DNA of 44,182 nt from a virus (IMGVR_UViG_3300035698_017885:1-44182); one strand, 5' to 3'. Positions 1 through 44,182 are shown, counted from the stretch's first letter. Translations and numbers: made by a program. Notes: generated by a model from the letters alone, not told the origin.

Positions 1-1756
1 ATTCATCGCGTATAAAATCCGCTTTCCAAATATGGTACTCATCAACGGAAACACCGGCTACGCTCCCCCATATCAATAATATAGCACCATCACCACCAAA
101 TGCGTTTACTTCATCGACCTGTGGCGGTCTCTCTCCCTCGTAATATCCTCCCCATACATCACCATAATCTATAGGTAAAACGGTATAATGAAAACTTACT
201 TCCCCACTGGTGTTGCCGTCTAAATCTACGGCTGTTATTTGTATGGTATACCTATGATTAGGAGTCAAACTATCGTATGGAATCACATAACTTTTCGCGG
301 GTCCATTGTTAATCGCAGTAACGATATTAGTATCACTCTCTGCATCTATATCTCTATCTACAACAGTTACTAAATTATGGTCTAAATAAGGAGCCTTGTT
401 TGCCCATGTAAACTCAAGACCGTTGTCATCAAGATTAGCACTTATAGAAGACGGGGCAGAAGGCGAAACAGAAATACCAGTATAGATTCTTTGGACAATT
501 CCATTACTGATATCACCATCTTCATCCACTCCCTGTATTTTAATTATGTAATCTGTTTTGGATAATATTGGGTAGCATATGCTGTCCACAACAAATGTAT
601 CTATGGAAAAATCGCTAATATTTTCATAAACATAAACGGGGTCTGATTCTTTGTAGCCATTTTCAACAAGCGTAATAACGTATTTTAACGCTGGAGGCTT
701 ATACACGTCGATTCCGGCATCCCACGCTAAATCGAACATAATAGAATTAGGATTCCTATCACTGACTGACGACGACAAAATAACATTTTCGACTTCGGCT
801 GGACCCAAATTTACTTGAGGAGAGAGTTTGGTATTGAATCCGTCAGATAGAACTCCGTTTGCGTTAACAGAGTATAGGGTGCAAGAATACAACACGGTGT
901 TGGTAAGACCGTCCAAAACAAAGTTGTGATCGTCTATATCTAAATCATAGTCAGTTGAAGCACCAGCTGGGTTTCCTTCATAATCCAATTCTTGAATACG
1001 CAAAATATAATTATCCGGGAACGGAGATTTATTCTCTCCCCAAATAAATGATATTTCTCCATCTCCAGGAAAACCAACGAAATAAGAAGGTAGAGAAGCT
1101 GGAACTAGCTCTTGTAATGTGGTAGTACCAACCGCTACGCTTGGCCCGCTGTTATTCCCAGAGGCATCAACAGCCGAGACTCTATAAGAATAAGCAGTAT
1201 TTTCTGCCAACCCACTATCAGCGTATGTAGACACCGTTGGACTGACTATTGTAGTCCAAGTGGCCCCTCCATCATCGGTCCTTTCCAATATGTAGTTATT
1301 GAAATCTGCTTCTACATTATCATCCCAATCAACGGTCAACGAATTTTTAGTAACGTCAGACAGTGCCAAACCAACAGGAACAGCAGGTGCAACAGCGTCA
1401 GCCCATGCGAATGAAGTTGGAGAACAAAATGGGCCTACTACGCCAAATAACCCAGGTTTTCTTTGAAGATAAACATAAGATGTAGCACTAACAGTTACTT
1501 CAATGGTCATATCACTAAACGTTCTGGCAATGTATTTATTTATCAGCCCTTGTCCATATGATACTTGCACTTGGGGAACACCGCCAACAGTCGCATCCGT
1601 GGTGGCCCAACCTGTGATGCGGCCATTACCAAGGACGGACGAGATAAACCCAACTTGTGTGTCTATGACAAGAAATCTATTTTTGTCAACCTTCGCACTG
1701 TAAGGTTCACCTGATACAAACGCTTGTAGATTATAATATTTACTATATGTTGGCAT
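1..1756 (-). CDS. Fibronectin type III-repeat tail/fibre protein, C-terminus cut by window edge
   Basis: Reading frame is open from an ATG at 1756 to the left edge (585 codons seen, no stop), so the protein is incomplete. It starts MPTYSKYYNLQAF. Residues about 20-60 (KNRFLVIDTQVG, then NGRITGWATTDAT) form the same N-terminal module as the gene just upstream. From about residue 125 onward there are several fibronectin type III-like repeats, recognisable by W-D-x-N, N-Y-x-L-x-R, Y-S/Y-R-V-S-A-V-D and similar strands. FN3 repeats are common in phage tail-tip and fibre proteins, where they are thought to bind host surface carbohydrate. It follows the previous gene by two bases and has no strong ribosome site, which suggests coupled translation. 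The FN3 reading is solid; the exact virion position is inference. Confidence 0.85.
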   Translation of the reverse strand, partial: MPTYSKYYNLQAFVSGEPYSAKVDKNRFLVIDTQVGFISSVLGNGRITGWATTDATVGGVPQVQVSYGQGLINKYIARTFSDMTIEVTVSATSYVYLQRKPGLFGVVGPFCSPTSFAWADAVAPAVPVGLALSDVTKNSLTVDWDDNVEADFNNYILERTDDGGATWTTIVSPTVSTYADSGLAENTAYSYRVSAVDASGNNSGPSVAVGTTTLQELVPASLPSYFVGFPGDGEISFIWGENKSPFPDNYILRIQELDYEGNPAGASTDYDLDIDDHNFVLDGLTNTVLYSCTLYSVNANGVLSDGFNTKLSPQVNLGPAEVENVILSSSVSDRNPNSIMFDLAWDAGIDVYKPPALKYVITLVENGYKESDPVYVYENISDFSIDTFVVDSICYPILSKTDYIIKIQGVDEDGDISNGIVQRIYTGISVSPSAPSSISANLDDNGLEFTWANKAPYLDHNLVTVVDRDIDAESDTNIVTAINNGPAKSYVIPYDSLTPNHRYTIQITAVDLDGNTSGEVSFHYTVLPIDYGDVWGGYYEGERPPQVDEVNAFGGDGAILLIWGSVAGVSVDEYHIWKADFIRDE

Positions 1757-1758
1757 TA

Positions 1759-3366
1759 TTAAGAATTAAGCATCACTTTTTGACCGTCCTCTAATTCAAA
1801 CATAAAAGAGAATCCATTAACCCTTGGTATACTTTCGTACTTTTCATCAGAATCAGGACCACTAGACACGAACGTGTATCCACTACCACCGGCGGTAAAA
1901 CTGTCTCCATCCCATATATCGATAATCATATAATATGTAATGCCCGTGGTAAAATCTGACGCATCAGGATAGTATGTTATTTGTGCTTCAGCCCCAGTAT
2001 CAACTTCGAATCCAGCAGCAGGGATTGTAGCATCATCGTTAATGATCCACCCTTCTTGATCATCTTCACTAAAAGCGGTCTGATACAAAACAGTCATAGC
2101 TGCGTCAGTATAAAATTTAATCCTAAAATGGAAATCATGAGATTCTATGTCATCATTAGTAAATTCAAAATCCACATAATCGATAAAAGCAGTAGCATAT
2201 GGGTCGTGTGTATACAAATTAGTAGGAGAGGTAAGTTCGATCCCTATCCTCATCGAACTACCATCCTCATTAATAGTATTAACCGTATTTAATGTCAAAG
2301 CTGTATATTCAGGAAAATCAGTCGCGTTACTAAGCGTCAATCCGAACTCAATACTACCATCTGATACAACATCGGTATCAGCAGAGACAAAACACTTCAC
2401 GATAGGACTTGGCAGAGTAAACGATTTAGTAAAGAAGTAAGCCGTGGTCCCGCCAAATGGGAATCCAGCAATAGTTTCCGCTTCACTATCTACTGTAGCA
2501 GTAGAATTAATTGGGTCGTAAAATGCGGTCGGAGAAATTCCGGCAACGAATATAATCTCGTTGATAAAATATTCATCTATATTAGAATACAGTCTCTTCA
2601 GGAAAATGCTTTGTAACATTCTGTTAGCAGTTGCAATTTCACCCAGTAAATTAGTAGAATCAAAATTTTGTACATATGTATCTAATTGGGCGTGGGTTAA
2701 AACCCCTCTATTAATTAAAGTATTGTGGTTCAAAAGAGGAATTCTATCCAGATCAAATCTACCTGAATTAATTTTTACGGCATCAAATGATTTTATTTTA
2801 GCACCAGATACTCTATTTTTCGTATCTGCTTCTAAATCTATTTTTGTTGGATATCCTCTATGTCTGTGAGATAGAATAAGACTATTTATCTGTTGATCCA
2901 CAATTACATAATCTCTATCTGTATTATCAATGGAGGTAATAGCATTGTCACCTGTTACTATTTTTGCCAATTTAACAGATGTCGTCAAACTAGAATCACT
3001 AGAATACGAGAGTTTAACGAAATTCTTTGTAGTCATATCAGGATTACTATGTGTAGCATAAACATACAAGACGGAATTAGGTGGCAAGTAGTCTAAAACA
3101 GTGGGAACAACCGTCTCAGACGCTCTTAGAGAGATAATACCCGTGCCAGACGCTATGGAGGCAGAAATACCATTACCATGGCTGTATGTGGCGTCTGTAA
3201 CCTCCCACCCAGTAATCACCCCGTTCCCGAATATGTTATACAACCCATAAATTTGTTTATCAATAAATAGAAATCTATCTACTTCTCTAGCGGTGTTAAT
3301 AGGCTCATTCAGAACATCTCCGAAATCGAAGTAAGCCATATTATAATTTGGAGTGAATCCAGCCAT
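1759..3366 (-). CDS. Tail-tip/fibre protein with conserved N-terminal module
   Basis: A 535-residue protein beginning MAGFTPNYNMAYF, with a CGGAGA ribosome site. Residues about 28-60 (VDRFLFIDKQIYG, NGVITGWEVTDAT) match the N-terminus of the downstream FN3 protein, so the two are paralogous at this end and probably dock to the same baseplate site. The middle (about 165-280) looks helical and the C-terminal half is beta-rich, with a possible jelly-roll around EFTNDDIESHDFHFRIKFYTD. No catalytic motif was seen. Its position after the hub-like gene and before the FN3 protein fits a tail-tip structural role. The family was not recognised. Confidence 0.75.
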   Translation of the reverse strand: MAGFTPNYNMAYFDFGDVLNEPINTAREVDRFLFIDKQIYGLYNIFGNGVITGWEVTDATYSHGNGISASIASGTGIISLRASETVVPTVLDYLPPNSVLYVYATHSNPDMTTKNFVKLSYSSDSSLTTSVKLAKIVTGDNAITSIDNTDRDYVIVDQQINSLILSHRHRGYPTKIDLEADTKNRVSGAKIKSFDAVKINSGRFDLDRIPLLNHNTLINRGVLTHAQLDTYVQNFDSTNLLGEIATANRMLQSIFLKRLYSNIDEYFINEIIFVAGISPTAFYDPINSTATVDSEAETIAGFPFGGTTAYFFTKSFTLPSPIVKCFVSADTDVVSDGSIEFGLTLSNATDFPEYTALTLNTVNTINEDGSSMRIGIELTSPTNLYTHDPYATAFIDYVDFEFTNDDIESHDFHFRIKFYTDAAMTVLYQTAFSEDDQEGWIINDDATIPAAGFEVDTGAEAQITYYPDASDFTTGITYYMIIDIWDGDSFTAGGSGYTFVSSGPDSDEKYESIPRVNGFSFMFELEDGQKVMLNS

Positions 3367-3381
3367 ATCTATTCTCCGTAA

Positions 3382-3603
3382 TTACTCCACAACGACAGGA
3401 GTACCGCCTTGATCGCCTACCCGATACTGCTTATTAGATCCGAGGCCATATCTGAATATTTGCGTCAAGTGCATACTCCTATATCCAGACGTGTTTGTGT
3501 CCTTCACATTATCTATACTATTACTACCAGTTATTTGGCTATCGATTGCGGCATTTCTTCTTTTTTTTATTCTCGCTATTTGAATATCCGGGTCCATTTG
3601 CAT
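3382..3603 (-). CDS. Small hypothetical protein between hub and tip genes
   Basis: 73 residues, starting MQMDPDIQIARIKKRR and ending GGTPVVVE. An AAGGAA ribosome site lies upstream and the gene sits 15 bases before the next gene, in the same direction. The N-terminus is basic and probably helical; the rest is polar with no membrane segment or known motif. The fit in the operon and the ribosome site support a real gene. Function is unknown; a small tail-tip accessory protein is the most that context allows. Confidence 0.65.
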   Translation of the reverse strand: MQMDPDIQIARIKKRRNAAIDSQITGSNSIDNVKDTNTSGYRSMHLTQIFRYGLGSNKQYRVGDQGGTPVVVE

Positions 3604-3619
3604 AATAATTAATTCCTTT

Positions 3620-3635
3620 TTTATTTAATCGGCAA
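3620..3635 (-). promoter_or_regulatory. Candidate phage promoter motif (CCGAT + AT-rich)
   Basis: The minus strand reads TTGCCGATTAAATAAA in the gap after the hub gene and upstream of the 73-residue gene. It resembles the motifs at 20904-20925, 34012-34025, 39621-39642 and 40878-40898. The role is inferred only from recurrence and position. Confidence 0.35.
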
Positions 3636-3636
3636 T

Positions 3637-6600
3637 TTAAGTTAACAAACTGCCAGTTTGTCCATGTAGCCACTCACCTTCTACCTCTGTTTCCCACTTA
3701 TTCTCACCTGCCACAATTGTTTGTGACACATTAATCACAATTAATTTTTGCCCATCAATGTCTGCAATATCAAAACATCTCATAGGCAATCCTGCTGTTT
3801 TGAATTTGTAAACAACGGGAGGTCTAAAGAATTTCGACAGATGCTTCGAATATAAATCAGTTGCTATTTCGCTACTAAAAATACCATCCATCTGCAAAAA
3901 AGTTTTTCTATATCCTAAGAATCCTTCCGAGTTGGGGTCTTCTACGCTCGGAAAATTCATCTGGTCTGCCATTATATATTCATGATCTGGCGTAGTAGAT
4001 ATAATGTGGATATTATTATACACATCTTCTACAACTATTTCGTGTGTCACTGTATCAAAAACCAGCTGAGCGTTTGATGTATTAGAAGCACTAAACCACC
4101 AACGAGTTGGGATATTACCACCACCACCGCCAGTAGTAGTATCTTCTGGGTTGAATATGATATCGGCTATAGGAAATTCTTCATAATGAAACAATCCATC
4201 GCAGTCAAAGAATATCACTTTACCAGAACGTTCTGCGATTTTTTCTATACACGACATCACATTATCACCATCTTTAAATCTAAATTCTGCACCACCTTGC
4301 AGTTTATTATAAGAGTTAGGCAAAGCATATACCGTTGATTTTGGCACATTTCTACCTCCGTCAAAGTCTCCATTCCCTCCACCCCACGTTGGGTCTGAAT
4401 TGACGAATCTCTGTAGCAGACTAGCTGGTTGCCAATCTTTCTCGCCAAATTTAGCTATTTTCAACAATTCATAAATCGCGTTTATATCTCTTACTCCATC
4501 AAAAAACGGAGAATTAAATATTAAAAAGTCTCGTAAAACTTTACTATAATCATGAATTTTACACTCCATTGTCCTCTTTCCGGGAGATTCAGTAATTGTC
4601 CCACCATAACAAATACCAGTAAACAGTTTGAAAAATCCAGCGTTAGTCCCTAAATTAAATATCCCAGCAACGTGATCTCTTATACCAAGCAAATCACGCT
4701 CATTCTGATTCCCCATCAAACTATAATTGCAACCTTCATATCCAGCCCAAATTTCCACATAAAACGCCTTATCCTTCAAATCTTCAATATGAGAATAACC
4801 CAAATTATCTCCACCTTTGTTAATGAGCAAACTCATATTAGCGGTATGTTCCATCTTATTATAATCCTGAGCACCCCACGTTTCAGAATATTGGAGAACA
4901 TGACTGCTGATATCCCTGGATTGTGATGGCCACGCATCTTCAACTTTAGAAATACCTACCAATTTACAATTAGCCAACACAGGAGTCACACATTTTTTCA
5001 AAGTATAGCCACTCTGAAAAGTATGATTACCAACTTTCATATCGATGTCGAAATAGAAGGATGTATATCCCTTTTTTCTTCCTTTGTTCCTATATTTTAT
5101 ATCTAATTTGCTAGGTGCTTTGATATTATAGGTTTTTATAGGTTTACCAAAATGCATAAAGTTCGTTTTTTTGTTCTTCCCTTTTAACCACGATCTCTTT
5201 TCTGTCATTTGTTGTGCATCATTGATGTAATATGGTTTTTTGTCTTTTCCTCTTATCCTGCCATCGCCTTTAAACTTTCCATTGCCGATTTTTTTCTCTA
5301 TCCCCATATCTCTGATACTAAACAGAATTTGTACATCCCCTGGCAAAACAAACGGAGCGGCTGGTTTTTTATTAAGGATTTCATCATCTGATGGGAGAGG
5401 CAATAAAATAGTAGATTTTTCGACGTATTCGATTGGGCTAAATGTAATAGCAGCGTTTGTATTGCCTCCCCAAATTGCTATTCTTCCAGGCGGGACAACG
5501 AACAATGGCCCTGGGTTTTCCTCTTCCCCATTTTCATGACCAACAACGGGGACAGGGGTAACTGGTTGGGCAGCACCGGCAGCTAAATTGATATTAATAT
5601 TTAGTGCTCTAGTTTCAGCAGGCCTTGTACTTCTAACAGCATTGCCTTGGTCATCTAATGTCACGGTCGATGACGGATTCATCTGCCCAGTATTTGCAGA
5701 AATTCCCTGCTGTGGGCCGGTGCTGACCCCTTCAACATCCATATTGGCACCACCAGCATTACCGTTAGCCGGAACACCAGCAACGGCACCACCTACCTCT
5801 TCTGGAAGTAATGTATTTTCAATAATCCAAGGAATATCCTCATTGTCATTGAACACAACCACAATTTTGCCAAGATGGCTACGAACCGCAACTTTAAGAT
5901 TTTGATTACGGATAAGCTGTTCCCCCTTCGCCGCCGAATACTCACTAACGAAAAAAGAACGGTAGGAGGGAGCAGTATCAGCCAACACCTGCAATGCTTC
6001 GTCTACACTCATAATACTTTTATCCGCTTCATCAAGAAACGAATTTATTTCAACATCAGCAGAGTCCGCTAATCCAAGTACGGCTTTAAGTCCTTTCACT
6101 GTATCTCCTTGTAGTGTGCCTTCTTCGGCCTCCTGTACTGTAGTCGGTCCTACAAAATCCAGCCTGCTACTAAACAGGATTTTAACAAAACGAGGATGAG
6201 ATTTTTGCGGGATAATGATAAAATAATGATAATTTAAGTCTATACCCATCTCGATAATAAAATATGCCTGTCTTGTAAAATCAAACCTCTCTCCTGTTTT
6301 TTCAATGGCGTTATTCTCAAGATCGAAATTCACAACACCTTCGTTTCTTTTGTTGACAGTTTGGGTAACATCAAGACCTTCATAGGAAATTTTAGAATCC
6401 GGTAGTGTATACCTCTCGAATGTTGGCTTGCCTTTTCTATTAAGAGTATCAGTCGAAAAATTAATTCTGCCAAATTGCACAAAGAAATCTTCACCTCTAA
6501 AGATCGGAGTTGTTTTTTCCAATCTCCAATGGCCACCTTTCGGATTACCAGTATCCCCAGGATCAACAGCGTTTATCATTGGAGTAGTAACGTGCCCATC

Positions 6601-7140
6601 AGCAGATTCATTTAAATCACCATTACCATCAGGATTCCGAAGAACTTCATTAGATCTTTTAATAGACCATCTCCCTTGGTCGTATTTAACATTAGTGTTA
6701 ATCAAATCTGTTGTATATTTACTAAAACGCGGGATTTCATGGTTTGATGGCAAGAATACATGCGGTGTGACTCTCCACGAAAACTCTTGTTTCAGAGGAG
6801 GATTATCTTCTTGCCCAAATGCAGCCAAGCCAGGATCAACTTCGTCTGGTCCAGAGGTGAATACAAATTGAGAATGGTAAACATGTTTTTGTTTAAGAAA
6901 TACTCCCAATTCCCCTTTAACCCAACTAAGATTTTCCCGAATCATTCTTGGCATAACGGCAACCGTTTTATTGTTAAACACCAAATTATGATCAGCAAAC
7001 TCCGTTTTTTCAAACGGGCATCTTCTGTTAATAAAACATTTCAACTTGACAACTCCCAAGTTATAATTGGCATCATCACCACGCCAATGTTTATTACGGG
7101 GTATACCTGTTATAGGAAGAGATATCGGGGCTGTTGCCAT
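3637..7140 (-). CDS. Baseplate hub-like tail protein
   Basis: 1167 residues, start MATAPISLPITGI, with a strong AAAGGAGA ribosome site. The C-terminal third (about 700-1160) reads like a late-control-protein-D/gp27-type hub. It has beta-rich segments, a DINAIYELLKIAKFGEKDW stretch, then FRFKDGDNVMSCIEKIAERSGKVIFFDCDG, the pattern in hub proteins where a helix pair precedes the second barrel. The N-terminal 400 residues are a separate beta-rich region. Residues about 430-580 are a low-complexity linker rich in Gly, Ala, Pro and Asn. About 620-690 is very Lys/Gly-rich. It lies downstream of the tape measure and the giant tail protein, where hub or tail-associated proteins are usual. Assignment is from pattern and order, so moderate. 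Confidence 0.6.
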   Translation of the reverse strand: MATAPISLPITGIPRNKHWRGDDANYNLGVVKLKCFINRRCPFEKTEFADHNLVFNNKTVAVMPRMIRENLSWVKGELGVFLKQKHVYHSQFVFTSGPDEVDPGLAAFGQEDNPPLKQEFSWRVTPHVFLPSNHEIPRFSKYTTDLINTNVKYDQGRWSIKRSNEVLRNPDGNGDLNESADGHVTTPMINAVDPGDTGNPKGGHWRLEKTTPIFRGEDFFVQFGRINFSTDTLNRKGKPTFERYTLPDSKISYEGLDVTQTVNKRNEGVVNFDLENNAIEKTGERFDFTRQAYFIIEMGIDLNYHYFIIIPQKSHPRFVKILFSSRLDFVGPTTVQEAEEGTLQGDTVKGLKAVLGLADSADVEINSFLDEADKSIMSVDEALQVLADTAPSYRSFFVSEYSAAKGEQLIRNQNLKVAVRSHLGKIVVVFNDNEDIPWIIENTLLPEEVGGAVAGVPANGNAGGANMDVEGVSTGPQQGISANTGQMNPSSTVTLDDQGNAVRSTRPAETRALNININLAAGAAQPVTPVPVVGHENGEEENPGPLFVVPPGRIAIWGGNTNAAITFSPIEYVEKSTILLPLPSDDEILNKKPAAPFVLPGDVQILFSIRDMGIEKKIGNGKFKGDGRIRGKDKKPYYINDAQQMTEKRSWLKGKNKKTNFMHFGKPIKTYNIKAPSKLDIKYRNKGRKKGYTSFYFDIDMKVGNHTFQSGYTLKKCVTPVLANCKLVGISKVEDAWPSQSRDISSHVLQYSETWGAQDYNKMEHTANMSLLINKGGDNLGYSHIEDLKDKAFYVEIWAGYEGCNYSLMGNQNERDLLGIRDHVAGIFNLGTNAGFFKLFTGICYGGTITESPGKRTMECKIHDYSKVLRDFLIFNSPFFDGVRDINAIYELLKIAKFGEKDWQPASLLQRFVNSDPTWGGGNGDFDGGRNVPKSTVYALPNSYNKLQGGAEFRFKDGDNVMSCIEKIAERSGKVIFFDCDGLFHYEEFPIADIIFNPEDTTTGGGGGNIPTRWWFSASNTSNAQLVFDTVTHEIVVEDVYNNIHIISTTPDHEYIMADQMNFPSVEDPNSEGFLGYRKTFLQMDGIFSSEIATDLYSKHLSKFFRPPVVYKFKTAGLPMRCFDIADIDGQKLIVINVSQTIVAGENKWETEVEGEWLHGQTGSLLT

Positions 7141-7159
7141 TATACTATACTATCTCCTT

Positions 7160-10100
7160 TTACGCGAAAAATATTGCAGGTTGCGGTTCCTGCGTTCCTT
7201 CTTCCACGTAAGGTACTAAGGTCGGATACAAACTTGCAATCCATATACTATACTCACTATCACAATAAAACATTTTCAATAATCCTTTTCTGCCAAAATA
7301 AGCCGCAGGCTGCATATAGGTTGCTATGTCATCTTTTTTGGCAAAGGACAACACATCATACAATTCCACATCCCTTTCAGGAGTATCATGCCCCACAATA
7401 AACATAGGCTTATTAGGAGAATCTGGTTGTAATTCAAACCATTTAATAACTTCGCCTTTTTCTACCTTTCTCCTACCTAATAGATTAATAATACTGTTAT
7501 CGAATTGTCTAACAAACAGCCCAAAGTTTGTATCACTGGAATCATAGGTGTCATATTCATCATAACTCGTATCATAGATGAACATAAATGCGGCCTTGTC
7601 AGTCATCTCATCGTAGGTGATATTAATCTGTCTGACCTTGGCAGCATACATTATTGGCATAGCATTATCAGGGGCCATACCAGCTTCATCCTGAGCTAAT
7701 AATGTATTTAATTCTTTCTGTTTCTCTATAAATTGTTCGATCAATTCCGCCTTTTGTCGTCTTTCTTCCTCGCTTTGAGGAATGCCCATATCGTCTATCT
7801 GTTTTTTCAAAGCTTCCAACTCTTCTTCTAGTTCTTCTATTTTCTCTCTTCTACTTTTGCAGAATTTAGGTTCACCCTCACCATAATTTTTACTAAATTC
7901 GTCACTCCTCACTCCACAGGGAGTCACGGAACCAAAACTGCCAAGAAAATATGTGTCGCACATAAATGTTTGCCTTTGTATTTCATACTTCATCCTATAT
8001 TCCCATGTATCTTCATCCTCTTCGTCTTCTATTTCATAAGGATTCAAAGCATGGAAACATGCATTTTCTATCACAACTATCCATTTGCTCATAGCATATC
8101 CAGCCAAGATCCCACCAAGACCAGTTCTCATATCTACGTAGAACACCATAGGTATGCCTTTGTTGTCAAGATAAGAGCAAAACAAGGTTTTGTCATACGA
8201 TCTTATTTTTTCTCTTTTCTCTAAATCTTCGTATTCTCCACTATCATATAGTTGATTAAATTCTATATCTCGTCCCCATACTACTCTAGGAAGGTAGGCA
8301 TATCCACTGCCACGCGGTGGCCAGTTGGCTAACCTTACGGGATTAACTGTCTCTATTTCTCTTTTGATATCTTTGAATTTCTTCAGATACAAATCTCCAT
8401 CTTCTTCACCGTCATCTAATAATAAACTATCAATAATACAAGGATCTCTCCTCATTAAATCATTCATAGTATCCTCAGCAAATATAGGAGGACCACCGTC
8501 TATAATGTGAATAGGACTTTGCCTCAGAACTTGTCCTTTAGATGTAAAACCAGACAGACGAGCATCGTTTGGTGTATCGGTTTCAAATTCACCTAATCGT
8601 TTAGTATACACGTATGCGTCTTTCATGTCGAACAACGAACAATCAATAATTTTGACGGCAAGATAATGTTTCGCAAAAACGAAGTACAGAAAAATTCTGT
8701 TATTTATCATATCAGAAACAGCATACGGCTGGGATGCACTTTCATCCTTTTTTAACCAAACTAAATCGTTAAATTCAAACCATGTTTGACCGTTATTATA
8801 TGACACTGCTACAGAAATATTGGTTTCCTTTATCAAGTCTGTATTTGCTTGTATTTCCCAATTCTCTGGGTATTCGTCGCCTACTCCTATCGCCCACGGG
8901 TCAACCGGTGGGCACTTATCTTCTTCGCTGCTCTCACTACTTTCCTCTGGTTCATAATCCCTCTCATAGAATGCATAAACGGTCCCCTTCGCATCATGTG
9001 CTACGCTAGAATAAGGACCACCTATTTTGAAATCGAGAAAATCATCGTGATCCATTTTAACAGCCGTAACACCTCGAACGGCGAATCCCGCAGCACTATC
9101 ACCATTGTTTCCATACATGGCAACCAAACCAGCATTTGACATTCTCATATCTATAATTTTTTGTACATTTCCATCTTCGTAAAACTCTGGCAAATTATCT
9201 TTATGATATAGCGGTATTTCATCGATAGTATTCATCGATTCACCAAGTGTGGCAAATAGCATTTTTTCTAGCGAATTTTTCTTAGGATTGTATTCTAAAA
9301 CAATTTGTTTTATAACTTCCCATTCATAATAGTTAGGCGGGATATATGCTTCTCCATAGGCTTTGGCCCCAGTAGTGTCCGTTTTGGACACAAACGCTAA
9401 CGCATTCCGCATCATATTAGGAACTGAGACATCTCTAATGCCATGTTTACTTATATACAAAGCTCCTTCTTCAACACTGATTATTCTGCCTCTCTTGAAT
9501 GCGAATGGTTCAATGTTCAACTCGCCTTTTATTTGGTCAGCACGATTAGGTAAACAGAGTTCTTTCGCAGAAGATTCTGATGATTCTGATGATTCTGAAC
9601 TTATGATTGCAGATGAAGAAGAACTTGAACTAGGCAAATCCCACCAACCATCCTCATCGTATAGTAGCGTAGATTTTATATATCCCTCACATGCTATCCT
9701 TTCTAATACCTTACGAGGGGTGTCTGTGCCGGTTGTCAATGTAGTATTATCAAAATCTCTGAATCGGATTATGTTACCGCCATACAGATCCACTACCAAT
9801 TCGTCTATACCTTCTATAAGTTCCTCTTCTCTTCTGTGTTCCAAAATTTCTGTGAGTCCAGCAGCCCAATCATCACTTCTTTTCAAATCTGCGAAAATTG
9901 AATCCACACCATCTTTGTCAATACCGTATTTGCTGTAAGATCCCTGTGCATTCGGCAATTCTGGAACCTGATGGAAACTAATTGCCCTATTACAAAACTC
10001 AGAACCAGTCAAAAATGAAGAGATTCTATAAGGATTAGAATGGACAGATAGATTGCCCCTTGGACAATAATGAGTTCCCCAGACATACATAGGATCGAAT

Positions 10101-13100
10101 CCGTCAGGACAAGCAGCGACTTCAAACGTTTGCGTTTCTTCGCTTGTTGCCTGTATCCCCATCCACTCTATCGGCCTCTTGGTATACATATTCAGACACT
10201 CATCAATGACAGATAAATCAAAGTCTTTGCCACTCCTGTCCACAGACATGGACTCCGCGAACATTCTTATACCTTTTATAATACCGAATAGGGTAGTACC
10301 ACTCGTTATAATAGTATATTTCATCGCGGTCCTATCTGGTAGTACGGTTTGTTTAATAAAACTGGATTTCAATTCAGAATAAGGCTCTATCCTATATGTT
10401 AAATAATTAGGTACGCCAGGTGCTGGTACTCCAAAGCAAATAGGACCGCCAAAATGGTGAAGATACTTACACCCTCCTTTGGCCGCGATAGCAGCGGCCA
10501 AATCATCAGCATTAAGGAATGTCTGTCTCGTACACGAGTCACCTCCGTATCGAATGTCTCCTGGTGTCAATCTGGGCCAACCAGTTATGTTTCTTACCTG
10601 AGCATCTGCATGAGTAATGGTATTACAGGGTGGAGCAAACGTATAGAAAAACCGTGAACCCTCACATAGATCTGACGGATCGTGGATGCTATATCCAGTG
10701 GCTCCAGGCCAAGTCACAGCACTGGCGACATGGCCTTCATCGCTATCTTGTGTATGTTCGATTTCCCAAATACCAGGAGGCAACCATGGTGTCAAAGTTC
10801 TACCTTGATCGTCGTTGTAAAAACATTTGATACCACCAACACCAGGCATAAGAACCGTTTGGGTATCGGGATTGTATACTTTGGCGACACCGCCGAACAT
10901 GCTTTTCCAATCACCAGTAGATTCCATCTGTTTCGTAACTATATCAATAGCATCATCTATAATTTCAACCTTTAATTCTCGATGATATCCACACAGATAT
11001 GCTTCATATCCGCTAAATTGATATGCCAAATTTGTTTTATATGTTTCATCCTTTGTAGAGGAGCATCCACTTGGTTGGAACAATGCTTGGTATAAATCTC
11101 TCTCATCTTCTGAAACTTTTGCTCTTTCCAATAATAAAGCTGCTTTTTCTTTGTCAAACTTGAATCTCTCTTTATTTACATCAGCCAAAGCAACATCAGG
11201 ATCAACCGGAGCAGCACCACCGCCAATACCGAATATGGGCCTTATACCGCGTACACCACCGAAAATACCACCCTCACCCACTCCAGACCCAGGAACAGCA
11301 GGAGAAGACGCCCTGGTAGCTTCTATGGACTCCTCTTTCTTGTCTAACTTGGCTGATTCTTTTTCAATGACTTCTAATCTGGCATCAATCCGTGCCAAAG
11401 CAGCTATACTGGCTGCATCTGGAACAAATGGCTTGTATAAATCAAGAGGTCTTATACCCACTTTGATAGGTTTAAATTCGCCGTCTTCTTCCTTATTATG
11501 CATTCTGGCACGAAGTCTATTGATTTCATACAATCTTTTAATCGCCAATGCGAAACTTCTGATATAAGGCAACTTGTAATGATCAGACATTAAATTACAC
11601 GTTCCAGGACTCACATCAAACAACATACCACTTGTAAATTTTCGCGTAAAATCATCATTAACCGCATCCAAATGACTTTCAATTGGAGTCTTATGCACCA
11701 ATTCGGCAGCAGCCAAATAAGAACTAAACCATTTATTTGCCCCAGCAGCATCAATCATGTCCCTATTCGCTAATAATTTGGATTTGAACGTACCGTCCTT
11801 CTTAATAATCAACATCTTTATGCCATCTGAATCACCGGCATAGCAGAAAGGCCATTCTTCGAGTCCATCGTCTACACCGGACGAACTTGGTCCAGAGCCA
11901 GCTGGCCTATGAACATTCGTAAAATAGAACTGAGAAATATCATTTGGATATTGTTTTAACATCTTTCTATATATAATTGAAGCATCAGTCAGTAACTCAG
12001 ATAATCTCCAAACACCATATTTCCCTTCGTAGCATGTCAACGCAAAATTTAATGCTTCGATCTTCGATTGAGCCATGATGCAATTATACTTGTCAGCAGT
12101 ATCAAAACTATAATTATCATCATCCCAATTATAATACTTATATGACCTAGCCCTATCATTCGACACAGAGATATGGGCTTGGACCAATTGCCTCATAAAT
12201 CTTCTAATGGCAAATTCGCCTTTTACTTTTACTTTTATCTGATCATTAGTGCCTGGGATAATGGCTGCTTCCGGCAAATCAGAGAGATAATACATATCAG
12301 AAGACAGATCTAGATCACGCCAATATGGGTTTTTTGGTTCTCCATCATTTATCCCTTTGAGTACTGCTCTGCCACTGCGTGATAGGCCCAAATCTCCGGC
12401 CCGAGATAAAATGTCATGGTCATTTTCTGGATCGTTAACCATATCTCGTGTGCCAACTGGGTCTACATTAGCCATGTCGTAAACATCGGGGTCTCCAGCC
12501 ATAAAATGCACACCACAATATAAATCAAAACGACCTCCTTTCGCGTCATTCGGGTCAAGCATGGCCACTCTATTAGGAGGACCACCGACACACTTACCAG
12601 CTTCTATCTCACAGATTCTATCACCACCTAAATAACGAATAGAGGAATCATGATAAATACTCTCGCCAGTATCGGGTAGTCTCGCCAATTCTTCATCACA
12701 CTCCGGGTCCATGAGAATGACACCATCCTTCAGGGGACTCCCGTCGTAAGTCATCGATTCAGGTGTCATGGCGGCTATGCCTGGAATTTGAATAATATAT
12801 AGATCTTTGTCTATAATTTTGGCGTTAAATACGCTTGTCTCTAATTCCCCATCAAATATTCTTCTGTCCATAGTATGAAGAGTAAAACAGTTATGAGATA
12901 AAGTAGCTGGAGAAAATTGTTTATCCGGCTTGCTCTCACCTGCATTTTTATATGTTTTATCCATAGCATCTACTGTCTTGTTGGGGTCCCATTGGTCATG
13001 GTCATTAATAAACTGAAATGCAGGGTTATCAAAACCATGTATGAAATATCCCGCATAATCTTTATTCCGGGCATCCGCTACCCCAAACGAATCTGTCAAA

Positions 13101-14887
13101 GTCCTTACCGATAGTTTCGTTGGTTCTACAATAGAGGGTGTAGCAGTTATTGTCCCGCCTTGACCAGCAACAAAAATCGTATTTTCCTCTGGAAGAAGCA
13201 TCTTATACGACCAATAAACATTACATAATTCTTTCAGATCGTCATCTTCAAATACATATGGGTCCCCCATCGTCTGAGTACCTAAAAGTTCATTGGTAAA
13301 TTCTAAATTACCTTCAAATGGCAATTTATCTTCACCAATAGGAAATTCTTTTTTCCCACGGAAGAGTAATAGTTTGCTGCCATCTTCCATCTCAAGATAC
13401 ACGAATAAGTCATATACCCATACTTTAACCGGGCATTCTAAACTTTGTGAAGAAGAAGAGGAGGAGGAGGAAGAACTTGAAGAACTAGAGCTAGACGATG
13501 ACTCAAAGAGAGATGAACTAGAACTCGATGACTCAAAAGGAGACGAACTCGAACTCGATGACTCAAAGGGAGATGACGATGAAGATGATGATAAACTTGA
13601 TTGAGAGGACTCGCTAAACCCACCAAGAGAAGACGATGAAGATGATGAAGATGATTGGGATGACGACGATGAAGATGAGAATGACGAGGATGACGATGAT
13701 TGGGATGAAGATGACGACGAAGAAGAACTCCATAAATCGGCTGACGATGACGAAGATGACGACGAAGAAGAACTTTCACCCGGCCACCACTGTTTTAATA
13801 CTTTATCATCTACCGAAATTTTAATACCTAAAAATGGATCTTCAACTTCAACAGGATATTCTATAACACCATTTTTTAGATCTTCAATGCCAAACATTTT
13901 GTCAGGCACATAAGCAAAATGTAAAACCCCAGGACCAACATCACATGGTTGATCTGGGTCCCAAGCTCCCAACTCATCTCGTGGGCAATTAAGCAAACCA
14001 GGACCATCGTAATCTATGGTTCTGGCAATCATCTGAATAACAAATTTAGTAGGATACCATGTTTTTGCTTTCTTTAAATCTTCATCTGTAGCGTCAGCCT
14101 TCCTAACATACATAACATCACACTTATCATCATTTTTTTGCGGATGATAGTCAGGAAGAGAAAACCTTCTGTCGCCGAAATTTGTAGTCAAATCAGTTCG
14201 TTGATCTTCTGGGTCATGAGCAAATACTTCCTTGGAGTCTTGCCTAAATCCCCAAGTTGATGCCCCATATTTAGCTTTTGCCCCATAATCCAAATCCCAG
14301 CTTAATGTTTTTATATTAACAGGATCATCATCGTTGTCTATATAGGGTCTTCTTGCCTGATAATCGTTATCCCAAGCAATACCGTCATCCACATCTGGTT
14401 TGTTGTGATTAATAAATGAAAGAAAAAGACCATTCAAAAGAAATTGACTTAAACTATCTCCACCATTATCAATTACAACTTTTTTACCATCAGCAGGAGC
14501 AGCAGGGCCATATGGAGTCCTATCTATTATACCAGTGTTGACATCAATATCTTTGAGATCAAATAACCACGACATTTCAGAACAACCATATTGCCTGAAT
14601 TCTACATCTGGCCCTGCCTCTGGTTTGGTGGGATCTCGCTGCTTATAATACTCTATTGTTTTTTTGTGTTCTGGAATACTTGTAAAACTTATCCCATACC
14701 TCATAAATTTCGCAGGAATATAATCTTCGTGACATGTTGCCCACGGTTCTTCGGTAATAAATTCGCCAACAACACCATTATTTCTGGCATTACCGTAATC
14801 ATCAAGACAACATAGATATGCAGCATTATCAGCACGATGCAGAACTAAATTTGTCTCAGGCTCAGTAGGGGTTATCGGAGTAGTCAT
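7160..14887 (-). CDS. Giant tail protein with poly-serine linkers
   Basis: 2575 residues, starting MTTPITPTEPETN. No known family was recognised over most of its length. Visible features: a poly-Ser linker at about residues 368-483 with occasional Q, L, F and P; a second Ser/Glu-rich linker at about 1753-1776; a third short one near 1980; a helical Ala/Glu/Lys stretch around 1170-1260; a BNR/Asp-box-like S-x-N-x-G-x-T-W motif near 2015; and a charged coiled coil at about 2343-2400. The poly-Ser parts look like flexible tethers between folded beta domains. Lying between tape measure and hub, it is probably a distal tail or tail-tip structural protein. The start has no ribosome site, and a CCGATAAAT-like sequence ends three bases before the ATG, so initiation may be unusual. 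Confidence 0.8.
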   Translation of the reverse strand: MTTPITPTEPETNLVLHRADNAAYLCCLDDYGNARNNGVVGEFITEEPWATCHEDYIPAKFMRYGISFTSIPEHKKTIEYYKQRDPTKPEAGPDVEFRQYGCSEMSWLFDLKDIDVNTGIIDRTPYGPAAPADGKKVVIDNGGDSLSQFLLNGLFLSFINHNKPDVDDGIAWDNDYQARRPYIDNDDDPVNIKTLSWDLDYGAKAKYGASTWGFRQDSKEVFAHDPEDQRTDLTTNFGDRRFSLPDYHPQKNDDKCDVMYVRKADATDEDLKKAKTWYPTKFVIQMIARTIDYDGPGLLNCPRDELGAWDPDQPCDVGPGVLHFAYVPDKMFGIEDLKNGVIEYPVEVEDPFLGIKISVDDKVLKQWWPGESSSSSSSSSSSADLWSSSSSSSSSQSSSSSSFSSSSSSSQSSSSSSSSSLGGFSESSQSSLSSSSSSSPFESSSSSSSPFESSSSSSSLFESSSSSSSSSSSSSSSSSSQSLECPVKVWVYDLFVYLEMEDGSKLLLFRGKKEFPIGEDKLPFEGNLEFTNELLGTQTMGDPYVFEDDDLKELCNVYWSYKMLLPEENTIFVAGQGGTITATPSIVEPTKLSVRTLTDSFGVADARNKDYAGYFIHGFDNPAFQFINDHDQWDPNKTVDAMDKTYKNAGESKPDKQFSPATLSHNCFTLHTMDRRIFDGELETSVFNAKIIDKDLYIIQIPGIAAMTPESMTYDGSPLKDGVILMDPECDEELARLPDTGESIYHDSSIRYLGGDRICEIEAGKCVGGPPNRVAMLDPNDAKGGRFDLYCGVHFMAGDPDVYDMANVDPVGTRDMVNDPENDHDILSRAGDLGLSRSGRAVLKGINDGEPKNPYWRDLDLSSDMYYLSDLPEAAIIPGTNDQIKVKVKGEFAIRRFMRQLVQAHISVSNDRARSYKYYNWDDDNYSFDTADKYNCIMAQSKIEALNFALTCYEGKYGVWRLSELLTDASIIYRKMLKQYPNDISQFYFTNVHRPAGSGPSSSGVDDGLEEWPFCYAGDSDGIKMLIIKKDGTFKSKLLANRDMIDAAGANKWFSSYLAAAELVHKTPIESHLDAVNDDFTRKFTSGMLFDVSPGTCNLMSDHYKLPYIRSFALAIKRLYEINRLRARMHNKEEDGEFKPIKVGIRPLDLYKPFVPDAASIAALARIDARLEVIEKESAKLDKKEESIEATRASSPAVPGSGVGEGGIFGGVRGIRPIFGIGGGAAPVDPDVALADVNKERFKFDKEKAALLLERAKVSEDERDLYQALFQPSGCSSTKDETYKTNLAYQFSGYEAYLCGYHRELKVEIIDDAIDIVTKQMESTGDWKSMFGGVAKVYNPDTQTVLMPGVGGIKCFYNDDQGRTLTPWLPPGIWEIEHTQDSDEGHVASAVTWPGATGYSIHDPSDLCEGSRFFYTFAPPCNTITHADAQVRNITGWPRLTPGDIRYGGDSCTRQTFLNADDLAAAIAAKGGCKYLHHFGGPICFGVPAPGVPNYLTYRIEPYSELKSSFIKQTVLPDRTAMKYTIITSGTTLFGIIKGIRMFAESMSVDRSGKDFDLSVIDECLNMYTKRPIEWMGIQATSEETQTFEVAACPDGFDPMYVWGTHYCPRGNLSVHSNPYRISSFLTGSEFCNRAISFHQVPELPNAQGSYSKYGIDKDGVDSIFADLKRSDDWAAGLTEILEHRREEELIEGIDELVVDLYGGNIIRFRDFDNTTLTTGTDTPRKVLERIACEGYIKSTLLYDEDGWWDLPSSSSSSSAIISSESSESSESSAKELCLPNRADQIKGELNIEPFAFKRGRIISVEEGALYISKHGIRDVSVPNMMRNALAFVSKTDTTGAKAYGEAYIPPNYYEWEVIKQIVLEYNPKKNSLEKMLFATLGESMNTIDEIPLYHKDNLPEFYEDGNVQKIIDMRMSNAGLVAMYGNNGDSAAGFAVRGVTAVKMDHDDFLDFKIGGPYSSVAHDAKGTVYAFYERDYEPEESSESSEEDKCPPVDPWAIGVGDEYPENWEIQANTDLIKETNISVAVSYNNGQTWFEFNDLVWLKKDESASQPYAVSDMINNRIFLYFVFAKHYLAVKIIDCSLFDMKDAYVYTKRLGEFETDTPNDARLSGFTSKGQVLRQSPIHIIDGGPPIFAEDTMNDLMRRDPCIIDSLLLDDGEEDGDLYLKKFKDIKREIETVNPVRLANWPPRGSGYAYLPRVVWGRDIEFNQLYDSGEYEDLEKREKIRSYDKTLFCSYLDNKGIPMVFYVDMRTGLGGILAGYAMSKWIVVIENACFHALNPYEIEDEEDEDTWEYRMKYEIQRQTFMCDTYFLGSFGSVTPCGVRSDEFSKNYGEGEPKFCKSRREKIEELEEELEALKKQIDDMGIPQSEEERRQKAELIEQFIEKQKELNTLLAQDEAGMAPDNAMPIMYAAKVRQINITYDEMTDKAAFMFIYDTSYDEYDTYDSSDTNFGLFVRQFDNSIINLLGRRKVEKGEVIKWFELQPDSPNKPMFIVGHDTPERDVELYDVLSFAKKDDIATYMQPAAYFGRKGLLKMFYCDSEYSIWIASLYPTLVPYVEEGTQEPQPAIFFA
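13440..13785 (-). repeat. Low-complexity serine-codon repeat
   Basis: About 345 bases coding almost only for serine, using a mixture of TCT, TCC, TCA and TCG codons, with repeated blocks reading PFE-S(7) and similar. The codon mixture suggests selection for the serine tract itself rather than recent slippage. On the plus strand the same DNA appears as runs of GAT/GAA/GAC triplets. Confidence 0.85.
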
Positions 14888-14943
14888 TACATAGATTTAT
14901 CGGTATTAATTGATATTTTATTTTTTTAAATGACTATAAATGG

Positions 14944-17900
14944 TTAATTATCATTTATATTAATAGGACCGGCACCAACACCCTTCGTCATCCCTTTTTC
15001 CCTCAATTGTGCCATCGCCCGGTTGTATCGCTCAGCAGTCATTTCGTATGCACTTGCACCACCAGCACCAGTAGATTCGGCAGTAGGTTTCACATCAACA
15101 GTAAATGTCGTTTGCCCAACCTGTTTTACTTCTAAATCTACTACTTTTTCCTTCTTTTCCGCTTTTTCCGTAATGCGACTCATTATTTCCCCCAATTTGT
15201 CACCCATAGCATTGATGGACTCAGAAAGTATAGCAGATATTTCGGCCCTTTTATCTCCAAGATACGATGTTTTGCTTACGCCACTATCTTCTTTCTGTTT
15301 TTTTTCTACTTCAGCTGCATCTTTAGCTTTCTTCGCTGCTTCAACTTTGGCTCGTTCTCTAGCAGCAGGACCAGCATCATCCCACCCTCGGGCATTTGTA
15401 GTGCGGTTAGGAGTTCCTAATCCGCCACCAGATTCAATGTCTACCCCTAATTTTTTCGCTATCGCTTTATTCGCTTTATCTTCAGTATAAACTGGGCTTC
15501 CAGGACTTAATCCTCGTCCTCCTCCACCACCTCTACCTACTCTACCTTCTATGTGAACGCCCATACGCCCAGGCTGTCCAGCCGCTCCAAGCATTTCGCC
15601 TTTCCCTGATAGACCAGCGGCACGACCTCTAACATCCTTAGAGAATCTTCTGCCAACTACACCGGCAGCGTGTTCTCCTTGTATAGTTTCGTATTGTTGC
15701 CTCCCATCACCCAGCCCACGATCTAATTGATAAGCAGATCCACCTAACCCACCAATGCCACCAGGAACACTTCTCCCACGGCTATCAGTAAATGTATTCA
15801 TAGATGTACCAAATTTTACACCACCACCACGACCAACCATTCCTTTTTCTCCACCCCTTCTCATTGCACCACTTTTTCCGGTTCGCATAATATTAAGATG
15901 TTTAACCATCAATCCGGTATTCTTAGTCTGAGTCATGACAATTTTCGAAATCCTACCACTGCCCACTGTCATCGCATTAATTGCACCAACCCAGCCATCT
16001 CTCAAAACTTTTGTAACATCTGCCATTTTCTTTATCACGCCAAGTCTCTTCTGTTCAAGATCCATTAATGTCTTTTGCCAATGGACCTGAGTGTCTGTAC
16101 CAGCGGTAGCTACAACCTGTCGTTTTGCTGCAACGATCTGTTTTGTCAGTGACTCTTCCTGAGAAGCATATTCAGAAGCCAATTTAAGTCTTAATTTAGC
16201 AGAAGCTTTAATCCCCATCATATAGCTGTCCATAATACTTATTTCAGTTGCCGTGATACCAGCAGCCTTTTCTTTCAGAGAAACTTCTTCTTTGTAAGCG
16301 TCTACATCTTCTTGTCTAGCCTGCCTAGTCTTCAAGCGAGCCTGATATACTTTGGTTAACGCATTTCGTTCATCTGCCAATAATTGTTTTGTTAATTGTT
16401 GTACACCCTTTTTACCCTTTAACGCCATCAAAGATTTACGAGCTTCAAGTGCAATTTTTTGCTGTGCCTTTGCTTCTTCATCAAGTTGTTTTATGGTTTC
16501 TCCAACAAGTTTTATGGTTTCTCGTTCTCCGGCTCCTGTCATGCCACCCATTCTTAATAATTCAGCCCTTGCCTGAAGGTGTCCCATAGTCGCCGATGTT
16601 AGTGCCGCCTGTTTTTGTGCCTCTCCTTCAGCCAACTTAACCTTCTCTCTAGCCAATTCTACCTGCTTTTGTGATATCGCAACCAATGTTTTATCTGCAT
16701 TTGCAATATCTGTTTTAGACTGAATGGTCGCCGCATCGAGATTCTTTTGATCTTGACCGTTTTTGGCCATTAGTATTTGCTTCTTTAATATAGAATCTTC
16801 TAAACTAGACCTCTTTTGAATCAACGCATTCCTTTTAATCTCCAGTTCTGACAGTCTCCCTTTTGCTGAATCTTTTCCCTTACCTCCTTTGTCTGTATCA
16901 AGATCTATTGTTTCCTTTTTTATATCTTTAAGTTGGGATTTAATTTTCTCTTTTAACCCTAATTCTTTCTTTAATTCCTCTGCCATTTTTTGTTGGTCTT
17001 TTTTTAGTGTTTGCATCGTATTTGGTGCATCTTTCAAAACAGCAACAGCCTGCTTCCTTACAAGCAATGTAGCTTTCGCTTGATCGGTCAACGCCGATTG
17101 TACCGTCAATATTTGCCGTGAATGAGCAAGATTTTCAGCCTTAGATCCGCCGATTGCTATCAATTTACCAGATAAAGTGTCAAGCAAACCAACTTCAGCA
17201 CCAACTCGTTCAGTAGTTTTACCCTGCATAATTCTAATTTGGTTAAGCAAAGCTAATGTCTCTCGCTTTTCTTTATTTATTGCTTTTTGTAAGAATTGTT
17301 TATGCTGCAACAAAGCAATGCTTCTATTATATAAATTATTTATTTTTATCAATTCTGCCGGAGTAGCCGTATGTGGAGCTATCCCCATTTTGTCAGCAAT
17401 AACTCGTTTGCCTATCTCTGCTTGGCTTTCTCTGCTACGCTTACTAATATCTACACCATCCTTCCCTTCCATCGATTTCTTAGACATAGCATCCCACAAC
17501 TCATCTATACTCATCCCTTCTTTTCTTCTTTGGGTCATCGCACGGCCAGAAGATTGTCCTCCCCACGTAGCAGCCAAACCCCGAGTGGCCTGCCTAAACT
17601 CCATATCAGTTCTATCCACCGCCACATTCAATCTTCGAGTACGACTAACACCTCCCATAACACCGCCTACACCACCTTGTCTTAAAATAGCAGAACGTTT
17701 TTGAGCATATTCCTGATCAATAGTTATACCTTGGATGATCCATTCTCTTCTTGCCCTCTGTCTCGCTGGCTCTTTTTTAGAGTTTTCCACACCTATTTTA
17801 GCAGCCTGCAATAACAGCGTAATACGTTCTTTTTCTCCGGCATTTATTTTTTTATAATCTGACGATTTCATAATTTTTTCAATCATCTTTACAACACTAG

Positions 17901-19704
17901 CATCACCCCCTCCAACTTCCTCCACCCTCCGGATCATCCTTTGTCCTTGCTCTGTGTCGTCTCCTCCATATTTACTCCATTTTTCACTTTCCGCTAATGC
18001 TTCTCTTCTTCCTTTATTATCATCAAAATAACTTAATATATCTGACTTCGTTCCATAATAATCCCTCATAATTTTATCTTTGTATTTTGCGTAGATTCCT
18101 CCAATCACCCCACCGCCATATTTCGCTGCGGTCACATCCGGTGTTTTTTTCTTTGCTTGTGTCTCAGAAGTATTTGCTTCACTCAACTTAGCTTGTAGTG
18201 TTGCCTCAATTTTTTTTAATAATATGCTATATTGTGTTTTGTCTATATCGCCAGTCATGAACCGATATGAGGCAGATGTCTTTTGTTGATCAGCGTGTTT
18301 ACGAAATGACGCTCTTTGGTTATCATGAGCTTCAGTTACCTCGTCTATTATTTTTTTAAATTTCCATAATGCTGCTCCAGTCGCAGCCAGAATAGCACCT
18401 AAAGGACCTCCGACCATACCTCCTCCAACAGCAGCCCCAACAATGCCACCAAAATCTTGAGCACTTTCCTGTCCCTTTTTGCCCATACCCTGGCCTGCAT
18501 ACTTACCTAACATACCACCGGCTTTATACCCAACAAATCCACCCATAGCAGTTTTGAGAAGTCCTGCCATACCACCAATACCACCCGCTCGGGGGACATT
18601 CCCTCGCATGCCAGCAGGCCAATTAGTGACAAAAACCCTATTTCCTGTTACTTTGCCAACTCCTTTAAGCCCCGAGAACATACCGCCCAAACCTTTGGTA
18701 AGAGAACCAACAGTCCCAAGCATACTACTAATAATACCCTTAGCCAACAACAAAGGAGCTATCCACTTACCAAAAAATTCCGCAGTTTTCAAGATATGAT
18801 GTTTATTGTCTTCTATAATTTTCGCCAGCCATTGAACGGTTGGCAAAATAGCTCCACCAATTTTGAATAATATTTCTTCATACAACTTCTTCATTTCCTT
18901 TTGTCTATTAAGCATCTCGTTAGACTTCTTTAAACGCTCCTCATCAATTTTAGATACCTGTTTATTGCCAGATATATAATCTTTAAGACCCTTCGCTTGT
19001 TGTAAACTCATTCGGCCAGATGCTAATTCCATCCTAATTATATTGTCTAAACGCTTTTTATCTAAATCGCTCATATCTTCGGCGGCTTTTTGTAAAGAGG
19101 GATAAGTATTCAAGAGTCCGAGAAGATTGCCTGCCATCTCTGATATGGCCTTTTCATTAGAACCAACGACTTTGCGAATATTAGTTAAGATTTTTTCTGT
19201 CGCTGCAAGGGACGCATTTGGCAGACCTTTTTCAAGGGTTTTATATAAATTCATCACTTCATGACGGGTAAGGGCCAATCTTCTACCAAGACCCAACATT
19301 TTATTTTCTACTTCAGTAATCCCTTTCCCATACTTAGCATACTGAGCAGACAAACCAATTAGTTCTTTGTTATATTCTATGACAGCCTTAGTACCCGCTG
19401 CGAAAGCAATCGTAATCCCGCCTGCACCCAAAGCTTCTCCAATTGAACCGATAGCACTAGCAGCCTTCTGTGCAGCACTGTGTATAGAGTCTATGCCTCT
19501 GCTAATCTTGTTAACCTGGGGAAGCATAGATTCATATTTTTTTCTGACCTTCTCTGTTTCTTTTTCCCACTTTTGTGTCTTCTTATCTAAATCATCCAAC
19601 CGATCCAAGACTTGACCTACAGCAGCCGCTGCGGCGTTAAGATCCCCAGATTGAGCCTCCATTTGTAATGTGACTATTCTAGTTTCAAGATCTTGATCTG
19701 GCAT
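14944..19704 (-). CDS. Tape measure protein
   Basis: 1586 residues, start MPDQDLETRIVTLQ. Tape measures set tail length and are injected ahead of the DNA. Supporting features: alpha-helical heptad-rich composition throughout; an N-terminal coiled coil (about 25-80); a hydrophobic segment around 85-110; further hydrophobic, Gly/Ala-rich segments around 310-335 and 415-450; long coiled coils between about 780 and 1170; and a Gly-rich stretch near 1270-1400. It lies directly downstream of tail chaperone genes, the standard order. At roughly 1.5 angstrom per residue it would correspond to a tail of about 240 nm (inference). No clear ribosome site precedes the ATG. A TATAAT-like hexamer lies at 19776-19781 in the 90-base leader and may be a promoter. 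Confidence 0.9.
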   Translation of the reverse strand: MPDQDLETRIVTLQMEAQSGDLNAAAAAVGQVLDRLDDLDKKTQKWEKETEKVRKKYESMLPQVNKISRGIDSIHSAAQKAASAIGSIGEALGAGGITIAFAAGTKAVIEYNKELIGLSAQYAKYGKGITEVENKMLGLGRRLALTRHEVMNLYKTLEKGLPNASLAATEKILTNIRKVVGSNEKAISEMAGNLLGLLNTYPSLQKAAEDMSDLDKKRLDNIIRMELASGRMSLQQAKGLKDYISGNKQVSKIDEERLKKSNEMLNRQKEMKKLYEEILFKIGGAILPTVQWLAKIIEDNKHHILKTAEFFGKWIAPLLLAKGIISSMLGTVGSLTKGLGGMFSGLKGVGKVTGNRVFVTNWPAGMRGNVPRAGGIGGMAGLLKTAMGGFVGYKAGGMLGKYAGQGMGKKGQESAQDFGGIVGAAVGGGMVGGPLGAILAATGAALWKFKKIIDEVTEAHDNQRASFRKHADQQKTSASYRFMTGDIDKTQYSILLKKIEATLQAKLSEANTSETQAKKKTPDVTAAKYGGGVIGGIYAKYKDKIMRDYYGTKSDILSYFDDNKGRREALAESEKWSKYGGDDTEQGQRMIRRVEEVGGGDASVVKMIEKIMKSSDYKKINAGEKERITLLLQAAKIGVENSKKEPARQRARREWIIQGITIDQEYAQKRSAILRQGGVGGVMGGVSRTRRLNVAVDRTDMEFRQATRGLAATWGGQSSGRAMTQRRKEGMSIDELWDAMSKKSMEGKDGVDISKRSRESQAEIGKRVIADKMGIAPHTATPAELIKINNLYNRSIALLQHKQFLQKAINKEKRETLALLNQIRIMQGKTTERVGAEVGLLDTLSGKLIAIGGSKAENLAHSRQILTVQSALTDQAKATLLVRKQAVAVLKDAPNTMQTLKKDQQKMAEELKKELGLKEKIKSQLKDIKKETIDLDTDKGGKGKDSAKGRLSELEIKRNALIQKRSSLEDSILKKQILMAKNGQDQKNLDAATIQSKTDIANADKTLVAISQKQVELAREKVKLAEGEAQKQAALTSATMGHLQARAELLRMGGMTGAGERETIKLVGETIKQLDEEAKAQQKIALEARKSLMALKGKKGVQQLTKQLLADERNALTKVYQARLKTRQARQEDVDAYKEEVSLKEKAAGITATEISIMDSYMMGIKASAKLRLKLASEYASQEESLTKQIVAAKRQVVATAGTDTQVHWQKTLMDLEQKRLGVIKKMADVTKVLRDGWVGAINAMTVGSGRISKIVMTQTKNTGLMVKHLNIMRTGKSGAMRRGGEKGMVGRGGGVKFGTSMNTFTDSRGRSVPGGIGGLGGSAYQLDRGLGDGRQQYETIQGEHAAGVVGRRFSKDVRGRAAGLSGKGEMLGAAGQPGRMGVHIEGRVGRGGGGGRGLSPGSPVYTEDKANKAIAKKLGVDIESGGGLGTPNRTTNARGWDDAGPAARERAKVEAAKKAKDAAEVEKKQKEDSGVSKTSYLGDKRAEISAILSESINAMGDKLGEIMSRITEKAEKKEKVVDLEVKQVGQTTFTVDVKPTAESTGAGGASAYEMTAERYNRAMAQLREKGMTKGVGAGPININDN

Positions 19705-19794
19705 ATATTAATCCCAAAAAATAAAAATACAGATACATAGTTGTTATTTCAACAAATATATCCATATTCCTTTTTATTATACCGCCCAAATATA

Positions 19795-20199
19795 TTATAT
19801 AATTCCAGTTTTTGCCTCGAATTCATCTAAAATGAAATCAGCTACGGACGGGTGTAGTTTATTGATATTATCTACTGTTATCAACAACTTCTTACCATCA
19901 TCGTCAACAAAGGTCCAATCTCTCAATAATACAATTAATCTATTTGATCTGGCAGAAATTGGGTCTATCGATAATCCGGTAGAACTCATTTGTATACTTC
20001 TACTTATAATATCAGTCATATTGCCATGGTTGGGATATTTGAAAGTGATTTTATGTTCTTCTAAAGACCCTTCAATCATACCTTCCATCTTCAATAATTC
20101 ATCTTTCTTATTCCCAATAGACATATTCCCATCTTTGTCTTTTGCGAAAAAGATATCGACTTCAACTATTTCATCGTCTTTGATAAAAATACTTTTCAT
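19795..20199 (-). CDS. Tail assembly chaperone-like protein (second copy)
   Basis: 134 residues, start MKSIFIKDDEIVEV, with an AAGGAG ribosome site. Its C-terminus (RDWTFVDDDGKKL, then INKLHPSVADFILDEFE) matches the C-terminus of the 146-residue protein two genes upstream (KEWDIKDEDGKDV, then INCIDAYVLDRIIDEFE). The W-x(3)-D-(D/E)-D-G-K plus I-(L/I)-D-E-F-E pattern is that of tail assembly chaperones encoded just before tape measures. The two copies probably arose by duplication. Function is inferred from order and this motif. Confidence 0.65.
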   Translation of the reverse strand: MKSIFIKDDEIVEVDIFFAKDKDGNMSIGNKKDELLKMEGMIEGSLEEHKITFKYPNHGNMTDIISRSIQMSSTGLSIDPISARSNRLIVLLRDWTFVDDDGKKLLITVDNINKLHPSVADFILDEFEAKTGII

Positions 20200-20210
20200 A
20201 ATTTTACTCC

Positions 20211-20441
20211 TTACAGTGTGGGTTTTTTCAGCATAGCCATACTTATGTAAGCGTTAGCTGACAGTCTTCTTTCCGCTAATAATGAATAAATAGTAAATTC
20301 CTCTTCTGGCAAATTTCTAATATATTCCAATGTCCAACCTGTATCCAATATTACCAAATATTCAGAAAACTTTCTAGGATACGATGTACGCGGCGACGGA
20401 TTATCCGTATCAGGCAAGAAGAAAGAATCCGCCGCCTCCAT
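20211..20441 (-). CDS. Tail assembly chaperone, frameshift extension (T-like)
   Basis: 76 residues from the ATG at 20441, or a C-terminal extension of the upstream 146-residue protein by a -1 frameshift. Motifs are Trp-Thr-Leu-Glu-Tyr-Ile, then LPEEEFTIYSLLAER, like the second half of lambda G/GT-type chaperones. The start codon overlaps the upstream stop (TAATG). The sequence just before is A-AAA-AAA in the upstream frame, and a -1 slip there enters this frame at exactly this point. Both reinitiation and frameshifting are therefore possible. Confidence 0.7.
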   Translation of the reverse strand: MEAADSFFLPDTDNPSPRTSYPRKFSEYLVILDTGWTLEYIRNLPEEEFTIYSLLAERRLSANAYISMAMLKKPTL

Positions 20442-20881
20442 TATTTTTTTACTTCTTCTTCAAGTTCAATAGATTTAATCTTTTCAAATTCATCTATAAT
20501 ACGGTCTAAAACGTAGGCATCAATACAATTAATTGTATCAGGATTACACGGTACATCCTTACCGTCTTCATCTTTAATGTCCCACTCTTTCAGACACTGT
20601 TTGACCCTCAAATCTCTCCACCTATTAAAATCAACCTGCCCAGTTATAACACCGTCCTCACGAACCTCAGATGCGTGATTAATATTATTCCTGTCCTGCC
20701 AAGACAACGGTTTCCAATGAGTATTTACAACTTTTATTCCCCTTTCTACCACTTCCTCTTCAGACAATTTTTTGACTTCTTCCGTTGGCACAATAAATAT
20801 CTTTTCACAACCATCTTTTTCCTCTTCTCGATAGAATAATTGTACGTGGACTAATTGAGGTTTGCTTTTAAACAGGCTCAT
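20441..20881 (-). CDS. Tail assembly chaperone (G-like)
   Basis: 146 residues, start MSLFKSKPQLVHVQLF, with an AGGAG ribosome site. It is an acidic, mostly helical protein. The C-terminal part has FNRWRDLRVKQCLKEW followed by D-E-D-G-K and a final helix DRIIDEFEKIKSIE. It ends in E-E-E-V-K-K with two AAA codons immediately before the stop, which is the slippery site. Its place between tail tube and tape measure is the standard chaperone slot; such proteins coat the tape measure while the tube polymerises around it. Confidence 0.75.
   Translation of the reverse strand: MSLFKSKPQLVHVQLFYREEEKDGCEKIFIVPTEEVKKLSEEEVVERGIKVVNTHWKPLSWQDRNNINHASEVREDGVITGQVDFNRWRDLRVKQCLKEWDIKDEDGKDVPCNPDTINCIDAYVLDRIIDEFEKIKSIELEEEVKK
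20444..20450 (-). promoter_or_regulatory. A-AAA-AAA slippery site, predicted -1 ribosomal frameshift
   Basis: Seven A residues read GTA AAA AAA TAA in the chaperone frame. A -1 shift after the second AAA continues as ATA ATG GAG GCG, the frame of the 76-residue gene. This would give a 146+76-type fusion. Programmed -1 frameshifting at this point between tail tube and tape-measure genes is conserved in many long-tailed phages. Confidence 0.65.
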
Positions 20882-20903
20882 AAAATTTTCTCCTATTAAA
20901 TCA

Positions 20904-20925
20904 GGTATTTATTTAATATCGGCAA
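20904..20925 (-). promoter_or_regulatory. Candidate promoter upstream of chaperone genes
   Basis: The minus strand contains TTGCCGATATTAAATAAATA directly after the terminator of the tail tube gene and about 25 bases before the chaperone ribosome site. A terminator followed by a restart is a sensible arrangement for lowering chaperone expression relative to tube. It contains an AAATAAATA core reminiscent of T4-type late promoters (TATAAATA). Confidence 0.4.
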
Positions 20926-20960
20926 AAAAAAAAGAATGGCAAGAAAAATCTTACCATTCT
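20924..20960 (-). terminator. Intrinsic terminator after tail tube gene
   Basis: The minus strand forms a 12-bp stem, AGAATGGTAAGA with TCTTGCCATTCT (one U-G pair), closing a short T-rich loop and followed at once by ten T residues. It starts about 30 bases after the tail tube stop codon. It is the clearest terminator in the window. Confidence 0.9.
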
Positions 20961-20989
20961 CGAAATCAGCAATATCTGATTCTTACTAT

Positions 20990-21964
20990 TTAGAACACAT
21001 TTGCGTCACAAGCATCCTTGTTAATCACGAAATCAGTATCAACGAATGTCTCAGATGCACGACCACCTGGGAGTGCATGCCAGTTGACAGTTGATTCCAT
21101 TAAATCATTTTTCAAGCCCATTGTTTCAATCTCGTATACAACACCAGGGAGCTTGACTCCCCACTGTGCCGAACATCCTGAAACATAGTATCCGAAATGT
21201 AATGTATCATCGGCGAAACAACGTTCCTGGTTGTCCTCAGCCGCTTGACCAAAACCGGGGTGTCTACCCATTACAACTATAGACCCAGTGATATCTCTCA
21301 ACTTAGGAGCGATATCCTGTGGACTCAGACATCCATTCAACGTGTAGAAACGCTCGATATTGTTACTAACATTGCATTCAAAAGTTCTTACATATTCACC
21401 AGTGAAAGAACCACCTTCGAATGCTACTTCAAGGAATACGTCATTCCATGTCAAAGCACGAGCATTTCTTTCTCCACCCAACTCGGCATCAGTAAGATAA
21501 CCACCACCAGAACCCAAATATTCACGACTTGTTCCGATGACTTCTGTCTCAATATTGATCATGTCACTGTGAGCGACAGAGAATTTGAAAGTGTTTATTT
21601 TACAGTTATGGAAATTAAATGTTGCGTTGTCACTAGTATATTTAACTTTTACCGGCTCCAACACATGAACCATTCTGCCGTCATTGTTCCTTTGGATAGC
21701 AGCAAGCCAGATTTGTGCAACAACATCAGTAGAACCAACTCCCCCTAGCCCTGGGTCCATGACTGCGGGAAACGCAATAGTACCTCCAACTTCCTTTGGA
21801 CCTAACCTGTAGACAGTCTTGTCAAATCGACTAGATACGACATCTGGTTTTTCGATAGTCTGTGATAATTTCAATTCACAAGACGTGCATCGAATACCAT
21901 AATCGACGCCGCTGGATATTCTAACATATCCGATGTATCCCATATATGCAGGTGGAATTGGCAT
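20990..21964 (-). CDS. Major tail tube protein (probable)
   Basis: 324 residues, start MPIPPAYMGYIGYVRI, with an AGGAG-type ribosome site. The composition is beta-rich, with strand patterns such as TFNFHNCKINTFKFSVAH, typical of tail tube folds in which paired strands line the channel. Cysteines occur at several places, including C-x-x-C near residues 26-29. The gene sits just upstream of the chaperones and the tape measure and has its own strong terminator, as expected for the most abundant tail protein. The family was assigned from context and fold pattern, not from a specific signature. Confidence 0.7.
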   Translation of the reverse strand: MPIPPAYMGYIGYVRISSGVDYGIRCTSCELKLSQTIEKPDVVSSRFDKTVYRLGPKEVGGTIAFPAVMDPGLGGVGSTDVVAQIWLAAIQRNNDGRMVHVLEPVKVKYTSDNATFNFHNCKINTFKFSVAHSDMINIETEVIGTSREYLGSGGGYLTDAELGGERNARALTWNDVFLEVAFEGGSFTGEYVRTFECNVSNNIERFYTLNGCLSPQDIAPKLRDITGSIVVMGRHPGFGQAAEDNQERCFADDTLHFGYYVSGCSAQWGVKLPGVVYEIETMGLKNDLMESTVNWHALPGGRASETFVDTDFVINKDACDANVF

Positions 21965-21999
21965 TAAATTTCTCCTTTGTGTATTCTAAACATTTTCAC

Positions 22000-22395
22000 T
22001 TACGAAGTAAAGGCATACAACGCATTAATTGTATACCCAGCAAGATCAGACATATACTTAAACGAAGCCTCGACTAGATCTTCTCCCCCAGAAGGGTTAT
22101 ATATTTCATTATATATAAATTCATCAACAGTAGTGTAATCAGATCTTGAGATAACGTGCTGTTGCAACGCTCTTACCGCACCGAGCAAATTAGTTACAGA
22201 GTCCCACATTCCTGCATTACCCTGATAGGTACTCCAAAAAGTATTAAGCAAATCAACTTCAGGAATAATCACGTCCAACAGCACAACGGTATATACCGCG
22301 TCAAACAAATCCTGCTTTGCACTTGAAACTGTATCTCTTGCCGACCCTAAGTCGGCCTGTAGTGTCATATAACTTGTACCAGAAATAACTGCCAT
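22000..22395 (-). CDS. Hypothetical tail protein upstream of tail tube
   Basis: 131 residues, start MAVISGTSYMTLQADL, with a good AAGGAGA ribosome site. The predicted structure is largely helical (residues 10-45, 60-85, 110-130) and without charge clusters or membrane segments. It is in the tail operon between the glycosyltransferase and the tail tube. No family was recognised; a minor tail or completion protein would fit its position. Confidence 0.6.
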   Translation of the reverse strand: MAVISGTSYMTLQADLGSARDTVSSAKQDLFDAVYTVVLLDVIIPEVDLLNTFWSTYQGNAGMWDSVTNLLGAVRALQQHVISRSDYTTVDEFIYNEIYNPSGGEDLVEASFKYMSDLAGYTINALYAFTS

Positions 22396-22460
22396 TCTAT
22401 ATTCTCCTTATTTCGTACATTTCTTAATTAGTATTAAAAAATCCTTCATTAATTCCTTGT

Positions 22461-23648
22461 TTAAATTACATCTACCCCTATAGTTCTGTGATTCTTCTTC
22501 TTTTCCTCCGCTAATTCAACAACCTTTTTCTGCAATATTTTATTCTCATATTCCAAGGCTGTTTCCTTCACAATACATCTAATTTTTTCAAACTCCTCTT
22601 TATTTTCAGTTTTGATCTTTTTTATTTTATTGAGTTGTTCTACCAAACTATCAACAGAAACTATTTGATATTCCTTCTCGTGGTCTCCCACATATATATT
22701 ACTTCCTACAAAAAACTGATATTCCTTTGGTAATTTTCCCACAACTTCTTTTAATGCACCGATTTCCGTCACTACGGGGATACACCCTGTCAACATCCCT
22801 TCTTTAATAGACAACGCCGTTGCAGACCTAACCGAAACATCCACGATTACATCAGATTCATTGTATTTATCATTCAATTCTTCAGTTGTCAATCCGTCAT
22901 TCAAAGAAACAAATTTATCAGGTAAAAAAGTATTTTCTTTACAATATCTGCGTATTAATGCTTCCAGATCATATTCCCCTACATCAGAGTGATTCGTATT
23001 CAGATAAAGTTTTGCACCAGATCCTTCCGCACCAATAAGTAAAGATGGGAGATTGGAAACTTGTGAGTTTTTAGAACAACTCATTATTCTAAAATCTTCT
23101 TCAACATTTTCTTTGCCAAAAAATTTACTAGGATCAGGACCATAAGGGACATAATGACAATCTAAATCAGCATTTATTTTCTTCACTGCGTCATACGCAG
23201 ATTGTGTGGTAAAAATAGCCGAATCAACTACAGTAAAAATTTCTACAAATTTTTCATTTATAGGTAATGCCTCTATTAAAAAAACTCCAATCCATTTAAC
23301 TTTGCCAGGAGATAATCCACACACAGCGAATAACGCCATAGCGGCAATATCATCGTGTTCAGTAACAGATACTATCACATCAGCCTCAAACTTTTTCATA
23401 ACTTCGAATATATGTGGGCCGGTATGGTCCGGATGTGGCATAAAAGGATGAAGTTCGCAGATCTCTCCTCCGTCATCTTCGTAAAAATATCTTCCTTGTT
23501 CGTCGGCAGTAAACCATGTGATATCAAAATTCCATACAGCACTGTTTACTTCATGCCCAGATTGTTTCAATTCGTTTATAATCTCTGCATGTATTTTTCC
23601 TGACTTTGACAATAGATAGGGAGATTCCCCAACAGTAAGAACTTTCAT
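22461..23648 (-). CDS. GT-B fold glycosyltransferase (GT4-like)
   Basis: 395 residues, start MKVLTVGESPYLLSKSG, with an AGAGGAG ribosome site. The N-terminal Rossmann-like half opens with a beta strand followed by G-x-S-P and ends near the V-P-Y-G-P-D-P hinge (about residues 166-173), typical of GT-B enzymes. The C-terminal half has V-D-V-S-V-R, then S-I-K-E-G-M-L-T-G-C-I-P-V-V-T, the nucleotide-sugar-binding segment with the family's acidic residue, followed by E-I-G-A. A charged C-terminal helix follows. It would transfer a sugar from an activated nucleotide-sugar donor. Being embedded in the tail operon, it may decorate a virion protein such as the tail tube or a fibre (inference). Serine-rich stalk proteins elsewhere in the window are candidate acceptors. 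Confidence 0.8.
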   Translation of the reverse strand: MKVLTVGESPYLLSKSGKIHAEIINELKQSGHEVNSAVWNFDITWFTADEQGRYFYEDDGGEICELHPFMPHPDHTGPHIFEVMKKFEADVIVSVTEHDDIAAMALFAVCGLSPGKVKWIGVFLIEALPINEKFVEIFTVVDSAIFTTQSAYDAVKKINADLDCHYVPYGPDPSKFFGKENVEEDFRIMSCSKNSQVSNLPSLLIGAEGSGAKLYLNTNHSDVGEYDLEALIRRYCKENTFLPDKFVSLNDGLTTEELNDKYNESDVIVDVSVRSATALSIKEGMLTGCIPVVTEIGALKEVVGKLPKEYQFFVGSNIYVGDHEKEYQIVSVDSLVEQLNKIKKIKTENKEEFEKIRCIVKETALEYENKILQKKVVELAEEKKKNHRTIGVDVI

Positions 23649-23667
23649 AAAAATTCTCCTCTTTCAA

Positions 23668-24588
23668 TTAGTGAATAAATGTTTCTCTTGGAGGATAACA
23701 CCACAACTCTTCCTCCCAAGCAAACCATTTTATTTTGGCCGCTTTTAATAAAGTACCTTTATAAACATCGCCATAACTGGTACTGGCTGGCCAAGAATTG
23801 TATACAAACCTACTAAACAAAATAACCTGAGTATTGTCTTCAACTAAAAATTCGCATGCAGCAGGTGATCTTAATTTCAATGTTTCACCATCATCAAGAA
23901 CTTTATCAACCCAAAACTCAGAGTAGTCCCATTCACTCTCTATAACACCACGAGACCATTCGTGAAAATCAGAAGTATCAAAAACTTTAATAAAAGTGTC
24001 AGTAGCAGCAATATCCGCTATGGAAGCAACACTCTCATAAGGAGCAATCAAAGGATAGATATTTTTCTTCAAACCCCAAATCACAGTTTCCGCCAATTTG
24101 ATATGACTTCTATATCCCTTCTCCATCGTTGACTGTTTAAGATATACATTAATTTCTATATCATACGTATCTTTAGTACTATCAATCGTGAGCCACTCTG
24201 AATTACGAGATGTGACATTCACAGTAATGGCCGGATACATGGGGATATTATCAGGATCTCCAATATAAATTCCACTAATCATCTGAGTATCATAAGTTTT
24301 TGTCAAATAAGGAGATCTAGACATAGACCAGTTATTTTCCAAAGGATTAACCAATCTGATATGCGTTCTGTCAACCTTGGCTTCCACTATGTTATTAAAT
24401 TCCGCAGCAGAAGTAGGGTCCAAAATCAAGACTTCATCACCCAATTGGAATCTATTAGTATTCTGTATCTCAATAACGTAATCCCCAGCTTCTGCGTCCT
24501 CAATCAAAGGCATAGAAGTAGCCGCCCAATTTCTTATAATGGTTCTTACACTATCAGCTATTTCAAGAGCACCATACCCCACAATCAA
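23668..24588 (-). CDS. Tail completion/terminator-region protein
   Basis: 306 residues from a TTG start that overlaps the upstream stop as TTGA, preceded by GTGAGG. The start is MIVGYGALEIADSVRT. The N-terminal helix precedes two beta-rich segments, each with a D-E/D-T-x(2)-V-x-D-T-S-like turn (GDEVLILDPTSAAEF at about 50-64, TFIKVFDTSDFHEW at about 198-211), which suggests an internal duplication. NVYLKQSTMEKGYRSHIKLAETVIWGLKK in the middle recalls tail terminator proteins. Position after the connector genes supports a neck role. Confidence 0.6.
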   Translation of the reverse strand: MIVGYGALEIADSVRTIIRNWAATSMPLIEDAEAGDYVIEIQNTNRFQLGDEVLILDPTSAAEFNNIVEAKVDRTHIRLVNPLENNWSMSRSPYLTKTYDTQMISGIYIGDPDNIPMYPAITVNVTSRNSEWLTIDSTKDTYDIEINVYLKQSTMEKGYRSHIKLAETVIWGLKKNIYPLIAPYESVASIADIAATDTFIKVFDTSDFHEWSRGVIESEWDYSEFWVDKVLDDGETLKLRSPAACEFLVEDNTQVILFSRFVYNSWPASTSYGDVYKGTLLKAAKIKWFAWEEELWCYPPRETFIH

Positions 24589-24902
24589 ACCTCACTAAAA
24601 ATTTGGTTCAAATAATCCATAATATACTTGTTTATAAGGTCGTCTTCTACTTTATCTCTCTGCCTATCTTTTGGAGGCAAATTCCGTATAGCATCTTCCA
24701 TCCCTCTCTTATCATGTTTAAGGTGACTCTGATAAGCTGCCTCTTTAAACGCTTCATTCTTATCAGAAGAGGGACTATGACTATCGCGGATATTTTCCTG
24801 CACTTCATGGGTTACATTGGAAGAAAAAGATAGTCTATTTATCCCATCAATAAACCCTCTTAACGAATCTTTTACTTGATCTATATTAGCAATCTTTATC
24901 AC
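24585..24902 (-). CDS. Small neck protein, unknown
   Basis: 105 residues from a GTG start overlapping the upstream stop as GTGA; its own stop overlaps the next start. The protein is charged and helical (KVEDDLINKYIMDYLNQIF at the C-terminus), with the central segment Ser/Asp/Lys-rich. The tight coupling on both sides places it in the head-tail connector group. Its size fits a head-closure or HK97 gp10-like fragment, but no motif proves it. Confidence 0.6.
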   Translation of the reverse strand: MIKIANIDQVKDSLRGFIDGINRLSFSSNVTHEVQENIRDSHSPSSDKNEAFKEAAYQSHLKHDKRGMEDAIRNLPPKDRQRDKVEDDLINKYIMDYLNQIFSEV

Positions 24903-25645
24903 GAGGATGCAGATTCCATGACATTAGGTCCTTTATTCCCCTGATGCCTATAAGGAGTTTTAAGGTAAGGACTAAGAAATCTGTTCCCTATTCTTACAGC
25001 ACCGTGGAGAATCGTAATACCATTCAATATATTATTGATATCTGCTCTACCAAGCTCCCTCTGCCACTTGCCATATTCAGACTGACTAGGAGAAGCTTCG
25101 GCCATAAAGTATTTTTCATAGACATGGGCAGCGGTTAGACGAGTGGAAATTAAACCTATCGGAGCAGGATATTGTAATCTTAATACTCTAGTACAATTGG
25201 CTTTATATTCATAATCAATAGGCTCAGCAGTCTGAAACATGTTCTGTTCATCTTCATTCAACAATTCTTCAATAGTGTAAGTATCTGTTACAGTTTCTCT
25301 TGTCCCTGGGTTGAATTCGGTAAGAACAATGATATCACCAACATAAAATGGTGCTGGACCAGACATAATAATGTAATTATTATAATCGTTGACATCGACT
25401 AATAACTCACCTTCATAATCAGATCCTCTCTCAAAAGGTATTGCGTATAACTGACTTAATGCCCCATCAATCTCAGAATCTGACCATTTTATGTATTGAT
25501 CCAGAATGCTCTCTGGGACAACATTGAAATCAAGAGATGTGCCAACATTCATTAAATTGACAGGTTGACCCAAATTGTCAGGAGAAGCACTTGTCAAAGT
25601 ATTCGCAAGCATATTCTCCACTCGCTGTTTAGTTGTATATGGCAA
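24899..25645 (-). CDS. Head-tail adaptor (gp36/DUF1320-like)
   Basis: 248 residues. The start is TTG at 25645, chosen because GGAG lies eight bases upstream; it reads MPYTTKQRVENML. The segment SDSEIDGALSQLYAIPF (about 73-89) is the signature-like part of the gp36/DUF1320 adaptors, in which an acidic helix precedes L-x-x-x-Y-x-x-P-F. A beta insertion follows (90-150), then a helix region around TAAHVYEKYFMAEASPSQ. The C-terminus is basic. Adaptors of this family connect the portal to the tail. The insertion makes it longer than usual for the family. Confidence 0.65.
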   Translation of the reverse strand: MPYTTKQRVENMLANTLTSASPDNLGQPVNLMNVGTSLDFNVVPESILDQYIKWSDSEIDGALSQLYAIPFERGSDYEGELLVDVNDYNNYIIMSGPAPFYVGDIIVLTEFNPGTRETVTDTYTIEELLNEDEQNMFQTAEPIDYEYKANCTRVLRLQYPAPIGLISTRLTAAHVYEKYFMAEASPSQSEYGKWQRELGRADINNILNGITILHGAVRIGNRFLSPYLKTPYRHQGNKGPNVMESASS

Positions 25646-25648
25646 AGC

Positions 25649-26761
25649 CTATTCTCCAGTAATTGGCAACTCTTCAGAATTCTTATCCTCTCCTTTCTTT
25701 TCTTTCTTCTTGCCATTCTTTCCTTCCAAAGATTTTACAAGTTTTCTTTGGGATACGGCGGCTTGTCTCAAACAACCTTTAACAACAGCGTTTTTGGGGT
25801 CAGTAGCAATTGTAACTCCTGAAATTTCAAAAGGTAAATCAAGTCTTTCGATAACTTTCTCTAATTTAGTAACAAAACCTTTTGGCAAAGAAGTCCCACC
25901 TGCTACTACAATAGACGGTGGAGCAGGGTATTTACTCTTCACTTCAGTAAATTTCGCAGCAAAATGTTTAATAACATATTTGATTAATTCCCCATAATAT
26001 ACATCTAGGGCAAAAATAACATCATCATCCATGTTAAGATTATCAAAATCCAACCCTTTTTCTTTCTTAGCGATAACCTGAGATATATCTATATCAGTTT
26101 GTTCCGACACTTGTTTGTCCACCCAATCGCCGCCCATACTTACCGACATCCCAATAACAGGCAACCCTTTGTAGACCAATACACAATTTGATCTTCCCGC
26201 ACCCCAGGATATTCCGATCCCGCTAAAAGGAGACTCAGTACCATCAGGTTCAATAACTACAGGTTTCTCTGATAATACTATAGCGAGTCCTTCTTCTATA
26301 ACTTTGACATTCCACCCTTTTCTCTCAATCATACTAATTAATCTTGCTTTATGGAAGTTGTTATCAATAGAACCATCTACAGATTCTGATGATACGCATG
26401 TACATACCATTGACTTATCATCTGGGGCATCACCAATTGAAGAGTTAACCAATTCGGCCATAATCAGCATCTTCTTGCTTTCTTTTTTATTAAGGACACC
26501 ACCTTCCATCGGACGACGTAACTTAACATTATCAGGGAACATCATCGCTACTTTTAACGCATCTTCACCAATAACATAATAATGTTCCCCATCTTTAACA
26601 AAATGCCATTTGTTTTGGTTAAGGACATCCTCTATATCTTCTGTCGCGTTAATTTCAACAAAAGCATTACGAATAGTCTTTATTTCTATCTTTTTATCTG
26701 CTGTTGCTTCTGCTGTTTGAAAATTCATCGTACCTGGATCAACACCAATCATTCTGGACAT
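25649..26761 (-). CDS. Actin-like ATPase (MreB/ParM superfamily)
   Basis: 370 residues, start MSRMIGVDPGTMNF, with a GGGAGA ribosome site. Phosphate-1 motif is IGVDPGTMNF (5-14). RRPMEGGVLN (82-91) aligns with the MreB R-P-L-K-D-G-V segment. KVIEEGLAIVLS (153-164) is the connect-1 E-x-x-A helix, and SIVVAGGTSLPKGF (283-296) is the adenosine motif. Phosphate-2 is recognisable (GISWGAGRSN, 183-192), but the usual aspartates are replaced by Ser and Asn. A Lys-rich tail follows residue 340. Actin-like proteins bind ATP and usually form filaments; in phages they position DNA or replication centres. Here it lies between the connectors and a coiled-coil protein, an odd place for a segregation ATPase. 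Confidence 0.8.
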   Translation of the reverse strand: MSRMIGVDPGTMNFQTAEATADKKIEIKTIRNAFVEINATEDIEDVLNQNKWHFVKDGEHYYVIGEDALKVAMMFPDNVKLRRPMEGGVLNKKESKKMLIMAELVNSSIGDAPDDKSMVCTCVSSESVDGSIDNNFHKARLISMIERKGWNVKVIEEGLAIVLSEKPVVIEPDGTESPFSGIGISWGAGRSNCVLVYKGLPVIGMSVSMGGDWVDKQVSEQTDIDISQVIAKKEKGLDFDNLNMDDDVIFALDVYYGELIKYVIKHFAAKFTEVKSKYPAPPSIVVAGGTSLPKGFVTKLEKVIERLDLPFEISGVTIATDPKNAVVKGCLRQAAVSQRKLVKSLEGKNGKKKEKKGEDKNSEELPITGE

Positions 26762-26782
26762 TTTTCTCTCCCTGCTGTTTTT

Positions 26783-27394
26783 TTATAGTAAACCATCCAA
26801 TTCGTCTAGATCTTTATCTGTAAAAGTGTCTTCTGTACTTTCTTTCTTATACTCTATCTTATTTTCGGAATTTTCTACAAGTCTGTCAACTCTTTTCCGA
26901 TGTATCTCAGCCAATGCCTCTGGGTCAATATCATAATCATTTTCTTCTTCATCGATAGCACTGGTACTGCTTTGTTTCTGCTGGAGAATTTTATCCATTT
27001 TATTCATCATAGTACGAAGCAATAATTCAGAATTCTTATCAGTTTCTGGTTGAACGACCTGCGGTGATTGGTTGTTTTTTGCTATTTCCTTTCTAATAAA
27101 ATCCATAAGGACTTTTTGATCTATTCCGGATGGGACTTCTTTGATGATTGTTTTTTCTGTTACTTTTTCTTTTATTACTTCTTTTTTCTTTTTCCTGGGC
27201 AGTTTCCCACCACCATCGTCTCTTATGATTTTGACAAGCCTCAAAGACTTTGCTTTTTGCAAATCCTCTGAATCTCTGGGATTTCCTTTTATGGACGGAA
27301 TTGTATCCAAATCCCTACCTTGGCGTGGAGGTATACTAATATTCAAATCAGATATACTCAACTCATTCCCAGATACATTCGCAATCAAATACAT
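26783..27394 (-). CDS. Coiled-coil protein next to the actin-like ATPase
   Basis: 203 residues, start MYLIANVSGNELSISDL. The N-terminal 65 residues are a small beta domain ending LQKAKSLRLVKIIRD, followed by a Lys-rich hinge (about 70-90). Helical segments with leucine/isoleucine spacing run about 95-150, and the acidic C-terminus ends DKDLDELDGLL. It lies 21 bases upstream of the ATPase. A filament partner, adaptor or nucleator of the ATPase is one possibility, an ordinary neck protein another. No family was recognised. Confidence 0.65.
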   Translation of the reverse strand: MYLIANVSGNELSISDLNISIPPRQGRDLDTIPSIKGNPRDSEDLQKAKSLRLVKIIRDDGGGKLPRKKKKEVIKEKVTEKTIIKEVPSGIDQKVLMDFIRKEIAKNNQSPQVVQPETDKNSELLLRTMMNKMDKILQQKQSSTSAIDEEENDYDIDPEALAEIHRKRVDRLVENSENKIEYKKESTEDTFTDKDLDELDGLL

Positions 27395-27397
27395 GGT

Positions 27398-27580
27398 TTA
27401 TCGACATCTCCCAGTTCTAGGGTATGGAGTTTGTTCTTCTGGCAAAGCAAGCTCCATAGTATTCGTTCGACTACATTTAGGACAAACATAAGCAATTTTT
27501 CTATCTCTAAAATTTATCTCCAATGTCCCTTCTTCATATTCGGTATTTCCACATAGGCAAATTATCGAAATCTTGGTCAT
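27398..27580 (-). CDS. Small zinc-ribbon protein
   Basis: 60 residues, start MTKISIICLCGN, with a GGGGAGA ribosome site. C-x-C-G-N at residues 8-12 and C-P-K-C at about 33-36 form a zinc-ribbon pair, with beta strands between them, as in small zinc-ribbon proteins. The first 47 bases lie inside the 3' end of the 1000-residue gene in another frame. The overlap, the ribosome site and the cysteine pattern support a real gene. The role is unknown. Confidence 0.7.
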   Translation of the reverse strand: MTKISIICLCGNTEYEEGTLEINFRDRKIAYVCPKCSRTNTMELALPEEQTPYPRTGRCR

Positions 27581-30536
27581 ATTTTTCTCCCCAATATAGA
27601 TATTTATCTACTTCTTCTGTATATTTTATTTTCGCATCATACATCAAATTATCTATTTGGCTTGTTTTCGACGATAATTTTACCATTGCTTTTTTCATAA
27701 TATACAATGCTGCTAATTTTTTTCTGGTTCTCAAAAATGCTGCTTTGATCATTTCTTCTGATGCGGATTTTTTAGTTATTCCACTCAACAATTCTGCGGC
27801 TTCATCTGATCCTATCGGTTTAAACGTCCCTGTCTCCATTTGATTTAAAACATCATCAGCACCCCAAATCGTCAATAATTCTTTTATTCTTTTTTGTTGT
27901 TCGGGTTTGTATGAATGAAGAGGTTTTCTCCTCATCCTCAACATGATAGGAGTTCTCTTCGAAGCCAAACCTCCTGGTTTAGACTTAGCTGACGTTGGAG
28001 AAGGAAGTATCGTCGTATAGTGAGGAACAAAAATATAAAAGAAAGATTTTAATGCCTCAGAAGAAATAGTTCCGTCTCTAAGTCCCTCTAACATAATCTT
28101 GACCCAATTGAAAGCATCCCATCTCAGGTTCTCACCTTTCATACGATCACTCAAAGACCTCTGCCTAGTAACTCTTTCTGCGTTATCCTCTCCAGTCGTC
28201 TCGTCTACTTTCCCATAATTTTTGTAATAATTGGATACATACTCGTCCTCATTCAGAAGAAATTCTTCACTATTCATCACCATTTGTTGTACCTCGGGAG
28301 TAACTGCTTTCATTCCTGTCATCTTTTTCGCTTTATTTATTTCTCTTCTTACATAAACTTTTATAGCGTGAATATCTTCTAAAGACAATCCTCCAAATTT
28401 GAATCCTTTCGCTATCTTATAATCGATCAACAAACCATATATAGACTCATTTGATTCTTCCGGACGAGTCATAATGAGTGAAGCAGCATGACGTTTTAAA
28501 TCTAATATCTCTTTTTTGTATTGTACATATTCACCCACACCAGGAATGTTCTGATGAAGAAAAATATCAGATTTCCCTTTAGATAACAGATATTTGATCC
28601 CTTCTGGTGTGTAATGGTCTTTAGGATTCAATCCAGAATTGATATCCCTCATAACCAAATTCACCAGATCATCAACAGATTGACCTATACGTGAATTTTT
28701 ATACATCTCATACTTCTGTACGATCCTATCAATAGAGGTTAGTTGTCCATCAATGATCCCTCGAAAGTTCTTAACTGTACCAGCCTCGTCAGTATCATCC
28801 GAAGCATCCGAAAGAGACATCTGCATAGACCCCCATCTAGTAACTAACTTCCTAAACTCCAAATCTACTACCCCTCTATCTGGAGCTTTTGGATCAAAAA
28901 TTATTTTCATAAATCCGCGTTTCTCCGCATCTGCTACATTCTTTAACTTACGAGATGTTGGATAGAAGAATTGCATCACTATCTTTCCTTGCCCCTTCTC
29001 TCTTGTATCTGTGACAATAAATCTTCCTTGATTCAACAATAATTGTAACCTCTCATGAAACAAATCAGTTACGAACTTCATGGCATTAGCATTGGCTATT
29101 TTCCCTGGGTCATTCGACAAAACACCCATTCTGTATATACCAGGAATAACGAGATCTGTTACTTCTTTGACTTTCTTGAATTCATGGTCAATGAAATCTG
29201 TTCCCATATTCCTATACGCAACCTCATCTTCCATACTCAACGCTTTACCAGTAGAAGTTAGGGCCTTCACTCCCTCTAACTCATATTTTCCATCCCCTTT
29301 GTCTGGCTCTAATTCTTTCATCTTTAGCATATCGTAACCTTCACCAGCCGCCAATGCACCTACATTCTTTTGAACCCATTGTATTAGCATAGGATCTTTA
29401 TTCTGGATCAAAGCATCTATAAAATTCTCTAAACCATCATTCGGACATTCCATAATCTGGTTTTTAACATCATCATACAATTGAGATTTTTTCTTTTTAG
29501 GGTATGATTTATAAGTAGCCATCAAATCACCACAAGGAAAAGCATAACGTTGTAAAACTCTTGGATCACTCAAGATGAAACCGATTCTTCCATCTAATTT
29601 ATCCACTAAAATATATCGTGGTTCGGCTGCTGTGTCTCTTGCTGGTAGATACCTCTGAGATAAAGCCCTCGTTGTCCCTTCGTCTACAAAATTTGAATAC
29701 TTTTGATACCACGCAGTAAATTGTGGGTCTTGTGAAAGCATATTATTCACAGATATAGTTTGATTGGATACATCTGATATCTCTTCTTCAGGATAGAATC
29801 CCTTTCGTGGTAATCTTTTCCCTTCAACAGTGGCATGTTTATTAATAACATACTCGGCTAATTGTCTCCTAAAATATTCATCAGTAGGAAGACTTACCAT
29901 AACCGTCTGACATGCGTGATCTACTTGTTCTTTTGACAAATTGCGTGCAGCACCCTTAGTTTTGATAACATTATCCATACTCTGTATAAAAAGACTTTTA
30001 AAAGCTTCGTTGTAATCTTTTCCATTCAGGTATAAAATAAACGAGTCTCTATCAAAATTTTCCGGAGGTAAAGAAAATTCAGAAGGTTTTATCATCAGAT
30101 TCTGATGTTCATCATAATAAGTATTATCTTCAATGTATCCATCAAACACAGAATTACCTTGCTCTTGAATCTGTTGAGGTTGCTCAGGAACTCCAGGGGC
30201 AGGATCAAAAGATCTAACCAACCCATGTTTTATTTTTAACATATGTAGAATCTCAATTGCCTTCCCTACAATCTCCACAGATAAATTATATCTCTCGGTA
30301 GGATCTTGTATCACACTTTCTCGTGAAAGGAACTCGTCATTAAGTTTAGAAACTTCCGGAACCATCTCTGTAGCCAATACATGAGGCGGCAATGCAGGGG
30401 TTTCTCTAAATTTTCTATCAAATTCAGATATTTCAGACTGAGCCTGTTCAGGAGTCAGATAATCATGGAATGGCTGTAAAAAAGCCATTTGAGCAAATTT
30501 ATTAATTTTGTTTCTGGATAAATTGAATTTTATCAT
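27534..30536 (-). CDS. Large helical protein of unknown function
   Basis: 1000 residues, start MIKFNLSRNKINKF, with a CGGAG ribosome site. The first 110 residues are helical with an E-F-D-R-K-F-R-E motif; about 110-165 is Gln-rich and disordered-looking. About 260-330 has R-Y-I-L-V-D-K-L-D-G-R-I-G-F. Charged helical segments fill the remainder, and the C-terminal 150 residues are Lys/Arg-rich. There is no Walker motif, no membrane segment and no terminase or portal signature. It sits between PhoH and the zinc-ribbon/actin genes, so an internal virion protein or inner capsid component is plausible, not shown. Confidence 0.7.
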   Translation of the reverse strand: MIKFNLSRNKINKFAQMAFLQPFHDYLTPEQAQSEISEFDRKFRETPALPPHVLATEMVPEVSKLNDEFLSRESVIQDPTERYNLSVEIVGKAIEILHMLKIKHGLVRSFDPAPGVPEQPQQIQEQGNSVFDGYIEDNTYYDEHQNLMIKPSEFSLPPENFDRDSFILYLNGKDYNEAFKSLFIQSMDNVIKTKGAARNLSKEQVDHACQTVMVSLPTDEYFRRQLAEYVINKHATVEGKRLPRKGFYPEEEISDVSNQTISVNNMLSQDPQFTAWYQKYSNFVDEGTTRALSQRYLPARDTAAEPRYILVDKLDGRIGFILSDPRVLQRYAFPCGDLMATYKSYPKKKKSQLYDDVKNQIMECPNDGLENFIDALIQNKDPMLIQWVQKNVGALAAGEGYDMLKMKELEPDKGDGKYELEGVKALTSTGKALSMEDEVAYRNMGTDFIDHEFKKVKEVTDLVIPGIYRMGVLSNDPGKIANANAMKFVTDLFHERLQLLLNQGRFIVTDTREKGQGKIVMQFFYPTSRKLKNVADAEKRGFMKIIFDPKAPDRGVVDLEFRKLVTRWGSMQMSLSDASDDTDEAGTVKNFRGIIDGQLTSIDRIVQKYEMYKNSRIGQSVDDLVNLVMRDINSGLNPKDHYTPEGIKYLLSKGKSDIFLHQNIPGVGEYVQYKKEILDLKRHAASLIMTRPEESNESIYGLLIDYKIAKGFKFGGLSLEDIHAIKVYVRREINKAKKMTGMKAVTPEVQQMVMNSEEFLLNEDEYVSNYYKNYGKVDETTGEDNAERVTRQRSLSDRMKGENLRWDAFNWVKIMLEGLRDGTISSEALKSFFYIFVPHYTTILPSPTSAKSKPGGLASKRTPIMLRMRRKPLHSYKPEQQKRIKELLTIWGADDVLNQMETGTFKPIGSDEAAELLSGITKKSASEEMIKAAFLRTRKKLAALYIMKKAMVKLSSKTSQIDNLMYDAKIKYTEEVDKYLYWGEKYDQDFDNLPMWKYRI

Positions 30537-30564
30537 TTATTTTCTCCGCACAAATATCCCAATA

Positions 30565-30572
30565 TATTTATA
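30565..30572 (-). promoter_or_regulatory. TATAAATA promoter-like octamer
   Basis: The minus strand reads TCTCGAATATAAATATA in the 64-base gap between the PhoH and 1000-residue genes, about 30 bases before the start. TATAAATA is the T4-type late promoter core, but T4-type transcription factors were not seen here, so this is a match to pattern only. Confidence 0.35.
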
Positions 30573-30600
30573 TTCGAGATAAAGACAGAAAAACCTTTGA

Positions 30601-31305
30601 TTATTGAGAAGCAGAATATCTTTTCTCAATTCCGCTTATTATAGGATGACGAACCACAGACGCATCTGACAACTCAACGAAAGATATGCCCTCAACACTG
30701 CCAAGCCTCGAAATAGCGTCCACAAAGCCATTCTCGGCCCCCAGATCGGACTGAGCCAAATCACCAGCAATCACCAATTTGCTATCACGCCCAATCCTTG
30801 TTAAAAATAATCTCATCTGATTTTTAGTGGCATTTTGTCCCTCATCCAAAAGAACAAAAGACCTACTAAATGTCATTCCCCTCAGAAATGCTAATGATAA
30901 TGTTAGAATCTTTTTCTCATCTATAAGTTTATTAACCTGTCTATTACTAATCACAGATGACAGAATATCGAAAATTGGCATCATGTAAGGAGCTATCTTC
31001 TCATCAACGTCTCCGGGCAAATAACCAATCTTTTCCCCATAAGCCTCAACACATGGTCTAATAAAAATCAATTTGTCGTAATTGCCCTGATACAATTCAT
31101 TCAAACCATAAATTGTTGCGAGATATGTTTTACCTACACCAGCTATACCAGATATGAAAGTTACATCATTCTTATTGATTTCTTTTAATACTGTCTTCTG
31201 TTCATCATTTTTTGCTTCGAGTCGTATTCTTTTCACAGGTGCAGAAATAGGTTTCTTTTTTGGAATAATTGGTAACTTACCATTACCGTTCTTCTTTCTT
31301 GACAT
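30601..31305 (-). CDS. phoH: PhoH-like ATPase
   Basis: 234 residues, start MSRKKNGNGKLPII, with an AAAGGAA ribosome site. Walker A is GIAGVGKT (53-60); Walker B is FVLLDEGQN (150-158); VIAGDLAQSD (178-187) is the sensor segment; VVRHPI (217-222) carries the conserved arginine. RPCVEAYGEKIGYLPGD (83-99) is the family's signature. PhoH-like ATPases are very common in large phages. They are RNA/DNA-associated P-loop enzymes whose precise phage role is unsettled. All nucleotide-binding residues are present. Confidence 0.9.
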   Translation of the reverse strand: MSRKKNGNGKLPIIPKKKPISAPVKRIRLEAKNDEQKTVLKEINKNDVTFISGIAGVGKTYLATIYGLNELYQGNYDKLIFIRPCVEAYGEKIGYLPGDVDEKIAPYMMPIFDILSSVISNRQVNKLIDEKKILTLSLAFLRGMTFSRSFVLLDEGQNATKNQMRLFLTRIGRDSKLVIAGDLAQSDLGAENGFVDAISRLGSVEGISFVELSDASVVRHPIISGIEKRYSASQ

Positions 31306-31701
31306 CTACCGTTCCTTTACAAGCACAATAGTACTATCACTGGCCTTCTCCACAACCATACCACCAAAAATGTAATGAACGTGAACCGGCTTATAGCGTC
31401 CAAAAACATCCTGAACATAATCCCATTCTGCTTGGTTCATCTCAATACTCTTATCCTTCAAGATTACCTGACACCTAAGTTGTAACAAATCTACGTCTAT
31501 ATCCTCTTTTATGACATCTAACATTCCATCCAATTCGTTACGCATAACCAAATCTTCCCATCCACCATCCATATAAGACTTCATTAAATTTTGTCTTTGC
31601 TCTACTGGGAGATTACTAAGAAGAACGTCTCTCTGATGTGTGTTGAAAAATCTTGCATATGACCAGTATTCCGCGAAATTATTGAATACTTTCTCTATCA
31701 T
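31306..31701 (-). CDS. Hypothetical protein upstream of phoH
   Basis: 131 residues, start MIEKVFNNFAEYWSY, with a GGAG ribosome site. The stop codon lies next to the PhoH start, so the two are coupled. The N-terminal half is helical and acidic. The C-terminal half is beta-like (VHVHYIFGGMVVEK), with a Trp-Asp-Tyr-Val helix before it. No catalytic motif was recognised. It is an operon partner of phoH. Confidence 0.65.
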   Translation of the reverse strand: MIEKVFNNFAEYWSYARFFNTHQRDVLLSNLPVEQRQNLMKSYMDGGWEDLVMRNELDGMLDVIKEDIDVDLLQLRCQVILKDKSIEMNQAEWDYVQDVFGRYKPVHVHYIFGGMVVEKASDSTIVLVKER

Positions 31702-31751
31702 TTTTTCACTCCACCATTACATTCCAACATGTAAGAAAAACTCCTGCTAAA

Positions 31752-32102
31752 TTATCCAACTACTTTAACATCGACATCAGGACCAGTCACATAAAGCAAA
31801 CATTTGATACCAAAATTTTCAATTAATTCAGACAACTCTTCCTCAACTCTGGCTAATCTTGGCTCATCAACAGGACTACCGATTGAACCCACCTTCACTA
31901 ATAACATCCTACCTTCTAATCCATTAAAAAGAATCTGTTCAATATTATCATTATTCGCATCAAAACCAAGAGGGACTGTCGCTTTGTCCAACGCATTCTG
32001 AAGTTTGTCTTTCTCTAAAATAGAAACATCATCTTCAACATCCTCAAGAACGATAGCCTCATCACTTACTCTCTTGACTTTCTTAACATTTTTCTTAGCC
32101 AT
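31752..32102 (-). CDS. Hypothetical protein, alpha/beta fold
   Basis: 116 residues, start MAKKNVKKVKRV. It has a Lys-rich N-terminus, then an acidic segment (EDVEDDVSILEKDKL), then alternating strands and helices (RMLLVKVGSIG, ARVEEELSELIENFGIKCLLYVTG). It overlaps the end of the preceding gene by eight bases, with GGAAA as a probable ribosome site. The V-K-V-G then V-E-E-E-L helix then L-L-Y-V-T-G pattern suggests a small alpha/beta fold. Function is not known. Confidence 0.6.
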   Translation of the reverse strand: MAKKNVKKVKRVSDEAIVLEDVEDDVSILEKDKLQNALDKATVPLGFDANNDNIEQILFNGLEGRMLLVKVGSIGSPVDEPRLARVEEELSELIENFGIKCLLYVTGPDVDVKVVG

Positions 32103-32454
32103 TATTTAATTTTCCAAGATTAAGAATAGACTTATTGTCTTGAATTACTCTTACTTCTCCATTATTAAGAATGAATGAATTTTTTTCATCCAAGACACCA
32201 GCTAATAATTCATAGACTAATCTTTTTTGGATAGCCATCCCTTTCCCTTCAAGGATCAAGGATTTCATTCCATCTGGTAATCCTTGAATTTTCGGGTTAG
32301 TTCCTCTTAATACTGTTTCTTTGAGTAAGGATGATGGAATGAAGAAGAATGATACATCTGGGTTCCATATTACTTCTTGAATCTCTGGTAATTTATCTTT
32401 TACTTTTTCTTTTAATTTTTCATTATCTAGTGGAATATTTTCTTGATATTTCAT
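32095..32454 (-). CDS. Hypothetical protein following IscB
   Basis: 119 residues, start MKYQENIPLDNEKLK. The ATG overlaps the IscB stop as ATGA, and GGAG lies upstream inside the sequence next to the element's right-end hairpin. The N-terminus is charged and helical, then beta-like (DVSFFFIPSSLL). LRGTNPKIQGLPDGMKSL suggests a loop-rich region. No family was recognised. It appears uninterrupted, so the IscB element entered between genes. Confidence 0.65.
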   Translation of the reverse strand: MKYQENIPLDNEKLKEKVKDKLPEIQEVIWNPDVSFFFIPSSLLKETVLRGTNPKIQGLPDGMKSLILEGKGMAIQKRLVYELLAGVLDEKNSFILNNGEVRVIQDNKSILNLGKLNNG

Positions 32455-33707
32455 TTGTTTTCTCCAAGGAGACCCGTTCCTTCAGGGACGGGAGGAATTG
32501 GAGATATAAATCCCATTTCCATTATACCTGCTTGTCTTGAACTTATTCTAATACAATTTTTCTTTATGTTTACAGAATTACTAATTACTTTACCAAATAT
32601 GTCCATTAAAACAAAATATCCAGAACTTCTTTTCCCTTTTACAAAACCAATACCTTTATCGGTTTTAACCAAATCAAACTTCCTTAAACCGAACAATTTA
32701 CCCGTTGGAATTTCCTTTTCACTTCTAACACCTTTAGTTTGTTGATAGTCGCCTTTTGATATGTGCTTTTTATGATAAACAATATTATTCAAATCTACTA
32801 TCTCATCTTCTCCACAACAAACAGAAACAGCATCGTAAAAATGAGTTTTAGGCAAATTTAACACTTGTTCTCGTTTGTATTTAGTCTCATAACCAAAAGT
32901 CTCTTCAAACTTCCAAACTCTTTTCAATTGTGATTTTATGATACTAACTTCTGTAGCATACTTAGTCTTTGACTTTTTACCTTTCAACTTGAATTTGCCT
33001 TCATGTAATTTATCGTGACACTCTCTACATAAAGTAATTAAATTATCAGGAGAATCTGTTCCATTTTTACTTCTGAATATAATATGATGAACATGTAATT
33101 TTCTATTACTCTTTTTACATTTTTGACACTTGTATCCATCCCGGTGTAATATATATGCTTTTACATTATAAAAACCTTTTTGTCTACCATTTTGATAATT
33201 TACAACTTTTGGATTAGAGATTTTATGAATATCAAAACTTGCCGTTTCAACTTTCCATTTTGAAACTGGTAAAATAGATTCGACAAATCTTTTTTCTCTC
33301 AAATGGCTATCTACTTTGCTCCTGATACTTGGAGCTAATCTATTAGTTTTTCTCATTGAAGAACGATTCTGCCATCTTGGTTTACGATAACGGGTTTTTC
33401 TATTTCTTCGAGTCCTACGATACATTTTTCTTTTTTCCATTTTTTTTGATACATCTTGTCGAATTTGAACTTCAGACTGATAAACAACTTCTTCATTTGT
33501 AATACAAGCACAACCAATCGTTTTAGAGCCAGTATCCATTCCAGCAATAACTTCCTGCTTCGATTCTCCAGTAGCCGAAAGTAACTGGATAGTGAAAGGA
33601 ACTTTACAAATCACTTTTGCCTTACCGCCTTGTAAAAGTTTTTTCGCTTTTCTTGGAGAACAAGGCATTAGCGGTTGTTGTCTTTGATTTATGACATATA
33701 CTCTCAA
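32451..33707 (-). CDS. iscB: IscB RNA-guided nuclease
   Basis: 418 residues. The start is TTG at 33707, chosen because AGGAGG lies seven bases upstream and the protein then begins MRVYVINQ, as IscB proteins do. Domains in order: PLMP motif (QPLMPCSP, 11-18); RuvC-I GMDTGSKTIG with D58; Arg-rich bridge helix (about 89-112); RuvC-II with E154; HNH with C194/C197, HVHH at 205-208 and C227/C230; RuvC-III THFYDAVSV with D292. All expected catalytic residues are present, so it should be an active dsDNA nuclease guided by omega-RNA. The C-terminal IPPVPEGTGLL is encoded by the element's right-end hairpin, and the stop overlaps the next gene. No transposase is present, so the element is non-autonomous. 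Confidence 0.95.
   Translation of the reverse strand: MRVYVINQRQQPLMPCSPRKAKKLLQGGKAKVICKVPFTIQLLSATGESKQEVIAGMDTGSKTIGCACITNEEVVYQSEVQIRQDVSKKMEKRKMYRRTRRNRKTRYRKPRWQNRSSMRKTNRLAPSIRSKVDSHLREKRFVESILPVSKWKVETASFDIHKISNPKVVNYQNGRQKGFYNVKAYILHRDGYKCQKCKKSNRKLHVHHIIFRSKNGTDSPDNLITLCRECHDKLHEGKFKLKGKKSKTKYATEVSIIKSQLKRVWKFEETFGYETKYKREQVLNLPKTHFYDAVSVCCGEDEIVDLNNIVYHKKHISKGDYQQTKGVRSEKEIPTGKLFGLRKFDLVKTDKGIGFVKGKRSSGYFVLMDIFGKVISNSVNIKKNCIRISSRQAGIMEMGFISPIPPVPEGTGLLGENK
32473..32492 (-). repeat. Right-end hairpin of the IscB element
   Basis: The minus strand reads CCCGTCCCTGAAGGAACGGG, an imperfect hairpin with loop TGAA. It has the same architecture as the left-end hairpin at 33968-33987, including one C-A mismatch at the same place. 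Such hairpins mark the ends of IS200/IS605-type elements. This one lies inside the end of the iscB reading frame. Confidence 0.75.
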
Positions 33708-33711
33708 GTTA

Positions 33712-33990
33712 TGTCCTCCTCAAAGTAGAGTAATGCGTATCTTTAGCATTGGAGTTACTATAGAGTCCGGCTTTCCCTCGAACGGTTAAAAAGACTTCAC
33801 AATGTGGTTGACTAAGACTCTCGTCTTTGTTTACAGTGCCACGAAAGAGCGAGGAACTGGGACGGCATTCCAAGGTTTCTACATTCTTTTTAACGTTTAC
33901 TAACAACTTTTAATTTCTCCCGTTAGTATTCTGGTCAACAAATTACTCTTAAGAATCACTTCTCAAGCCCCTTCCTTTAGGGAGGGGTTG
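33712..33990 (-). ncRNA. Predicted omega-RNA of the IscB nuclease (HEARO-type)
   Basis: About 280 non-coding bases fill the space between the HNH gene and the iscB start. HEARO/omega-RNAs lie directly upstream of iscB with their 3' end near its start codon. Visible structure: the left-end hairpin at 33968-33987 (CCCCTCC with GGAAGGGG, loop TAAA), a GAGA-loop hairpin at 33814-33827, and GC-rich blocks near 33850-33880. The guide of an IscB omega-RNA is at its 5' end and comes from flanking DNA, here about 33990-34010. A short reading frame inside (33709-33906) is not a gene. Confidence 0.75.
33968..33987 (-). repeat. Left-end hairpin of the IscB element
   Basis: The minus strand reads CCCCTCCCTAAAGGAAGGGG with loop TAAA. 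It follows GTCAACAA, a sequence often seen at IscB/TnpB element ends, and pairs in form with the hairpin at 32473-32492. Confidence 0.8.
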
Positions 33991-34011
33991 TTGACTTATT
34001 TGATTCCTTTG

Positions 34012-34025
34012 TCTTTATATCGGAA
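34012..34025 (-). promoter_or_regulatory. Candidate promoter for the omega-RNA/iscB transcript
   Basis: The minus strand reads GTTCCGATATAAAG directly after the HNH stop codon and 20-25 bases before the left-end hairpin. It matches the CCGAT-plus-AT motif at other leaders. If it is a phage promoter, the omega-RNA would be made under phage control. Not proven. Confidence 0.35.
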
Positions 34026-34781
34026 CTAATGACTTTGCTTGAAAAGATTAAGACGCTGATTAACTTTATGAAGTGATAGTATTTTTTCGTCAGAATCGTC
34101 AAATTCAATATTGTAATGACATAATTCACATAGAGTGATGAGTAAATCTAATTGTCTTCCTAACAAAACTTCAGATGAATAGCTTATGTGATGAACCTGG
34201 GTTCCCCTCTCTTTCCCACAACACTGACATTTATAGTCATCCCTCTTTTTAACTTTTCCACTTATCTTTTTCCATAAATTAGATTTCAAATACTCCTGAT
34301 ATGACAAAAATCCTAATTTTTTTATCTCTTCATTTCTCTGTTGATACGTAGACCAACGCTTAGCACTATGTTCTAATTTTCTTTTACGCTTCTTTTTGTT
34401 TCCCTCTCCTATCCATTTATCTCTTAACGCATACTCTCTAATCTTTAATTCTTTTTCTTCTTGCTTTGGATTTTTTATTTGTTTACGACATGGTTTGTTT
34501 TTTAATCTTTTATTACATTGTCTATCATATTCTTTTTTCTCACGTAACTTATCAATTTCTATATAAAACTTTTGAATTTCCTTGTCTATTTTATTTATTT
34601 CTTCTTCCCACTCTTTTTCGAGAATATAACTTCTCTCTATGATTTTTTCATCTTGGATTGATATCCTATATTTTGATATTTCTTTACATTTTCTTCTAAA
34701 ATTATTTCTTATGTTTTCTGAATGTGCAATTTTACTTTCATAAAATTTAATATATTTATCATACCAATTCTTTCTTTTCAT
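34026..34781 (-). CDS. HNH endonuclease
   Basis: 251 residues, start MKRKNWYDKYIKFYES. The N-terminal 150 residues are very Lys/Glu-rich and helical, probably a coiled coil. The C-terminal HNH domain (about 178-235) has YKCQCCGKE, V-H-H-I, and L-C-E-L-C-H: two zinc-binding cysteine pairs and the catalytic histidine pair. It is a free-standing nuclease of the homing type, typical of phage genomes. It stands between the large structured RNA and the IscB element. The ribosome site is weak. It could be a separate homing gene or could belong to the RNA upstream. Confidence 0.85.
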   Translation of the reverse strand: MKRKNWYDKYIKFYESKIAHSENIRNNFRRKCKEISKYRISIQDEKIIERSYILEKEWEEEINKIDKEIQKFYIEIDKLREKKEYDRQCNKRLKNKPCRKQIKNPKQEEKELKIREYALRDKWIGEGNKKKRKRKLEHSAKRWSTYQQRNEEIKKLGFLSYQEYLKSNLWKKISGKVKKRDDYKCQCCGKERGTQVHHISYSSEVLLGRQLDLLITLCELCHYNIEFDDSDEKILSLHKVNQRLNLFKQSH

Positions 34782-34884
34782 AATTATTTAATACCAATGA
34801 TGTTTTTATATGACATATTAAGCCATAATGTTCAATCATATAATCGTCATATTAGAACAATATATTTAAGACATTTTTAAAAAC

Positions 34885-34916
34885 AAATAATTATAATTAA
34901 AAAAATATAATTATTT
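34885..34916 (-). repeat. AT-rich inverted repeat downstream of structured RNA
   Basis: A perfect 11-bp inverted repeat (34885-34895 with 34906-34916) with a ten-base loop rich in A on the plus strand, T on the minus. It follows the CTTAAC hairpin at 34924-34939 and precedes the HNH gene. It may serve as a weak terminator or boundary. Confidence 0.5.
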
Positions 34917-34919
34917 ATA

Positions 34920-35455
34920 ATGCCTTAACGTAGGTTAAGTTTGGAGAGAATAGAATGCCCCTATATTATGTATAGGGAACATTCTATTTGTTCTCATTTA
35001 GGGTTATGCCTTTCCGCGTGGAAAGCCGGAGCCGAATGAGATGCACAGGTCTTCTTTTACCGGTGGACCTGTATGGTAAAACTCTACAAAGTTATATTAA
35101 ACGAAGTAGATTAAGTTTTAACCATCCTTTACCGTCCCAGAAATGTTAGTCCCTCTTCAAACGACTGAAAGACAGATGCACGGAGTTGGCTCGCCGTGAA
35201 CCCCAGTTGGAAATTTTTGTAGTGATTGGCATCACTCCAGGATACGAATAATCAAGGGTTTATATTTCCCCTCGCGGCCCGTCCTACTAACCTGGGACTG
35301 TACTGACTAATGTCTAAATCGCAGCCGCACCTATAAGAGCAAGGTGATAGGTCCACCTCTGGTGAATGTCTTTTTTTATGTTCCTTTAGCACTCGATATT
35401 TGCTAAAGGCAAAACGCCCACCGAATAAGTTGTTATCTTTATACTCGGCAGAAAG
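34920..35455 (-). ncRNA. Large structured non-coding RNA, class unknown
   Basis: About 535 bases with no reading frame, in a genome where gaps are otherwise under 150. Strong helices (plus coordinates): 35421-35448; 35383-35409 (9 bp); 35221-35236 (6 bp); 35179-35198; 35045-35051 with 35066-35072 (7 bp), interleaved with 35055-35061 and 35075-35081 (7 bp), so a pseudoknot or switch; 34993-34998 with 35035-35040 enclosing 35010-35025; 34949-34988 (16-17 bp); and 34924-34939 at the end. The minus strand is favoured because neighbours run that way and a hairpin with a following T-rich tract closes the region. GC content is higher than its surroundings. Size and phage setting recall ornate RNAs such as ROOL and GOLLD, but I could not match either from memory. 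The rest of the 34782-35476 gap is AT-rich leader sequence. Confidence 0.7.
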
Positions 35456-35476
35456 AAGGGAAGAATTGAAAAGTTT

Positions 35477-36133
35477 TTATGATCCCCAAAGTTTTTTTCG
35501 CAGTTTATCGTAAGAATTGAAGCTGTCTTCACGATAGCGGGGATACCTAGTTCCGTAGATGTTCATTTTCCAGTTGGGGTTAGAAAGATGAGCATATTGT
35601 TTTGCGAAATTTACATATGGGATATTGGATCGTATTGTTGCTTTTGGGTCTATTACCTCTGCTTCTTTCTTTAGGAATGTCCAAAACATAGGAGTCGGTA
35701 ATCCGCCGTCTGCCTCAACAAATTTTGTTGTTACTTCTCCAACTTTTTTATTTAATTGTTTATATGTTTTTTTTGCTTTATCGAATTCATTTAATTCATA
35801 AAACCAATATTCATCCCAAGTTACAGTGCCTAAAAATGCGTGATTTACTAAAATAGATACAGCAAATTTTTCTCTTGTCTGCGAGAAAGAGGTTTTTATT
35901 GAGTATGAATCGAAAATATATCTTTGGATATCAAACATGCTAAAACTTTCACCAGTTTGGTTCGTCGCTGGTACACCCTTATCGTTTATGAATATAGGTT
36001 TTTCAGATTTATCGTTTGCAAAAACAGATTTTTCAGGTTCATCTTTTGTAAAAACAGGCTTGAGATCTTCATATAAACTGGTAATGGCAGCATTCTTCAC
36101 CATTTTTTCTTTTGGTTGATTGTCAGAAAACAT
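35477..36133 (-). CDS. Hypothetical protein with N-terminal 10-residue repeats
   Basis: 218 residues, start MFSDNQPKEKMVK. Residues 27-56 hold three copies of a ten-residue unit (PVFTKDEPEK, SVFANDKSEK, PIFINDKGVP). After about residue 65 comes a folded domain with aromatic-rich helices (FDIQRYIFDSYSIKTSF, VTWDEYWFYELNEFDKAKK) and a basic C-terminus. No known family. It lies just upstream of the large structured RNA and downstream of the small tagged genes, but lacks their tag. The ribosome site is weak. Confidence 0.65.
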   Translation of the reverse strand: MFSDNQPKEKMVKNAAITSLYEDLKPVFTKDEPEKSVFANDKSEKPIFINDKGVPATNQTGESFSMFDIQRYIFDSYSIKTSFSQTREKFAVSILVNHAFLGTVTWDEYWFYELNEFDKAKKTYKQLNKKVGEVTTKFVEADGGLPTPMFWTFLKKEAEVIDPKATIRSNIPYVNFAKQYAHLSNPNWKMNIYGTRYPRYREDSFNSYDKLRKKLWGS

Positions 36134-36251
36134 GGCTTTTTTTATTATTTCTGCGTTATTTTTTTGTAATTGTGTTCTTATACCAGTTCATAAATTTTTT
36201 CCATTGTCTATTTACACAATTAATATTACCGAGATACGGGTGATGTTCCTT

Positions 36252-36503
36252 CTATGATAATCTATCCTTAATTTTATCACGAAAATCTTTATAAAAATAC
36301 TCATCGTAGGAGATGACATCGTGGCAAAAACATTCTATGGGTTCTGTTTTATGTGGCCATTTGACTTGATAACCGGCAATATCCAAATCAGGACTATTGT
36401 ACATAGGGTCAAAGTCTACAATTATTCCTATAAACTTTTCATCGGGGGTGTCGTCCGCTGGCCAATTCCATAAAACTTTTGTTCCATTTGGTAAAAATCT
36501 CAT
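36252..36503 (-). CDS. Small tagged protein 13, SH3-like body
   Basis: 83 residues, start MRFLPNGTKVLWNW, ending DFRDKIKDRLS. The body has a small beta-barrel pattern (G-T-K-V-L-W, then F-I-G-I-I-V-D-F, then Y-Q-V-K-W), like SH3/Tudor-like modules. The ATG overlaps the preceding stop (ATGA). The last 11 residues are the shared tag of the cluster. It is the last member before a 118-base gap. Confidence 0.75.
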   Translation of the reverse strand: MRFLPNGTKVLWNWPADDTPDEKFIGIIVDFDPMYNSPDLDIAGYQVKWPHKTEPIECFCHDVISYDEYFYKDFRDKIKDRLS

Positions 36504-36979
36504 TCTAATCTGTCTTTTATTTTATCGCGGAAATTTTTGTGGTCATCATCTGCACGGTTTAAAGTACCATATAAATCTGGTTGTTTATCTGGGCCTGCTA
36601 ATCCAGGCTCGAAATAAACAAATAGACACGAAGTCCCAAGTAAAGGCTCATAGCCATTCCCATCACAATGATGGACGGGAACTTTTACTCCATTTTTTCC
36701 TACGATGTAAATATAAGCATTATTTTGGTTTTTGGGATCTTCGTAAAGATGTTCTGGAGAATACAATTTTTCACGATAGAATTCTATCGCTTCTTCCTTG
36801 TTTTTATGCGGGATTGCGATCCCTATGTTGATACCACACCAAGGGTCTTTAACCCCTCCACGTCCTCCTGATGGCTTCAGATGGCATATGGCGAGGGTGA
36901 AAACGGCAGAGACAGGATGTCTATCCAATTTTTGTGTCTTGTAATTGTAATATTCTATATCTGTATATTCAACTTTCAT
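36500..36979 (-). CDS. Small tagged protein 12
   Basis: About 159 residues from the ATG at 36979 (MKVEYTDIEYYNYK). An in-frame ATG at 37009 exists, but it would overlap the end of the preceding gene. The body includes a Gly-rich W-C-G-I-N-I-G-I-A segment, an H-H-C-D-G-N-G turn and alternating strands. It ends NFRDKIKDRLE. The tag here uses GAC and AAA codons where its neighbour uses GAT and AAG, so it is conserved as protein. Function unknown. Confidence 0.7.
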   Translation of the reverse strand: MKVEYTDIEYYNYKTQKLDRHPVSAVFTLAICHLKPSGGRGGVKDPWCGINIGIAIPHKNKEEAIEFYREKLYSPEHLYEDPKNQNNAYIYIVGKNGVKVPVHHCDGNGYEPLLGTSCLFVYFEPGLAGPDKQPDLYGTLNRADDDHKNFRDKIKDRLE

Positions 36980-36989
36980 TTTTTTTAAC

Positions 36990-37257
36990 CTAATCGCAAT
37001 TGTTCGCATCTATAGTGCGTATGTCCCTTCCAACTCTATCATTTGCCTTTTTAATAAATTCAAAATATTCTTCTTCTGTTTGTGTAAAGACCGCATAAGC
37101 AAGGGGAATGTCTACGGAGTTTGGTCATATCTGGCAATTTTTTTTCTGTAAAAGTCCCTTTAATCTGTAATTTACGGACAGGTTCTTTGTCAGAATAATA
37201 TGACATATCATCAATTTTGTAAAAACCTATTTCGATAATCGCTTTATTATCCTTCAC
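36990..37257 (-). pseudogene. Small tagged protein 11, frameshifted
   Basis: Starts at GTG 37257 (GGAGG nine bases upstream) with MKDNKAIIEIGFY. The first frame runs to about KKLPDM and would then end as a 65-residue product with an untypical tail. Moving one base (around 37115-37127) restores a frame reading PNSVDIPLAYAVF, then EEEYFEFIKKANDRVG and a TAG at 36990. That ending is the shared tag of the cluster. The single-base shift is therefore either a real inactivating change or a sequence error. The tag in the second frame is what identifies the break. Confidence 0.75.
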
Positions 37258-37429
37258 TTAATCTGTCCTCCACTTTTTCTCGGAAAAATAAATGATTGCT
37301 TACCTCTTCTTCATCGTCAGGATGACACCACGCACCACCCTTCACGAAAATCGGTCGTTGTTCATGTTTAATTAATCTTTTCGCATTATTAAACCATATT
37401 TGATATAATGCTTTACCATTGTCTTTCAT
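37247..37429 (-). CDS. Small tagged protein 10
   Basis: 60 residues, start MKDNGKALYQIWF. It contains RPIFVKGGAWCHPDDEEE, very similar to KPVFTPDGTWYHPDDEKE in the next protein upstream, so these two are true duplicates. It ends FFREKVEDRLSEG, the tag plus two residues. The ATG overlaps the preceding stop, and its own end contains the GGAGG of the following gene. Confidence 0.75.
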   Translation of the reverse strand: MKDNGKALYQIWFNNAKRLIKHEQRPIFVKGGAWCHPDDEEEVSNHLFFREKVEDRLSEG

Positions 37430-37641
37430 GTCAATCTGTCCGATGCCTTGTTAAGGAAGTCCACATGATCCTCTCCTTCTTTTTCATCGTCAGGATGATA
37501 CCACGTTCCATCTGGCGTGAATACAGGCTTCCCTCGTATCCGTTCTTTCATCCAATTCGCCAGTGTCCCACCTATAGGAAAAATGGGATATTCTGGAGTT
37601 TTCGAAACTTTAATCTTTCCTGTTGGAGAAATTTTTTTCAT
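37426..37641 (-). CDS. Small tagged protein 9
   Basis: 71 residues, start MKKISPTGKIKVSK, with a basic N-terminus and a KPVFTPDGTWYHPDDE segment shared with its downstream neighbour. It ends VDFLNKASDRLT. The tag's codons (TCG GAC AGA TTG) contain no ribosome-site-like sequence, which argues that the tag matters at protein level. Confidence 0.75.
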   Translation of the reverse strand: MKKISPTGKIKVSKTPEYPIFPIGGTLANWMKERIRGKPVFTPDGTWYHPDDEKEGEDHVDFLNKASDRLT

Positions 37642-37859
37642 ATTAATCTGTCCTCAATTTTATTCAAAAAGTCGGTATAGTCGGGTATGTCACGCATATA
37701 TATATCAATTGTTTGAATCTGACCATTTCTCTCTCTTGTTTCTAACTCTATTATCGGGTTAAAATCAGGAGAAAACTGCTTAATCTGATCTATAATGTCA
37801 TGGTTGTCTATTTCGAATATAGGATTAGGCACAGATACTTTGATATTATTTATGCCCAT
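37638..37859 (-). CDS. Small tagged protein 8
   Basis: 73 residues, start MGINNIKVSVPNPI, a mixed strand/helix body (FEIDNHDIIDQIKQF, then PIIELETRERNGQIQTIDIY). It ends YTDFLNKIEDRLI. Start and stop overlap the neighbouring genes (TAATG upstream, ATGA-type downstream). No family was recognised. Confidence 0.75.
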   Translation of the reverse strand: MGINNIKVSVPNPIFEIDNHDIIDQIKQFSPDFNPIIELETRERNGQIQTIDIYMRDIPDYTDFLNKIEDRLI

Positions 37860-38029
37860 TATAATAATCTATCTCTTACTTTTTCTTGAAAATTTTCAAA
37901 ATCATACATATCAGTACCGGGCATATATTCTACTAAAAATTTTTTCTTTTTATCGTCATAAAATATTTTGCCGTATGCTTCTCTGTTTTTCGTAACTATT
38001 TTATAATATTCTGAACCTTTTATAATCAT
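37859..38029 (-). CDS. Small tagged protein 7 (56 residues)
   Basis: A short gene read directly from the sequence: ATG at 38029, TAA at 37859-37861, 56 residues. It starts MIIKGSEYYKIVTK and ends FENFQEKVRDRLL. The middle is Lys-rich (Y-D-D-K-K-K-K-K-F). It fills what would otherwise be the only hole in the tagged-gene run, overlaps both neighbours by one to four bases and carries the tag, so it is very likely real. Confidence 0.75.
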   Translation of the reverse strand: MIIKGSEYYKIVTKNREAYGKIFYDDKKKKFLVEYMPGTDMYDFENFQEKVRDRLL

Positions 38030-38217
38030 TCTTCAACTTCCATAAACGTTTTAAAAGGTTTGCCAATTCTATCTTCCATTTTTTCGCGGAAAGAGATGTA
38101 GTCATAATAAATACCTTTTTCATAGTCTTTAACGTCAACTATTATATCATCAATTCTATATGTGGGTATCCAACCTTTAACAGAATCAAACCCATTATCT
38201 TTAGTAATATCTTTCAT
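38026..38217 (-). CDS. Small tagged protein 6
   Basis: 63 residues, start MKDITKDNGFDSVK. The body IPTYRIDDIIVDVKDYEKGIYY is a strand followed by a D-Y-x turn, like tagged proteins 1 and 3. The tag YISFREKMEDRIG is followed by 13 extra residues. The start is preceded by AGAGGA from the tag codons of the gene before it, so tag DNA also acts as ribosome site here. Confidence 0.75.
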   Translation of the reverse strand: MKDITKDNGFDSVKGWIPTYRIDDIIVDVKDYEKGIYYDYISFREKMEDRIGKPFKTFMEVEE

Positions 38218-38720
38218 CCTAATCTATCCTCTACTTTGTCAATAAACTCTTCTTCCCCTTCGGAAAGAATAGGAGTTCCTCCAATGGGTAATTTATAATC
38301 CATTTGCTGTTTTTCGGTGCATAGTAGTATTCCAACTTGTTCTGTGGCTAACGTGCAACGAATTACATATAAAATTACTACGTCATATTCTGTAGGTTGA
38401 CTTACCTTGATATGACAATCATAGGCGTTCCTGCACTCTCTTAATATGGCATCTTTAGTAGGTAAACTGGCTAAATGTTCTTTTCTTCGAGATAGAACTT
38501 GCCCATTAGAGTCGAATGTGAAAGTAGAAACTATTAATTTTTCACCAGTTGTTGATGAACCAATGCCACAACAATGATTTGGCCAAATAGCCCCACCTGC
38601 TGGACAATCTCTTTCTGTGAATAATAGTTCCCTAAAAATAACTTTATTCGGTGCTACTGTTTTACAAAAAGCATCGAAATCATCTTTATCTTTTTTTGTA
38701 AAATTACAAAGTGTTGTCAT
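38214..38720 (-). CDS. Small tagged protein 5
   Basis: 168 residues, start MTTLCNFTKKDKDDF, with GGGGAC upstream. The body is a mixed alpha/beta domain with several cysteines and a G-G-A-I-W-P-N-H-C-C-G-I-G segment around residue 42, with strands VVILYVIRC and QVGILLC. It ends EEFIDKVEDRLG. The body is not similar to the others seen here. Function unknown; no catalytic motif was assigned. Confidence 0.75.
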   Translation of the reverse strand: MTTLCNFTKKDKDDFDAFCKTVAPNKVIFRELLFTERDCPAGGAIWPNHCCGIGSSTTGEKLIVSTFTFDSNGQVLSRRKEHLASLPTKDAILRECRNAYDCHIKVSQPTEYDVVILYVIRCTLATEQVGILLCTEKQQMDYKLPIGGTPILSEGEEEFIDKVEDRLG

Positions 38721-38895
38721 GTTTGTCCCCTTCTTCTATATGATTTGTCGGAAAAATATCGGGACCTAATCTGTCAGCGATTTTTGCTCTCAAACCAAAA
38801 TAGGCATCTCTGTCTTCGCGTTTTATCACGGCCCCATGAAACCAACATTCACTATCTGAATAAGTATAACCTGGGACTCTGCGATTGTACATCAT
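38704..38895 (-). CDS. Small tagged protein 4
   Basis: 63 residues, start MMYNRRVPGYTYSD. The motif YFGLRAKIADRLG sits at about 32-44 and is followed by 19 more residues, so here the tag is internal. The L-R in place of F-x within the tag makes this a divergent copy. It overlaps the next gene by 17 bases. Confidence 0.7.
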   Translation of the reverse strand: MMYNRRVPGYTYSDSECWFHGAVIKREDRDAYFGLRAKIADRLGPDIFPTNHIEEGDKHDNTL

Positions 38896-39128
38896 CCTAA
38901 TCTATCCTTGATTTTTTCCTGAAAGGCTACGCAATCCATATAAAGGTCTATGTCAAAATCATTGACATCAATCGATGGACCATCAGTTGTACCCTCAGTT
39001 ATATATTTCATACTTGTAATTGTAAATTTAGCGGAACTATCAACAGGATCATGTTGCTTAATGGAGTCAACCTCAATTACGAGTCTTAATGGTTTAAGAG
39101 AATCAAATTCGTTGTTTTTAGGGTCCAT
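38892..39128 (-). CDS. Small tagged protein 3
   Basis: 78 residues, start MDPKNNEFDSLKPL. Two strands (LRLVIEVDSI, KFTITSMKYI), then SIDVNDFDIDLYMDC leading into the tag VAFQEKIKDRLG at the very end. The D-V-x-D-F/Y approach to the tag is shared with proteins 1 and 6, suggesting the conserved module may be about 25 residues in these members. Confidence 0.75.
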   Translation of the reverse strand: MDPKNNEFDSLKPLRLVIEVDSIKQHDPVDSSAKFTITSMKYITEGTTDGPSIDVNDFDIDLYMDCVAFQEKIKDRLG

Positions 39129-39130
39129 AT

Positions 39131-39583
39131 TTAATTATCGGAAGAAGATATCCTATCCTTAATTTTATCTAGAAAATCATCATATCCGTCAGCAAATTCT
39201 AACAATGTCTTATCTATATAGAAAAAACTTTCATTAGATGGTAATGAATCCCAATGTACATAAATTTCAGTATCATTATTATGCTTCCCAATGGTCTCTA
39301 TGGTCTCTATAGTTCCTGCTTCACAAAATTTCAGATAATCCATGTCCCCGGGATGTAAAACAAACCAATTCTCCGATTTTCCACGAATCGGGTTAGATAA
39401 ACGAACTCTATCTCCAACTTCAAATTCTCTAATTATTTTAATATTATCCTTAATTCTGTCTTGAACATATTTCCAATGTTCTTCTTCTTTATTTAAACTT
39501 TTTTTGCCGAAAAAAGAAGTGATTCGACCACCACAAGATTTGATTATCTGTACCACTTTATCATATGTGAGTTTGACAGTCAT
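39131..39583 (-). CDS. Small tagged protein 2, SH3/KOW-like body
   Basis: 150 residues, start MTVKLTYDKVVQII, with a GGAG ribosome site. HWKYVQDRIKDNIKI (about 37-51) looks like a second, internal tag copy. Residues 50-125 are barrel-like (FEVGDRVRLSNP, GTIETIETIG, EIYVHWDSL). It ends YDDFLDKIKDRISSSDN. Two tag copies flanking a small barrel suggest module duplication. Confidence 0.75.
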   Translation of the reverse strand: MTVKLTYDKVVQIIKSCGGRITSFFGKKSLNKEEEHWKYVQDRIKDNIKIIREFEVGDRVRLSNPIRGKSENWFVLHPGDMDYLKFCEAGTIETIETIGKHNNDTEIYVHWDSLPSNESFFYIDKTLLEFADGYDDFLDKIKDRISSSDN

Positions 39584-39620
39584 TTAATGTTCTCCATTTT
39601 TTATATGCTTCATAGTCAAT

Positions 39621-39642
39621 CTTATACATAAACATCGGCAAA
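39621..39642 (-). promoter_or_regulatory. Candidate promoter ahead of tagged gene 2
   Basis: The minus strand reads TTTTGCCGATGTTTATGTAT in the 102-base gap between tagged genes 1 and 2. It shares TTGCCGAT with the motifs at 3620 and 20904. It would drive the main run of tagged genes. Confidence 0.35.
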
Positions 39643-39685
39643 ATGAAGGGGCAAAGACAGACTCAAATCTATAATTTTGTCCGTT

Positions 39686-39922
39686 TTATGTCCAATCCAA
39701 TGGGTCCTTGTAATTAGGGACATAATTAGGAATTTCCTCATCGCTTATCATATCATACTCTTGTAATTGTTGCGAGGTGAGTCTGTCTCTGACCTTGGTA
39801 TAAAAATCTACACATGAATCATAGTCTTCTTGACTCACTTCTATTCCGTCTATATAACAGACACGATAAAATTGATACCCTGAATTATTTGTTTGCTGTT
39901 GCTTTTTTAGTTTCTTTTTCAT
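39686..39922 (-). CDS. Small tagged protein 1
   Basis: 78 residues, start MKKKLKKQQQTNNS, with GGAG upstream and the ATG overlapping the endonuclease stop (ATGA). Strand YQFYRVCYIDGIEVS leads into EDYDSCVDFYTKVRDRLT, the tag, followed by 25 further residues, acidic and Tyr/Pro-rich. It is the first tagged gene in transcription order. Confidence 0.75.
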   Translation of the reverse strand: MKKKLKKQQQTNNSGYQFYRVCYIDGIEVSQEDYDSCVDFYTKVRDRLTSQQLQEYDMISDEEIPNYVPNYKDPLDWT

Positions 39923-40851
39923 ATGTTTTTCTCCGCCAATTTGTCACTCCATGTTCGTTCCCAATTATCTATAAAATTATATTGTTTACATAATTGGATA
40001 TATTCTTTCTTACCTATAAAAACAATCTTGATATGAGGATATTGTCTGTCCATCAATGCCATTTTGTTTTTATCCCTTACACACCTGGAACAATTACATG
40101 GCCAATCATTATCCCCATCAGCGTGCCCTTTTAATTCTACAAACTTATTATCTCCAATTTTGAAATCAGGGATGTAAACACATTTGATCTCATTATCATC
40201 TTTATTATAGAGGGTAAATCTGCCTGATTCATAAATGATATCTTGACCGGTATATTTCAGCATTCTGGCATAATTTGCTTCCCATGTACTCCTAAAACTC
40301 ATACCTAAATCTTTTCTCATGCCGTTTTTTGCATTCGGAATTTTCATCCCATCCGCATATTTTTGTTTTAGTGTTTTAGAAATTCGGTCTCGTCTTTCCT
40401 GTGGCATATTTCTATTGTGTTCACTTACTTTTTTGGATACCGACATCAGTCTCGGATCATCTTTTTTAGTAAGATTTTTATTCCAAGGTTCTCTCCCTAA
40501 TCCAGCCTCTCCTATCTTCTTTCTTGTTTCATCGCTCACATCGTGTCCCATTAATTTTTCTGACAATTTTTTACGACTTTCTCCACTCAATGGGTGGCCA
40601 GTTCTCCCGAGATTTGGATTTTTTTGCCAACTTTTTTTTATGGACTCCGATAACTTCCTTTTTGTTTCTTCTGACCTTTTTATGCCAGTTAAACTTTTAC
40701 TTTTTTTCTTACTAGTGGCAAGAGAAGATAATTTGGCGTTAGGAAACTTTTGTCTATATTCCGCCATTGTTATTTTGTGAGAACGCAAATGAAGATTGAT
40801 CGTTTTATATTTCTTACCGCAGATTTGGCAAACTACTTTGTCCTCGTTCAT
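39919..40851 (-). CDS. NUMOD3/PD-(D/E)XK homing endonuclease
   Basis: 310 residues, start MNEDKVVCQICGKKY, with an AAGGAGA ribosome site. An N-terminal zinc finger (C8, C11, H21, H25; Ros/MucR-like) is followed by at least three NUMOD3-like DNA-binding repeats with S-x-E-T/S-R/K-x-K-x-S (SEETKRKLSES, SGESRKKLSEK, SDETRKKIGEA). The C-terminal part has FRSTWEANYARML, then YIPDFKIGDNKFVELKG, a PD-(D/E)XK-type active site, with a C-x-C-x-x-C insert. This combination is known from phage homing endonucleases. It follows directly on the intein-bearing gene, whose intein has no nuclease of its own. Confidence 0.85.
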   Translation of the reverse strand: MNEDKVVCQICGKKYKTINLHLRSHKITMAEYRQKFPNAKLSSLATSKKKSKSLTGIKRSEETKRKLSESIKKSWQKNPNLGRTGHPLSGESRKKLSEKLMGHDVSDETRKKIGEAGLGREPWNKNLTKKDDPRLMSVSKKVSEHNRNMPQERRDRISKTLKQKYADGMKIPNAKNGMRKDLGMSFRSTWEANYARMLKYTGQDIIYESGRFTLYNKDDNEIKCVYIPDFKIGDNKFVELKGHADGDNDWPCNCSRCVRDKNKMALMDRQYPHIKIVFIGKKEYIQLCKQYNFIDNWERTWSDKLAEKNI

Positions 40852-40877
40852 GAGATATCTCCTTAATATTTAGAACT

Positions 40878-40898
40878 CTATATATATATATCGGAATT
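40878..40898 (-). promoter_or_regulatory. Candidate promoter ahead of the homing endonuclease
   Basis: The minus strand reads AATTCCGATATATATATATA about 25 bases before the ribosome site, in the 140-base gap between the intein gene and the endonuclease. It shares TTCCGATAT with the motif at 34012. Confidence 0.4.
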
Positions 40899-40971
40899 AT
40901 CTCGTTCTTCCTGTTTCTATTTTAAAAAAATTTCACATAAAGTCATATGTATATACAAATAGCCGCGAAAC

Positions 40972-40998
40972 CACTAAAAACATTGGTGTTTTTAAGTG
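40972..40998 (-). terminator. Hairpin at the end of the intein-bearing gene, possible terminator
   Basis: The minus strand forms an 11-bp stem with one bulge (CACTTAAAAACA with TGTTTTTAGTG) and loop CCAA, overlapping the stop codon. A seven-T run follows only about 40 bases later, so it is not a standard intrinsic terminator. Confidence 0.35.
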
Positions 40999-42773
40999 CC
41001 ACTGCCGAACACATAACGAAACCAGCGAGAATTATGACATTTGATACCATTGGCAATTAAGTTTTGTGTAGAAGGGACTTCCATATCGTAAGTTTCTACT
41101 TTGCCCTTTGGTTTAATGCTGATAATTCTGTCATCTACTAATCTGTCATTTTTCAAACACAATAGTTTATCGCCAATCACCAATGAACTCAATGGGAGAT
41201 ATGTACCGTCCACATCAAACAAATGGTCTTTACTCGCTTCTACTGAAAATCCTAATTTAGTTTTAATCTCAAACACTTTTTTAAATCCTGATTTCCAGAT
41301 CCTGGAAACTGGAACAAATTCCAGATTATTATCCTTTTGTGAAAGGATAGAAATATTTTTGCCACGGCAATACAAATCGTAAAGTATATATGTTTGTATA
41401 TCCAATTGTATATACTTTTCAGAATCTACTATACATAAGTGCTTGGTATTAAAGGAGATACAGCGGCCCCCCGGTAAAGTATAGCTAGGTATCGAAACGG
41501 CCATCGTTGACGGATACGGCCCTCTTCTTTTTTCATCGAAATACAGTTTCCATTCTGTCTCGAAATTTTTCTTAATTGTATCGAAATTCCCAAAGACGCT
41601 ACTTAGTGAATCTTCACCACCGAATACTTCTCTTGGTTGTTGAAAATTAAGGCATAGCATCATTTTTCTTAGTGCATCGGCTGCTGCATGGGCGATTACC
41701 GCCATTGTATAGGCATCAGGGATTGATTCTACGGTATAGTTACTAACAGGAGGCATTGCGTTAAATCCATTAACGGCATCGACCAGATATTGATACAGTT
41801 CGTTATCGGTGAACCATCTGAAGTTATAATCAACATAGATTTTGTCATATGAAGTCATAGGATAATCAAATATGACATATCCCTTAAAATAATTAACTTC
41901 CAAGTCATCAATAATCATATTATTTCTATCGTTTCTATAGATCCTAACTCCTGAACTTTGATTCCAATTTGGAAATGACAATTGATATTGGGAATAGCCT
42001 GGGAAGGGTCTTGCTTGTTCATCATAAACAGGAATATTTTGAGCACACGATAATCTATATTCTAATGCTTCTCTTAATACAGTAGCACGGGAGTCATAAA
42101 TAGGTTGTGTTGTTGATTCAACATCATCTGACACCATAATTCTTTGTAATTCATATTCTTCAACGCTACCTATTGTATATGTCCATACAATATCATATTC
42201 TCCGGTATCTTGGTTGGAGTCTAAAGTCCATTCATAGACATAATAACCTGTTCCTACTTTTTCTGGAGCAGCGACTATAATTTCTTCTTCGCTTGGATCT
42301 CTGATGGAGATATTAACGATATTTGCATCAACGGCATCACCATCCAGGTGGGTGATTTTCAAATACAGGAATGCCGTTGAGCTAGTTTTGAATGTACCTT
42401 TATAGTCTACAACTGCTCTGATTTTAACATCTTTGATGGTGGCGAATGGTCCAACTTCATCGACTCTATATATAGGGGTTGCAGCGGGAGTTGGTAGGAT
42501 TTTCCATGCTATTTTATATATTAATCCTGGTGTAATTGGGAAGATGTATTCATATCTTCCTGGGTATGGATTATTTACTGCTGATCCGGCTGCGGCCACT
42601 ATATTATCAGGGTTGATTGTTTTTGCTCCGTATGTTCCATCTTCTGAATCTAACGTGACGGAATATGCATTTCTATCTTCACATCCTGATTCATAATCAA
42701 GATATACCTTTCTTTGGGAGGATATTTGGATTTTTCTTTCTTTATTAAGATTGGTTTTATAATCTTGTGGCAT
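40992..42773 (-). CDS. Virion-type protein precursor interrupted by a mini-intein
   Basis: 593 residues as translated, start MPQDYKTNLNKERKI, with an AGGAA ribosome site. Residues 1-437 are the N-extein: beta-rich domains (Ig-like around 110-215), then helical repeats with NELYQYLVDAVNGFN and MAVIAHAAADALRKMM. The intein covers 438-581, and the C-extein is only 12 residues (SRWFRYVFGSGT). Splicing would give a 449-residue protein joined at PGGR-SRWF. The extein is not a recognised enzyme, unlike most intein hosts; its location beside a LamG/serine-stalk protein suggests a structural role. Function is not assigned. Confidence 0.8.
   Translation of the reverse strand: MPQDYKTNLNKERKIQISSQRKVYLDYESGCEDRNAYSVTLDSEDGTYGAKTINPDNIVAAAGSAVNNPYPGRYEYIFPITPGLIYKIAWKILPTPAATPIYRVDEVGPFATIKDVKIRAVVDYKGTFKTSSTAFLYLKITHLDGDAVDANIVNISIRDPSEEEIIVAAPEKVGTGYYVYEWTLDSNQDTGEYDIVWTYTIGSVEEYELQRIMVSDDVESTTQPIYDSRATVLREALEYRLSCAQNIPVYDEQARPFPGYSQYQLSFPNWNQSSGVRIYRNDRNNMIIDDLEVNYFKGYVIFDYPMTSYDKIYVDYNFRWFTDNELYQYLVDAVNGFNAMPPVSNYTVESIPDAYTMAVIAHAAADALRKMMLCLNFQQPREVFGGEDSLSSVFGNFDTIKKNFETEWKLYFDEKRRGPYPSTMAVSIPSYTLPGGRCISFNTKHLCIVDSEKYIQLDIQTYILYDLYCRGKNISILSQKDNNLEFVPVSRIWKSGFKKVFEIKTKLGFSVEASKDHLFDVDGTYLPLSSLVIGDKLLCLKNDRLVDDRIISIKPKGKVETYDMEVPSTQNLIANGIKCHNSRWFRYVFGSGT
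41031..41462 (-). other. Mini-intein, 144 residues, no endonuclease domain
   Basis: Starts with Cys (CISFNTKHL, block A). Block B is GFSVEASKDHLFDVDG with the D-H pair; block F is VETYDMEVPSTQNLIANG; block G is IKCHN followed by Ser. Splicing nucleophiles are Cys1, penultimate His, terminal Asn and Ser+1, so self-splicing is expected. The DOD or HNH insertion usual between blocks B and F is missing. Position between Arg437 and Ser582 of the precursor. Confidence 0.9.
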
Positions 42774-42821
42774 TTTATATTCCTATTTCTTGCGAAAATT
42801 CAATGTAGTTTATATTTCTTA

Positions 42822-44165
42822 TTAACTGTCCCAGAATCCTCCTATATTTCCTCCTGCGATTTTTATCTCATTTAATTCTACGACAGATTCTCCTGTTAAA
42901 ATTATGACTTCATCGCCATCTCCTAAAGGTTCATTGCCAGTTGTTATATATCTTAATGGCCATGGTTCAGATGAACTTGAAGATTCTGAAGAAGCAGAAC
43001 TTTCAGAACTTAATGAAGAACTACTAGAACTCGGAGTATTAGATGACTCAGAACTTTTTGAAGTTGGAGAACTACTACTCGAACTTGTAGAACTTGGAGT
43101 ATTGGATGACTCTGAACTTTCTGAACTTTCAGATGTTGGAGAACTACTACTTGATGAAGTGGAGCTTGGAGTATTAGATGACTCAGAACTTTCTGAAGTT
43201 GGCGAACTACTACTCGAACTTGTAGAACTTGGAGTATTACTACTTTCTGAACTTGCTGAACTTTCACTAGTTGGTGAACTACTACTCGAACTTGTAGAAC
43301 TTGGAGTATTAGAACTTTCACTGCTACTTGAACTTGAAGACGAAGAACTATTATCATCGAAAAATTCATAATATAATTCATTTCCAACAGGTGGAGTTAT
43401 CATTCCCCACGGATCATCCCATAGGTTTTGAATTTCTTTATCTGTTTTTGGGACATGATACATATACGCCATCGCAACAGTGCCATAAAATTGGACTTCG
43501 TTGTATGAAGTACTAATCCTGGGAATTGTCGCGGGCATTTCCCCTAGAACTGCATGACCATTAATGCTGCCTGGGGTTACTACTTTTTTTTCACCATCAT
43601 ACCATATATCAAAATATGAACCATTCCAATTAACAGTAACATTATGCCATTCCCCGGCAGTAATGGTATCAGTATTGGAACACCATGCGGTGAATTTTTC
43701 ACCAATAGAACCAATTGTAATTAATTCGTTAGTAAGTTGTGTTGTATTGTCATTCCCGAGTATTATACCACCATATCTTGGATTCAGTCCTGAGCCAAAA
43801 GGTGACATTCTATCAGTAACACTAGTTATGTTTTCTGCTGGATTAAACCAACAACCAAAAGAATATGGAAGGATGCCCAAATCAGTTGGGGGAGACATAT
43901 CTGGACTAGTTGTATATAAAACAGAGAAATCATCAGGTTCGTTGATGAATTTTAATACTGGGCCAACGGTATCGTCGTATCTCCATCCAACACCAGCATG
44001 GGGTTCCCAGAACCTTCCGTATCCTCCGCGTCTACTAACATTTTGAGTGGCAGTCCCATTTCCTTCCCACAGCGGGAACAGTATTGTCAATCCACGGATA
44101 TTAGGATGATATTTGTTTAATCCGGGATACCACTGTATAGGTTTTTGGGGTATAAATTTTGCCAT
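42822..44165 (-). CDS. LamG-like adhesin/fibre protein with serine-rich stalk
   Basis: 447 residues, start MAKFIPQKPIQWYPG. Residues about 20-265 are a concanavalin A/LamG-like domain (YSFGCWFNPAENI, GEWHNVTVNWNGSYFDIWYDGEKK, AYMYHVPKTDKEIQNLWDDP), the pattern of carbohydrate-binding LamG domains. About 270-398 is a Ser-rich stalk with S-N-T-P-S-S-T-S repeats. The last 50 residues (about 399-447) are a small domain ending GGNIGGFWDS. Such layout fits a receptor- or glycan-binding virion protein. Confidence 0.8.
   Translation of the reverse strand: MAKFIPQKPIQWYPGLNKYHPNIRGLTILFPLWEGNGTATQNVSRRGGYGRFWEPHAGVGWRYDDTVGPVLKFINEPDDFSVLYTTSPDMSPPTDLGILPYSFGCWFNPAENITSVTDRMSPFGSGLNPRYGGIILGNDNTTQLTNELITIGSIGEKFTAWCSNTDTITAGEWHNVTVNWNGSYFDIWYDGEKKVVTPGSINGHAVLGEMPATIPRISTSYNEVQFYGTVAMAYMYHVPKTDKEIQNLWDDPWGMITPPVGNELYYEFFDDNSSSSSSSSSSESSNTPSSTSSSSSSPTSESSASSESSNTPSSTSSSSSSPTSESSESSNTPSSTSSSSSSPTSESSESSESSNTPSSTSSSSSSPTSKSSESSNTPSSSSSSLSSESSASSESSSSSEPWPLRYITTGNEPLGDGDEVIILTGESVVELNEIKIAGGNIGGFWDS
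42965..43350 (-). repeat. In-frame serine repeat array, 63/72-base units
   Basis: Copies of the sequence encoding the S-N-T-P-S unit start near 43031, 43094, 43166, 43229 and 43301, so spacings alternate 63, 72, 63, 72 bases (21 and 24 residues). All keep the reading frame. This suggests duplication of a double unit followed by drift. Confidence 0.8.
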
Positions 44166-44182
44166 ATCTTTTTAATATTCCG

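Follow-up and report, generated by a model that had tools for sequence, protein, structure and literature searches.

Encapsulins and microcompartments are familiar examples of loading by a short terminal peptide, which is common to diverse cargo and is recognized by a single shell protein. Among phages, the closest described case is that of the T4 internal proteins IPI, IPII and IPIII, which are highly diverse and small, are encoded by clustered genes and carry one capsid-targeting sequence that is needed to reach one structure (PMC3012670). The locus that we analyze here resembles the T4 system in having a short tag common to otherwise diverse small phage proteins, so the view of the first-pass annotation that no system of this form has been described needs to be amended: the form has a precedent, while for the present tag and its arrays we found none, and a literature search for the tag string gave no match. 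The differences are considerable. The tag of T4 is N-terminal, starts with MKT(Y/F)xEF, is found on few proteins and lacks the DRL motif, overlapping with the present tag, which comes from an uncultured phage, in Y-x-E-F only; no homology to the T4 signal was found, since an HMM of our tag scores negative on ipI, ipII and ipIII. With respect to encapsulin and microcompartment loading, the carrier here is a phage and the cargo consists of tiny orphans arranged in arrays.

The window, namely the whole stretch of DNA that was analyzed, is a virus record of IMG/VR of 44,182 bases (IMGVR_UViG_3300035698_017885:1-44182). Its minus strand encodes, between positions 36252 and 39922, 12 small tandem ORFs with an intact tag in frame plus one interrupted copy (table 1), and the run of 13 tagged genes noticed at first is consequently real, the thirteenth tag lying in a gene of interrupted frame. 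In the latter the tag occurs in another frame of the gene starting at 37257, which is how the interruption is recognized; an assembly error, decay or a programmed frameshift are possible causes. Neighboring genes of the array overlap mostly by 4 or 1 bases, and a scan for promoters and terminators found no clear excess over shuffled sequences. The description of every gene as ending, or nearly ending, in the tag holds for nine of them, in which the tag lies five residues or less from the end, and fails for those at 38026, 38704 and 39686, where 12, 20 and 30 residues follow, respectively.

Table 1. Genes of the tagged array in the window and an untagged flanking gene
Position	Strand	Feature	Observation
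35477..36191	-	Untagged flanking gene	N-terminal MNWYKNTITKK resembles the second terminal tag; frame change at A7 run
36252..36503	-	Tagged gene, 83 aa, end DFRDKIKDRLS	Marginal SH3/KOW-like body, leave-one-out barrel E=0.018
36500..37009	-	Tagged gene, 169 aa, unique body, end NFRDKIKDRLE	ORF and motif
37010..37257	-	Interrupted-frame gene	Tag EYFEFIKKANDRVG in out-of-frame downstream part, DNA match 37033-37058
37247..37429	-	Tagged gene, 60 aa, tag FFREKVEDRLSEG	Body akin to 37426..37641
37426..37641	-	Tagged gene, 71 aa, DFLNKASDRLT	Body akin to 37247..37429
37638..37859	-	Tagged gene, 73 aa, DFLNKIEDRLI	Motif
37859..38029	-	Tagged gene, 56 aa, NFQEKVRDRLL	Motif
38026..38217	-	Tagged gene, 63 aa, SFREKMEDRIG then 12 residues	Motif
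38214..38720	-	Tagged gene, 168 aa, Cys-rich unique body, EFIDKVEDRLG	Motif
38704..38895	-	Tagged gene, 63 aa, variant tag YFGLRAKIADRLG then 20 residues	L replaces F
38892..39128	-	Tagged gene, 78 aa, AFQEKIKDRLG	Motif
39131..39583	-	Tagged gene, 150 aa, N-terminal extension, SH3/KOW-like barrel and DFLDKIKDRIS	Leave-one-out barrel E=1.2e-7
39686..39922	-	Tagged gene, 78 aa, DFYTKVRDRLT then 30 residues	Motif

Scanning DNA for the tag followed by a start codon retrieved two other virus contigs, IMGVR_UViG_3300035698_011774 (henceforth G1; loci L002, L028 and L029) and IMGVR_UViG_3300009529_002382 (G2; loci L003 and L030-L033), which raise the total to 45 intact tags in 44 genes. G1 has 21 tagged genes with 22 tags between 35856 and 41124, while G2 has four tagged genes at 8885-10218, six at 16501-18229 and a further one at 28003-28257, in which the tag is N-terminal. 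Tagged genes thus co-occur in clusters in two more virus contigs, as a docking signal predicts. Positions 1-7140 of the window match 58027-68107 of G2 with 80-89% protein identity, the two being related phages. What G1 has in common with both of them is chiefly the tagged genes, sequence of mobile elements and another terminal tag, the second one discussed below, and no structural gene common to G1 and the window or G2 was found beyond a weak match of low complexity.

Other features of these contigs may be recorded here. The minus strand of the window encodes an IscB-like protein (32451-33995, Pfam RRXRR and HNH), in a phage, with a HEARO RNA upstream of it (33765-33995) that scores above the Rfam cut-off; a near-identical stretch lies in G1 at 13590-13911, beside a remnant of the C-terminus of the protein. 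On the same strand are an actin-like protein (25649-26761, Pfam Volactin E=3.5e-62), with relatives in two huge phages, the genomes of which measure 485 and 595 kb (LR745208.1 and LR756511.1), and a protein with an intein-like C-terminal part (40992-42773, ending in ..LIANGIKCHNS, judged by eye), with a similar stretch in G2 at 41205-43145. Two structural-type proteins (7160-14887 and 42822-44165, minus strand) contain long serine-rich repeats. Beside the arrays of G2 lie genes that, by eye, are NeuB-like, CMP-sialate synthetase-like and glycosyltransferase-like (L003 3155-3997 and 5489-6241; G2 1-7000).

The 45 copies define a 12-residue element with the consensus [YHW]-x-[DEN]-F-x-[DE]-[KR]-[IV]-x-[DE]-R-[LIM], in which F is retained in 44/45 and the K/R, D/E and R positions in 45/45 copies, an invariance that is partly imposed by the search pattern. 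Searching every ORF of the three contigs with a tag HMM, all filters off, yielded no further or degenerate tags; the tag is limited to small genes, and the larger ones are without it. Such a motif does not occur at chance levels: its DNA form matches the window 12 times, always on the coding strand, and the two related contigs 16 and 8 times, against none for a reversed control pattern, and 0.003 matches would be expected from amino-acid composition in the C-termini of 44 such proteins. In the core of the tag, synonymous sites are saturated (pS 0.78) and residues are kept (pN 0.13), which implies that selection acts on the peptide, as the first reading of the codons had proposed. The tag is also predicted to be helical, for the AF2 model of a barrel protein places it in a helix after the barrel (pLDDT 84), and that of the two-tag protein has a helix at both tags, though at low confidence (pTM 0.22).

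In functional terms, why would so many different small proteins of a phage carry the same peptide? The tag is real, under selection at the peptide level, portable and mostly C-terminal, although kept also at the N-terminus, and the interpretation that we prefer, to which we assign a probability of about 0.5, is that it constitutes a modular docking helix bringing many small proteins to one partner. If so, a group of large phages would use arrays of small genes with coupled translation to produce many different effector-like proteins, among them SH3/KOW-like barrels, one tryptophan-repeat protein and numerous orphans, and the common helix would recruit each of them to one putative shared partner, which most likely would be some machine of the phage or the host that is present during infection; the body would do the specific job, while the tag would provide the address. 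We infer that the tag binds something, that its partner is a single one and that host or defence functions are what the bodies act upon, the tagged small proteins being probably host- or defence-directed.

The precedent of T4 raises the alternative that the tag is an encapsidation signal, by which the small proteins would be loaded into the head and later injected, in the manner of the capsid-targeting sequence. The architecture is the same as that of the T4 internal proteins, with diverse small bodies, one terminal tag and clustered genes (PMC3012670), and an ArdC-like anti-restriction gene (a weak, sub-threshold Pfam match) adjoins the array of G1. Nevertheless, we consider this alternative unlikely. 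The T4 signal is N-terminal, whereas the present tag is mostly C-terminal, and the arrays of G2 have sugar and helicase genes as neighbors rather than genes for the head. Moreover, a better candidate for head targeting exists in the second terminal tag, the N-terminal MNWY[KR]..IK.A, which is carried by four different genes of G1 beside the array (L002 6654-9548, minus strand), one of them ArdC-like, and which is possibly a head-targeting signal. Because the match with the T4 sequence stops at Y-x-E-F and the MNWYK..IK.A tag fits head targeting better, we retain encapsidation only as a rival to the docking helix.

Somewhat less probable again is that the tags bind each other, so that mixed oligomers would assemble from one array. 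The conservation of a helix could also mean self-association, its alternating charges (D/E-K...D/E-R) could self-pair and the majority of tagged genes belong to one co-translated operon, with overlaps of 4 or 1 nt; against this, the strict invariance of the arginine would exceed the needs of a generic coiled helix.

The bodies bear upon another possibility, namely that all of them are diverged copies of one barrel-plus-helix gene and hence form an ordinary paralogous family, which we regard as very unlikely. Once the tags were stripped, leave-one-out HMM analysis assigned 20 of the 44 bodies clearly to a barrel family, the one at 36252 being marginal; ten of these barrels are in G1, nine in G2 and one or two in the window. 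Every barrel found is tagged, no untagged one having been found in the three contigs. However, 23-24 bodies, including the tryptophan-repeat protein and most of those in the window, fail the barrel HMM and form about 19 groups with undetectable mutual similarity; for the 36500..37009 body, neither tblastn nor HMM found relatives. The bodies are thus not all homologous and a single ordinary family is unsupported, even if part of the pattern reflects ordinary duplication, given that about half of the bodies belong to one fold family. The claim of mostly unrelated bodies survives for the 23-24 that are not barrels, and has to be restricted for the other half, a divergent barrel family found mainly in G1 and G2. 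Similarly, one of the two barrel-like bodies reported in the window is clear (39131) and the other marginal (36252), while of two reported duplicates one pair is sound (37247/37426) and the second only weak (38026/38892, E=0.018).

The barrels themselves are very divergent members of the small SH3/KOW-like type, and an AF2 model shows a barrel followed by one C-terminal helix, the tag. Profile comparison matched them to the KOW domain of Spt5 (E=2.7e-5), their scores for CarD/TRCF RID and Xrn1 SH3_12 were below the curated Pfam cut-offs, and the top PDB matches of the model in Foldseek were small barrels, none of them at E<=0.001. About half of the bodies therefore share a fold with the small SH3/KOW/Tudor-like barrels (Spt5/NusG KOW, uL24, PcrA/UvrD Tudor, CarD RID), all weakly, below every Pfam cut-off and with no common functional residue demonstrated. 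To our knowledge, none of these families has such a tag. PADLOC, PHROG and Pfam returned no functional calls for the tagged bodies tested, except for the PHROG of the tryptophan-repeat protein, which has no assigned function.

Three observations make it a portable module, as opposed to the tail end of a single family. First, the body of G2_8885 is a tryptophan-repeat protein (PHROG 3532, E=2.8e-43; 36-42% identity with its relatives over 88-95% by tblastn) that is present also in Bacillus phages G and BpSp and in Listeria phage LPJP1, and the members examined in these three phages end without the tag. Second, G1_39591, G1_39768 and G2_28003 have the tag at the N-terminus, one of the three being tagged at both ends; these genes are homologous, and their N-terminal position is consequently inherited. 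Third, the barrel family has a mean identity of 67% in the tag and 24% in the body, and its tags are about as similar to those of other bodies (0.60) as tags are within the two groups (0.65 and 0.57), which points to one tag. The original proposal of one tag on different cargo is borne out in so far as the tag is portable between unrelated bodies.

It is scarcely probable that the DNA of the tag, rather than its peptide, is the functional element, whether it serves the next overlapping gene as a ribosome-binding site or allows genes to be shuffled by recombination, with the peptide as a by-product. Codons such as AAG GAT AGA TTA do place AGGA about 9 nt upstream of many of the next starts, and in some cases the tag could plausibly serve at the same time for ribosome binding of the following gene (AAGGAT...ATG). 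Furthermore, the invariant arginine of D-R is encoded by AGA or AGG in 45/45 tags, though CGN makes up 28-32% of the arginine codons (AGR 68-72% in genome use); the CGT and CGC codons initially noticed in the tag belong in fact to the variable position after F. Such an exclusive use of AGR is more than protein selection alone explains, and could derive from common descent or an extra constraint at the RNA level. Yet the peptide has been preserved in spite of saturation at third codon positions, the tag persists at N-termini and where no gene starts directly downstream, and its sole out-of-frame copy sits in the interrupted gene. The AGGA-forming codon occurs in only 12/45 tags, without a significant link to coupling (10/29 vs. 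2/16, p=0.16). An element acting as nucleic acid is largely refuted by this evidence, and a role restricted to ribosome binding is unsupported. Least likely of all is a degradation tag setting the lifetime of early proteins, for although many bacterial degrons are C-terminal and the tag lies mostly at the very C-terminus, it occurs also at the N-terminus or before as many as 30 residues in the window, and it is charged, with conserved internal D/E and R and no fixed last residue.

Beyond G1 and G2, four DNA patterns of the tag produced only isolated matches in unrelated proteins among 2.9 million viral contigs, as did one pattern among 85,000 cellular genomes; the fully degenerate search confirmed its matches by a related body, so that arrays with other bodies could escape it. 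Phage records contained no DNA or protein relatives of the array, of the 1000-aa gene at 27534-30536 or of the two longest tagged proteins. The tag array is absent from phages LPJP1, BpSp and G, as well as from LR745208.1 and LR756511.1, the huge phages with the related actin, which have generic barrels.

The tag arrays are real, conserved at the protein level and rare, and their recurrence in two other virus fragments suggests that the tag is a signal of the plug-in type, by which many small proteins would reach one common partner. Tentatively, and with more doubt than confidence, we propose that they represent an undescribed address-tag system of large phages, in which a 12-residue F-x-x-K-I-x-D-R-L helix, usable at either end and open to being added to new bodies, would take dozens of unrelated small proteins, from several arrays per genome, to a single structure or machine made by the phage. 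The function of most small phage genes is not known, and a tag common to many of them would assign these together to one pathway, offering a handle for finding the partner and a sequence mark for such proteins in other phages. It would also provide a second, independent and mostly C-terminal case of the principle embodied by the internal proteins of T4.
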